Origin: Hydnum rufescens UP504
Taxonomy: Eukaryota > Basidiomycota > Agaricomycetes > Cantharellales > Hydnaceae
Reading direction: 5' to 3'
Assembly (NCBI GenBank): GCA_014904985.1
Contig: MU128940.1
Span: 1 to 64,000, forward strand
Length of the DNA: 64,000 nt
Part shown: positions 1 to 64,000 of the stretch, one piece after another
Layout: every line of letters begins with the position of its first letter
Position numbering within the stretch: the stretch's first letter is position 1
The notes under the pieces: generated by a model
Seen by the model: only the letters and a program-made list of their open reading frames with translations
Database searches by the model: none
What the model was told of the DNA's origin: nothing
Position numbers and translations under genes: made by a program

Positions 1-608
1 AGCGCGCCAACAACGCAACACACGCCAAACGACGCGACCTACGGGAGTGCGCCAACGACGCAACACACGCCAAACGACGCGACCTACAGGAGCGTGCCAA
101 CGACACAACACACGCCAAACGACGTGACCTACAGGAGCGTGCCAACGACACAACACACGCCAAACGACGTGACCTACGGGAGCGCGCCAACGACGCAACA
201 CACGCAAACGACGTGACCTATGGGAGCGCGCCAACGACGCAACACACGCCAAATGACGTGACCTACGGGAGCGCGCCAACGGCAACACACGCCAAATGAC
301 GTGACCTATGGGAGCGAGCAACGACACAACACACGCCAAACGACGCGACCTACGGGAGCGCACCAACGACGCAACACACGCCAAACGACGCGACCTACGG
401 CAGCGCGCCAATGATGCAACACACACCAAACAACGCGACCTACAGCAGTGCGCCAATGACGCAACACACGCCAAATGACGCAACCTACGGCAGCGCGCCA
501 ATGACACAACACACGCCAACACACCAACAACGCGACCTACAGCACCGCGCCAACAACGCGGCATACGGCACCGTGCCAACGACACGACATACGGCACCGC
601 GCCAAATG
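1..608 (+). repeat. 45-bp coding-type minisatellite (15-residue repeat)
   Basis: About 13 tandem copies of a 45-bp unit. 45 is 15 codons, so each copy reads as the same 15-residue phrase, roughly QHTPNDATYGSAPTT with R/V/M variants. The frame is open from base 1 to about 213, where one copy has lost a base, and reopens later (411-650). Substitutions between copies are mostly C/T and G/A at CpG sites. The array runs off the left edge, so a parent gene may lie outside the window. It is either a decayed coding repeat or a non-coding satellite with a unit length divisible by three. Confidence 0.85.
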
Positions 609-656
609 AGGCCACACACCCGCCACGGCGGGTGTGTGGTCCTATATAAGGTAAGC
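609..656 (+). other. Exon-type hairpin followed by a splice donor-like site
   Basis: Positions 612-639 form a near-perfect inverted repeat (arms CCACACACCCGCC and GGCGGGTGTGTGG). GTAAGC begins at 651, directly after AAG. The same hairpin plus donor arrangement recurs at 35.9, 43.1, 43.9 and 45.9-47.0 kb. Here the intron half of the unit is missing and copia sequence follows. Its 5' neighbour is the 45-bp array, read in the same frame. Confidence 0.6.
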
Positions 657-657
657 A

Positions 658-951
658 TATGGCTACGAAGCCTAATTGCCGAATTATTCCATTTTTTCCT
701 TAAACCTACAATTCTCTATTGCAACAATCAGGCCGCACTAAAACTCACTATGGGCGATAATTATCACGCCCGAACAAAACACATTGATATCTGATTTCAT
801 TTTATCTGCCAGACCATTAAAGATGGATCATTTAATTTTGTTTACTGCCCTACGGAGCACATGATGGCCAATATACTTACAAAAAGCACTCGCGGGTGCA
901 AGATCGGACCGCCACGTCGCCGGACTTGGATTGTGTCGCGCTTGAGGGGGA
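658..951 (+). pseudogene. Ty1/copia polyprotein C-terminus (RNase H) remnant
   Basis: The translation matches the end of a copia RNase H: WLRSLIAELF, then YCNNQAALKL, HARTKHIDI, FICQTIKDGSFNFVYCPTEHM and ANILTK. The usual Asp of YCDNQ is Asn, and the Arg after HIDI is a TGA (CGA to TGA), so the fragment is dead. Only the last 100 or so residues remain. The 5' side joins the minisatellite and hairpin, so this is a 5'-truncated copy. It ends in the purine-rich GAGGGGGAG tract that primes plus-strand synthesis, directly before the LTR. Confidence 0.9.
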
Positions 952-1327
952 GTGTTGGAATAAAATAAAGAGTTAATTATGTAATCAGCCCGAAGTGGCA
1001 ATACCCCCTATTTGGACTTAATGCCGTATCAAGCGCGACTCCCCTACCACCCTCTTATGGTAATAATATACCTAAGAGAACATTCTATGTCCTTCTTGTT
1101 GATGCCAGTAGTATAGTACCCGAACATTCTACTATTCTCATGTAGTTTCTTGAATATCCTGTACACAGTATAAAAGGGCGAGCTTGAGCTCGCCTACAGA
1201 TCTAAGGACTCTAATAACAGTATCCTTCCTGCTAATTCACCCGAGCAACTAGGGCTCTCCGGTCTATCGAATCCGCTCACGTCTGCTTAGTCATCAGGGG
1301 AAATACATTCTCATCCGTAGCCTTACA
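952..1327 (+). mobile_element. 3' LTR of the truncated copia element
   Basis: It starts TGTTGGAAT immediately after the purine tract and probably ends near CCTTACA, giving TG...CA termini and about 376 bp. A TATA-like TATAAAAG lies at 1169-1176, as expected for an LTR promoter. The right edge is approximate because no second LTR is in view. Confidence 0.75.
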
Positions 1328-4300
1328 CTAGCGAACTCAAGGAAGAAACGGGATTCACGGCTGCCCGCATCATAGAATCGTCCCCAGTTCTAGTCCCCAA
1401 AGCAGGTGATTTCGATCAACCCTCACTCCTGAATTTTTTATCGCGATGACGTTATTAACGATCCTATCATTTCTCTCTCAAATCGATTGCTCACAAGGCA
1501 TGACGACGGCGAACATGAAGTTTGTGGTCCTAGATGTAGAGGTGGATGGTGATGGTCTAAGCGATGAACTGCTCTTTCAGAAATTACAGGACGGCGAACA
1601 TATCGTGCGGAGAATTGTGGAACTTGATGGACTCAATGCCATCTTGCAGGATGGGTGTCCCGCGCGCACTTCCCCGAAGACGATGTGATCCCAATGGTTA
1701 TAAAGCGTGGCTTCGCAATCGACGCACGACTACCACATCTCGCAATGGGGTGGAATTTTTCCAGGACATTCTCCAAGAAATGATGCCTATCACGGCAGCG
1801 CCCCAATGCATCACGATGACTCGGATGAGAAAGCCGGTCAGGCGATAATCATCCCCATACTCTCATTATGCATTATACCGCGAACAAGAAAGTATTGTAA
1901 ATAACCGTTAAATTTACACCATATGTACCATCGTGAATTCATAATCAATGGATCGTGGAGATATGACCCATCTTATGCATCAAGAAAATGCAGTGAGATT
2001 TTGTAAAATGACCCCCAAAAACGTACGATTGATGACCCCTCACCCTTCCAAAAATATAAAGACGAGCTCTATGAACCTGGATCAGGAGAAATCAGTCTCC
2101 GCATGCATACCTGAGTGCTCTGTCGAAAGCACCCTCGTATGGGAAGACGATTACGGAGATGGTGTTCTGCTGGTATCGTGTTCCGTATCATCGCTTCGCA
2201 TCGAGACGAGGATGGCGCTGGGATAACTGCGAGCATGCTCTTCTAGGTCCTCGTTCTACTATTTCCTTCATTATCTGCCCTTGCTTGAACTTGGTACCCG
2301 ACGACTAAACACCCACCGAGGCGGTGAGTCGTTATAGGATGTTGCCGCCCCGGCAGACGATCCGATGAAGAAGTGTGCACCAGGCTCCCACTTCGTAGAG
2401 GACTAGCAGCTGAAGGTTTTGGTAGGCCCAACGGCGACGGCGGGATCATGGGTCGGGCTGCTGAAGCTGGGTGCGACGTTGAAGATCTAGACGAGCACCC
2501 GCCATGCGCCGATGGTAAAGCCCTGGGCGCAAGTGAAATCGGGGGAATGGACTAGGACGAATTGCTTTGTGCCTGATGATTCATATTCAGCTTGAGAGAG
2601 GGTGTTAGGGGACGTCGCTGGAGGAAGGGGCGGGCTCTTCTGAGTCCGTTGAGTTTCACAGGGTCCATTGTTATTGGGCAAGGACTGCTAGAACATACAA
2701 GTTCCTCTTCAATTTTGTCACTGCTTCATTCAGATCTGAGCCGACAACTGGGAAAGACACGCGCACGAATCATGGGAATCCCGCTGTTTCTTTGAAGGCA
2801 GAAGGGGGAGCAGATGTTGTCACAGGTTGGAACCGGAGGGACATGTAATTAGAAGCGCTTCACACCACGATCAGCCATATCTTTCCATTCCCGGCCGCTT
2901 TAGCCGTGGGAGAATGTCTTGTATCCTTTGTCCCGGAAAGAGAGCAGTGGATAGAGGGTGCATCGCCTTCGACGAGCTCTGCCAGTATAGCCCAGACCTT
3001 CACCTTGCTCTCGAGTTGCGGCTGCCAGATAATTGCACAGCACCGGGGCAGCAAAGGGTGGATCTTGATAATTGCGTTGTATGGGCCGTTAAAGGAATAA
3101 GGGGGAGCACCACCGATTCGTGAAAAGGGAAGATACAGCTGAGAGGAACAGGAAGGCTAGACACAAACTTAGAAGTCTCCCTCTTAAAGGGTACCAAACC
3201 GAGCCATGCACAATACCCATCGAATAGTTTGGTGACACAGGTACAGTGTTGTGAGATAGGTAAGACAGCTTCATCCATAGGAAGGGATCGGGACGTAACA
3301 GTGGGGAGGGGGCATCGCCGAAGATCGCAGGAGCCCAAAGAACAAGGTAGGTTGTGTCTGTCTCCCCATTTTTTGATTCTGCCTCCATGGGGCTGAGTCG
3401 GAGCCGAAAATAAATTTGAACCGTGAGGCCTCGTTATGATGGGACCCGCTCGAAGCCGGTATCTCCAACGTTTCTGAGGTGATCGTGGAAGTTGATTCAC
3501 CAAAATTAGGGGATTTGTGTATGGATGCTAGGCGTTTACTAGATGATTGCCTTAAACCGCTCTGGGGCCACCAGGTTCGGGCCAGGTGCAAGCATGCGCA
3601 AAATCACCTAGAAATAAAAGAGGTACTACGCTCCACCATGAACCTGACATGGGTGGAAGCAAACACCGGCCGGGAAGGGAAGCCCCAATGTTAATGCCAT
3701 AGAGGCCAGATGATGTCGAAACAATCGGCAACACCCGAGGCGCTTACTGGAGGATCCTGTGAGTCGATTAGTATAAGTATAACCACTAACCAGCTTCTGT
3801 GCACAAAGGTCAGCGCGACCAGCAGAATTTACGTACCGTTTCAGTTTCGGCGACATTGATAGTCACAATAACTCGAGGAGGGTGAGCTCTACCACTGCTA
3901 TTCAGGAAGTTCAGGTTGCAGCACTCAATCGGCACCCTGCCAAATCCATATTACCAACTATCTGACTCCTCTCATGCCTGTTTGTTGTACTTTGTGCTCT
4001 CAGCATGCTCAATAATCTCCCTACGGACAGCCCATGGATAATTGAAGATTTCCAGCCAACCGGTTACCATTCTAATCCTCCGCCCCCACGAATGCCCTTC
4101 GTATCAACTTCAACAACCGAACTTTGGATTCAGTTCGAGCTCTATGGGAACCAGTTCCGATTTCGATCCGCCGACCAGGCAACGCGGAAGTCCAAGCCGA
4201 AGGACACTATCAAGTAGTGACATATGTGTTTGGTGGTGGTGTTAGCAATGGGAGGCAAAACAATGTTAGGACTGCCTTTACTCGTGCACTTGTGGGAAAT

Positions 4301-4423
4301 TCAAGCCTTTCAGAGTGTCGCCTTGTTAGTTTAAGTTTTACCAGGGACCCAAATGGATTTACAGTAACTTGCCCAGCTTCATTGCTCTCTCTTTAGCACT
4401 GCGTTCATTTCAAAATTACAGTA
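1328..4423. other. No recognisable gene; CpG-normal sequence
   Basis: Short open frames occur on both strands (for example 1446-1688 +, 2487-2681 -, 3271-3591 -, 3479-3694 +, 4124-4396 +). None shows a domain I recognise and I could not link them by convincing introns. Base composition resembles the flanking gene regions rather than the repeat compartment. A degraded or intron-rich host gene is possible but unsupported. Confidence 0.4.
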
Positions 4424-6739
4424 TTATGCATGTAATATATGTATAGTCCCTGAAATATGAACGTCAAGATTCAGATCGTATCTGGAGGGATCCACTTTTT
4501 TTTTATCGTCGAGGGGTCTTGAGGCGGATAATATCACTGCTGCATGAAGTTCCCTGTACTGCTCAACCTTGACAAGCTCAGAGATCCGGTCGATTGTGCG
4601 CTTCGGTCTCAACCCCGGGAGCGTGGTGTCGGTGACGTACGATTTGACCTGCTCATGGATGCTGCCCTTATGCTGTGAATCTGTGAATACTCGCTCAGCA
4701 CGAGATTGACCATCGCAGGAGATATCCGATCCAGTCCACGGGAATCTACCAATGCAAATAAACGGCTCATCACAATGATCATGTCGATCACATATTCCAT
4801 CAGATATGGAAGGATTTCCGGACTATAGTATGGCATGATTTAACTGGAGCTTCGTCTGCGCATGGTGGACACCCACGTTCTTCGGTATTTTCCATAGACC
4901 CATGAAGCCAGGGCCACACCTGCTGGAGTCGGAAGGACAAATGGCACCGCAGGCGGGACACTCGTAGCCACCGCAACCGTGGGAGTCATAATCTTTATGG
5001 CGTTATCAAGGCTGAGGTATTTCAGTCTCAGACTTTGTCATTTACATTTGAGGACAGGGTAATGCTTACAGACTCGGAGGATTCGGACGCTCGCTTGCAA
5101 GATCTTTGACCAGATGCGTCATCAGGCTTCGGAATTCTGTCGACGTACACTACACCCAAAAACTCGATGAGTCCGAAGACGTGCCTGATGATTCGGATCA
5201 TTAAAATTCCAGATGTTGACGATATCATCATGAATGACCCCAACGCATTCATCCAGGGGGATGCCGTTTAAGGTTCCAGAGAACATATAGCCCCAATACT
5301 CTATAGAAGCAAAAAGGTGGACATGAGGTCGGGATCTCTCGCGCTTCCAAAATGGACACACTGTGTTTCCCGACGCTGGAAGATCTCATATCAGAATGTG
5401 AACGTTAGACCAGGAATAGTGAATACACTGGACTGTCCCAATCGATGTTGAGATCTTTGTTTCGAGACTACCTCTTTGAGCGACTGCGAAGAGCAAGCCT
5501 TGAGGATTCGGTTGCTCTGAATCGGCGGTACCCTGGCCCATCGTTGTCTGGGGTTTCGGATCAGTGGGCGCAAGGATAGAGTTCATGGCGAGGTCGATTA
5601 GTCTCCTGATAGTGTCCTTGTGCTCGTTCCTCGCTGGAAATCAGACTCTATTAGTCGAGAATAAAGGTCGTCCAACCAATAGTACGCACTGGAAACCTCG
5701 GTCCATGTATGTCTACTGCCTGCTACGGCGTTGAGGGCTTCTCGCAGCGAACTTTCACTTCCTCGGTAGCAGCCTCTTCGGCTTGACGCACCCATTCCGC
5801 TTCGTCATCATTAGCAAGGGACCGTGCAAGAATAAACTTCTTTTGGATCACAAGCTGGTCATACTTGGTAAATACGACAATGATGGGAACTTGGGGGGAT
5901 GCAGGATGGTACGTTTCCAACTTCCACGGGAACACCAGTTTCGAGAGAAGCGATCACTATACCCTTGTTGGCATTGTCCTTGAGAAGGATTTCATCTCCT
6001 AATTCAAAAACTCGACCTCCAGAAACGGGAATCTCGCAGCACAACCTAGAGCCACGAGAAATGAGGATGTCATGGCGGTACTCTGGAGAAAAGGTTACAT
6101 GCACCAAATAGCATGTAGCCTGTCTTTAAGCTCCCTTTCGGCGCTCCTCTTGATGAACTCTTGGACTGTACGAAGATTCCCAGTATCTCCACCAACGAAT
6201 CCTTGTGAATCGTGTAGAATGAGTCCATGGTTATCATCAGAGGTGAATTCTTGATCAATATCGTGTTCAATGGCATGGTCATCGGAGGTTTTCTGTAACA
6301 TGCATTGGAATCGAATAATGTGAGATTTTGGGGGAGCAGAGGACGTACAGTGAGGTTGTTGACACGGAATACTGCATTGATCAAAGAAGATTTTCCCATC
6401 CCTGACTGCGAATCCATAGTGAGTGAGGTGGATCGGAAAGGATACATGGCTTACTTTGGCCACAACGAATACCATGAGCCTAGCGACACTACTTGAACAT
6501 GGAAGGGGTTATAGATGAAGAGCGTGGCATACCTACAATCCTCTAGGAGAGGGTCGGTGGTGGGCCTGAGCGGGAAGGTGTCCTGCGGGACGTTGGCGGG
6601 ATTGGTTGATGCTGATGCTTGAGGTATCTCAGCCTCGCGCGACGATGCCTGGATGAGTGGAATCCACAGTATAAGGGCTAGCTGCTCGATCTGGCATAGG
6701 AGGACAGTGCGATCGACGGAGGAACTTGAAGAGAGGCAT
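4424..6739 (-). pseudogene. Fungal G-domain (P-loop) GTPase, frame-disrupted
   Basis: Joining exons by GT-AG introns gives the mushroom G-domain layout. The probable ATG is at 6739; the exon ending in LLEDC splices into 6455-6480; the P-loop SGMGKSS follows (6349-6405); then LILHDSQGF and LKDRLHAIW (6105-6292), a 5963-6045 exon, and the G4 motif FTKYDQ (5690-5889). Downstream exons are 5434-5633, 5181-5298, 5070-5136, 4877-5011 (Ala/Val/Pro-rich hydrophobic stretch, possibly membrane-associated) and 4822 leftwards. Frame breaks: near 6630-6700; near 5766, where the frame resumes if CCC were CCCC; and near 4670. These could be pseudogenisation or base-calling indels. The gene is head-to-head with the intact paralogue at 7598. 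The biological substrate is unknown for this family; GTP binding is inferred. Confidence 0.8.
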
Positions 6740-7597
6740 CATTGGCTAACGGATGGAGTACAGCGACAGTTTGATTGTTGGTGTATCCTGAATTGGGGAC
6801 ACGTGGAGGCCACGTTCTTACCCATCGGAATAAAAGCTACAGGAAGCTACGTACTGCCCGAATGAGCCGTGGATCCTAGGGGATGAAGCGTGCAAAAGGT
6901 CAACAAGGAGAGGTGAGGTCGAACACGGTCTCTCTCCCATAGCCGCAGCTGTCTGATATGGCGAATGCTACATTGTTTGGCCAGACTCCGTCCTGGTCAC
7001 TCAGGCAAAGTCGGTGAGAGGATATCGGCGAACACCGACACCTGTCACATTACGCAATCGTATCACGTTACGAATCATCCTTGGTATATTAGGTAGCGAT
7101 ACAACCTTTTGTATCATCTTTTCTAGCCCCCCTCGAATAGAGCTTTTTCGCACAGTCACCTTGCTACTGCCGACAGTCTTGAATGCTCTCTAGACGAGAT
7201 CGAGTGAACTTGGATCCAACCGGATCCAGTTCCCTCACAGTTGGGCTGTTGTCTTGTATGATCAGGAGTAATCAGTGTGGTCAGATCTGGCCACTTCTGG
7301 CCATTGATATCAAACCTGTCATATCATAATATTTCCCTCTCCGGTTTGCCCATGTTGCCTGGTTCACTCTTTCCGGAGCAGGCTGTGGCACTCAGCCACA
7401 CCTGTTCCCTGAAGCACTCTATCTCGATGAGGCGTCCACGGAGAAGTTCGTGCTTCTCCGCCAGGAACGACTCAAGTTGACATAACAGGAATGCTCCTGC
7501 TGCCTAGCTTTTGACGGGGTGGGGTATGTAATTGATGAACACTTTCACCTACATACGCAGTCGCCCTCTCTCTCTCTCTTTCTCTAGTCTATCGACC
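6740..7597. promoter_or_regulatory. Shared intergenic region between divergent GTPase genes
   Basis: This 860-bp gap separates the starts of the two G-domain genes and should hold both promoters. A long CT-rich run at about 7564-7590 lies just before the right-hand ATG, a common feature of fungal transcription start regions. I see no clear TATA box and no other gene. Confidence 0.5.
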
Positions 7598-8937
7598 ATG
7601 TGGAAATCTATCCGCGAGCATTTTAAACTCCCCAAGAAACCCGAGAAAAAAGTCTCTGACGAACAAGTCCCCGATGAACAAGTCCCCGACGAACAAGCCC
7701 CCGACGAACAAGTCCCCGACGAACAAGTCCCCGATGAAGAAGTCCCCGATGAGGAAGTCACTGACAAAGTCCCCGCCAAAGACAGGGTAAGAAACAACCG
7801 CTTCAGGATCCTCATACTTGGACCGGCGAATGCAGGAAAGACCACTCTCCTGGAACGACTAACAGACAGCCCTGCCGGTGCGGCCATAGTGACCCGGAAG
7901 GGACAACGTGTCAGTACTACGGTTTGAACTAAGTAGAGATGCCAGGCTAATTCATCCTTTTATCTCTTAGATCCAGCAGGCCCCCAAGGGAGACGATCAA
8001 GTAAGAGCCATCCTAGCAATGGTGCCCAGGGTGATGACGTTTCCCTACCATCTAGCGAGGGATCCACAATATTGACGATGAAATCACTTACGCATCAAAC
8101 GGTGACTTCGTTTTCCATGACTCTGGTGGTTTCGAGGCGGGAGGTGTCAAGGAGGTCGAGGCCGTCTGGAAATTTATTCGCGACCGCTCGTTAGCTTCGC
8201 CTTCACAGCAGTTGCATGCGGTTTGGTGACTTTGCCCATGCATGTTCTCACATCATCATACTTCAACTCATCGATTGCTACAGGCTCTGCATTCCAACAG
8301 ATAATGATAGGCCCTTTGGATTCCTGCGGTCAGGTTTTTTCTCGGAACCCACAGCGTCAGGTATGTCTCATGAGTCCCTGCGTTCGACCCAACATGTGAC
8401 GCAGTGGTCCGTGCATCCCTCAGTGCCTGTTATCGGGATTTTCACCAAGCTAGATGGAAGAGAGATGAAAGTGTTGAATGAGGTTGTCGGCCCTGATCCC
8501 AGTCAATCCGATTTCCTTGCTTGTGCCCGGAAGGTGGAGCAGAAGGTGGCTGAATTTGTTAACAGACTCGAGACACAATTTCGGAACCACCGGCACCCAC
8601 CCGCTGGTTTCATCAGAGTCAGAGGTATGCATTCTCTATCTGAGCCACAATTTTGGCACTTAAATCTATGGCTTGAAGACATGGACAAAGTTAGTGAGCA
8701 GAGTGTGGCATTGTGCAACCAACTTCTTCAAGCAACTATGGGTGCTCTTCCCCATGAGACCCAGAGAGAATTGCTCAAGCTCACGGTTTGGAAAAGAAAT
8801 CGCCGGGTTCATACCATATATGTTTTAGAACGGTGAGTCTGGATGTTCAATGGATTAATAGTGATTAACAGCCATGTTTATTTTGTAGTGTCCTTGACAG
8901 TGGAGCTAAAGGTTCTGTCCTCAAGTTGTGTCAATGA
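7598..8937 (+). CDS. Fungal G-domain (P-loop) GTPase-like protein, intact
   Basis: Seven exons with consistent phases: 7598-7909, 7971-8000 (only 30 nt), 8056-8225, 8284-8360, 8424-8624, 8679-8832, 8889-8937, giving 330 residues. The ATG at 7598 follows the CT-rich tract; an in-frame ATG at 7532 lies upstream of it. Motifs: Walker A/G1 GPANAGKTT (residues 75-83), G3-like HDSGGFEAG (from about 135), HAVWLCIPTD after the third intron, and G4 FTKLD (203-207). The N-terminus has a DEQVP-type repeat. Family members bind GTP; no reaction partner is known to me. It is shorter at the C-terminus than many relatives. It adjoins the microexon array, whose first exon begins 37 bp after this stop. Confidence 0.88.
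7651..7770 (+). repeat. 15-bp minisatellite encoding acidic pentapeptides
   Basis: Eight or so copies of a 15-bp unit (GACGAACAAGTCCCC and variants) encode DEQVP/DEEVP pentapeptides inside the first exon of the GTPase. The unit is a multiple of three, so copy number can change without breaking the frame. It forms an acidic, proline-containing and probably unstructured spacer between a short basic N-terminus and the G domain. Confidence 0.9.
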
Positions 8938-8973
8938 GATAATGGTACAATTTGACTATGTTCAGGGAACATT

Positions 8974-11900
8974 ATGACCAGGATCCCAGGACCTGGGGAA
9001 GATGAAGAAACCCAGTTACATACAGATAGTGGATTCAGGATTCTCATGGTGAGTGACTCTGTCACTTGTGAGCAATGTACTGACTGTATCATATGCTGTA
9101 ACTGTGCTAACTGGCTGTGACATTATTGGTTCATTGGATGGCATTGACAACATAGGAGGTATGGCAGCAGACACTAAAATTTGTTGCATGATCACTGGTT
9201 TACATCTCTATTTGTGGCATTGACAATGCAGTTGGTCAGTCCAAATCTCCAACAATGTGATACATGGTAGCTGGCTGATACATTTCTTGATGTCATTGGG
9301 AACACAGTATGTGAATGTGAATCTCCCATCATTTGATGCCTTGCTGTTCTCTGATACAACTTCTGGTGGAATCTGCAATGTAGGGGGTGAGTTTGCATCT
9401 CTTAGAATTTGATGTGAGATTGCTGTGTTTACATCTTTGGGTGGCATGGAAAACATAGTGTGTGAGTGTGCATTTCTCACCTTGGGATCTGCACCATTGC
9501 CAGCTGATATATCCCTTGGTCATGTGAACAATGTAGGAGGTAAGACTGCACCTCACATCTTGATATGTGGTCACTAGTTGGTAGAACTTTTGGTGGGATG
9601 AACACATAGAATGTGGGTTGGATTCCCATGCCATTTGATGTATGATTAGTGACTGCCTATCTTTTGGTGGCATTAACACCATAGTATGTATGTCCAGAAG
9701 TCTTGGAATCCAATGCATGGTTGCTGAGTGACAAATATTTTGTTGACATTCACAATATAGTATGTGAGTGTAGATTCAATATGAGGTCCTTGGCTGATAT
9801 GCTATTGGTGGGATCAATAAAATAGGAAGTATGTTCATATTTCCAAGTATTCATGGGAGGTTACTGGCTGATGCATCATTTGATGACATGGACAATGTAG
9901 TATGTAAGTTGGGGATTCCTATGAGTTGGCAGATGGTTACTAGCTGATCTGTCATTGGATGATGGATGATGGACACTGTAGAAAGTCAGTCTAGATCTCT
10001 TGCAATTTGATGTGTGTATAGGCTGATATTTCTTCCACTGTCATGGACAATGTAGGCAGTAAGTCCAGTTCTCTCACAATTTGATCTGTGGTCCTTTGTT
10101 GATAGTTGACACATTGTTTGGTTCCATTGACACTGTAGGCTGTATGTATAGATATCTTCCAATTTGATGTGTGGTCACTGACAGGTAGTGGATTGTTTGG
10201 TGACATTGATAACATAGGATGTAAGTGTGGCTCTCCACCTTGACACACCATCCCTGGCTGACACATCACTGGATAACATTGGCAACCAAGAATGTGGGCT
10301 CCCTTACGATTTTGTCTGATTGCTGGCTGATCCATTTTTGTTGGCATTCACCTTCACATAGCTGGTGGGCAGCTTCTCTTACAATTTTGTGCAGGATAAC
10401 AGGCTGATACATCAATGGGTCAATGGGTGGTATTCACAATGTAGGATGTGAGTCCATGCCCCAATCATTAGATGCTATTTGATACATTGTTTTCAATGTC
10501 AATAATGTAGGATGTGAGTCTGGGTGCCTCCCAGTTTGATGTGTGGGTGCTGTCTGATATATCATTGGGGGGGATTGATGAAATAGGAAGTAAGTCAATG
10601 TCACCCACCATTGATGGGTGGATGTGGGACTGAGACATTCATTGGTGGCACTGACAACATAGAATGTAAGTCTAAATTCCCTAGTATTCAATCAATGCTG
10701 GTTGGCTGATATAGATTGGGTGGCATTGACAATGTAGGCTGTAAGTCTAGTTCTCTTCCAATGTAACACATGAGTGTGGAGTGATATTTCTTTGTCTCAA
10801 ATGGACAATGCAGGAAGTAAGCCTGAATCTCCTACAATGTAATGCATGGTCACTCTCTGATACATTGTTTGGTCCCATTGACAATGTAGCATGTAAGTTT
10901 AGATCTCCTTTAATTCAATGAGGGATCACTGCCACTATATTCTTTGGTGACATTAATAATGGAGGATGTAAGTTCTAATTGACACCTCTTTGATGCACAG
11001 TCACTGGCTTATACATCTCTGGATGACTGTGACAACCTAGGCAGTAAGCCTGGCTCCCTTTAAATTTAGTGTGTGGTGCTGGCTGATCCCATCAATGGTA
11101 TCAACATTGTAGCTGGTGGGCTCAGGACCTCTCACAATTTGATGCAGGCTGATTCATCATTTGGTGGCATTGACAATTTAGGAAGTGAGTTGCATTGCCC
11201 ACCAATTGATATATGGGTGTTGGCTAATACATTCATTGCCTGGTATTGAAAATGTAGAATGTATGTTGAGGTCTCTGGTAATTGAATGCATGCTCAGTGA
11301 CTGACACAATCTTGGTGGTCTGGATAATGTAAGGTGGTGAGTTTGAGTCTCTGACCATTCATGGGGTGGTACTTGGTTGAGGTATCTTGGGTGACATTGT
11401 AGTATGTAAGTCCAGATATCATATTGATTGAGGCATGGTTGCTGGCTGATTCATATTTTCCATTGGCAACAAAGGGGGTAGGTCAAGAGGGTTCAATTCC
11501 ACATACCACTGCTGGCTGATTTCTCTTGTGGGTGGTGTTGACAACATAGAGGGTAAGCTGGGATCTTTTAGAATTTGATGCAAGGGGCCTGATTGATGGA
11601 TTGGTTGATTACCTGAACACTGTAGGATGTAAGTCCATATCACACACCCTCAGAAGAATGATTAACTGTTGATACATCTTTGGGTTGACACTAAAAATGT
11701 AGGAAGTAAGTACAGGTGTCTTAGAATTCAATGGATTGTGCCTTGCTGATTTATCTTTTCGTGGCATTCACAACATAGGCTGTAGGGCAGATGTCTTAGA
11801 ATTCAATGGATTATCCCTTGCTGATTCATCTTTTGGTGGCATTCACAACATAGCTTGTAAGTCTGGATGTCTTAGAATTCAATGGAGTGTCCCTTGCTGA

Positions 11901-12940
11901 TTCATCTTTTGGTGGCATTCACAATATAGCATGTAAGTCTGGATGTCTTAGAATTCAATGGATTGTCCCTTACTGATTCATCTTTTGGTGGCATTCACAA
12001 CATAGGATGTAAGTCTGGATGTCTTAAAATTGAATGGATTGTCCCTTGCTGATTCATCTTTTGGTGGCATTTACAACATAGCATGTAAGTCTAATGTCTT
12101 AGAATTCAATGGATTGTCCCTTGCTGATTCATTTTTTGGTGGCATTCACAACATAGGTTGTAAGTCTGGATGTCTTATAATTCAATGGATTGTCCCTTGC
12201 TGGGTCATTTTTTGGTGCCATTCACAATATAGGTTGTAAGTTGAAATCCCCCACAACTTTGATCCACCATCTTCACTGGTCCATCTTTTGATGGCATTGA
12301 CAATATAGGAAGTAAGTCCTGATGTCTTGGACTGTAATATGTCATACCTTGCTCATTACTCTTGTGGTGGCATTGACAATTCAGTCTGTGGTTCCAAATG
12401 TCTTTGACTTCCATAATACATCATTGTTTGCTGATGTGCCTCTTGGTGGTTTTGTCCCCATAGATGGTTAGTGCACACCTCCCACCACTTTATTATTTCT
12501 CTCCCTGATCTCTTCCTTGGTGGCATCTACTACCCCATAGGATGTAAGTCTGCATCTCTTACTCCTCATTGTATGGTCCCTGGCTTGTACACACTTTGCT
12601 GCCATTTGGAATGTAGCTTGTGAGTCCCTAGATCTATCCAATGGAATCACATTCTATTTTGCAACTGCCCTCTTCACAATTGTATTTTCCACAGGATGAT
12701 GTAAGTTCATCTAATGTGCCAAAGTCAAATGATTCTGTACAATTGCAATCTCATTCATTGCTTGCCTTAATTCTGTCTGGTAAATATTGTCATTGTACAC
12801 TTCAATCCTTACCCCTATCTCATCTAGGTTTCATTAGGTGCTCAAACCTGCAGGGGATCAAGGCCAGTGTGCCCCTCCTCAAAGTGTTGGTCAGTTTAGT
12901 TTCTCATTCATTTCCCAGCTTCAGGAAATCTAAGCATTAA
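8974..12940 (+). CDS. Putative gene made of single-codon microexons
   Basis: A first exon (8974-9048, ATG to a GTGAGT donor, 25 codons) is followed by 48 intron-like units, each GT...AG, separated by 47 spacers of exactly 3 nt. The last unit ends at 12694. The terminal frame 12695-12940 is open to a TAA, with an optional 48-nt intron at 12780-12827. Every junction is phase 0, and none of the 47 one-codon exons is a stop. The implied product is about 136-153 residues, rich in Asp/Glu in the microexon part. I recognise no domain. The GFRILM of exon 1 resembles the strand before the P-loop of the neighbouring GTPase. It may instead be a satellite that never makes protein; RNA is required to decide. 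Confidence 0.4.
9049..12700 (+). repeat. Tandem array of 48 intron-like units (about 76-bp period)
   Basis: Units run donor GTRAGT/GTATGT, a variable middle, a CTGAT branch-like motif about 29 nt before the end, then GGCATTSACAAYRTAG, then 3 nt and the next donor. Intron-like lengths are 62-80 nt (first 107), with 20 of 48 exactly 73 nt. All 48 start GT and end AG; 44 end TAG or CAG. Exceptions are units ending at 10290, 10964, 11333 and 11474 (AAG/GAG). Units 11706-12232 are nearly identical, while others have diverged heavily outside the splice-like motifs. Almost no CpG occurs. Confidence 0.93.
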
Positions 12941-15060
12941 TTCTAGCATCACCTGTCTATCCCATCCAAGCCCAACATTCAATATCTGGTGTTTCTTTGT
13001 TGTTGGTGTTGAGATTGATTCTAAGTGCACAGGAGATTGCTTATCTTGGCTTGTTAAACTAGTGGTCATCCTTTGGATTTGGGGTGGGAGGGGTGCAGAT
13101 CCACCTAATGCACATGACACAGAGCATACTGCTAGCTCTATCCAGGCCCAACTCAGGGATGGTGGAGATTTGCAAGGACATGGTGTATCCAATATTGCAA
13201 GCAGACTTGCAGGGATCATTGATGAGTATACAGCATTATAGGCATCATGTGTGTACATGTATCAAAGTGATGTCCTCCCATGACATTGGGATCAATCCTT
13301 ATCTCTGTCAGGCTTTTTCCCTCAAGTGGAGACCGGAAGCTGGAGGGATAGGTGATGGAATGTAACAACATTGCATGTAATATGTCAAAGTTGAAATATT
13401 TGAGATAGACATGAAGCCATACTGGGTGTTATGACAAATCTGTGGGATCCAAGCAACAGTGCAATTTACCCACCCACTTGGTTTAAATGTTGGCAGCTTA
13501 CTCTATATTGAGGTGGAACCAGAAACCTGATAGGATGAATGAGGATATTTTGGTGATAGTGTGGCTGAGCACATTTGTTAGATGAAGGCACCAGGGTAAT
13601 TATTTATAAGGAATTACCAATCTCTGTGTCAGCACAGCACTGCCATTGAGGCCACAAACAAAACTAGAGGTCAGCTTAATATGTCAGCCAGGATGGGTCT
13701 GCAGTGCTGGCACAAGCTGACCACATCTTCCAACAGGTTATGTGCCCATCCACTTCCTAAAAGCCATACAATTGCACCTCAGTCAACCACTTATCTCAAA
13801 AGGAGTCATTTTGCTGGTGTAATGAGGCCTAATTTTCTGTGATGTCAATTGACAATTGTCAAATTGATCTTATGGGAAATTTTACTTCAGCCAATGTCAA
13901 TATTACATGGAGCTATTCCTGCAATGGGGGTATTGGGAAGGGGACCAGAAACCCAGGGAATACCCCTCACTGGGTCAGCAGGCTGTATGGCTTTATTCAC
14001 AGGAATCACAATTATTTAGAATTACTGGTTCAGTATTCCAATAGATATATACATTATTGTCAACAAATTCTTACTATGCATGTTGGGTATTACACAGGGT
14101 TTCAAAACCCAGAGGTTCTGACCCTGTGGGGAAAATCCCCCTTGGCAGGAGTGGGATTTGCCCCTGTGACCAAACCCATCACTTCCAAGGGGGGGTTATG
14201 TAATTGGAAAATTTCTATATTATATATTATTATATATTATAACACAGTTCATTGAAACACCCCCTCAAGTTACCCAGGGGATTGGTGAAAACATGGCATA
14301 GCCACCACGTTTTGACCCCATGGGGGGGAGGTCCTCAATTCCCCTGTGGGGACCTTATGAAATAGCCTATATGTGTGTGGAATACATCTATGATCTGTTG
14401 TCTCACCATGGGGTGGGGTACCATTTGAGATCAGCCAAAGTAACTGATGCATGGTTGAGTGGGAGGTGAGGTGAATATGAGGAACAGCAAGGCCAGAAAT
14501 TGTCTGATCATCTTGAATGTAGGCTCATTGAAAAGCAGACACTTAGGTGCATATATTTCACCCACACCAAGCCTAAACAACAGAGTTGTGCCCCCAGGAG
14601 GAGAAGGTGAACACCAAGGGAGAATATTGAGGATAGTGCTATGGAAAGTGGTCAGATCACCCCATAAATGTGATAGATGGACTGGGGTGACTGAGATAAG
14701 TCCAACCAGCCAAATAATTCCTAAAATGGCCAAGATTTGGCCCTTCCAGGACCTCTTGAGTCACAGATGAAGTGAATATGGGGAGCAGTGAGGTCCTGGA
14801 TTGTCTTGAAGCATGGTTATTGGCCAGCTGAGATTTGGGCACACAGAAATGTGCCCAAAATCAGCCTAAGCAACAAAGCCTTTCCACCACCAGGAACAGT
14901 CAATGTATCACTTCAAGTGGGGTGACCATCAAAAAAAAAGTGACTCAACACTGGCAGTATCCAGAATTAACAAAGCACCCAGGTCCTGGCTAGCCCCAAC
15001 CAAAAATCCCTATAAACCCTTGGAATATAGCTGGATACCAGTATGTTTGCTGAAGATAGG
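12941..15060. other. Repeat-like sequence, no intact gene
   Basis: About 13092-13242 (+) has an open stretch with protein-like composition ending in RLAGIIDEYTAL, possibly another exon of the microexon locus. The 138-residue frame at 13839-14255 shows no domain. At about 14250-14270 the minus strand has CTTGAGGGGGTGTTTCA, like the purine tract plus LTR start of a copia element facing left, next to an AT-rich run (14217-14245). Nothing else is recognised. Confidence 0.4.
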
Positions 15061-15235
15061 TTACAAAACTACAAAACCTGAGTTCAAACCTGAACCTGGC
15101 CTGTGGTCAGGTTTATGGTTTCCAAAGTCAGGTTCAGGTCAGGTTTTGCCCCATTTGGGGAAAAACCTGAACCTAACCTGAAGAGAACCTATGTTAGGTT
15201 AGGTTCAGGTTAGGTTCAGGTTTGATGATGTAATC
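15061..15235. repeat. Degenerate AGGTTCAGGTT-type simple repeat
   Basis: Interspersed direct and inverted copies of AGGTTCAGGTT/AACCTGAACCT. The same kind of sequence recurs at about 48205-48375 and 48810-48980. The function is unknown; the many inverted copies could fold. Confidence 0.8.
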
Positions 15236-15367
15236 AAATTAGAGTGCATATCCATGCCAAGGAGACATATGCCACACTATAGGTCTACTGAGAGTTGGTA
15301 TCTAAATTGGAGGAAAGTGGAGGAATCTGTAGGAATCAAAGGAGTGAGAGAACTAAGAGGACAGAAG

Positions 15368-15874
15368 TGTAACAAAGTGGAGTTGACAGGGGAGGGAGTA
15401 GGAATAGGGAGAAGAGGAGAAGGGGTAATCACACCACCCTTAGCACTGGCTTCAGGTGTGGGAGCTGCAAACAGGGCTAAGCACTGGCTTTGCCCTGGAC
15501 ACAGGAGAAAAGGTTGTGAGGGAGTGGGAGTCATGATGAAGGACATAAAGTAGTGACTGGCCAAGTGGCACAGTCACTAACTGAGGAGAGAGTGGGGGGT
15601 CAGTGAGAGGGAAGGACTGTCCTACTCACTGTCCTAAGAGTTGTCTGGGAGCCCAACCACCAGGAAGTCCAGGCAGAAGACTGGGGCTAGCTATTAATGG
15701 CTGCTAGGGGCCAACAGGATAACCGGATAGACAAAGCAAAGGCTGGGGCAGGGGGGTTCATGGTTCTCACAAGGCATAGAGGTCTGGGCAAAGGTTAACT
15801 TAATTCATCTCAGCATCTGCCATATGTACATGACTTTTGAGTCTGAACTCCCTTATGTAATACACTATATTACA
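15368..15874 (+). mobile_element. Solo LTR, family A copy 1
   Basis: It starts TGTAAC and ends TATATTACA, flanked by the 5-bp duplication AGAAG (15363-15367 and 15875-15879). It shares internal blocks (GCACTGGCTT..., the CATGATGAAGGACATAAAG region, TACATGACTTTTGAGTC) with the solo LTRs at 33477-34055 and 50547-51054. About 40 bp near its start are missing relative to those copies. No internal retrotransposon sequence remains, consistent with LTR-LTR recombination. Confidence 0.9.
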
Positions 15875-16059
15875 AGAAGTAAGGGGGGTGTTCAGTACAA
15901 GAAGGATGAAGGTGGTGAGGGAGGGAGAAAAGGGTGGGGTAGCATATGGAGCAGTGTAAGAGGAAATAGGAAAGGCATAGACCAATAACTAGTTGTAATA
16001 AAAGGGAAGAAAGGGCATATATGGGTATAGAAGAGAATGGAAGAGTGGAGAGGATATAG

Positions 16060-16480
16060 AGAAGTTATGGATTGACAGTGTGGAGAGGGAAGATGTGCAT
16101 GTTGCAGATGTAGTGAAGAGTGAGTGGTACAACCCATGGGTCTGAGAGGAGGGTGGACATGTTGGTAGTGGAGAGGTGGTGATTGATGCAGAGGATATTG
16201 CACCTTAGCTGAGTACACTTGCATGCAAAGTGTGTGCAGAATACCAGGAAGTGCTCAGGGGTTTCTCAAGCCTTGCATTGGGGGCACAGGGGTGAGTCTG
16301 CATGGCTGAAGTGTTCCAGATAGTCTCATAGTGCCACATGCCCAGTGCATAGTTGAGTGATAATACTGCAACCTCTCTGTGGAAGGGAAGCTAACATGCA
16401 GAATGTGGCCTTGCTTGAGAGAGTTCCCTGATATAGAAGAAGGGTTGGGAGCTCTGATGACTGTCAAATCAAAATATGGT
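16060..16480 (-). pseudogene. LINE 3' fragment: zinc-finger tail of an RT/RNase H protein
   Basis: The minus-strand reading contains CPQCKA, then ETPEHFLVFCTHFA, the cysteine-histidine motif that ends many fungal non-LTR retrotransposon polyproteins. One TGA lies between the CxxC and EHFL blocks, so it is dead. Upstream on the same strand lies TVIRAPNPSSI, which also occurs at about 45850-45875. RT and RNase H domains are absent here but present in the related fragment at 32.1-34.8 kb. Confidence 0.75.
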
Positions 16481-17480
16481 TCAGCCAGTGTGTAGATGGG
16501 AGACTGTATTTCTGTTGTTATTCATTGGGTTGGTTTGCTTCAATGGTTGATCACACTCTGCAAGATGTGTATGGTTTTCAATGGAGAATAGGATGGGATA
16601 TGGACTAGCTGTAGTCAATGATATATTGTCTGGGATGCTTGTGGAAATGCTTATATGTAGAGGATGCTTGTAGAAAGGCTTATACATGGTTTGTGTTGTG
16701 TTGGTTCATTTACTGATATTTGTGTATTCTTGTTTATGTTCTCCTGGTCAAAATGCAGATATCTGTGGGTTACAGACTGGTCAGTGCTTGGTTAGTCTTG
16801 TTAGTATCTTTCTTCCTTCTTTCTTCAAAACCTGATTCATATTTCATTATGCTTACTTTTCCTTGGATGTCCAGCAACTCTAACCTTAGGTCCTGCAACT
16901 ATCCTTGGCTTTAGTGATTTGTGTAGAGGGGCTCCAGTGGCTTTGTCTCAACAACCTTGAAGATGACTTAGCTCCAGATGGCTTATAGATAGACTGTTCT
17001 TTAGAGGCAAGCAGAAAAGTTGACAGTGGTTGACAGTGATGATTTCCAGAGAGGAGATGATGGGGGGATACAAGAAATCTACCAGCTTTTATACCTTTCT
17101 GAAGGTGGCTGTGTTTAAAGAAAATGACACCCTTACAGGTGAGTCATATGTGAGTCATGGATGAGAACAAAAGAAAAATAACAAAATGATGTCATAATGT
17201 GGTCATAGCTGAGTCATCCACAAAGTGTGATGTCATAGTGATGTCATTCATAAAGAGAACAAAAGAAATCATAGAGGGGGTGATGTCACCAATTTGCTGA
17301 GCATGTGGAAATGCTTGGAGCATGAGGTCACTGACCATGTGGAGCATTCTGGGAGGTGAAATGAAAGGATATCTCTGGGTTTTGGAGATTAATTTGAGCA
17401 TAGTCCAATGGTTAAGGTGTTTTGTTGCTGGTTGATAATGGGAACAAGTGCATGGGATGGGATTCAATGCAGAAACAGCA
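16481..17480. repeat. Dispersed repeat S, copy 1
   Basis: This stretch is an inverted copy of about 44.74-45.85 kb. The match includes the TGACATCA/TGATGTCA-rich block (about 17150-17340 here), the block about 16700-16920 (matching about 45330-45490 reversed), and the LINE-derived TVIRAPN edge. A tRNA-like pair of motifs lies at 17402-17417 (AGTCCAATGGTTAAGG) and 17459-17470 (GGGATTCAATGC), reminiscent of pol III A and B boxes. In the other copy, on the opposite strand, a TATA-like GGTATATAAG follows the TGACATCA block, so it could be an LTR-like or chimeric element. Confidence 0.7.
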
Positions 17481-18358
17481 GTTTGCATCCATTGTTGGAG
17501 GGATAAAATCCCACTACGTACATACCTCATCCGGGCCCAACTACCTCCTCAAATGAATCCATATCTCTGTATTTCTCTCATATCCACACTTGTTATTCCT
17601 CTAGCCATCAAATAGCATGGATTCACATCCCAGGATCTGTGGTCCTTTTTACTTTTCCTCCACTCTATATATGAGACAATTATTTGTCTGTCCTTGGCAC
17701 TTCAACAGGCCATCCAAATTGTACTTATTTCCAAGCCAGTTCAACCAGGCTATAGCAATTCAACTTGCTTACCTTCGTCCATCTATTGTATCACCATCAG
17801 CATATACAATTGCCTCAAGCGCGGTATTTGACCTTGGATTACATAACATGACTCCCACTTTGACTCGCAGACTTGTCACATGTTGAATGGGGGCTATTCC
17901 AATACTCTCAAGGAGTATTTCGTGAATATCTCCACCAATTTTGATCGGATCAACTCTGAAAGACAGCGCAAAGAAAGCTACGATCAATACCTGTCTAACG
18001 GTACCACACACGCATTTATCGGATGCGAACTGCATCCTACAGGTCAATTTTACCTCATGCTCCACACTATTCTTCAGTATTTCGCGAATAACTCCATCAG
18101 TTTTGATCCAATTCGTTCGAAATAACCACCCCTGGAAAGAAGCTGAAAATCCGCATCGAACAGTACCAAGGGAAAAACGAGCGGATAAGAACTCGGCGTT
18201 CTGTAATTTAGTCTCCCCATGGCTCATTTCACTTTTACCTCCGCTTTTCTGATTTCTAAAGGTAATTATGGTTCCGGCACCCTATGTCCGATGGAGGGTA
18301 CATCTAGGGCGACCAGTTCCACCTTTCCTCAAGGGATTTTGTTCAGTAGGAGAGGAGG
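17481..18358. repeat. Flank with R-type body repeats (17885-18235)
   Basis: Two about 150-bp units sharing TTTTGATC, AAAGCTACGATC and ACGGTACCA blocks match the R repeat at 44.3-44.72 kb and, reversed, 31.54-32.11 kb. These copies keep more CpG than other repeats here. The AATAC at 18359-18363 is the left target duplication of the gypsy element. No gene is seen. Confidence 0.6.
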
Positions 18359-18363
18359 AATAC

Positions 18364-18819
18364 TGTTAAGGGTTGTACTTGAGGTGAAAGATACGATGAC
18401 GTAATCGAGATGGATACAAGGAAATGCCCTTAAGGCAATTGATGAGGGAGTCGCGAAGTGGGGATTACGTAAGTCACAAAAGATGAGTACGTATGAGGAA
18501 GACCGGCTTCTTGAGACTTAATAGGCGAAGGTTTTAAGATGAGAGTTGCGAATGATAACTGAGATCGCGAGAGTGGAATTCAATCGGTTGACAATATATT
18601 CTTGATCTTCTAAAGAGTGAGTGTACATCAAGTAACTACTTATACTATTAGAGATCAAAAGGGTTTTATGGATAAAGGGGTGTTGAATAAAGGAAGGATG
18701 TATATAATAGGAATTGCTGAAAGAGGAAGGCACAATGGCGGCAAGGGTGAAGGTCACGTGATGGCATGATTGGCTTGGTTATTCGTACGTAAGCGAGGTT
18801 ACGAGTATGACTCATAACA
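18364..18819 (-). repeat. 3' LTR of the gypsy element
   Basis: 456 bp with inverted TGTTA.../...TAACA ends, nearly identical to 30634-31089. Preceded on the minus strand by a G-rich purine tract at about 18823-18835. Confidence 0.95.
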
Positions 18820-18970
18820 GTACCCCCCCTTTGAGCACAAAGCCCTCAAAGCGTGTAACCCAAGTTTTACGAGATGGGTGTTTTTTGGTGGTTTCGGCGG
18901 TTGCTGTGGTGGTTACTATAAAGGGCGGGTTTGTCGCGTTCATTTCTGATTCCGTACCATCATCATCGAT

Positions 18971-20066
18971 ATGGCCGATGAAGCTATTCTCTCTTTGATT
19001 AAGACGAAGGCGGCGATGGAAATCCTCCAGACCGAGGAGGTGGTTGCGGCCACAAAGGTCGAGTTGGTGAAGTGGGAGGTAAGTGATGAAACTTTTTCTG
19101 TTTTCTGTGAGTTGCGTTGATTTTTTGTAAAGCAGCAGGTGCATCTGCAAGGTCAGATGCCCGAGGTGTCACTTCTCGTGCTGGAGATGGGTTTGGCCCT
19201 TGCGGCTTGGCATCTGCGTGTCAAGCAGATTGAGAACGATGTGGGTGTTTGTCGTGCCCAGGAAGAGGCGGCGGTGCGCGCTTTAGAGGAGGCATGTCGT
19301 CTCGACACTGAGGCGCGGTGCGAGGCTGAGGATGCTGCTCGGCGTGCAGCCATGGCGGAGGTGCCGAGGGGTGCGTCGAAAGATGCGCCTATCGTGTTGG
19401 GTGAGGATGAGGGATCATCAATGGTGAGTGCGATTTTTGAAGTCTCAATGTCGCTGACTTGGTGTTTTTTAGTGCGATTGGTGCTCATCTGTGCACGCTC
19501 GATGGGTGGCTGGTGGTAAGAAGGGGGAGGAACCTTTGTGCGTGTCCGGTCCTCATTTTCGCTGCCAGGCATGCGCGAAGCGGAACAAGAAGTGTTCCCT
19601 GGTGCCGGTGGGTCATCGGCACTTGAAGCGGGTTGCTGAGGGCGGCGAGGAGCCTTCGCAGGCTTCCAGGCGATGATGCGTTGCGTCGCCTGAGTCGAAG
19701 GGTTCGCCTTCTCCCGCAGAGGGGGTTGAGGAGGAAGTGCCTGGGGCTGCGCCTGAGCTCTCCGCAGGCGACTTGCTTCTGCGGGTCGAGAGTCTCTTGA
19801 AGTGCACCGAGGAGACGTGGGCCGACGACCCAACGCCCGAGTTGGCGCAATGCACGGTGCTCACGCGATGGGCCACTGCAGAGGCGTCCGCGGCCATGGA
19901 GCTGGAGGAGGTGAGGGTGCGGGAGTTGGAGTGGGGGTTGGCTGTCGCGAAGTCGCGGGCGAGTGTCGCACGCGGTGTGCGACAGTGATGGGGGGATGTC
20001 GCGGCTTATGCCGAGGCGGGGCGGGAGATCGTGAGGGAGCAGCGTGAGTTGGGGAACGACGAGTAA
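18971..20066 (+). CDS. Antisense spliced gene inside the gypsy element, cysteine-rich
   Basis: It lies between the end of pol and the 3' LTR, on the strand opposite to gag-pol. Exons 18971-19078, 19136-19423 and 19473-20066 share one frame, giving about 329 codons. The ATG at 18971 opens MADEAILSLIKTK. Exon 2 is helical and acidic/Ala-rich. Exon 3 begins CDWCSSVHARW and continues to FRCQACAKRNKKCSLV, a CxxC plus CxxCxxxxxxC pattern suggesting metal binding. Two in-frame TGAs (after QASRR and after GVRQ) sit where CGA is the likely ancestor, so this copy is inactivated. Antisense ORFs of this kind are, to my recollection, seen in some basidiomycete gypsy elements; the function is unknown. Confidence 0.65.
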
Positions 20067-20111
20067 AAAATTAAAATTTTCATTTGTTTTCTGACCATCT
20101 GAGGGGAGTAA

Positions 20112-20550
20112 ACTGGAGTTTTAACGGTTAAGAAGAAAAGGAAAAGGAAAAGGAAAAGGAAACGGAAAAGGGCACGGAAAGGATGAGAGTAAGAATTAAG
20201 AGGAGGAAGTCAAGAACGTCGGGGCGATCGAGACGTGTGGGAGAGATATGGTGAGAGGAAGAGAGATAGAGAGATGTGGGGAGAGGAAGAGAGATAGAGA
20301 GATGTGGAGAGCGGAAGAGAGCTAGAGAGATGTGGGGAGAGGAAGAGAGATAGAGAGATGTGGAGAGCGGAAGAGAGCTAGAGAGATGTGGGGAGAGGAA
20401 GAGAGATAGAGAGATGTGGAGAGCGGAAGAGAGCTAGAGAGATGTGGGGAGAGGAAGAGAGATAGAGAGATGTGGAGAGCGGAAGAGAGCTAGAGAGATG
20501 TGGAGAGCGGAAGAGAGCTAGAGAGATGTGGAGAGCGGAAGAGAGGTATG
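20112..20550. repeat. Purine-rich repeats, including a 28-bp minisatellite
   Basis: A short AAGGAAAAGG run (20128-20168) precedes about 11 copies of a 28-bp unit (GGAGAGCGGAAGAGAG followed by CTAGAGAGATGT) at about 20240-20550. Two unit types, GGAGAGCGG and GGAGAGGAA, alternate, giving a higher-order 56-bp period. It lies in the untranslated part of the gypsy element between pol and the antisense gene. Confidence 0.9.
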
Positions 20551-20583
20551 GTCGCAAAAGCGCAGTGTTGCGATTGTCGCGAT

Positions 20584-23500
20584 TTATACTGCCAGGTCGA
20601 GTACTTCTCGTCCTGGTTTTTCGGGGTGTGTGCGATGGAAGTCCATTACTGCTTCGTGAGCATTGGCGAGTTCTGCTGCTGGGAGCCAGCTGAACTTGTC
20701 GTTGGTGTGCTCGTAGCCGGACCATCGTATGCGATAGATTAAGCCGTTACCGCGATGGCGGTGATCGGTCTTGCTGTCGACGATTTCTGCGATTTCGTAT
20801 TCGAGTTCGCCGTCAATTTCGACAGGTGGGGGAGGTGGTTGGGTGTGATTGGGGAAGGGATCGGGGTGAGTGGGTTCAAGTAGTCGCACATGGAAGACAT
20901 TGTGGATTTGATTCATGGCGCGAGGGAGGCCAAGGCAATATGCGTGTGTTGAAACTTTCTCGGTGACTGGGAAGGGACCGAGTTTCTTGTGGTCCAGTTT
21001 CTTCGATGGTCGCTTTGTTTTAATGTTGCGCGTGTCAAGCCATAGTTGATCACCGATGTTGAGGGTGGGGAAAGGAGGTTGCGATCCAGCTACTTGCTGT
21101 TCGTTTTGTTGTCGTGTGATCGCGAGTTGGTCACGAACGTACTTGTGTACGTCGCGAAGGTCGAGCGTGGCTTGGTTGGCCTCGGTTGAAGGCACTGCTT
21201 TGATATTGATCTCAAGGTTGGGGTGAAAGCCTTTGTTCGCGAAGAAGGGTGTTACGTTCGTCGCGGAGTGCTCTGCATTGTTGTATGCGAACTCTGCGAG
21301 GGGGAGAAGCAGTGCCCAGTCGTCTTGCAGGTAGTTGACGTAAATTCGTAAGTACTGCTCAAGGATTTGGTTCAGGCGCTCGGTTTGGCCATCGGTCTTG
21401 GGGTGATATGCGGTCGAGAGGTTGAGTTTGATGCCGAGTCTCTTTGCGAGCGATTTCCAGAAGTTGGAAATGAAAAGTGAGCCTCGATCTGAGATGATGT
21501 TGGCGGGTGTACCATGTTTGGATATGACCCAATTGATGACTAGGTCAGCAAGTCCTTCTGCGGGAAGTGTCGCTACCATGGGGATGAAGAGACCCATCTT
21601 CGTGAATCGGTCGACGATAATGAGGATGGAGTCGAATGAGGAGGAGGGTGGGAGTCTGGTGATGAAGTCCATCATGATCGAGTTCCAGGGTCGATCAGCA
21701 ATGGAGAGGAATTTGAGGGGGCCGTATGCGGCATGGTGCGAGGATTTCGCACAGGCGCATATGACGCAAGATCGTACATATGCCTTGACCGTTTTCGTTA
21801 GTCCTGGCCAGTAGTATTTTCGCGTAATAAGGCGGATGGTTTTGTGAATGCCTGGGTGGCCCACAAGGAGGTGGTCGTGCGAAGCGCGAAGGATGTTGAG
21901 GCGGAGGTCGCGATAGTCGGGGACGTAGACGCATCCTTTGTGTAGTAGCAATGTCGCGTCCTCTGAGAGCAAGAAGAAGGTGAGGGCGGCTGTCGAGTCG
22001 CCTTTGGTGGTCTCGATGCATTCACGCACTTGTGTTGCGATGGTGTTGTCACGAGTGCCTTCGCGAATCAGTGCAAGAGTCGTCTCGGAGTCGAGAGGGT
22101 GGTCATCGAGGGTCACTCTTAAGTATGCGCTAAGAGCTGTGTCCGAGTCGAGAGGTTTGGCGTCGTGAATGATTGTTTGAAGGTTTTGCAGGTTCGCAGT
22201 TGCATATACCTCGTTTCGTTCGGGTGGATAAACATCGGAGCATCTTGTGAGGGCGTCTGGTTTTCCTCCCAGTCATCCTGGTCGATAGATGATGATGTAG
22301 TCGAAGGAGGAGAGGTATTCCGACCATCACGCCTGTCGACGAGTGAGGAGTTTCGTGGAGGTGAAGTACTCCAAGTTTTTGTGATCCGTGATGACGGAAA
22401 CCATGTGCGCGGCTCCTTCGAGATATGCTCGCCAGGTGCCAAAGGCGTCGAAGATCGTGAGGAGTTCTTTGTCATGGATGTCGTAGTTTAGTTCCACGCT
22501 TTGCATTGATCGCGAGCGGAATGTGATGGGTCGAACTTCGTTGTTCTTGTCGATTTGTGACAAGATCGCGGTGATAGCATAGTCAGACGCATCAGTTTCT
22601 ACAATGATGCATAATTCGGGGTCGAAGTGGCGGAGGACGGGGGCTGATACGAAGGCGTTTTTGATGCTTTCAAAAGCTCGTTGGGTCTTGTCGTTCCATG
22701 CGAAGGTTTCGTCTTTTTTCGTGAGACGGATTAAGGGGTGTGTGAGGTCTGAGTAGGTCGCAATGAAGCGGCGGTAGAAGTTCACGAAGCCTAAGAATGA
22801 CTGGACTTCTTTTACCGAGGTGGGCGTGGGCCAACTTAGGATCGCGTCAAATTTCGTAGGGTCCATCTGGACGCCAGAGGGGGTGATGATGAAGCCGAGG
22901 TACTCGATAGTGTCTGTGTGGAAGGTGCACTTCGAGATCTTGGTGTGAAGGTTTCTTTCGTGGAGTCGTTGTAGTACACGGCGAATGTGTTTGCGGTGTT
23001 CTTCTCGCGAATTGGAGAAAATGAGGATGTCATCGAGATATACGATGACGAACAGATCCACCATATCCTGGAACGAGTCGTTCATGAAATACTGGAACTG
23101 CGCTGGGGAGTTGGCTGCTCCCATTGGCATTACGAGCCACTCATAGGCACCGTACCATGTATGAAATGATGTGAGCCACTCGTGTCCTTCGGCAACTCTG
23201 ATGTTGTAGTAGCCATCGCGAAGATCGATTTTCGTATAGATTGTAGCACTGTGAAGGTGATCGAGGAGGTTGTTGATGAGGGGGATGGGGTAGCGACTCT
23301 TTTTCGTGATGCGATTGAGTGCTCAATAATCAACGCAAAGGCGAAGCCCGCCACCTTTCTTTTTCGTGAAGAGGATTGGCGCGCCTGCGGGGGAGGTCGA
23401 AGGGCGTATGAATCCTTTTGCAAGGAATTCATCGATGAACTCGCATAGTGCTGCGAGTTCGCTTTCCAACATTGGGTATATGGGGCCTCGCGGTACTTCG

Positions 23501-25996
23501 CATCCTTCTTCAATATCGAATTGAAGGTCATACTTGCGATGCGGTGGTAGATAGCTGGCCACTGTACCGGTGAAGACATTGTGGAATTCGTGGTATTCCA
23601 GGGGGAGTCGTTGTGCGAGGTCTTGGCATTCTTCGATGGGGATTGATTCGGGTAACGCAGAGGTGGGGGGAGTGTTGCGAACCACTGATGCTGTTCGTGC
23701 ATGGGTTGGATTGGTGACGATGCATGCGTAGAGTGTCGCACCATCGTCACTGGCTGCTTGAATGAAGTCTTCAGCTTCGTAGACTTCAATTGTGATGCTG
23801 TGAGCTGGGGGGCTCATGGTTGTTGGTTCCGGGGTTGAGGCAGTCGTTGTGATGACGTCGATGCTTAATGGCGTCATTACAAGTTTCGAGTGGTGCACCA
23901 TGTGCTCGATCCGCATTTCGGCCCACGAGATTTGTGGATTGACTTGTCACAACCAGGGGAGTCCCAGTATGATGGGAGTTGAGGAGTGGAGTTGTGATTT
24001 GACGAACTCGATTTTTTGTTGCAACGAGTTCGCAAAAGTGACTGGGAGTGTAACTATACACTCGAGGTTGTTCGCAATCGATCCGTCGAATAATTGCAAG
24101 GGGTGTGGTGTTGCCAGACGACAACGGTGCGGTGCGGCGCATGAGTTCTGTACTCACGACACGTCAATGAAGTTTTTGGAGGCGCCGCAGTCGACGAGTG
24201 CCGAGATGGGGCTGTCTGAGAGGAGGGGATTGAGACCATCGTGATGAATGACGATGGGGAGAGGGAAGAGATGGTGGCTCTTAAATGAGCGGTTCCATCG
24301 GGGGGGGATGATGATGAGATCTCAGTGATGCGAGGTTCCTCTGTTGTGCTGGGACCTCCTGAGAAGGTGAATGTAGCGCAAGCTACTGGGGTGCGCGACA
24401 TTGCTGTCGCAGTTGTGCTGCTGGTACTGGTGGACGTTGCGGCCGGTGTCATCGCAGTTTGCGGTATGTTGTGACGACTGGGGCAACTATCTACTGTATG
24501 GTCGTTATTCCCACAGTATGTGCAGAGCTTTTCGTGTCTTTGTCGTTCCTTTTCCTCTTCGGTGAGCACACCGTTAGACTTGTGAACTTTCGGGTCGCGT
24601 GGGGGGTTTGTCGAGGATGAAGGGGATGTCGATGATGCGGGGTTCGCGGTGCAGGGTTGTGTGCTGCAATCTGAGGTCCTCGTGGCTTTAAGTTCCTCTT
24701 GGCGTTCCCAATACTGGCCATCAAATCTTAGCGCGGCTTGGTACATGCCTTGGAGTTTCGCGGGCTTGCCATCTCGCGAGATGTCATCTTGTAGACAGTT
24801 CGGTAAGCCTTGGTAGAACTGCGAGCGGAGTGCATCGTTGTTCCATCTGGTGAGGCTCGCTACTTCCTTGAACTGGTTGATGTAGCGGAGGATGCGGTGG
24901 TTGTCGTTCATCTTGAGCGCGCGTAGTTTTCGCTCTTGAGTCGCGACCTCATCTGGGTCTCCAAAGTAGGTGTGGAGCTCTTCCTCGAAGAGCATCCAGC
25001 TGGAGAGTGTGGGGATTCCTCCATCTCCATGATGAGGCGTTGGAACCATTGCCTTGCTGTATCCATGAGATACGATCCGGCCCAGATGATGCGCGCGCTC
25101 TCTAGCGTGAATTGCGACGGTTGTGATCAGAACGCCATTTTGCAGTGCGCAAGGAATCCGTATAGTTTAGAGGGGTCATGCCCCGAGAACATCTCTGGCT
25201 CTTTGATTTTGGGTTCGCAAAGTGCGTGTCCCGATGGCGCGGAGGGTTGGGTGATTGTTGCTGTTTCGCGGTATCGTGGAGTGGTGGGGAGGTGTTCGAG
25301 TTTGGTTCCTCGATGGTCCACGCCTGGAGTTGGGGCCCTGAACGCAGAGCCCAGGCGCGGGGGGGTGGAGTGTGCATCCTTGAACATCGCACGTTGCGGA
25401 GTTGGTTGCGCAATGTTGCTAGGTGGTGCGTACGTGACTGAATTGCCTTGCGGTGTGTCATCGAGGTTTTGAGGTGAAAACTCATTGTTTTCCTCGGGGT
25501 AGGTTTGGGGCTCGAAGTGAGGGCTTCGAGTGAGGGTGTGGGGTGCGAATTGCGAGTTGTGCGCTGCGGGCGAGACTACTTGTCTCGGTCGCGTATTTGC
25601 GTTGAGGGTGGGTGACCGCGAATTGCGGTGCGCGACTTCATTGCACAGTTCCCGGTTTTCGTTCGCGAGTTCTTCGAGGTGAGCGTTCATCTGGGCGTTG
25701 GTGCATGCCATTTCCACTTGTATCTGTGTGCTGCGTGCTAGGTCTGCCTGCATTTGTTGCAGCATGCGCAGGAGCATTGTCTCGGTGCTCGAAGTTGACG
25801 TGGCGCTGGGAGGGTTTCCCATGTGTGGACCTTGCGTCGAGTTGGGTGGTGTTTGTATCGTGGGATATGTCGTCCGAGGGGTGATTGGCGCCTCAAGGAT
25901 GATTGGAGAGGAGAGGGCGGAAGTGGATTCAACAGTGGCTGTGTCGTCACGATAGTCGTTGGCGACTGGTTGTGGGTTTCGTCGAGTGGAGGGCAT
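20584..25996 (-). pseudogene. Gypsy gag-pol with chromodomain, inactivated
   Basis: Order on the minus strand: gag N-terminal part (25996-25127); gag C-terminal part with CCHC knuckle CTYCGNNDHTVDSCP (within 24054-25049); protease region (about 23.95-24.25 kb, VDCGASKNFID); RT with YLDDILIFSN and RNase H with ETDASDY (22327-23130 and upstream); integrase with an HHCC region, MDF, SDRG and TDGQTE; then a chromodomain ending in FSWLPAAELANAHEAV (20584-22116, open 510 codons). Six internal TGAs occur where CGA (Arg) is expected (for example after CVDY, RRQA and RPG), and gag has a one-base frame shift near 25050-25060. The copy is therefore dead. The chromodomain places it among chromovirus-type gypsy elements. 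Confidence 0.93.
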
Positions 25997-26208
25997 ATTG
26001 AGTCTTTCAAGGAAGTCAGTTATTTAGATCGAGAATACTGTTCAACACTGGCCATAAGATTTCTCCACAAAGCTCATGTAGAAATTGATGCTAAGGCCAG
26101 GAGCTTCGTGGGATAGCATTACCCATGAGCTTCGTGCAATGGCATTACCATAGCATTACACATGAAGACCCACAAGTGATGCTATGCCAAATATAGTAAT
26201 AATGTTGG

Positions 26209-26321
26209 TGGTTGGGGATGGTTGGGGGTTAGGGTTGGGGGTTGGAGTTGGTGGTTAGGGTTGGGATTGTCTGGAGTGTGGTTGGGAATGTCTACCCCCA
26301 TGCCCGGGGTTAGGGTTAGGG
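26209..26321 (+). repeat. Telomere-like TTAGGG repeats, left arm
   Basis: Degenerate GGTTGGGGGTTAGGG runs end in a perfect GGTTAGGGTTAGGG at 26308-26321. The mirrored block is in the right arm. TTAGGG is the usual fungal telomere unit. Confidence 0.85.
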
Positions 26322-26324
26322 TTT

Positions 26325-26640
26325 GATAAATTACATAATATTCTATATTTGGCAATATTACCTAATCAACTTCCATATTTAGCAATATTACATAATATTT
26401 GATCACCTAATTAATTTCCACATTTGGCACCATTACATAATCTTTGATTACCTAATCACTTTCCATATTTGGACATATTACATAATATTTGATTACCCAA
26501 TTAATTTCTATATATGGAAATATTACATAACATTTTTATTACCTAATTAATTTCCAAATATGGAAATATTACATAATTACATTCCATATTTGGAAAGCCT
26601 TACCTAAGCTACCATATATAGCTATATTACCTAATCTAAT
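26325..26640. repeat. AT-rich tandem repeat of the left fold-back arm
   Basis: Repeated TATTACATAATATTTGATTACC and CCATATTTGG blocks with a period near 60 bp. The mirrored section is about 30060-30335 in the right arm. Confidence 0.8.
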
Positions 26641-26707
26641 TACATAAGCAAAAAAGCAGAAATGGGGGGGGCCCCAGGGGGATTTGTTGAAAGCCTTGAG
26701 CCTTATA

Positions 26708-29700
26708 CAGTAGTGGACAGGCTAAGTCGACAAATTTCTCTGCAACTTGAGAGAGGCCACCCAGACTTCCGTAAACTGTCGGAAAACACTTAAAATACAC
26801 GTAGCTAAGTGATCACGGTCTCATTTCTTTACTAGCGGCACTTTTTTCATTAAAAAGAGCCAAAAATCCTGTTGGGCGCTTAATATTGAGCGCACGTGCT
26901 CATCAGTGGGCTCAAAATGTAGCTAAAGAGCAGTAGAATCCAGTGGTAGATGTTCTGGGGGGCTGAGCCCCCAGGACACAAGAAAATTAGTATTTTAGAA
27001 TTACCCCCTTAAGTCGGGTCACTCCGTGGCAATGTCCGAGATCTATCCAACGTCGGCCGTGCTTGTGCTCTTTCTTTCCTTCAATGGGGGACTCGCTGAT
27101 TACATCCTACTTTACCCTTCAGTCTAAATTGACTAGATCTTATGACCTCACATCTGAGACTGAATCCGAAATATCTGGCTTGGATGATGAGAGTTGGGAT
27201 CCACGCGCCGTTCAAAATAATGAGTACCCTACTTTTGTTGCCCCTGATGATGCTCTATTGGATGATCCGACGGAATCTGATATGGAGGCCGATGATATTT
27301 ATATCCATTCTATTTTCAAGAGGGCCACTGAGGAACTCGATATGGGGCCATGTACAGATCCAACTTATCACCCGAAGCAGAACAAACAAAAGCGGAAAGG
27401 GAAGGCACAGGGACACAGTGAGATTTATCCAGATCTTTATGATAGTATCCTTAGATCTCTTGCAGGACGGCCCACAAAGTATGTGAGAGGACTCGATAAT
27501 GATATCATGAGCAAGACTGGACAAACGAGAAATCGCGGTGCAAAGGAGAATCCGTCTCAAGGGAACCTCGATACATTCCTTTTCTTGCCTTCATTACCTG
27601 TTGATTCTGGCAGTCCTGCGCCCCCTATTTACGTTCCCTCTCGTTCACCATCACCTGAACCATGTGGGCAGGAGCTGCTGCCGCCTCTATCTTGTCTTCC
27701 ATTTCCCCCACCTCTGGAAAGAACCCAAAAATCTCTGTCTCCTATCCCCAATGAGGCGGACAATCTAGATGATGATTCTGATGACGAACTTGATGAACTC
27801 ATCCATCACGACTCTCGATCTTGTGTGACTGAGATCCGCTCGTGGCCGGTATTAAGAAATGAGATTGACGGCATCTTACACAAACAGAAAAATAGAGCAA
27901 CGCTCCCACTGAACCAGGTATGCCTTTGGCCAGATGAACTCGGGTACTTGGATGCTAACTTTCAGGATAAAAGATAAACCAACTTCAGCTTATCCGTAAT
28001 TTCGCCACCCTCCGAATCAAGGGATTCAAGAGAACATCTGCCAGTGTTCACCTGGCTCTGTCGCACCATGATGGAGATGGTGTTTACTTTGCGCGACGAG
28101 TACGGGCTCTTGCACGACATTATCAAATGTATGAACAGCTCCCAATTGACCGCCGCGGAGGAAAGCGTATTGGGTCTTCTCATCTGGATGATGAGGATGT
28201 TGAGCGAGAGGCCCACTCTTGGCTTGATTCCCAGAAAGTCGGCTCGGTGACTTCATCAAACTTTTGCAGAGCACTCAATACCTCGATCTTTCCTCAACTT
28301 GGTATTGCGTTGAAGCAGCCTCTGAGCAACCGCACTGCCCGTCGCTGGCTACATAAACTTGGCTTCCGCCACAAGACTCTGACAAAAGGCGTATATATGG
28401 ACGGGCACGAGCGAGCGGATGTCGTTGCGTACCGCGAGAATGTGTTTCTTCCTGCCATGGAGAAATTTGAGCGTCGCATGGCCCAGTATCATGGGCCTGA
28501 GCTTAAGCATTGTGAACCCAATCTGCAGCCAGGCGAGAAGCGTGTCATTGCGCAGTTCCATGATGAGAGCTGCTTCCATGCAAATGAATTCAAGCGGTCA
28601 GCCTGGTGTGTATTGGTTTCACTTATTTTGGTTTTATTTCATATGGCTCACTCCCTTTCAGGCTGAAGGAGGGATCCATGGTTCTCCAGAAGAAAAGTCG
28701 TGGTCGCTTAATCCATGTTTCAGATTTCATCAATGAAGAAGATGGGCGCCTTGTGCAACAAAATGAACAAGGCCAAATTGTTCGAGATGCACGCAAGATC
28801 ATTTACCCAGGTGCTGCCGGGGACCCGTGGTGGGATACCAAGCAACTTCTGACTCAAGTAACCAATGCGATCGATATCTTCAATGTCACACATCCCGATT
28901 GTGAGGCACTTTTCATATTTGATCAATCCTCTGCACACGCTTCACTCGGACCTGATGCATTGCGACCCTTCGACATGAACAAGGGAAATGGTGGAAAGCA
29001 ACGCAAGCAGAAAGACACCATAATCCCCAACGATAATCCCACCATTTCCTTACGTGGAACAGTACAGAGAATGACGACAGAAAGTGGTGAGGCAAAAGGC
29101 CTACAGACAGTCCTTGAGGAACGTGGATTTGACACAAAGGGCATCCGCGCAAAATGTTCCCCAGTCTGCCCTTTTGAGAACGAAAAGTGTTGCTTGGCTC
29201 GGATCTTCAACAGGCAGGAAGATGTCATTAATCAGGTATCCATGTTGGAGGAACTCATCACAAAGGCAGGGCACCACTGTATTTTCTTGCCAAAGTTTCA
29301 TTGTGAGTTGAACCCGATAGAGATGGTGTGTATGAACAGTTGGTCTTCTATTTTGGGGCTCTAATTGTTCTCTCCAGTACTGGGGTTATGCCAAGTACCG
29401 TTACCGCGGAGTCTTCAAAAACACATTTGCGGATGCCAAAGCAGCAGTTCTTAGCAGCCTTCAGTCCTGCCCACTCGATACACTTCGACATTTTATTAAT
29501 CGCACTTGGAGATTTATGTCAGCATATCGGCAGGGACTCAGGGGGAAGGCGGCTGAGTGGGCTGTGAAAAAACAGCGCTCACACCGCACTGTCTCAAGGC
29601 GTGCAATGCTTGCCATTGAATCTATCCTCAATTAATCAATTCTAGTAAATAGTTGAATAATTTTTCTGATGTATATAGGCATGCCAGGAGGCTTTTTATT

Positions 29701-29870
29701 TTTATTTTTCTGCCCAAAATCCAGTGGGCGCTAAATATTGATCACATGACCTCAATTAGGGGTGTTTCTGAACCGCAGAGACCAGGGGAATCCAAAAAAC
29801 CACTTTTCAAAGCCTCAAAGTCACTGGATCGACCTCAGTGAAACTTTCCGTCTTTGCCTGTCCACTACTG
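26708..29870 (+). mobile_element. TA-targeting DDE DNA transposon, apparently intact
   Basis: It is flanked by TA on both sides (26706-26707 and 29871-29872). Terminal inverted repeats share about 20 bp, CAGTAGTGGACAGGC followed by A/T and AAG. It carries a four-exon transposase without in-frame stops. It inserted into the dyad centre of the surrounding fold-back element. TA duplication is typical of the Tc1/mariner supergroup, but the transposase spacing is unusual. Confidence 0.88.
27084..29635 (+). CDS. DDE-superfamily transposase
   Basis: Exons 27084-27917, 27974-28605, 28662-29325 and 29378-29635 join in consistent phase to 795 codons plus stop. The exon 2 acceptor (AAAAG at 27973) is inferred from frame. 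The N-terminal 280 residues are acidic and low-complexity. The catalytic part follows: QFHDES (D475), IFDQSSAHASLGPDALRPF (D576), a Cys-rich block AKCSPVCPFENEKCC, and FHCELNPIEM (E709), then YWGYAKYRYR. The D-D-E order and LNPIE motif resemble Tc1/mariner-type enzymes, which cut DNA at TIRs and integrate at TA. The second D to E distance is about 132 residues, far more than in classical mariners. It matches a family usually annotated only as DDE superfamily endonuclease in mushroom genomes. It has no nonsense codons, unlike the surrounding gypsy element. Confidence 0.87.
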
Positions 29871-29872
29871 TA

Positions 29873-29998
29873 TGTTCCTCAGAATGTCTGTGTGTAGGGT
29901 TGACCCAGTTGTGGGATGTTTGAGTGTCATTTAAATCCAAATGACACTCAAATGTCCCACAACTGGGTCAACCCTACACACAGACATTCTGAGGAACA
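29873..29998. mobile_element. 126-bp palindromic MITE with TA duplication
   Basis: Almost its whole length is one inverted repeat: TGTTCCTCAGAATGTC... to ...GACATTCTGAGGAACA, dyad near 29935. TA flanks it at 29871-29872 and 29999-30000. The mirror position in the left arm (26700-26707) keeps the empty site, proving insertion after the arms formed. Confidence 0.95.
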
Positions 29999-30334
29999 TA
30001 TAAGGCTCAAGGCTTTCAACAAATCCCCCAGGGCCCCCCCCCATTTCCGCTTTTTTGCTTATGTAATTAGATTAGGTAATATAGCTATATATGGTAGCTT
30101 AGGTAAGGCTTTCCAAATATGAAATGTAATTATGTAATATTTCCATATTTGGAAATTAATTAGGTAATAAAAATGTTATGTAATATTTCCATATATAGAA
30201 ATTAATTGGGTAATCAAATATTATGTAATATGTCCAAATATGGAAAGTGATTAGGTAATCAAAGATTATGTAATGGTGCCAAATGTGGAAATTAATTAGG
30301 TAATATTGCCAAATATAGAATATTATGTAATTTA

Positions 30335-30402
30335 TTAAACCCTAACCCTAACCTCACTGGGCATGGGGGTAGACTCCAGACAATTCCAACCCTAACCCTA
30401 AC
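30335..30402 (-). repeat. Telomere-like CCCTAA repeats, right arm
   Basis: AACCCTAACCCTAACC at about 30337-30353 and again at 30388-30402, the inverted counterpart of 26209-26321. Confidence 0.85.
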
Positions 30403-30633
30403 CACATTATTACCATATTTGGCATTAGCAACACTTGTGGGTCTTCATGTGTAATGCTATGCTATCCCATGAAGCTCGTGGGTAATGCTATCCCATGAAG
30501 CTCATGTGTAGTGTGATGCTATCTCCCATGAAGCTCATGGATAATGCTATCCCATGAAGCTCCTGGCCTTAGCATCAATTTCTACATGAGCTTCATGGGT
30601 TTTTAGCATATGATCTTACGGCCAGGGCTGTAC

Positions 30634-31089
30634 TGTTAAGGGTTGTACTCGAGGCGAAAGATACGATGATGTAATCGAGACGGATACAAGGAAATGCCCT
30701 TAAGGCGATTGATGAGGGAGTCGTGAAGTGGGGATTACATAAGTCACGAAAGACGAGTACGTACAAGGAAGACCGGCTTCTTGAGACTTAATAGGCGAAG
30801 GTTTTAAGATGAGAGTCGCGAGTGATAACTGAGATCACGAGAGTGGAATTCAATCGGTTGACAATATATTCTCGATCTTCTAAAGAGCAAGTGTACATCA
30901 AGTAACTACTTATACTATTAGAGATCAAAAGGGTTTTATGGATAAAGGGGTGTTGAATAAAGGAAGGATGTATATAATAGGAATTGCTGAAAGAGGAAGG
31001 CACAATGGCGGCAAGGGTGAAGGTCACGTGATGGCGCGATTGGCTTGGTTATTCGTATGTAAGCGAGGTTATGAGTACGACTCGTAACA
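30634..31089 (-). repeat. 5' LTR of the gypsy element
   Basis: 456 bp, the partner of 18364-18819. Immediately right lies the target duplication AATAC (31090-31094). Immediately left the fold-back insertion begins, its duplication covering the first four LTR bases. Confidence 0.95.
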
Positions 31090-31094
31090 AATAC

Positions 31095-31540
31095 CTTGGT
31101 TAAGCCATATTCCCCTATTCTGACTTGTTAATTGAATATCTCCTTCAGTTTTGAAGCTTTTGACTTGATTTCTTTTTCATCATTTTCGCCTTAATCCCAC
31201 CTTTCCACCGGTTACCATAGCATTTTTCTGTGATGTATATTAAGTGCAGGAGATGCGAATTTCTATTGTCTTTCCCCCCATCCCCAGTTGAAAAGCTAGT
31301 TGAACTGCTGCTGGTGTCAGGGTAAATTCCAAAACTCAGCCCCCACTAATCACACTTTTGATAGGCTCTCAAGAGGAGGACCTAGAGTGTGATTCCCTGA
31401 TTTATCAACCCCTTCATTTATTGTCTGGATAGGCTCAGTCTACACAGTACAATTTCACCTGTCCAAAGACCTCCATCCCCTTGGACCCTAATGTTCGGAT
31501 TGGCCCCATGATCCCCTTTCTTCATCCTCATATCCATTTT
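31095..31540. other. Unassigned sequence
   Basis: Right flank of the gypsy insertion. No ORF, repeat or RNA gene is recognised. Confidence 0.4.
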
Positions 31541-32112
31541 GCAGACTGTAGCTGGATTCATCTTTCGTTTCCTGCTTACACCATAATAGGTGTTCTTGGT
31601 ATCATTTGATGCAGATTTTTAACAGCTTTCTGAGTGTGGTGGTTCTGAGCAGATCGGATGCCAACTGATGGAAAAATTCATAAAATACTGATGGGAATTG
31701 ATTCTGATAGCAATATCATTCTGTAGAGTGCATTTTTGATCTGTTCTTCATGTGCTCAGTACCATTAGATGCAGATTTTCAACATCTTTCTAGTGTGGTG
31801 GTTCTGAAAGGATTGGGTGTGAACTGACAGAAATTTGTTTTTTTACTGGAAATCCTGGATTTTGATAGTAAAATTGGTCTGGAGAGTGCAGTTTTGGTCC
31901 CTTCAACTTGTGTTTGGTACTGTTTGAAAGGTGTGAATTGTAGCTTTCCAAGTGTTATATGGGTGTACATCTCTGATCAAAACTGACAGAGTTATAGAAC
32001 AAATTCGATTTCCATGCATAGCCATAATTAATTTCATAATTGGTCATGTGATCGTCCAAAGGCTGGAAGTGGTGTGATTTTGCATTTTCTGATACTGGAT
32101 GTTTTTATCTTC
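31541..32112 (-). repeat. Dispersed repeat R, inverted copy
   Basis: Reverse complement of about 44.18-44.73 kb. It contains successive about 155-bp units with GATGCAGATTTTTAACAG and TGTGGTGGTTCTGA blocks. The edge GTGGAAGATAAAAACATCC at about 32095-32115 joins LINE coding sequence, so the repeat truncates the LINE. CpG sites conserved in the 44-kb copy appear here as TG/CA. Confidence 0.8.
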
Positions 32113-34790
32113 CACACTGAATGTGTTGATGATGTGCTCCTGCCTGTTGGAGGGGAGTGGGAGGGGGAATGGATTTGATGGCATGTTCTTGAGCTGTAGC
32201 AAGTGAGGTGGGGAGGGGGGAAAAGATGATAGGGGAGTGGGACACTGTTGCAAACTTAGCTAGTTCATCAGTTTTTTCATTCCCTAGGATGCCTTTGTGC
32301 CCCAGGATCCAGATAAGGTGCATTGAGGTCTGGGGGTGGCCATGTTTGAACATTTCACAGAGTGCATGTATCTCAGGAATGAGGGATTGGCCTGCTTGGT
32401 TGTGAGTCTGCCTGGTACAGGCCATTGTAGCTGCTTGGTTGTTGAGGAATATGGATACTGAGGTGGTAGAAGCTGGGAGAGATATCATGAGGGTGAGGGC
32501 TAGCTGTATGCCTACAAGTTCTGCCTCAAAGACCACATGGGTTGAGGCTGCACCTAGGTGGCAAGTTTCAGATTGTTTCCATCAGGGGTCCACTGCTGAG
32601 GTGCCTATTCCCTGTTCTGTCTTTGAGCTGTCACTGTATATTAAGGCCTGGGAGTAGGAAAAGGGGATGTTAGTGTGGTTAGCTATTGCTTCATCCTTTG
32701 ATGGGGCTATATGGCCCTGCAGCTGGGGGAGGGGGAGAATGGTCTCTAGTGTTGAGGGGGTTGGGGTCAAGGTAGAGGAGTGGAATATGCACTGGAGTGT
32801 GATTGGTGGGTTTTGATGTTGCATGCATGGGCTTGGTGTGCCAGGGGGCCAACTGGATTCAAGTTGGATGTTGCCAACATGTGTAGTGCTGAGAGGGTAA
32901 CCTTGCAGTCCAGGTGGGTGTGAGTTGGAATGAGGTCAGAGTTGAATTTGAGTGCAGATCCTGGTGAAGTTCAGAATACCCCTAGCATTATGTGCTGGGC
33001 CAAGCATTGGACTGAGTCAAGCATGTGGACTGCCAGGGTGTTGGTGACAAATGGGTGCCAGGCCACTGCACCATAATCAGTGTGACTGAAAACATGTGCA
33101 ATGACCAGGCACCTGAATTGGATTAGTGGGATCCCCCATGTTGTGTGTGCAAGGGAACCTAGAGCCATGAGGGCTGCATGGCCTCTAGAGGCTGCCTTTT
33201 CCCCTTGAAGCTTCCAATGAAGTTCTGAATCAAAGATTATACCTAAGTATGTTGGAAGAGGGTGGAATCTGTGAGTTCCTGAATGAGACAGGAGTATCAT
33301 TGATAAGGTGGTGGTTGTGTGTGAAGATGATGAACTGGGTTTTTACCACATTGAGGGTTGAGGTGTGGTGGGTGCTCCACCATAGGGAATGCATGGCTGC
33401 CTCTTCTAGGGTCCAGTGGGCCTCTTGTGCTGTGGAGCCTGAGGCTAGGAAAATGATTTCATCTGCCCAGCCTTGGTGTAATATAGGGCCATGCTACATA
33501 AAGTATATACAAGTCCTGTCTTCTCTAGTACCTTATGTAATAGCATGGCCATGAGGACTCTAAGTCCTGGTTGTGCCAGAATCAAATTACTCTTTTGCCC
33601 AGACCTTGTAGCTCACACAAACTGTGAAATCAACATAGCCATGCTGCAACTATGTGACCAAGTTGCATAATGACTCATTCACACCAAGACATGTGATCCA
33701 TCACCATAGAGCACAGGGCAGAGATGGATAAGGGGAGTCATGTATGAGTGCGACTTGGTTAAGTAAGTACACTCTTCTAGGGTACCAACTAACTATTCCT
33801 TCACCCCCATAGATAGTAGCTGAGCCCTTTGGCCAGCTATTACCATCCTCCCTTGCCCATTCCCCCCTCTCCTCTTGCTTCTCCCCCATCTGAAGTGAAG
33901 CCAGTGCTTAGCTTTGTTCATGGCCCTCCTGCTCAAAGCCAGTGCTTAGAGTGGTTGGATTACTTTCCTCTTTCTGTTTGCAGGTCACTCAAATCTGCCT
34001 TGTCTAATGATGACAAATACCATGGTCCCTTGAAGTCAAGGACCACATTATTACACTTGGGTGCTTAGGGAAATTACAATATTGGGGATGTCTAGGGGGC
34101 CAGCATTATAGAACAGGTAGAGGATACCTGAAAGTGAGGACCCCTGTGGGATTCTGACATTGCAGGCCAAGGGCTCTGATGTGTAGTCTCCAGATACTAT
34201 GGTAGCAGTGTGCTCCAACACGAAGGACAAGATGAGATTAGTAATCTCCAGGGGGATCTCATGCTTTTGCATGTTGTGGATCAGGCATGGTTTTGAGACT
34301 GTTGGGAATGTGTTCTTGACATCAATGAGGAGAGCTCCTACAACTTTCTTGTGGTGCCATCCATGTTTTATATATTCTTCGATTGTGTCTACTCTGTCTT
34401 CAGTTGAATGTCCTGGGCAGCAGCCTAAGTGGGCATTAGGTAGGAGCTGGAACTTGTTGGCCAAGTAGGTGATGTGCTGGGCTATAATTCCTTTGAAAAG
34501 CTTTCCCATAATGCAAAGGAGGGTGATGGGGTGGTATGCATTTGGTTTGGAGTAGTTGGGTTTTCCTGGTTTTTGGAGGATTAGGGTTGTTGCCTTACAC
34601 CAAGGGGATGGGTAGTAGCGAATGTGAATACATGCCTTGAAGATATTGTGGAGGGGCTGGCAGATTGCATCCCAGGCACATATTAGGACTCACACTAGGA
34701 TTCCATTAATCCCTGGGGCTTTGTCTGGGGCCATGTGCTTCATTTGTTCATTGAGTTTGGTGATTTGGAGTGGGTGGAACTGGTGGGAGG
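32113..34790 (-). pseudogene. LINE (non-LTR) reverse transcriptase and RNase H, interrupted
   Basis: Minus-strand order: HMAPDKAPGINGI and PISLL-like AYHPITLL (about 34.55-34.77 kb); RT core with ALLIDVKNTFP and RIPQGSSLSG (34051-34509); then, after a solo LTR, ADEIIFLASG (altered YADD region, about 33.45 kb), the thumb region YLGIIFDSELHW (about 33.2 kb) and RNase H with ALIYSDSS, VFEAELVGIQLAL and WILGHKGILGNEKTDELAK (32105-32824). Stops and frame shifts are frequent. The zinc-finger tail is missing, replaced by repeat R; a related tail is at 16 kb. The endonuclease domain is not visible upstream. Confidence 0.88.
33477..34055 (-). mobile_element. Solo LTR, family A copy 2, inside the LINE RT
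   Basis: 579 bp with TG...CA ends. The perfect 5-bp duplication CTTGG (33472-33476 and 34056-34060) flanks it. It splits the LINE RT between RIPQGSSLSG...LDIPN and the ADEIIF block, proving insertion after the LINE. Orientation is opposite to the other two copies. Confidence 0.97.
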
Positions 34791-36025
34791 TGCAGGCTGG
34801 TCAGCCATATTTGATACCTATGATAGGTATCAAATCTCAGGCACTATTTGGTACCTAAGTAGGTCTAATAGTGATGGGGTGCCATAGGGGTGCCAATCAA
34901 TAATTCAATATTGGAGAATCATTGGAATCAGCCCCAATAGGGCATATGGGGCCCCATTATGGTTCAATGGGGCCCTATTATGGCCCCCAAATGAGCCTTC
35001 CTCACCCTAAGGCCCAAATGGGGCCCCATTATGCAACTTGAGAACATTTTGTTGGCCAAGCACAATAGTATATTGGGGTATCTCTGGCATCTAAGTCTAA
35101 GGGGCTAACTAATAGTATATTTGTGACCAGTGTGCTGGGTTAATCCTCATGTCCCAGAACCAGATCAAGGGAGGTTAGGAATGTGAGGTCCTCTGCCTCA
35201 GATCCTTCTTCCAACTCCCCATTTCATCATGATCAGAACTTGCTTCTTCAGCCTGGGCTCTACCATGCTGGCAGACTCATGCCCTCTGTAATGGAGGCAG
35301 TTGGTCTGGAATGTTTCCCCAGTCCACCCACCCATCCCTACCAAGAAGTCCTGCTGTGTGATGTTTCCAGTTGTTGACCAGGTCATGCAAGTGATGTAAC
35401 TCCATTAAGACAAAGAATTTGACATCTTCATCTGTCCACATCCCCATAGTTGTTAGTTCACATTCAGTCAAGTTGGGAAGAACCCCTACTATTGCAAAAT
35501 CAAAGGTATGCTGGGTGGCAGCATACTGCTTTGTGAGCCAGCAACATAGATTGGAGAGTTCAGCTTTGCAGCTGCATACACCCACCACACCCAGGTGGGG
35601 TTCATATGCCCTAGTTAGGGCCAGGTCCATTTGGGTGCTCCCTCAGGGGAGCAGATTTTCATTCATGGGGACTTGTTCATGGTTTTTGTTTGTGGTGCAT
35701 CATTCAGCAGGTTTGTGGTTGGGGGTGTATGCAGGTTCTGGTTCAGGATCTAGAGAAATTTAAAATGAAGCATTAGTGGAACAGTAATGCAGTGCAAAAA
35801 GAGCAGCTTACACTGCTCTTTTTGTGCCACAAGAATAAAAAATAAAAACAAAAACAAAACTTACCTTGCAGCACCCCACACCTGCTGCAGTGGGTGTGGG
35901 GTACTGGGGCCCTGTACTCTGGCTCATATGTACAGTGGGTTGTATTGGTCCTCCCTGCAGTTTTTGTTTGTGGGGGTCATTCATGGGTTTTGTTCATGGC
36001 ATGTCATTTTGTGGGTTTATGGTTG
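34791..36025. other. Repeat-derived stretch with one open frame
   Basis: It holds a short palindrome (TTTGATACCT/AGGTATCAAA, 34808-34834), GGGGCCCCATT-type repeats (about 34900-35040) and a 117-codon minus frame at 35277-35630 with no recognised domain. The hairpin unit at 35750-35902 is listed separately. Confidence 0.45.
35750..35902 (-). other. Hairpin exon / hairpin intron unit, minus strand
   Basis: Minus-strand order: exon hairpin 35902-35873 (arms ACCCCACACC type); donor GTAAGT starting at 35864; intron hairpin about 35826-35793 (GCAAAAAGAGCAG paired with CTGCTCTTTTTGTGC); branch-like CACTAAT; acceptor CTAG ending at 35750. The intron-like span is 115 nt. Same architecture as the units at 43 and 46 kb. 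Confidence 0.65.
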
Positions 36026-36501
36026 TGTTAATTCGGTCATATCTGAATTAAGGGTTGACAGTAGGGAACTCCCAGGTGGGGGTTGGGGTCCCAGTTGGGG
36101 ACTCGTAAGCACGTATAAGGGTGTAGTACTTGCCTTAGATGGAATTTCTAGAGAGTCCATAGTAGGTCTCATTACAGAAGAAGTTGGCCTGTTGCAAAGT
36201 GTGCTGTTCCAGCACCACGCAAAGGCATGAGTTGCAGGAAAGTAAAAAGATGCATTTCCAGGGCTTGCCGGGTAAGCTAGTACAGTGAATCTATGCTATT
36301 ACGTAAGCAAGGAATCTAGCTAAACCTGGGGCAGCACCAAACTCCCTGTGGGAGAAGCTTTCCACCAGTTTTGGTGGAGGAAGGGAAAAAGAAGAAAAAG
36401 AAAAGGGAAGAGAGGGGTTCAATGATGAAAGAGTACAGAAGTGGCGGGATAGATATGATGATGGATGGCCCTGCTGTCATGAGAATTTCATGCTACTAAC
36501 A
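36026..36501 (-). repeat. Probable 3' LTR of the second gypsy element
   Basis: On the minus strand it starts TGTTAGTAGC directly after a purine tract (GGAATGGGGGGCAT) and ends AATTAACA, giving TG...CA with matching short inverted ends. No second copy is found near 43 kb, where a palindromic repeat occupies the expected 5' end, so the pairing cannot be confirmed. Confidence 0.6.
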
Positions 36502-37021
36502 ATGCCCCCCATTCCTACAGGCATGAGTATCTAGCGTCATGAGGAATACTCTCTGTGGCGTCATGGGTCGGGATCCTTGTCACTATCATCAGTTCTGTAG
36601 TATTGATCACATTGGGTTTTGGAGCATATGGTTCGATGTTGCGACCCACTGGACCCTGCATGGGCTAGCTCTAGTTCCATGCGCGAGTGTTGATTGAGTC
36701 GATCCAGCCCCAGATGAGTTGGTGCCAGGTGGATGATGGGAGCTTCGAGCCATGTCCCATCAGTGGCATTGATGTATGGTGCTCAGCCCACTATTTGAGG
36801 TCACGCTGAAGCTAAGGACTGGTTCAGAGCGTACATATCAGGAAGTTCCCTAGGGGCCAGGGGGTGATAGTGCTTGAGGGTCCGGGGAGGGGAGCATCTT
36901 CTTTTGCTGGTGTTGTCAGATGCTAAGTCTCTGGAGTGCGCTCAAGGGTCTGGTGAGGATTGTCATGGTGGCCTGGAGTGGGAAGACTGGTCATTCTGTG
37001 GCCTCCAGTGTCTATCCTCTT
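36502..37021. other. Unassigned spacer before the second gypsy's extra ORF
   Basis: No domain is recognised. On the minus strand it would be the untranslated tail between the extra ORF and the 3' LTR. Confidence 0.4.
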
Positions 37022-38380
37022 CTAGGGGTATGGGAATATGGTTGGGGCCCAAGTGTGGGTTGTGAGACCATCCTCGGGGGGCAGGTCTGAAGCCCTGGCC
37101 AGGTCATGGCCTGGGTTCTGCTCCATAGGTGATGGTAGCTTGGGTTGCCAGATTGGGCAATCCTTCCCACCAAATGTCAGTGTCTGGCTGACTTTCTTGT
37201 GACATGGACGGCGTGTTTTCTCCTTGGGGAGCATCTCCCCAGGTCGGTGAGTCCATATCCATGTCGAATGGGGAACTGGTGGAGCCTGTAGTATTTTCTG
37301 TAGGGCCGGACATACTTTGGGCTGGGATGTTGGTGTCTTCTGTACCCTGAGGAGTAGTCGTAGTTGCTTTTTGTTCCGCAGTGGTCATGAATGTGCCATC
37401 CGGTCAGTAGTAACGTGCTGAATATAGCAACTTTGTTACATTGTCCAGTACATTGAAGTTGTTGGGGCAGGGCGGGGGCCTGGGAATGTGTCCTGCCATG
37501 CGTATGATTCGTGATCCTCAATGCCTGGGAAGGTGGGGACCTCCCCTTCATAGTGGTTGCAGAGTAGGAGGGGTTCTTTTTGGCGAGCCTCGTCAGTGGC
37601 AAAGTACCCATCTTGTAGCAGCATCGTTCTGGTCTTGGGCTCCACCTGTATTGAGTCAATGCTATGGGTGGAATCTACATAGGCATGCAGGTGATAGGTG
37701 TGAAGTTGTTTCCACAGCAGGGTTTCCTTAATTTTGTCTGTCAGTTTGTCCCAGACAAATCCTGCTGGAGCACTTAGGTACCATGAGATCGGGGGGATGT
37801 CTTCGAGTTTGTCATAGGGAGGGTGGGGGTTGACGAACTGGTGGTGGGCCTTGGTGTAGTTGGAGTAGGCTAAGAGGATCACGATTACTCGAGTGATTTT
37901 CAGGTATCAAGCATGGAGAGCATCGCTGATGTACCATGGTTTGAACAAGTTCTCGAATCTGGGACAGTTAGGTGCATTGATGCGATAACACAGGTCCCTG
38001 GCCAGACTGGGGATCAGGAACTTTGACTTGTGCTCATTTTTGTCTGCCTGGGTCCAAGTGTACTCCCAGGAAGCCCGTAGGGTGTCTAGGCATTCTTTGT
38101 GTATGAAGAATTGTTTGTTCTCATATTGCACATCGCATATGGGTTGGAGGAAGGTGGGGACAAAGGCCAAAAGTAGACTACTGGGGGGAGAGGCAGAGAT
38201 TAGCTCATATGAAGGCCTATGGCCCAGGAAGTCGCATATGCCCATGTGTCCCATTCGTGTAAGCTGCAGCATCGGTGGCATGAAGACTCCAGCTGTCGTG
38301 TCCCAGAATGTGTAGCTGTGATGTTGGCTACCCACATAATGGGCTGGTTGTGGATCATTGAAGTTGGTACAGGAGATCAT
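37022..38380 (-). pseudogene. Extra ORF downstream of gypsy pol, function unknown
   Basis: Three adjoining minus frames (37907-38380, 37436-37882, 37022-37388) read as one protein of roughly 430 residues broken by stops and shifts. They lie after the chromodomain, in the position where env would be in retroviruses. I see no signal peptide or clear membrane segment, so env identity is not supported. The middle part is Trp/Tyr/His-rich (WKQLHTYHLHAYVDST); the C-terminal part is Ser/Thr/Pro-rich. It could be an acquired host gene fragment or an element-specific accessory protein. Confidence 0.5.
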
Positions 38381-38424
38381 GATATGGCAGTATGGTCAGC
38401 ATGTGTTTGAAGTGTGCAGTTTGG

Positions 38425-41400
38425 CTAACCCTGTGAAGTAGATCTCGATGGGAGTGGTGGCCTTAGGTATAGGGGTGCTTTTTTCCTATGGTATTCCTGT
38501 AGGGCCTCCGGGGCGTTTCTTAGGTCGCAGCTGGATTGCCAGGAGTCATGTTCTGGGCCATAGCCTAACCAACAGACTAGATATTCAATCAAACATTTTT
38601 GTTTATTGTGTTGGTGGTCAATAATTTCATCCACCTCATACTCTTCTGAAGACTGTAATCCGTCCCGTGGGTTTGTGAGTTGGGGGCAGTCCTTGTCTTC
38701 TGACTGTCTATACAGTGTCAGGTGCTCTAGATTGACCACATTATGCATTGGCATGGAATCAGGCAGCCTTAACCAGTAAGCCATGGGGCTAACCACTTCC
38801 GTGATCTCAAAAGGCCCTATGCGACATTGCATGAACTTGCGACCCATACCCTTAACATCCACTAGTTCTAGGGTATGGGGGTTTATTAGTACTTCGTCAC
38901 CTATTTTGTATAGTATGGCTTGATGTTTTTTGTCGTACTGGTAGGCTTGAGTATTGGCCAACCTCACTATAGCATCTCTGGCTAGATCTCGTCATACTCT
39001 GAGAGTGTTTATTCTACTGTTGGCCAGGGGGCTGGTCATTTGCAGGGGTTCGGCTTCCTCCTGTAATAGTCATAGAGGAGTCCAGGGAATGTACCCTAAT
39101 AAAAGTTCTGCGGGGGCAGCTTGGGTGGATGAGTGTACTGCCCAGTTGTAGGTGGAGGCCAACATGTCTAGCCAGTCGACCCAGTCCATATGATCAGTAC
39201 TTACATAACACCGAATCATGGTCTCCAGATGCTGGTTCATGACCTCCATCTGGCCGTCTGTTTGAGGATGGTGCGATGTGGACATAGCCAGTCGGGTGTC
39301 AAAATAGTTGGCCAGAGCCCGCCAAAAGTTACTTATGAACTGAGGGTCATGATCACTCACTATCCGTTTGGGCAACCTGAAATGTTTGTATACTTCTCAG
39401 TATAGCAAAGTCGCTACTCGGTCAGCTGTGACCCATGTGGTTGTTGGTATGAATGTTCCATACTTGGTAAGTTTGTCCACTACTATGAGTATAGCATCAT
39501 GTCCCTTCGATTCAGGTAGTCCTGTCATGAAGTCCATGCTGATCACTTTGAATGGCAGGCTAGGGACTTTGATCAGGGCCAGGTAACCTTTAGGCCCTGA
39601 CCTATCATGTTTGGTTTTTTGACATATGTCACAGGTGTCACAATACCATATAACATCCTTTCGCATGGACTTCCAGTAGTAACCTCGCTGCAGCACTTCT
39701 AGAGTTTTTCCCACCACCTGTGCACTGCTTCATGGGGGGAGTCATGCACCTCTTTGACCAGGTCCAATTGTTTGTTCTGTGGTACACAGAGCCTGAACTG
39801 ATTATCGGCATCTTTAAAAAGTATCAGTCTGTTACGTCCTCATGTAAAACGTTGAAATTGCTTGATTTCAATGTTCGGATCTGGAATGTTTTCCTCCCCT
39901 GTTGTGGGATTTGTTTGGGCCCACACAGCCTTAAACTCAGGATTGTGCTTGTAACCTTCCTGAAATTGACATATAATCTCTGGTGAGACTGCTAGGTTTA
40001 GCCCTGGTGCTCTTCTTGGAAGGCGTTGCAGTTCTGTATCCTCTTGTGTGACTTCCCCTGCATTACTTGGGACAGGGGTTGTTGGCACCGTGGCACCAGG
40101 TTGGGCCTTTGCTTGGGCTCTTGTTTGGACAAATACAGCTTTCCCAAGGCTGGGGGAGTGCATGTAACGGTTCCAGCTCTTGGCTTGACTATCCTCATTG
40201 GCTACAAGTTCTGGAATGTTTTGGTCTGTGGGGGATACCACCTCAGGGGTCAATTCCAATCTTGACAGGGGGTCCACATTGGAGTGCACTCAGCCTGGAC
40301 GGTGTACAATTGCCATACCTGGAAAGGCCGCAAATACTGCCCCCCATGCACTAAGGCATCAATTTGTGTTCTCATAAGTTTTTGCCCATTGTAGTGCTGC
40401 ATGATCAGTTACTAGTAATATACATTCTCCTTCGATGAAGGGTAGGAACCGGATCAGGCTGTCTTTGGCAGCTAGGGCTTCCCGTTCGGTGGTGGAGTAA
40501 TGCGTCTCAGCGGCTTTGCATGTGCGACTCCAATATGCAATAACCCATTCCACAAATACAATGGTATCTTTGAAGTTCTGGGCCCAGTCGTTTGTTGGGG
40601 ATTGGTCATCCTGCATGTCTGATAGTTTAGTTGTGAGTTCGGGAATAGGACTCTTGTCATTGTAGGCCTTCTGTAGTTGGTTGTAAGTCTTAGTACCCCA
40701 TAAATCTCGTATGGTTATAGGCTGGATCTGCTGTAGTGCTCCTGCAAGGGCAACATCGGAAGCATCTGTGTACAGATGGTATCCCTGTCCTTTGACCAGG
40801 TGACCCTGCACTGGTGTGGATGTGAGGGCTAGTTTCAACACCCTGTAGGCCTCTTCATGTTTGGCCCCCCAGTACCAGGGTGCTCCTTTCCTGAGTAGTG
40901 TGAATAGCGGTGCCGCACACTCTGAGAAATGAGGAATATAGGCAGCAAAATACACTGTCATTCCTAGAAAGGTCTCCAGGTCCTTTTGGTGCTGGGGAGG
41001 GGCCAGTGCGGCCACGGCTTGTACCTTTTCAGCATCCGTGGATAGACCTAGCCAAGATACTTTTTGTCCTAATAGTCGTATGCTACGATATCCCACATGG
41101 CATTTATGAGGTGCCAGGGTAATTCCTGATCTTTTGATGGCATTCAGCACAACGTCGATGTGTTTAAGGTGTTCCTCAAATGAGTGGGAATACACCACAA
41201 TGTCATCTATGTAGACTAGAGTGAATACCCATAAGTAGGGGGATAAAATTTCTTGCATAACTCGTTGGAAGATGGGTGGGCCATTTCGCCAGCCAAAGGG
41301 CATTCTAGTGAACTGATGAAGGCCCTGGTGAGTTCTCATAGCTGTGTAGGGCTGGGAGACTTTGTCAAATTCTAGCTGGGTGAAACCTGCTAGTGCGTCA

Positions 41401-42841
41401 AAGGAGGACAAGTACTGAGCCCCTGAAAGAGCCTGCAGGATGTCCGTCTGCTGGGGGATGGGGAACTGGTCCGCTATGGTGGCCACGTTTAATTTTCTCC
41501 AGTCTACACAGAGTCGATCCTTGCCATTCTTGTGTACGATAAGTATGGGGGCTCCCCAAGGGCTGTTGGATGGTTCGATTACACCCTGTTTCAACCATAG
41601 GTCAAGCTGTTTGTCGATAAGCTCACATTTGGCAGGTGAGGCAATGTACAGCACTGCTGAAATAGGTTTTGTCCCCGCTTCGAGTTCTATATGCACCCTG
41701 GTAGGGTGCTTTCCCAATCATCCATTGAACCCAAAAGCCAATTCATTTTTTTGTAGTACCTTGTAGATATGGGCTCTTTGCTTGGCTGGCAAGGATGGAT
41801 CCACATCCACAAGCTTCTCTAGGTCTTTGGAATTGAGCATGTCCATACTACTGGATTCAGCGGTCTTGGGACCCCAACTGCTGGGTTCCTCGCTCTCGGT
41901 TGGGGCCATTGACTGGGTTGCTTTTCCTTCATTGTTGGGGTGATTTAGGTCCTTTTGGTTGAGGGACCCTTCCACTAGTGCTTGTACCAGTGCGGCCCAT
42001 AGAATTGCTCCTTCTCTTTGGTCATTAGACTATCTTCCTTGGCCAGACAGGCCACAGGATCAAACATTAGACCTAGTACTTCCCCTTTTCGTACATACTT
42101 GGGCATGGGTGAAGGGTTGGCAATGGACAGGTACACATTGTTAGCTGTGTCAACTAAACAGTCGGTGGAGGCCAGGAAACTGTCCTGTCCTCGCCAGAGG
42201 ACATGTTTCTCAATGAGTCATGTCCTGTTTCAGTGATCAAAATTACCATATATTGGAATTTTGGATATGTATCCTCCCAGTATGCAAGTATCCTTTGCGG
42301 CATAGACCTTTCCCTTGCCTGTCTTGCGTTGAGGGGAAGAGTTGGAGGTTCTTCCAAGGGAAATTTTAGTTATTTGTGAGACAGTGAAACTCTCTGAGTG
42401 GCTACCTGCTTGGGTAGCAGGTATTTGGTGTTCACTATTCCCAACTCACCAATAGGCCTCATGTTCTGGCCTCATAGTATGTAGTTGCCAGGATCTGTGG
42501 GTATCCTCACCTATGAGTAACGGGGCATTCATCCCCTTGACGACATAGGCTTCTATGTTGTGTAGGAGGACCAGTCCTAACTGACTACAGAAGTACAGAT
42601 CAATTGTGATGTAGCCCAAACACTTGGCCTCCCTGGTGAGATGTATCAACCTTAGTTTCAGGCCTTGCTTGATAGTGGGAGCTTCAGCCCCCATAGACCA
42701 TAAGCAACATGCCGATACTAACGTGGCTGCAGCACCCGAATTGGCAACTGCTTCAATAGTTGTTCCCTGGGGGCCATTCACCCAGCACTCGATCTTGAAG
42801 GCATCCATGCCCAGGCTAGCTAATCCTGGTGGTTTCTTCAT
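38425..42841 (-). pseudogene. Second gypsy polyprotein (protease-RT-RNase H-integrase-chromodomain)
   Basis: Minus order: retropepsin-like domain (42446-42841), in which the expected catalytic DSGA reads NSGA; linker frames (41718-42357); RT/RNase H open for 452 codons (40359-41717) with LCVDWRKLN, YIDDIVVYS, LYTDASD and STTEREALAAK; linker 39840-40289; integrase zinc and core (39397-39717, CDTCDICQKTKH, MDFMTGLP); SDHDPQF and TDGQMEVMNQ (39070-39375); chromodomain VDEIIDH...WLGYGPEHDSW (38425-38967). Seven TGAs stand where CGA is expected, and SDHD replaces the usual SDRD by a CpG to CpA change. The gag region is not seen upstream. Confidence 0.92.
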
Positions 42842-42964
42842 TCAGCGTGTCTGCATTGGGCATGTTGCTGTCTGTCCCATTGTTTGGTGGGTCTTCGTTT
42901 GGGGCATTGCTGTTTGGGCCCTCATTTTGCAGGTTTTCATCATGCCTTGGATCCAAGGCCTCAA

Positions 42965-43106
42965 TCTAGAAGAATACAAACTGTGTTAGTATAAAGATTC
43001 AAAAGAGCACAAAAAGAGCAGCTTTTGCTGCTCTTTTTGCACCATTGTATCTACTAGTAGAAAACCTCACCTCATGACCACACACCCTCAGTGGCGGGTG
43101 TGTGGT
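42965..43106 (-). other. Hairpin exon / hairpin intron unit, minus strand
   Basis: Exon hairpin 43105-43078 (CCACACACC paired with GGGTGTGTGG, loop with mismatches); donor GTGAGG from 43070; intron hairpin about 43043-43008 (GCACAAAAAGAGCAGC type); branch-like ATACTAACAC; acceptor TTCTTCTAG ending at 42965. Intron-like span 106 nt. The downstream exon reads into the region just before the gypsy protease (IEALDPRHDENLQNEGP). Confidence 0.7.
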
Positions 43107-43189
43107 TGCATGCTTGCCTTTCCAGGCAGTTGCATGTTGTTGTTGTAGAAGTAAGATACCAAATTCAATGCCAGCAATTGCCAATACTC

Positions 43190-43770
43190 AAGAAGTGCCC
43201 CAAGTGCCAGCATTACAGGCACAATACAGATTAATAGCAAGCATGTGGATGTGGAATATATAATATATAATAAATATTTGTTTAAAAATGTGAAGAAGAG
43301 GATGATAATGAGCCAGAGCTCAATAAGGGACAATATGCCTCATTGCAAAGTGGATTGGGCCACTTCCATGCATCAGAATTGGCCCAAATTTGAATATAGT
43401 GATAGTATATATACACCTTATATGGGTGACTAATTATATCGGACGATTCTGGCATTTTTCAATTTTTCACACCTTCAATTCCCTATTTAGGGAATTGAAG
43501 GTGTGAAAAATTGAAGAATGCCAGAATCATCCAATATAATTAGTCGCCCATATAAGGTGTATATATACCATCACTATATTTAAATTTGGGCCAATTCTGA
43601 TGCGTGGAAGTGGCCCAATCCACTTTGCAATGAGGCATATTGTCCCTTATTGAGCTCTGGCTCATTATCATCCTCTTCTTCACATTTTTAAACAAATATT
43701 TATTATATATTATATATTCCACATCCACATGCTTGCTATTAGTCTGTATTGTGCTTGTAGCACCAGCACT
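43190..43770. repeat. Long palindrome (two about 285-bp arms)
   Basis: The dyad lies near 43477, between AATTCCC and TATTTAGGGAATT. The arms are about 95% complementary, so each strand carries an almost identical 62-codon frame starting MDVEYIIYNKYLFKN (43245-43433 + and 43540-43728 -). Weaker inverted similarity continues outward to the two oppositely oriented hairpin/intron units at 42.97-43.11 and 43.92-44.05 kb. It may be a fold-back element or an inverted duplication. Confidence 0.9.
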
Positions 43771-43872
43771 TAGGGTGCTTCTTGAGTATCAGCAATTGCC
43801 AGCATTGAATTTCGCAAGTGCACAGCACAGCCACACCCAGCAACAGGAAAGCAACCACATGACTGTGACACA

Positions 43873-43900
43873 ACAGCAGCAGCAGCAGCAGCAGCAGCCC
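43873..43900 (+). repeat. (CAG)n microsatellite
   Basis: Nine consecutive CAG-type triplets, then CCCCAGCACATG. It lies just before an exon-type hairpin. Confidence 0.9.
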
Positions 43901-43913
43901 CAGCACATGACCA

Positions 43914-44054
43914 TGACCACACACCTGCTGAAGCAGGTGTGTGGTCATAAGGTAAGTTTTGTCTCACTAGATACACTAGCACAAAAAGAGTAGCACAAGC
44001 TACTCTTTTTGCGCTGCTGTGAATTTTATACTAATGAAGCCTTTATTATTCCAG
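43914..44054 (+). other. Hairpin exon / hairpin intron unit with compensated stem
   Basis: Exon hairpin 43914-43946 (GACCACACACCTGCT paired with GCAGGTGTGTGGTC); donor GTAAGT at 43952; intron hairpin 43978-44015, whose stem reads GAGTAGC/GCTACTC instead of GAGCAGC/GCTGCTC; branch-like TACTAAT at about 44030; acceptor TTCCAG ending 44054. Intron-like span 103 nt. Confidence 0.7.
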
Positions 44055-44174
44055 ATCAAAACCAAAAAAAAACAACAGGCTGCCCAATGAGTGGCCCCAG
44101 GCAAATGAAGCCACAGCAAATGAAACTGAGACAAATGAAACCACCAAACAAAGGCATGAGAGGCAGCAACACAA

Positions 44175-44735
44175 ACCACACACCCGCTGTGGAAGATAAA
44201 AACATCCAGTATCAGAAAATGTGAAATTACACAACTTCCAGCCATTGGACGATCACATGACCGATTATGAGATTAATTACAGCTATGCGCAGAAACCAAA
44301 TTCGTTTTGTAACTCCATCAGTTTTGATCGGAGAGGTACGCCCATATAACGCTTAGAAAGCTACGATTCACACCTTTCGAACGGTACCAAACACAAGTTG
44401 AACGGACCAAAACTGCACTCTCCAGGCCAATTTTATTATTAAAATCCAGGATTTCCAGTAAAAAACGAATACCTCCGTCAGTTCGCATTCAATACTCTCG
44501 GAACAACCGCGCCTAGAAAGATATAAAACATTCGCATCCAACGGTACTGAGCACGCGAAGAACAGATTAAAACTGAACTCTACAGAATGATATTACTATC
44601 AGAATCAACACCCATCAGTAAAAAACGAATTTCTCCGTCAGTTTACACCGGATCTGCTCGGAACCACCGCGCCCAGAAAGCTGTTAAAAATCCGCATCGA
44701 ATGATACCAAGCATGCCTATTACGGATACAAACTG
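44175..44735 (+). repeat. Dispersed repeat R
   Basis: Starts near GTGGAAGATAAAAAC after the left half of an exon hairpin. It contains three about 160-bp units (start points near 44315, 44475 and 44635) with CTCCGTCAGTTT, GCGCCCAGAAAG and CGCATCGAA blocks. Related copies: 31.54-32.11 kb (reverse) and 17.88-18.23 kb. This copy retains CpG, so it is the least decayed. Confidence 0.85.
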
Positions 44736-45876
44736 CTGTCTCTGCATCGAATCCCACACCATGCACTTGTTCCTTTTATTTAACCAGTAACAAAAACACC
44801 TTAACCACTGGACTATGCTCAGATTAATCTCCAGAACCTGGAGATGTCCTTTAATTTCGCTTCCCATGAGCCCCAAAACACATCACAAGATCAGTGACAT
44901 CATGCTCCAACCACTCCACAAGCTCAGCAAATTAGTGACATCATTCCCTTTATGAATCCTTTTGTTCTCTTTATGAATGACATCACTATGACTTCACTAT
45001 GACATCACACTCTATGGATGACTCAGCTATGACCGCATTATGACATCATTTCTTTATTACTCTTTTGTTCTACTCCACTATGACTCCCCCATGACATCAC
45101 TATGATCTCATAGCTTTATTACTCTTTTGTTCTTGCTCCATGCACAGCCACCTTCAGATAGGTATATAAGCTAGCAGATTTTCTTGTTCCCCCCATCTCC
45201 TCACTCTGGAAATCAACCACTGTCAACTACTGTCTACCATTCTGCTTAATATCTAAAGAACTGTCTATCTAAAGCCATCTGGAGCTAAGTCATCTTCAAG
45301 GTTGTCGAGACCAAGCTACTGGAAGCCATCTACCTGAAATACTGAAGCCAAGGATAGTTGCAGAACCTAAGGTTAGAGTTGCTGGACATCCAAGGAAAAA
45401 GTAAGCATAACGAAATACGAGTCAGGAAAGAAGATTGAAGCATACTAACCAAACTAACCAAGCACTGACCATTCCATAGCCCACAGATATCCACATTTTG
45501 ACTAGGAGGACGTAAACAAGGACACACAAATATCAGTAAATGAACAAACGCAACACGAACACGTATAAGCCTTTCCACAAGCATCCCAGACATATGTATA
45601 AGCCTTCCTATAAGCATCCTCCACATATAAGCCTTTCTATAAGCATTCCTTACGACGTATAAGCCTTCCTATAAGCATCTACGATATATCATTGACTATT
45701 GCTAGTCCATATCACATTCCATTCTCCAATAAACACATACATATCTTGCAGAGAGTGATCAACCATTGAAGTGAACCAACCCATTTGAATAAACAGAAAC
45801 ACAGTCTCCTATCTACACACTGGCTGAACCAGATTTTGATTTGACAGTCATCGGAGCTCCCAACCCTTCTTCTATA
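44736..45876 (-). repeat. Dispersed repeat S, copy 2, with tRNA-like boxes
   Basis: Inverted counterpart of 16.48-17.48 kb. Minus-strand AGTCCAGTGGTTAAGG (44799-44814) and GTGGGATTCGATGC (44744-44757) resemble pol III A and B boxes with tRNA-like spacing. On the plus strand are clustered TGACATCAC motifs (44890-45110), a TATA-like GGTATATAAG at about 45160, and about 30-bp repeats of ATAAGCCTTTCTATAAGCAT (45560-45690). It ends in a LINE-derived TVIGAPNPSS fragment. It could be an LTR-like element, a SINE/LINE chimera, or both. Confidence 0.65.
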
Positions 45877-47145
45877 CCACTGCAGTGGGTGTGTGGTTCA
45901 ACATAATGTAAGTCACTGTATACACTCAATGAGGCAAAAAGAGCAGCCCTGGCTGCTCTTTTTGTGTTCATTTTAATTTTTAACTAACACACAATTTATT
46001 ATTCTAGGCTATCGCCTGAACCACCTGCCAAATGAGAGGCTGAAATGCAACACCAAGAACACCCCCAGGTGAAACCCAGGAACGGGAATGCATGACACAA
46101 GGCCACAGGGGCCCCAGACAAACCACACACCCACTTCGGTGGGTGTGTGGTAATATTAGGTACGTCTAATCCCACCAGTGCCAAAAGAGCAGCAGAAGCT
46201 GCTCTTTTGGCACCTCTATTTTCTTTTTGTTTTTACTAATGTATTATGTATTAGTATTCATTATTCTAGGTCCCTTCCCTATGTGAAAACCCACACACAG
46301 GCAAGCCCCAAGTACACACAGCCACCCAAGCCCAGAGTGCCCACCCCCTGAACACGACGATTGACGAAATTGCATACCACACACCCACTGCGGTGGGTGT
46401 GTGGTAATACCTTGTAAGTTTTCAGGATGTAGGAAAGCACCAAAAGAGCAGCAAAAGCTGCTCTTTTGGTGCTTCCTTTGTTTTTTTTTTTGTTTAAATT
46501 AACGTGTTATTTACTGATTGATCCATCCCCCAGCACAAAAACCCCCTGCACAAAAAAGGGATGTGCGCAGCCACCTGCAACCCGCAACTCAATCCAAGAG
46601 CCCAGTGCCCGAACACCCACAAGTATGCCACAACAGATGAAATACCACACACCCACTGTGGTGGGTGTGTGGTAATAGCTGGTGAGTTTCTCATACAATG
46701 GTGCCCAAAGAGCAGCAGTAGCTGCTCTTTGGGTGCTGCTTCTGTTTTTTTTTTTCAAACTAATGTATTATTGATTATTCTAGGTCTCCCCTCAATGCAT
46801 GAAACCCCACCCAACAAGAACACAGATGAAAAACCAATGTGTGCAGCCACCCGCAACCCGATTGAAGAACCTGCAGCCGCAAGCCAAAATGAGTACCACA
46901 CCCGCTTCGGCAGGTGTGTACTACAAGGTATTTTTTTATTTTATTTTCTATATCTACAGTGATGCAAAAGGAGCAGCCCAAGCTGCTCCTCTGCATCACT
47001 TTGAAATTTTTTTTACTAATGTATGCTATTATTTTAGGATCCAAATTCAAGCCCCCAAAATGACAACCTGCAACCCGCGACCTGCCCAATGGTGAATTGT
47101 CAAGCCCAGCCCCTTGTACCACACCCGCCCAAGTGGGTGTGTGGT
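45877..47145 (+). repeat. Array of five hairpin exon / hairpin intron units
   Basis: Introns (GT to AG): 45908-46007, 46160-46269, 46414-46533, 46682-46783, 46928-47037 (100-120 nt). Each intron contains a perfect or near-perfect stem: 45935-45964, 46178-46213, 46436-46473, 46700-46735, 46958-47000. Each also has a TAACTAAC/TACTAAT-like branch site, except the third. Each exon (144-152 nt) ends in a hairpin of CCACACACCCAC type (46123-46150, 46376-46405, 46644-46673, 46894-46922, 47118-47145) 7-9 nt before the donor. Exons share GCAGCCACCTGCAACCCG blocks. No long ORF runs through, so a non-coding transcript is as likely as a protein. Confidence 0.75.
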
Positions 47146-47179
47146 GCTACTTAGTTTTTTTTAAATTTTTTAAATTTTG

Positions 47180-47405
47180 AGCAATGGTACCACACATCTA
47201 CCCAAGTGGGTGTGTGGTACTACTTAGTTTTTTTTTGAATTTTTTAAATTTTGAGTGACAGTACCACACCCACCCAAGTGGGTGTGGTGCTGCTAAGTAA
47301 TCCTTTTTTTTCTTTTTGATTTGTATGGACATAACCACACCCACCCTAGTGGGTGTGGTGCTAATTTTTTGAGGGATGGTACCACACCTGCCCAAGTGGG
47401 TGTAT
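47180..47405. repeat. Tandem exon-type hairpins without introns
   Basis: Four more copies of the ACCACACCCACCC...AGTGGGTGTGGT hairpin, spaced by AT-rich TTTTTTAAATTTTGAG spacers. They lack donors and intron stems. Probably decayed or amplified ends of the preceding array. Confidence 0.85.
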
Positions 47406-49490
47406 ATTGAATTATTGAATTTTTAAATAAATACAGTAAATCAATAAATAAACAAGTCAATAACAGGACTGACCACTGAATGAAACCCCACTGACCTGGA
47501 TATGTATAATATAAATAATTATAGAACTATCCCCAATATGCCTGTATGGCCCACTGCAAGTCTGAGATTCCCTAAGTCCCAATTTTGGTGACTTTTTCCA
47601 AGTTCAGAGCCAGGGGCCCCTGGGGCCCCTTGTCTGAGGGTCCAAAATTACCCCCAGAGGCCCCAGGGGCCCCTGCCTAAAAACATCTAGTTAGACTATT
47701 TAAATGCAAGGCTCATTGTATCTAACTAGATACACATTTGTGGCTGACTGGGTTGTAAATTTCATTTCATTAAAATTCACTCATGTACAGTAATTAGATA
47801 TTAGATATTCTAGGATCAATCAAATACTAATGAGTAGACTCATAGTAAGATTTTTTCTTGTGCAGTGGGGTCACTCAGGAAGGGTTGGGAGAGACAAGTG
47901 TAGGGGTGGGTGACCTTGTGAAGGTCAAAGCTCACCCAGCCCTGTCAGAAGCTAACTTGGGCTTCCCCAGGCCATTTTTGGGCTTACCCAGACCTCCAAC
48001 CCCAGAGCTTCTTGGGGGCTACTGCCCCCAAACCCCCAATATATTTGAGGGGGACCCAGTGCCAAAAAATAAGACCTAGCAAGCCTGATTTTTCAAGCAC
48101 AAAACCAAGAGCAACCCAGGTAAACTCATATAGATTAGACCTACTTAGGTAGGATGTACCTATAGAGAACATCCTACCTAACTAGGTACCAAAACTTGAT
48201 TGCCTCAGGTAGGGATGCCTAGGTTCGGTTTTGGTTCGGTTTTTGCCAATTTGGGCAAAACCTAAACCAGACCTGAACCTGAAATCACCCATGAGGGCAA
48301 AACCTGAACCTGACCTGAGGTTTGGTTCCAGAGTGGTTTGGTTTGGGTTTAAACCAGGTTTAAACCTGAAACCTGAGATATAGGAGAAGCAAAACATTTT
48401 AGTAAGTACTACAGACTATCTGGACTCTCTGTGTGAGTCTTTGCATTGACCACTTCCTTTGCATCCCATTTTCCATTCATATCTCATTCACACCCCTCCT
48501 TCACATCAATTTTCTGCTTACATATCTCCAGGGGATGGAACTCAGCTAACTAAATTGTGTCATGTGACCCTAGACTGAGTTACAGTAACCTGTGAAAATC
48601 TCCAGATTTGATCCCAGAGCCATGTGCTTTGTAACCTGCACAGATTACCCCATTAGATTCCAGAGTCATGCAACTTTTGACTCTGAAATTACAGTACTGT
48701 GTGCAAATTGCTAGGTTTACTTCTGGAATTGAATGTTTAGAAGGATTATAATGATAATATGTGGGGAAATAAGGGTGAAAGTACATAGACTGGAAGGTAC
48801 ACCCTAGCTTTCAGGTTCAGGTTTAAACCTGGGTTTGAACCAGGTTTTGGATTCAGGGTAAGGGCAAAACCTAAACCAGACCAGAGGAAAATTGAATGAA
48901 ACCTGACCCCAATGGAACCAGACCTGGGTCTGGTTTAGGTTTAAACCCAGGTTCCCAAGGTTTAAACCAGACCAAAGGCATCCATAGCCTCAGGTGATAA
49001 CTGACCAGCCTGGAGGACCTTGGTTTTATTGCACTCATAGATAGTGAAGATTAATGTACTAGAATTATTATTCTTTAATGTGTATAGCCTTGTCTTGAAC
49101 TAAATATTGTGAAGTCCTTGAAGTTGAGGCCATTGACAATAGTTGATGTCAAATTTGATGTCAAAACCATCAATCTGAGGTCAAAATTCAGTTCTTGATC
49201 ATCACTTGACATCAACCCCAATTTAAGCCTCTCAGGCCAGGACAAAACATCAAAATGGTACTCCTTTTGAGCTAAGGCTATATGGCTGACCAACCTGGAT
49301 GAAAGTGCAATGAAATGAAGCCCCCAAGGGGAAAAACAGCATTCAGAAATGTCAAGCTGCAGGCTCCAATTTGCTTGAGATAAGCTCTTTGGTAGGAGGG
49401 GTGGAGCTCCAAATGTCCAGACTCAACTGACTCAGGGAATGGAGCTCCTGGATGAGTTGATGAATTACAAGAATGGGAGCCACATGAATG
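47406..49490. other. Repeat-rich stretch without genes
   Basis: Contains an inverted repeat of CAGGGGCCCCTGGGGCCCC type (about 47608-47680), AGGTTTAAACCTG-type simple repeats at 48205-48375 and 48810-48980, and short palindromes (about 48135-48185). No ORF with a recognised domain. Confidence 0.5.
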
Positions 49491-49497
49491 CAACTGC

Positions 49498-50010
49498 ATT
49501 GACATGGAGCTCCATCATCTGGAGACAAGCTCCTCAGTGTACAAGACAGGAGCTGCAGGAAAGATTAGCAGCTGAAGAGGCAAAAGTGCAGCTGAATTTT
49601 CTGAAAATGGTACTCCAGGGATTCTGAAGGAGCTAATGATAATCAAGGGATGAACTCCACCCATACCCATGAGATTGCATTGACATGGAGCTCCATCATC
49701 TGGAAGCAAGCTCTTCAGTGTGCAAGACAGGAGCTGCAGGGAAAGATTAGCAGCTGAAGAAGCAAAACTGCAGCTGAATTTTCAGAAAATGGTACTCCAG
49801 GGATTCTGGAGGAGCTAATGGTAATCAAGGGATGAGCTCCATATGTGATATTGCATTGACATGGAGCTCCATCATCTGGAGACAAGCTCTTCAGTGCACC
49901 GGGTAGGAGCTGCAGGGGAATATTAGCAGCTGAAGAGGCAAAAGTGCAGCTGAATTTGCAGAAAATGGTACTTCTGGGTATCCTGGAGGAGCTGATGAAA
50001 GCATTTTTTA
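49498..50010. repeat. About 180-bp tandem repeat, three copies
   Basis: Copies begin with GACATGGAGCTCCATCATCTGGA at about 49501, 49681 and 49858 and share GGAGCTGCAGG and AATGGTACTCCAGGGAT blocks. Related GAGCTCC/GCAGCTGA-rich sequence extends to both sides (49370-50230). Confidence 0.85.
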
Positions 50011-50317
50011 TGCAGCTGATGCATGCCACCAAGCAGCCTTTCCCTTGCATTGTGAAGCTGCTCCTTTTAGCTATGGATCCTCCTCCCAATGTTTGGGCTA
50101 AAAGGTAGCTGTACATAATAAATTCAGTAGCTCCATAATCTGGAATGGAGCTATGCCACAGGGAGCAGCAGCCACAGCATTGGGCTATGGAAGTGATGAT
50201 GCAGCTCCTACTCAAATTCCAAGTTGCTCCTTGAGATACTACTGACCTCTTAGGTCCCTTTTGGTGTAGTGAAAGCCAACCTAAGAGGTCCAAATCTTGA
50301 TGTCTGGATTTGCACCA

Positions 50318-50403
50318 CAGCACCAAAAGAGCAGCAGAAGCTGCTCTTTTGGTGCTGCCTCCTTTTCATTTTTTACTAACACACTGTTCATTTGTTATTC
50401 TAG
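50318..50403 (+). other. Hairpin-intron fragment
   Basis: Intron stem 50318-50356 (CAGCACCAAAAGAGCAGC paired with GCTGCTCTTTTGGTGCTG), TTTACTAACAC branch-like site and TTATTCTAG acceptor at 50403. The exon hairpin and donor are lost. The exon that follows (GTGTGCAGCCACCCAAG) resembles those at 46.6-46.9 kb and is interrupted by a solo LTR. Confidence 0.65.
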
Positions 50404-50546
50404 GCCCCCCCCTGCACAACCCACCTGATCAGAACATGGACAAGACCCTGTGTGATGTTTGGATGTGTGCAGCCACCCAAGACCACATCTGAGGACCCAG
50501 CCCCTGAACACCACCCACTATGGGACAGCAGATGAAACACAGTGCC

Positions 50547-51054
50547 TGTAATGAAGTGCCTCCTAATTCTGGGAGGACCCTCATTGTCATACTTGGACAA
50601 AGCAGAGTTGACAGGTTGGGAGCAGGATTGGGGGGAATAGGAGACAAAGGTATAATCACACTGCCCTCAGCACTGGCTTCACTCTGAGCCCAGGGGAAAG
50701 GGCTGTGAGGGAGTGGAAGTCATGATGAAAGACATAAAGTAGTGACTGGCCAAGTGGCACAGTCACTATCTAAGGAGTGAAGGAGGGATCAGTAAGAGGA
50801 AGGAGTACTCCTGCTTAGTGCTTTCCCTGCTGGTATCCAAAAGTACAGAGCCCAAGCTAGAGAAAGGTCAAGTATTAATGGCTACTAGACAGGCCAACCA
50901 GATAGTCAGATAGAAGCAGAGGCAGAGACAGAGATTCACAGTTTCTCACTACATGACAAAGATCCAGGCAAAGGCTAACTATTGATTCTGTGGAATCTAC
51001 CACATATACATGACTTTTGAGTCCTAGCTTGGTTATGTAATACACTATATTACA
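50547..51054 (+). mobile_element. Solo LTR, family A copy 3
   Basis: TGTAATG...TATATTACA, 508 bp, with imperfect 5-bp flanks GTGCC (50542-50546) and GTACC (51055-51059). It inserted into a hairpin-unit exon: AACACA before it and the ACACACCCCTGGTG hairpin remnant after it belong together. Confidence 0.85.
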
Positions 51055-51059
51055 GTACC

Positions 51060-52213
51060 ACACACCCCTGGTGAGAGCACAGATGAGGCCCTGCCCAAAA
51101 TACCAAGGTGTGTAGCCACCCAAACAATTGCCCCAAAATTGAACCCCAGAGCACCTGCAGAATGAAGCCCCACCTAGAGTATATTCACACAAAGTCCTTG
51201 CATATTTCAGGGACTTGAGCTGATATGTGATCAATCATTTTTTCAGTGCATTCCCTACCTGTGGAAGCAGATTTGGCAGGGAGCCCATTAGATTGGGCAA
51301 GCCCAATGTATATATATTTCATAATAACAATAAATAAATAAAGAATAATAATGATGATGGGCTGATATATCAATGTGGCAACTGGCAGTCAGTAAAGAGA
51401 CCAGTATGATATATCCATTTTTATGCCAACTTGCCATGTTTGATATATCATAAGTAACTGACAGGGCTGTTCCTGTATCTTTATAATTTCATAGTCACCA
51501 AAATTTGGGACATGACAGATGAGTTGATCAGCAGATAGAGGGGAGGGTTGGATGGTGTCAGTGAACACTGCCACTCAAATGAGGTGGAGTGGGACAGGTT
51601 TAAAGGATCAATGTGCATAATTAGCACCCATAGGTTCTCAGTGTACATGTTCCAAGGCATAGTGTTGATTTCAAGTCCCCTAAATGACACTGTAAACAGA
51701 ATAGTGAGCATCAGAGATTTTGGTAGTGGCATACCCTTTAGGCATGATGTATTTTTTTTGGCCATGATGGATCATTTTTGGGAATGATCCATCATTTTTA
51801 GGAATGGTGAATTGTTTTGGGCCATGATGTATCATGACCAAGCTCAGTCAATTATAGGAGCCTGAAAAACCATAATTTAGGCCTGCTTCCTAGTGGTTTG
51901 AATAGGCAGAAGTGTCAAGAAATCTCAGGTGGCACTGTGCCTTGGCCTCCCTACTGTATGTGGCTAGAATCCAATGGTACCAAAAAGTAGTGATGCATCA
52001 TGAGTATTGTATGACATGACATCTTGATTTTGACCATCTTAGGTGCTATGTACCATCTGCACACACCCTACCTAAGGTGGTCCAGAAAGTGGTAGGCCTG
52101 ATGTGATTTTGGGAATGCAGTTTTGGTAGAATATGTTGCTCAATTGGCTGGATGTAGTGCTGGTGCAGTAGTGGTATGCACCTGACAAGTGATAACTGCA
52201 CTCATGGCTCTTC
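51060..52213. other. Unassigned; probably 5' part of a Harbinger-like element
   Basis: Short frames only. A hairpin GATGGATCATT/AATGATCCATC lies at 51766-51793 within a set of ATGATGTATC-type repeats. Terminal repeats of the Harbinger-like element were not located. Confidence 0.35.
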
Positions 52214-53118
52214 ATGATGTTGCTATCCATCAGCCAACTACTGCACAAAAGGCTTGAGCAAAGGAATGGGTTGCAAGTGTGTCTTGTCCTTCCTGGCACA
52301 ATTTATTCTGCATGGTGGGTGGTACACCTGTTACCCTTTCCAACAAGCCAGGACACTGCAGTAAGGGCTATTTTGACTGAGAATCTAACTATTCAACAAA
52401 CCTCACCATGCATGTGTTTTTTCCTCTCCTTTCCTTCATCACTCTGCCTGCATGCTAAGAACCACACTCCCCAGCTTACCAACCTGCCATATTACTTGAT
52501 CACCAACTATGTGGTTGGCCATTGTGGCAGCACACCTGACTCCACAGTCTTTGCTGATTCATCACTCACAATGAAACCTGAGGATTGGTTGGATCAAAAT
52601 GAATTCATTTGGGATTCAGCATATGCACTCAGGAACTGGTGCATTGTTCCTTATTGTAAACCCAACCATCTGATCCCTTCTAACAAGACTTCTAATTACT
52701 ACCTATCAACAGTTTGTGCTTTCATTACTTCTTATACATGAGCCTACTAATCTAATCCCCAACATTCCAGATCCATATCAAGTCTGAGCACACCATGGGA
52801 TATTTTAAGGGTCACTGGGGTTCTCTCCCTGGCCTAAGGCACCAAATTAAAGATGAGCATGACCACCACTTAGCAGTCAACTGGAGTATTGCCTGTCTAA
52901 TCCTTCATAATCTTATTCTTCAAATTGAAAACAGTATCAACAAGGATGATGCATGGTCACATGAGATCCTCAAACAAGGTCTTGGGAACAATGAAGGTGA
53001 TTTAGGCAGGGTTTTGGACTTGTATACTAATGGAGGGACACATCCTGATGTTCAAGGTGTTGCCAGGCATGTTCAGTTGCAGCAAGGCCTCCTTCACTAC
53101 TTAGACAAAGCAGAGTAA
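52214..53118 (+). pseudogene. PIF/Harbinger-like transposase (DDE_Tnp_4 type), partial
   Basis: Exon A ends at 52711, a 59-nt intron (52712-52770) follows, and exon B runs 52771-53118. Motifs: VVGHCGSTPDSTVF, FIWDSAYALRNWCIVPY, then IHIKSEHTMGYFKGHWGSLPGLR and SIACLILHNLI, the standard C-terminal half of Harbinger nucleases. The expected first catalytic Asp region is not visible upstream, so it is truncated or frame-shifted. It is convergent with the Myb/SANT-like gene, the usual two-gene content of these elements. Confidence 0.8.
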
Positions 53119-53727
53119 CATAGGAATAGTTTGTCATCTGTACATCCATATGCCCTACAACCCAGATGGACCTGCTCCAGCTGCCTCACTGTCAAGACCA
53201 AAATATTGAGGTGAGTTGGGGCCAGGGCTTTCCATCAATCCAAACCCACTTGAAAATAGCTCTCTACTAGCAAAGGGAGAAGTGGACCCAGATCTAGGCA
53301 AGTCTGGATGTAATCCCCAACCAAACTGCAGTGAGAATTCATCAATAGGACTGAATCTGCCTGGTCCCTGTGTGCACTGATTTTTCAGCAACAGCTGCAT
53401 CCACATCATTGCATCTTGTGTTTTTTGGCCCCTAACTTCTGGACACTGAGTCATTCCTTCATCTTGAGTTCTGCCCTTCAATCTGATGACTTTGCTTCAA
53501 TCTGTGTGAGGCAGACATGGGTATTTTCATTGATGCATGCAGCCACTGCAGCCTCATCTTGGAGGGAGGCCCCATTGAATGTACTCCAGACATTGGTTTA
53601 CTTGCATTTTGAATTTGGGGTGGAGTTGGATGGAGTAGAAGGCTGTGGCTCAGATGAGGAAATGGGTCCCTTGCACTTCTTGTTCACTTGGGGGAGAGAC
53701 AGTAAAGAGTTGAATGAGGAGTCCAGC

Positions 53728-54257
53728 AGACTCCTACCCAGTCATCTGTCATGTGTGCCTCATTTCTCTGAGAAACAGCCAAGAAATGAGAAATGAGGCA
53801 AACCTGACAGATGACTGGCAAACTATGTGTTGTGCTTGATTTGTCCTGGAAAATTTATCACCTTGAGGAGACCTGGAGGAAGTGATCCCCCATCATCATT
53901 TCTCTTAACCTTCACATATCCATGTAATTAGAACCCAATGCCTAGCTTTTCTCTATATTACACTGTCACTGTCAGGAGGAAATAAAGTAGCCTATGAGCT
54001 TGGTTCTCCTTTGCCCTAGTGGGAATGGGAATGATTTAGCAGATAACATTGATGATCTCCATTGTCACTCAGATATCTCTCAATCAGTCAGATAGGAGAC
54101 CAATTCCTCCAGGTCTCCTCAAGGTGATAAATTTCTGGCACAAATAAAGCACAACACATAGTTTGCCAGTCATCTGTCAGGTTTGCCTCATTTCTCGTTT
54201 CTTGGCTGTTTCTCAGAGAAATGAGGCACACATGACAGATGACTGGGTAGGAGTCTG
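53728..54257. mobile_element. 530-bp MITE with long TIRs and 10-bp duplication
   Basis: Terminal inverted repeats of about 150 bp (AGACTCCTACCCAGTCATC... and its complement) are flanked by GGAGTCCAGC at 53718-53727 and 54258-54267. A 9-11 bp duplication with long TIRs is typical of Mutator-like elements. It has no coding capacity. Inserted into an exon of the Myb/SANT-like gene. Confidence 0.9.
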
Positions 54258-54816
54258 GGAGTCCAGCTATTTCCTGATCACCATTCACACCATCCAGGCC
54301 ATCCAGAGTGTAATTTGATGTCACATCAGTCTGGATGGATGTGGATTATTGAGATAGAGTGAGTACAATTTGTTGCTACACTCACCTGGTCAAGCAAATC
54401 ATCATGGACCTGGGCATCATCCCCACCTAAATCCTCATCACTATGACCACTGCCAACACTGACATCACCTCCTTTTCCACCACTAACAAGTAATTGGAAG
54501 TCATGAACACATTCAGCCCTTGACTTCATGGTGATATTCATAATTGCAATGGGATTATATGATGGGTTTTCACACCAGATGGCATGAAGGTCATCATACC
54601 ATGGGAATTTTTGCTGGAAGGCATCTGGAAGATCAGTGTCATTAGGAAATTCAGAACAGGAAGTCATGCAAGGGAACACACTGATGTTGTTCATGATCTC
54701 TGAGCCAGGGATATGCTCCTCCTTTGTCAAACCTGCTCCTGTCTCTCCAAGGCTTGTCTGGAATGCTTTGTACTCCTTTAATCTACAGTGTTGTCAGTGA
54801 ACAATGACAAATAATA

Positions 54817-56172
54817 TGTTGAGAGGAGACTGTTTACATGTATTTACATTGAGTAGTTTTTCCACTTGTAGACTCTTTTCAGTCACCGCCATAGCCTCTC
54901 TCAATAGGTTATGGGCCCATCACTCTTGGGCTTCTGAAAGCAAGTAGTGTCCTTGCAGGCAATAGTGTCCTTGCCCAAAAGCCTCACTTGAGTCTGAGGT
55001 GCTGTCTAGTGTCGGCAGTGGAGTCCCTGTGACCTGCGGTAGTGTCCTGCAAACTGTCTAGTGTCGACGGTATTCGAGGCTTCCCCCTTCCCTTTCTTTT
55101 GTGTTTGGCTAGTGTCTGCCGAACATCCCTCTTTCATTATCTCTCTCTACCACCGTACCCTATTTTGTTTCCCCACACCCGACTTGCTATGCAGTCTACC
55201 AGTTCCCCATTGTTTGCAAAATTAGACAGCACAAACTACAAGACTTGGTCCACCTACATGGACTCCCTCCTCCTCACCCACTATCTTGACCTTTGGAAGA
55301 TCATCCATGGTCATACCCCCAAACCTAGAGGCACTGATTCGTCTTCAGAAGTCCTTGATTGGACAATCAAATCCTCCCAGGCCATAGCACACCTCCTTCA
55401 CTCCGAGTCATCACTACATGCCACCATTTCATCCAGTACCGATGCCTCGATCACATGGAATTTGCTCAAATCCTCATTAATGCCACGAGGCTTAGGTGTG
55501 TGCGTGACGGAACTCCGCCATCTATACAACATGTCTAAAGCCCCACTTCAATCAATGCAAGATTGGTGTGCAGCTGTCCGTTCCCAAGCCAGTGTCCTCT
55601 CAGACCTTGATGTGACATTACGGGCCAATGAGATATTCATCACACTCACACGGGGTGTCAGTGACCGCTATGATGCAGTAATTGTCCAATTGGCAGCTCT
55701 CGATGACAACAAACACAGCATCGATGCCATAATCCAGGCACTAGTGGACCAGGAGTCCCAAGTTGGAGAGCCCGAACCCAAACCATCCACCTCCGCATAT
55801 GCCACCCATTCAAAATTTAATATGGAAACTATTGAATGCCACAACTGCCACCAGCTTGGCCACTTCGCAAACAAGTGCCCACAGCCAGTTCAGGGAGGGG
55901 ATAGATTGGCCACAGCAATGGAAAACCTCACTACTGCCATGTGCGACTACAAGTCCCCATCCACAATGTCTGCCAGGATCGCGACTGTGGATACCGACGA
56001 GTTGGAATTTTCCGGATCTCCTCACATATTCTAGGTTTCAATCCACATATCCACTCTGTTCACATATTGGATTGAGGGAGGGTGTTGAGAGGAGACTGTT
56101 TACATGTATTTACATCGAGTAGTTTTTCCACTTGTAGACTCTTTTCAGTTGCCACCATAGCCTCTCTCAATA
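54817..56172 (+). mobile_element. Gag-only short-LTR retrotransposon (TR-GAG type)
   Basis: The 90-bp LTRs at 54817-54906 and 56083-56172 differ at only four positions, start TGTTGAGAGG and end TCTCAATA. The target duplication TAATA lies at 54812-54816 and 56173-56177. A primer-binding-like GGTTATGGGCCCA follows the 5' LTR and the purine tract ATTGAGGGAGGG precedes the 3' LTR. Total length is 1356 bp with a single gag ORF and no pol, so movement must depend on an autonomous copia partner. Confidence 0.97.
55189..56034 (+). CDS. Copia-type Gag with CCHC zinc knuckle
   Basis: The 281-residue frame starts at ATG 55189 (MQSTSSPLFAKLDSTNYKTW, the usual copia gag N-terminus). An in-frame ATG at 55042 lies further upstream. 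It has the UBN2-type layout: N-terminal LDSTNYKTWSTYMDSLL, middle LYNMSKAPLQSMQDWCAAVRS, and C-terminal CHNCHQLGHFANKCP (CX2CX4HX4C). Gag packages element RNA into particles. The ORF has no stops and ends before the purine tract, so this copy may still make Gag. Confidence 0.92.
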   Translation: MQSTSSPLFAKLDSTNYKTWSTYMDSLLLTHYLDLWKIIHGHTPKPRGTDSSSEVLDWTIKSSQAIAHLLHSESSLHATISSSTDASITWNLLKSSLMPRGLGVCVTELRHLYNMSKAPLQSMQDWCAAVRSQASVLSDLDVTLRANEIFITLTRGVSDRYDAVIVQLAALDDNKHSIDAIIQALVDQESQVGEPEPKPSTSAYATHSKFNMETIECHNCHQLGHFANKCPQPVQGGDRLATAMENLTTAMCDYKSPSTMSARIATVDTDELEFSGSPHIF

Positions 56173-56499
56173 TAATACAGCCACCAATACTTACATGTCC
56201 AGATGACTGCCTACTGATGACACCAAATGAGTAGGATCTTCCACATATTCCTTGCTGAACTTAGGATCATCCTTGAAGATAGACTCTGCAAGTATCCCAT
56301 GGTAATCTGTCTTGTGGGTACCATTTGTGCTAAAGTGGTTTGCTTTCCACTTCTCAATGATGGTGGAAAAAAGACCATAGCAAATTTTGTCATCATCAAG
56401 GATCACAGAAACTAGTTTGGATGTCCAGTCTATATTTGACCATGGGACATTGACAGCACACTTTGGAGTAGAACCAGTGCCATCTCCAGCTTTCAAAGA

Positions 56500-58600
56500 C
56501 TTTTTTCACATTCAGGAGGCAGGCCCCAAGGTTTCTGTCTCCTTATCTAGGGGACTCCCAACACCACTAACAAATAGAAGATGTTCTGCAATGCTGTGAC
56601 AACAATTTCAAATTGTTTTCAGATTGAAGCCATACATCCACAAATCAATTGTCCTTCACAGGCTCCAAAGTGTTTGAAGTCCAGCTTCCAGCACTTCAAA
56701 GACCTTGAAGCCTCTGAAGTACAATTGAGTTTGCTGATGTATTAGCACAGATGTACAGCAGGCCATGGGAACCAGAAGCACCAAAATCTGATGGTATTGG
56801 ACAGAGGTGGGGGATAAACAGCAAATTGAATGAAGTGGCCAGTGCAGCTGATAGAAAATGTGTGCAGTGCTGCCAGGGAAGTTCTAATTTCCTTGTCAAG
56901 CCTTGGAAATGCTTCACAAAACCATCACATTCATTTATTCCATAATAATGGAAATTAGTTAGTATTTGGGCAAAGGTGTGATGGAAATGCCAAAGTTTCA
57001 AAGGAGGGAAGGGTAGCAATGAGCTTTAACACTCTCACAGCAGCTTGAATATGATCATCCTGAAAACAGGTGGTGTAGCTAATCAGGGCACATGTATTGA
57101 GTCCAATTAATTGATGATCTCTTGGTATTTGTGCATAGACATGAATATTGGCAGAATCCATATACTGTAGGGCCAGTGAATGAATAAAGAATGTTCCATA
57201 ACTTTGCAATTACGAAACCAAAACCTTCGCCCACTGGAGGGAAGGAGAAGGGTATTTTTACCTTCCCATAACCACTGAGATAAAATAAATGTATAAAGAT
57301 TTGATGGAGATATGGCTGTATTAGTGACAGTCAGGCTCACTGGAAGAGATCTGACTGCCATGCATGTAATAATAATTTAAATGGCTCAAAACCACTTTTA
57401 TTGTGCAACAGTGATACATGGCTTTCCATGGAGCCCAAACATGAGGGAGGATGTTAAGATTTGATGACACATTGGGGAGAGAAGGGGAGAATCCAAGACC
57501 ATGAGTGGTTACTCAGCTGCTGAGTTCAGAAGCCATTTGCAATCACTTCAAAATGGTGATTTCTACACATATGTGATGGGCAGTCCCATGCTAAGCCTAG
57601 AAGTGAAGTGAGAGATTTTTATTTCATGGTGGAGTACATGGATAGAACATGGGTTATGGAAGTCAAAGAAGTATCTCATCACCCCACTTGCAATACATGT
57701 CCAATTTTCTCACAAATGGTGTCATTGGAGAGCTATGATGCATAGCATTCTATTAAGCCTAAATGCGTCATGAATGGTGAAGAAACCATAGAGAACTAAG
57801 CCAAATGGAGAACAGGATTGAATTGGAGAGACTGGAAGGTAAGCCACATTTCTCTACAATGGCTGAACTGAAGCATTCGCCCTTCTGGGGCTAGAAGAAG
57901 CTTACTTGGGAGCAGGCATTAACACTAATATCTCCAGGATCTGTGAATATTTGCCAGAGTTCTGAGGCAAGGAAGTGGAAACATGTATGTTCATGTAAAT
58001 ATGGCCACTATGCACATAATACATGGCCAAATGCTTAAAAATATAGATGATTAGAAAGAAGTGATTCAGGGCGTTTTATTGTGGGTACAAGTGTGGGGAA
58101 ATGTGGAGTTTCAATGAAGAATTCAATGAAAGAAAGGAGAGGATGACCAATGAAGTAGACAACTTGGATAGGTGTGCCTACAACAGAGATGCTGATAAAG
58201 GAGCCAGGCGACAGAGAAACAGTAGTAGGCCATGTCATCAACTAGAGGGACACAATGTAACATATGTGCCAATAGTGCAGCACAAGCAAAAGGGTGAATT
58301 AGTGGGAATGGATACAAGGTATCTGAGTTTGGTGAATAGAATACTGCACAACTCAAGGTTGCTACAGTCATCTGAGACACAGCCTAGATAAGAGGTGGAT
58401 TGAGTCAGTGGCTGTGTGTTATCATTCATTTATGAATGGCTCATTCATGTGAATAGCCATATATTTGGGGTCTATCAATAATGACTCAGGTTGCCATAGT
58501 ATTAAAAAGCGTTTTTCATTGCTCTGGGACCCAGCCCCTTATATAAAACAAACTGAACTGAACAAGGGAACCTATACAGGCACCCCTTATCCCGTCCCTA
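56500..58600. other. Repeat-derived sequence, no gene recognised
   Basis: CpG-poor. A possible LTR begins TGTTAAGATTTGATG after GAGGGAGGA at about 57452 and could end ATGTTACA near 58609, but no duplication or partner is found. A TATA-like CTTATATAAAA lies at about 58540. The small frames have no recognised domain. Confidence 0.35.
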
Positions 58601-60204
58601 TGTTACATGCAATATATATCCCTGAGTGGCTGAGCAAATAAGATTCTGGCAGGACCGCGGCATTTAAATCCATCAAGATAATACAATGTGTCCCGTCGCT
58701 GTGACGGCCCACGATCGAGGCTGTAATTCCATAACCAGCTTGTCCAGGGCTGTCGGGAGAAAGTTCGGTAACTTCCTTGCACTGCCTCCCCGACTTTCTG
58801 GGTTTCTGGTTCGCGACTCGATTCTACTCTATCCATATCTATCCTCTTTCATCACGGGCGCTCACAGCTGAGAGGCGTCATCACCCCTTTTGCCTTATCT
58901 ATGGCGACATTTTCCGTCCAGCCTTCCTGTGAGCGCAATTTTCATTTAACCAATAGTGTTCCGTAAGTTAGGGCGGATCCACGGAAGCACCGTCGAACCT
59001 GCCTTATACAGCCCGCCTTTTTTCCCCTAGTTGCCCCCCGAGACACAGGATGACACGGACCCTCACCAAGCGTTGATGGCAACTTGAGCTTCCTTCCGAC
59101 TGTCCCACATCTCAGCCTTGTAAACTGGAATCCCGAGCCGAACCTTGACGATTTTGGGATAAGCGGGCATATGGCGCCCGATTAAAATTTATCACATAAA
59201 CCACGGGCACGCCAGCCGAAAAGTGTCAAGGATGTAATAAATCACATCCCAAAGCGGGGCCATTGGTGGAGGGTGCTCTCACCGAAAATGAAAATGAAGC
59301 GAGAATATTAAAATACGTAGACTCGTGATTCCGTGTCGAGGGGGGTATGTTCGTCCTCGTTTCTTCCTTGCGTCTTTTTTTGGTCCATGACAGGTCCACA
59401 TGCCTTACACCGTAACTGACGTGGCCCAGATTCCGGGGGCAGACCCCCTATCTTCCTAATTTATTGACGTTGTTTCTCAGAGTCCCTGCCAGCCTTACAT
59501 TATTCCTGTCATAATTAGTTGGGAAAAATATGATTTCTTTGTGGATCGAGCTCCACCCCCTGAGATGGTTGGAGCGGACTAGACCCGATGGCACAGCGCC
59601 CCTGGGGCCTGGGATCCCCGACGTTTGGGTATTATAATACCTTGGTTCTCCTTCTCCTCAAGGTGGTCTCTCTGGAGGTGTTGCGATGCCACAGCCTGAG
59701 ACGTAAGCAAGGACCGAACCATTACTCACTTTTCTTTAAAATACAGGGGATCCGAGATCACCCAGCGATGAAATGAATCTTTAAATTGAAAGGGTAGTCG
59801 CGGTGTGAGACATGTCAAATATGAACAAATAAATCGTAGACAGCAATACAGGAGTATACTGTATGGGCTATGGATGAACAGGGGCCGAAGACTCGGTAAT
59901 TGATGAAAACACACGGCGTTGGTAAAGAACATGGGGGAAAGTGAACAGGTATAGAAAAGGATGACGCAGAAAAATGTACAAGGCAAAGTAATATGGATCC
60001 AAACCTTTATCTTAAGTTGAAGGCACCAAATAGCTCGGAACTTGGGGACACTGATCTGGAGGGAATATATAAGGAAACCCAAATCGCCCCCCCCGCGCGT
60101 GTATTATACATATCCCCCATAAGGAACGGTCGGCCGGGGATCAGAGACACGCTCATTCAGCCAATGACAATGAATCCACATCTGGGATTTCCTGTTTGAG
60201 CCGA
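58601..60204. other. CpG-normal intergenic region
   Basis: Composition returns to that of the left gene region. The frames at 58603-58836 (-), 59588-59776 (+) and 59726-60082 (-) show no domain. It may contain the 3' UTR of the zinc-finger gene on the right. Confidence 0.4.
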
Positions 60205-61274
60205 TCAGTTTGGATCGACATTCACGGGGTAAGAATACGATGAATGCGGAAGGTGCGGGGGGTCTTCAGACGGTGATGCGTAATGAGGGATGCCAGCAAT
60301 TGCGAATCGACGGGATATCGATGATGAGCTGTTGTGCATAGAAGGATCATGAGGCCCAAAGTGATCGCCGATGGCCCTCAATCGAGACTCTGGATGAGTG
60401 ACCAACGAGTTGGGCGTCACTTCTCTCGGGACGGCGTACTGCATGTCCGGGTAAGCGGGTGATCGCACAGACGACGATGGAAATTGTACGGTTGGAGGGC
60501 GTGATGTTGGTTGTACCATATCAAGTTGATTGTTATCGTATGCGGAAATCGACCCGTACATGTTGTAGTCTGGAAGCGTCGAATGATTTACGCTTGAGAA
60601 TAACTGGTGCGAGGATTGGGAGTGGATTGGGAATTGATGGGTATCCTCCTCGAGGGGCGAAATAGGCTCGTATTGAGTGGAAGAGGGCGATGGGTACGAT
60701 GCGGGGGGATGGTACGCATCGGTGGAGATAAGTTCTGGATAGAAAGCCGTGTTAGATCTTGGGGACTCCCGCGCGACGTGGGGGGTCGAATGTTGAGATT
60801 CGGTTTGCACCGTGTTCATTTCAACGCGCATTCCATCGATGGGCATGTCGATTGGGGAAGAGCCAAGTGAATCGGAGAGGGATTCGTCAGGGGGAGAAGG
60901 AAGCGGCCCTTTGCATGTATGTCGATGTCGAGTGAGGTTGCTTCGGTAGGTAGTCTTGTAGCCACATACGCAGCTATGGCCTAGAAAGGCGGCGAAAAGA
61001 TTCAACAAGAGCCCCTTGGGCGATACGATGGTCTCACGTTTGACGCCGGAGTGCATGTCCAGATGCTAATTCCCGGCAACATAATCAATGCCGTTATTGT
61101 CACTGTGTGGACTCAGAGGATGATGGAAGTGCAGCACACCTCCTCGAGCTCGCATGGACGCGTGCAGCGCCGTGGGCAGACGGGACACTTCAGGTTCTTC
61201 TCTCTCTGCTTGGTGCCTTGCGACGGTTGCCGCGGCCGCCCAGGGGGTCTCGAGATCCTGCCAACGATGTGCAT
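60205..61274 (-). CDS. C2H2 zinc-finger transcription regulator
   Basis: Three exons, 61274-61140, 61065-61038 (28 nt) and 60980-60205, give 312 residues from ATG 61274. Finger 1 is assembled across the first two introns: CPVCPRRCTRPCELEEH then LDMH (CX2CX12HX3H). Finger 2 reads CVCGYKTTYRSNLTRHRHTC. The N-terminus is basic (GRPRQPSQGTKQREKN). The remaining 230 residues are Ser/Pro/Tyr/His-rich and probably disordered, as in activation domains. Paired fingers suggest sequence-specific DNA binding in the nucleus; targets are unknown. The 28-nt exon encodes just the end of finger 1 and the linker, so correct splicing is essential for binding. Confidence 0.82.
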
Positions 61275-62590
61275 GCTGAGATGTGGGGAAATTGCCGGTC
61301 AAACTGACTGTAGGAGTGCAACGATGGAATAATGAGGAGTAGACAAGCAAGATAAAAGGGTAAACATCCGAGAGATATTTCTATGACTTTGTGAGATCAA
61401 AAGCGGGCACCACCCTGGGCGGATGCGGCGCCGGACATAGATGGCTTATCATATTTGCGAATGTTACATGGGCGCTACAAGGGCGGCAGGAGACGGTTCA
61501 AGGTGTCTAACAAGCTATTCGGCCCCAGGCCAGCACGTAGGGAAGGAGACAGCGAGACCGCTGGGCTTGCTGATGGAAGCCCGACGGGCTCGACGTCGCC
61601 ATCCACAACGGAGGCTGGAATCTGGGTACAAAGGAATCATATTCTCATGATCACTGCTCTGTAGAGAAGGTGGTCTGAGGAGACTCGAGTTGAGCCTCTT
61701 CCCAGTTTCTATCTGAGGCTAGATGTCATGCCGATGTCAACTAATAAAATACCTGATCGCATTCAATGTCAAATGATCAGAAGACTTCTCGTCCGAAAAC
61801 GCTCTTCCGGCCGTGTCCAAGGAGATTGGTGACAGGCGAGGAAGCCAAGAGACATTCTGAGATGCTACGCTTTCAAACGCTGGGACGATGGTGGTTCGCA
61901 GAAACTCACAGATCAAATGATCATAATCACATGTCGGTGCTCCCACGCGGGATCGTGGCGGTGGCCAGCACAGAGATTGGGTCATGCACGCACCTCACAC
62001 CATATTCAACAATCTTCTCGGGGGGCTCTCGAATTGAATAATCATTCGTTGACGGCCTGAAGCACTCGGGGATTGCAGATGTTCACCCTAAATAACTCAC
62101 GGAGATGAATCACTGGACATCTGGGATTTCATCGAGGTACGCACACGTAATAGTGAAGGTATCATGAGTTGACGGCCAACGGTGAACTGGAATCAGGGCA
62201 CATGCTTATCACCTAGCACCTTCGGCGCGGCATTCTCGTCAGAGACCCTTGACACCCGCCTCAATTAGAGTCCAAGCTGAAGGCAAAATAGTCTACAGCC
62301 ACACGACGAAGGAGCCCACGGTACTAGCTTTGAGTATACAGGTGAGCACTTACTAGCCCTGTGAAAACTCCCTTCATATTTCCATATTTTCGTAGCCTAA
62401 ATCCATGCTATGTGCAAGGTGATCCCAGAGGTGATAATTCCAAGCAATGGACGAGTGCAGTACGGGTACTATCGGCGCTGCCCGAGACACAGTTCCCACG
62501 CTACGAATTCGGTGATAATTAAACGTCCCACAACTGAGCCAAGAATGAATCGTACACTTGTTGATCCCTTGAATTTATCCACTACCCTAC
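61275..62590. other. Intergenic region upstream of the zinc-finger gene
   Basis: Probably holds the promoter of the leftward zinc-finger gene. A 69-codon frame at 61455-61664 (+), basic at its start, has no recognised domain. No repeats seen. Confidence 0.4.
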
Positions 62591-62614
62591 GTCCCCTTCG
62601 GGGTGACATACGAA

Positions 62615-62645
<31 letters not shown>

Positions 62646-62712
62646 GGCCCCTGCACAAGGATGACACGCTTTGACCGAGTGGATGATCTTCGGATCACAA
62701 TATTTATTTTTC
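62591..62712 (+). ncRNA. U6: U6 spliceosomal snRNA
   Basis: It contains the invariant U6 core: AATTGGAACGATACAGAG, the ACAGAGA box, AGATTAGCATGG (AGC triad) and CCCCTGCACAAGGATGACACGC of the internal stem-loop. The 5' end forms the expected small hairpin (GTCCCCTTCGGGGTGAC). Downstream of ACACGC the sequence ends in a T-rich TTTATTTTTC at about 62703-62713, suitable as a pol III terminator. The exact 3' end is not fixed; the upstream TATA element is not obvious. U6 forms the catalytic core of the spliceosome with U2. Confidence 0.95.
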
Positions 62713-63027
62713 TTGGGTACACCTTCATTTGCCTATGGTAAGCGTCCCATAGGGACAAACGCCTTGCATACCTTCCTCTTCCAACTTCTGCTATTACTTC
62801 TTCCAGTTTTACTGTTGTCATCCGCGTACGGCATAGGCGTAGAGCTTATGGCTAACTCGTTGACGGAGTATCTCCAAAACTAGATCATCAATTTGAGCCA
62901 CCCCTCATAATTAATCTCACTCTATCAGTGGTGTGTGCCAAAATTAAAAGGCCTCCCGAAAGCAATACTGGACATTCGCGCAATACAACGGCGGGAGGGC
63001 ACGCGGAAGGAGCCGCTCAACCACTCG

Positions 63028-64000
63028 ATGGGTTTATCTCCAGTCGGTAACGCAGTCCCCGTAGATATCCTTGTTCTTGGGGCGGGTTGGTATTCTCAGT
63101 ACTTGATCCCGCTCATCCAATCAGATCCAACCCTTTCGTTCGCTGCAACGACTCGTAACGGTCGCGTCGTCGCTGGCTACACCACCATCAAATTTCAAGT
63201 TTCTGACGATGAGGGGACTGACTGGGCAGGTCTACCCAAGGCACGAACTGTGGTCCTGTCATTCCCTACTGTGGTCCCAGGGGCGATTGCGAAATATATC
63301 CGTGCTTATGAGTCGGCTCACGGTGCGGGTACGACGAGATGGATCCAGCTAGGTAGTATCGGGGCGTTCGATGTATGTGGACCCATCTCCGCTCTGTTTC
63401 CTATCTCGTATCTCCCCACTTCCCCCGCTCTTTTGCTCCCACCCTTTTTTCTTCCCCTAGACTGTTGTATCCTCGGTAGGAGAATGTCACAAAACACCAG
63501 TAACAACAATGACCTCTATTCCACGCCCTTCGAATCCCCGCGCCGAGTCCGAATTTGACCTCCTCGCGCTCTCTTCTCCAACCTCCCCGTATCAGACTCA
63601 AACCACCGTATTGAACCTCGCCGGCCTATGGGGTGGTACTCGAATACCACGCAATTGGGTTTCTAGAGTCGCGCCGACGAAAGACGCCCTGGGCAAGAAA
63701 GGAAGCGTGCACTTTATCCATGGTGAAGATGTCGCGAGGGCAATCATCGCCGTGCACCGTAGGTTCAGTCCGGGGCAACGGTGGATCTTGACCGATGAGC
63801 GTGTCTATGATTGTAACGTGGTTCTTTTCACAAGGTTTGTAATTCTGGACTGACGATGAACACCACCACTAGGGTGGGACCTGGCTTCCGCCTGGGGCTC
63901 TGGGGCGAGAGCGGTTTGTTTTGGTATTTTCCCTGTAGATTATTGGCTTGCTCATTCGAAGGACTTTCGCCATTCACAAGTAGCTCCAGACAAGCCTCCT
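63028..64000 (+). CDS. Rossmann-fold NAD(P)-binding (epimerase/dehydratase-like) protein, partial
   Basis: ATG 63028 starts MGLSPVGNAVPVDILVLGAGWYS. DILVLGAGW is the glycine-rich dinucleotide-binding turn after the first strand, followed by TTRNGR. Exon 1 is 63028-63372 and exon 2 is 63461-63812 (TVLNLAGLWGGTRIPRNWV, VHFIHGEDVARAIIAVH, GQRWILTDERVYD). A third exon starts at 63873 (WDLASAWG). The gene runs off the right edge and the last 60 bp were not resolved. It resembles fungal NAD-dependent epimerase/dehydratase-family proteins of unassigned substrate, probably cytosolic. Confidence 0.82.

What the first reader, a model, noticed from the sequence alone, without database searches (positions are those of the whole stretch)
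9049..12700. Forty-seven consecutive single-codon (3-nt) microexons between intron-like units
Seen directly: 48 segments each start GT and end AG, and the gap between every AG and the next GT is exactly 3 nt in all 47 cases, although segment length varies (62-80 nt, first 107). Donor consensus, a CTGAT branch-like motif and the TAG/CAG acceptor are kept while the rest diverges. An in-frame ATG exon lies before and an open frame after. Schistosome micro-exon genes and aphid bicycle genes are the nearest known analogues, but their exons are longer. If spliced, each unit adds one residue. I know of no described fungal gene of this kind.
Basis: partly seen in the sequence, partly recalled or inferred. 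Interest (0 to 1): 0.96.

Follow-up and report, generated by a model that had tools for sequence, protein, structure and literature searches.

The report
Fungal protein spelled codon by codon
The genome of the mushroom Hydnum rufescens holds, at 31 or more places, rows of short introns with mostly just one codon between them, attached to a GTPase gene in 17 of 19 copies checked; proteins predicted from environmental contigs show up to 28 such codons joined in order, likely by splicing, and the later codons differ as if at random between near-identical introns, which would give each gene its own protein tail.

Summary
In detail: 9049-12694 holds 48 GT...AG introns (62-107 nt) with exactly 3 nt in 47 of 47 gaps, then a 6-nt exon. 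It is not an ATG-led gene but the 3' part of a GTPase gene of Hydnum rufescens UP504. At least 31 loci carry such arrays. Four JGI proteins bear on splicing: P0047 and P0048 run in frame from the GTPase through 28 one-codon exons; P0049 joins 11 and P0050 joins 9, each then reading into the next intron. That is near-direct evidence of serial splicing, but from related copies, and it stops before the variable part. The first codons are mostly constant across 17 copies. They are followed by hypervariable NNT codons: even between identical 73-nt introns the first two letters differ as if drawn at random, while the third stays T. Tail sharing among 22 arrays is no more than chance (8 of 231 pairs). 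How the letters are diversified and what the tail does are inferred. Ten paper searches listed no gene of this kind.

The parts
7535..8911 (+). GTPase part of the gene: exons 7535 (or 7598)-7909, 7971-8000, 8056-8225, 8284-8360, 8424-8624, 8679-8832, 8889-8911
   Evidence: Exon joins, corrected by NCBI model P0001; purifying selection in the exon near 8056-8225 (0.30)
8966..9048 (+).
   Evidence: P0001 and P0047-P0050 join it to the GTPase; in the transcript frame 0 changes to stop and lowest dN/dS-like value, 0.67 against 0.85 and 1.36 (15 copies)
9049..12694 (+). 48 introns of 62-107 nt enclosing 47 exons of exactly one codon
9156..11705 (+). One-codon exons 1-35, constant part: E L Y G C E N Y Y E Y K A A D N L D D E N A E H D A L E N V Y G R D E
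   Evidence: alignment with 16 other copies; exon positions invariant more often than intron columns for units 2-18 (37 of 51 against 478 of 918, P 0.006, 16 copies)
11779..12235 (+). One-codon exons 36-42, hypervariable NNT part, short in this copy: A L H D H V V
12236..12700 (+). Constant closing codons E S M D L and the 6-nt exon GATGAT (12695-12700)
   Evidence: closing block seen in the copies that reach it, in a variant form in some (L019, L020, L026, L028, C74)
12838..12933 (+). Predicted last exon VLKPAGDQGQCAPPQSVGQFSFSFISQLQEI and stop, after a 137-nt intron (12701-12837)
   Evidence: Same stop in phase 0 in 12 of 13 copies where the exon was found; no sign of purifying selection (1.40); not covered by any protein found

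Best explanation
This is the 3' part of a GTPase gene, one of at least 31 related array loci in Hydnum rufescens, in which 47 one-codon exons between 48 short introns are predicted to be spliced together one codon at a time, giving the GTPase a constant linker followed by a tail that differs from gene to gene. Shown: the architecture, its recurrence in 23 arrays read, the GTPase fusion, and intron-less joins of up to 28 one-codon exons in proteins predicted from JGI contigs. Inferred: that those contigs derive from RNA; that intron definition removes the roughly 73-nt introns serially, mostly from the 5' end, since P0049 and P0050 stop at the first unremoved intron; that the whole array, including the hypervariable NNT part, is translated in phase 0; and that the variable tail is a fast-evolving recognition or decoy surface on a switch-like GTPase. 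The variable part likely grows by addition of near-identical intron units, each arriving with two freshly randomised letters between the AG and the TGTAAG. Because each exon is 3 nt, gain, loss or skipping of a unit keeps the frame.
For: P0047 (109 aa, contig 931 nt) and P0048 (174 aa, contig 1186 nt) run GTPase-NIMTRTPGPGEDEETQLRADSRFRILM-ELYGCENDYEYKASDNLDHEKAEHDALE; the last 28 residues equal the codons of exons 1-28 of copy L013, in order. P0049 joins 11 codons then reads a diverged intron 12; P0050 joins 9 then reads intron 10 (VSVDSI*). None of 120 translated genomic matches of P0048 runs through the one-codon segment. Pattern of two successive units: 501 + 245 matches in the genome, 0 for the reversed control. 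GTPase upstream in 17 of 19 copies of the first fetch; in the other two the upstream DNA is largely N. Constant-part exon positions are more often invariant than intron columns. Variable part: T at position 3 in 535 of 556 exons; among 324 pairs of units with identical 73-nt introns positions 1, 2 and 3 differ in 65, 69 and 5%. Letters 1 and 2 of one exon are correlated (chi-square 85, 9 df), letter 2 and the next exon's letter 1 are not (11.5). No phase-0 stop in the array of this copy, L011, L014, L015 or L026.
Against: No read from this locus or strain was seen, and the source of P0047-P0050 is given only as 'jgi'. The joins end at unit 29; the variable part and last exon are not covered, and two searches for them found nothing further. 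Mean exon identity in the constant block (0.83-0.88 by position) is not above intron identity (0.84-0.88), and the changes in units 2-18 are 3 synonymous to 15 nonsynonymous, as expected without constraint. The last exon evolves without purifying signal (1.40) and is open in another frame too. Phase 1 of the array is also stop-free in this copy. P0047 and P0048 skip exons 30-31 to a cryptic AG and end early, so splicing may be error-prone. 12 of 22 arrays have variable-class exons of other lengths.
Confidence: 0.8

Rival explanations
1. Same gene, but the codon variety comes from ordinary mutation kept by strong diversifying selection while unequal crossing-over and gene conversion homogenise the introns, as in repeat-bearing fungal recognition genes.
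For: Intron similarity falls slightly with distance in the array, 3.7 mismatches at lag 1 to 5.3 at lag 20, and codon triplets recur within arrays more than in shuffles (24 against a mean of 13.4, maximum 22 of 300), so units are also duplicated with their codon. Podospora WD repeats evolve this way (PMC1805685, passages).
Against: Position 3 is hardly used although it would change the amino acid in two-fold boxes (8 of 236). Frame-broken arrays show nearly the same decoupling: same NN in 22% of 101 identical-intron pairs, against 10% of 86 in arrays without deviating units.
Confidence: 0.35
2. Mostly selfish or neutral growth of a spliced intron unit (introner-like) at a frame-safe site; the tail has no function of its own.
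For: 1098 matches of the intron consensus in the genome; tails unrelated between arrays (8 of 231 pairs above 20 shuffles); no purifying signal in the last exon; NNT codons can never be stops.
Against: Constant-part exon positions are more conserved than intron columns; the GTPase exon near 8056-8225 is under purifying selection.
Confidence: 0.3
3. Not spliced as 47 exons: a tandem repeat with intron-like consensus inside one large intron or the 3' untranslated region.
For: NCBI model P0001 ends in the first array intron; no transcript from this locus was available.
Against: P0047-P0050 contain exactly joined one-codon exons; GT and AG ends are kept in 48 of 48 units here while the rest diverges.
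Confidence: 0.06
4. Assembly artefact: random letters in collapsed or badly polished repeats.
For: Some copies show scattered single-base deletions in introns (for example L015 unit 77), typical of long-read consensus error; odd-length spacers in broken arrays may be such errors.
Against: Polishing error would hardly spread four letters over exactly two positions with the flanks intact: of 375 nine-letter junctions 343 keep T at position 3 and 375 keep the donor G. Constant codons agree between contigs.
Confidence: 0.03

Closest known systems
Schistosome micro-exon genes (MEG)
   Same: Genes built mainly of very short exons, mostly multiples of three, fast evolving, missed by annotation (PMC10526429, abstract and passages)
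   Different: There 10-20 exons, most of 15 bp, between introns of 0.1-5 kb in secreted proteins; here 47 or more exons of one codon between 73-nt introns, fused to a GTPase, with letter-wise variety
Aphid bicycle genes
   Same: Many micro-exons, one gene with over 100, rapid divergence (PMC9168663, passages)
   Different: Longer exons, almost all internal exons phase 2, secreted proteins; no one-codon array and no homogenised introns (the last as far as I recall)
Podospora NWD/HNWD allorecognition genes
   Same: Near-identical tandem repeats with a few hypervariable codons in an extended gene family of a signalling NTPase (PMC1805685, passages)
   Different: Repeats are coding WD40 units; here the homogenised repeat is an intron and the variable part a single codon
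Introner-like elements of fungi
   Same: Near-identical spliceosomal introns in high copy (PMC4457414, listing and start of abstract only)
   Different: Those are spread over unrelated genes; here the copies listed are in tandem arrays
Isolated 1-nt and 3-nt micro-exons (Fusarium CYP621A; Drosophila homothorax)
   Same: Show that exons this small can be spliced accurately (PMC12940212, abstract and passages; PMC7392893, start of abstract in listing)
   Different: One such exon per gene, conserved, no array and no hypervariability

Membership tests
P-loop GTPase (Pfam MMR_HSR1, PF01926) | Profile match above the curated cut-off | tested here: not met
   P0001 19.1 bits against 21.9 (Arf 20.5 against 22.3); the Rhizopogon relative P0037 meets it with 26.8
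P-loop GTPase (Pfam MMR_HSR1, PF01926) | P-loop GxxxxGKT and TKxD motifs | tested here: met
   GPANAGKT and TKLDG, nearly invariant across 32 aligned relatives; the names of the motifs are recalled
P-loop GTPase (Pfam MMR_HSR1, PF01926) | GTPase fold | tested here: inconclusive
   Model pLDDT 66, pTM 0.62; 102 PDB matches at E 0.001 or better, those shown mostly GTPases with Irga6 first, but query TM only about 0.35
Schistosome MEG / aphid bicycle type micro-exon gene | Majority of coding exons are micro-exons with frame kept | tested here: met
   47 of 47 array exons of 3 nt, joins in frame in P0047-P0050
Schistosome MEG / aphid bicycle type micro-exon gene | Secreted protein with N-terminal signal peptide | not tested
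   No signal-peptide predictor was run; the protein starts with a GTPase
Schistosome MEG / aphid bicycle type micro-exon gene | Homology to those families | not tested
   The protein searches returned Hydnum, Rhizopogon and unnamed proteins only; no direct comparison was made
Introner-like element | Near-identical introns in many unrelated genes | tested here: inconclusive
   1098 matches of the intron consensus; about 150 were listed, all on contigs with arrays; dispersed copies could be among the unlisted
Fungal NWD-type recognition gene | NACHT/NB-ARC domain with WD40, TPR or ankyrin repeats | tested here: not met
   Pfam at E 0.1 lists no such domain in P0001

The most novel reading that the evidence does not exclude
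A eukaryotic random-codon generator. Each new 74-nt unit is joined to the array with two untemplated letters (NN) before a constant T, as in immune-receptor junctions or reverse-transcriptase template jumping on excised introns. Splicing turns the array into a string of NNT codons, a set that cannot encode a stop, and in-frame exon skipping could add combinatorial diversity. A GTPase thereby carries a tail of essentially unlimited, gene-specific sequence.
Probability: 0.3. Interest if true: 0.97.

Novelty: categorically new. Interest (0 to 1): 0.93.

Why it matters
A coding stretch built wholly from consecutive one-codon exons appears in none of the papers my ten searches listed. It would show that a spliceosome can process dozens of successive minimal exons (up to 93 introns in one array parse, L015), that gene finders miss such genes, and that intron arrays can serve as a frame-safe substrate for protein diversification. 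The decoupling of two coding letters from near-identical flanking introns makes the question whether diversity is made by mutation or by selection directly testable by resequencing siblings.

Tried and rejected
A separate ATG-led micro-gene with a stop/start overlap to the GTPase (considered) was dropped: P0001 and P0047-P0050 show intron 8912-8965 and a continuous frame. A frameshift of this copy's GTPase (extra C near 8920) was dropped for the same reason: it lies in that intron. The second stop-free phase (NTN codons, hydrophobic) was rejected because the JGI joins use phase 0, letters 1 and 2 of one exon are correlated while letter 2 and the next exon's letter 1 are not, and the exon before the array behaves best in the phase-0 frame. 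Spacer-length variation as proof of a mutator was downgraded: the rate per nucleotide is 14-67 times that of introns in the seven broken arrays (L009, L012, L020, L027, L028, C252, C74), 5-7 times in L013, L015, L019 and L025, and zero in eight arrays, but scattered deletions in some introns look like assembly error. A first parse without length prior gave spurious 26-29-nt exons and was replaced. Two protein searches that included the closing codons and last exon found nothing that covers them. PADLOC gave only weak matches.

Rows left out of counts: L031 (2 variable-class units) from the 22-array tables; L010, L023 and L024; in the unit-pair tests only 73-nt introns with 3-nt exons. 'Without deviating units' (10 arrays) refers to the variable block only: L016 is among them although its constant block parses with frame breaks, and L010's first one-codon exon is ambiguous. 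Several arrays contain N runs, so their unit numbers are lower bounds. The listings were cut, so 31 loci is a lower bound; two of the 26 loci (C10, C217) match only over 0.8-1 kb. In one search the frame of exon 8056-8225 was mis-set; its value is taken.

Full report
What is there. No other spacing from 1 to 6 nt on the + strand, and no spacing on the - strand, gives a run longer than 9 in the window. Donor, acceptor and YTRAY branch-like motifs look ordinary for short fungal introns (the comparison is recalled).

Where it is. The closest protein to the upstream gene is P0001, hypothetical protein BS47DRAFT_1483996 of Hydnum rufescens UP504, on a contig of 366812 bases, the length of this window's contig C32. 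Hydnum is a basidiomycete of the order Cantharellales. The NCBI model runs through the GTPase exons and exon 8966-9048, then ends inside the first array intron (FRILM|VSDSVTCEQ...). The model thus lacks the array.

Relatives in the genome. DNA search finds arrays at 26 loci. A strict pattern for two successive units has 501 + 245 matches against none for the reversed control and shows arrays at C2:82478, C4:375596, C4:600616 and C9:491306 besides; the intron consensus has 1098 matches and adds C339. Both listings were cut, so 31 is a lower bound. I read 23 arrays (17, 2, 4). The GTPase region lies upstream in 17 of the 19 copies of the first fetch; in L023 and L024 no upstream match was found and much of the fetched DNA is N, but P0051, on a contig of the length of L023's contig, ends FRILMY.

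Splicing. A search with the predicted spliced product of this copy found five proteins. P0047 and P0048 (JGI, contigs of 931 and 1186 nt) run ...YVLERVLGGGAKG-NIMTRTPGPGEDEETQLRADSRFRILM-ELYGCENDYEYKASDNLDHEKAEHDALE-DSRYHID. The 28 residues after FRILM equal the one-codon exons 1-28 of copy L013, in order. The end, SRYHID*, is coded inside array intron 32, so exons 30 and 31 appear to have been skipped to a cryptic AG. P0049 (contig 1456 nt) joins 11 codons and then reads a diverged intron 12; P0050 (contig 1641 nt) joins 9 and then reads intron 10. The fifth, P0051, is an NCBI partial model. Translated search of P0048 against the genome lists 120 matches, which cover the GTPase exons and end at residue 145 at the latest; none runs through the one-codon segment. 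I infer that these contigs are transcripts of related copies and that one-codon exons are joined serially, the retained introns marking where splicing had reached. The source is given only as 'jgi', no read from this locus was seen, and the joins stop at unit 29, before the variable block (unit 36 onward in this copy).

Two kinds of codon. In the first 35 units many codons are the same in all of 17 copies compared (ELYG.E..YEY.A..NLD...), while others vary (units 5, 8, 14, 19, 26, 29, 32, 33); mean intron identity to this copy is 75-93% per unit. For units 2-18 exon positions are invariant more often than intron columns (37 of 51 against 478 of 918, P 0.006, 16 copies). Against this, mean exon identity over the block (0.83-0.88) is not above intron identity (0.84-0.88), and changes are 3 synonymous to 15 nonsynonymous. 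Then follows a block built on one 73-nt intron type, 7-51 units per array in 19 arrays. Here the exon reads NNT: T at position 3 in 535 of 556, as conserved as an average intron site (0.96 against 0.94), while positions 1 and 2 are spread over the letters (major letter 0.45 and 0.34). In 324 pairs of units with identical introns, position 1 differs in 65%, position 2 in 69% and position 3 in 5%, about the same as in pairs with many intron differences. Codon identity does not depend on distance in the array, intron similarity does slightly, and repeated codon triplets are in excess (24 against 13.4), so some blocks of units have been duplicated with their codons. Tails of different arrays look unrelated: 8 of 231 array pairs exceed all 20 shuffles, where about 11 would by chance; the strongest, L010 with L016, scores 20 against a shuffle maximum of 15. 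Ten codons dominate (GGT CAT CTT TAT GCT GAT GTT CCT TTT CGT); Ser, Thr, Asn, Ile and Cys codons are rare in both sets of arrays.

Mechanism. The simplest account of identical introns with saturated letters at only two exon positions is that the letters are set when a unit is added, not accumulated afterwards. Selection on the protein alone would also have used position 3, which it hardly has (8 of 236 two-fold codons). The place of the random letters, between a precise intron end and T plus a precise intron start, suggests RNA-mediated copying of excised introns with untemplated letters at the jumps, or cleavage and joining at the unit border; neither was tested. Concerted evolution with strong diversifying selection remains a serious rival. 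NNT codons cannot be stops and one-codon exons cannot shift the frame, so array growth is tolerated whatever its function.

Frame. Of 22 arrays, 10 have no variable-class exon other than 3 nt (306 units); the other 12 have 103 of 351. The spread is far from even (heterogeneity 198.6 against a maximum of 51.6 in 5000 permutations). This can mean live and dead genes, but scattered deletions in some introns look like long-read errors, so I do not lean on it. Given the intron indel rate about two deviations would be expected in the 10 clean arrays, so their clean record is not significant. The last exon has the same stop in 12 of 13 copies but no purifying signal (1.40).

GTPase. P-loop and TKxD motifs are nearly invariant in 32 relatives, an exon between them is under purifying selection (0.30, 17 copies), and the model, of medium confidence, resembles many GTPases, immunity-related Irga6 first, without resolving a subfamily. 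MMR_HSR1 is below cut-off for P0001 and above it for a Rhizopogon relative. A GTPase switch with a hypervariable tail would fit a recognition role, as in fungal NLRs, but that is analogy only.

Known or new. Nearest published architectures are schistosome micro-exon genes, aphid bicycle genes, fungal introner-like elements (listing) and repeat-based fungal recognition genes. Single 1-nt or 3-nt exons are known. None of the ten searches listed a paper on a gene with consecutive one-codon exons or codon-wise hypervariability; Hydnum rufescens with introns gave no paper. The library lacks most subscription journals and all preprints.

Noticed in passing
window 26097-30566: Transposon-like ORFs (27063-27977, 28127-28666, 28606-29364; weak DDE_3, below cut-off) lie between 45-nt tandem arrays at 26357-26577 and 30129-30304 that look like inverted copies of each other.
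   Followed up: partly
window 20584-23130 (-), 40359-41717 (-) and 55042-56034 (+): LTR retroelement ORFs: integrase with chromodomain, reverse transcriptase with RNase H, and a copia-type gag.
   Followed up: partly
window 1-519, 20241-20545, 49495-49998: Minisatellites with periods of 45, 28/56 and 176 nt.
   Followed up: no
window 7650-7749: 15-nt coding repeat giving VPDEQ-like pentapeptides at the GTPase N-terminus, variable in number among relatives.
   Followed up: no
L017/L018 (C252:57500-72000): Array matches on both strands within one cluster, as if part of an array were inverted.
   Followed up: no
L021/L022 (C74): The constant codon block occurs twice in one array, as if the array restarted.
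   Followed up: no
P0002: An NCBI model from Hydnum ends FKILM-DY-VSVDSI, that is two codons then the read-through of intron 10, so a gene model already touches the array.
   Followed up: no
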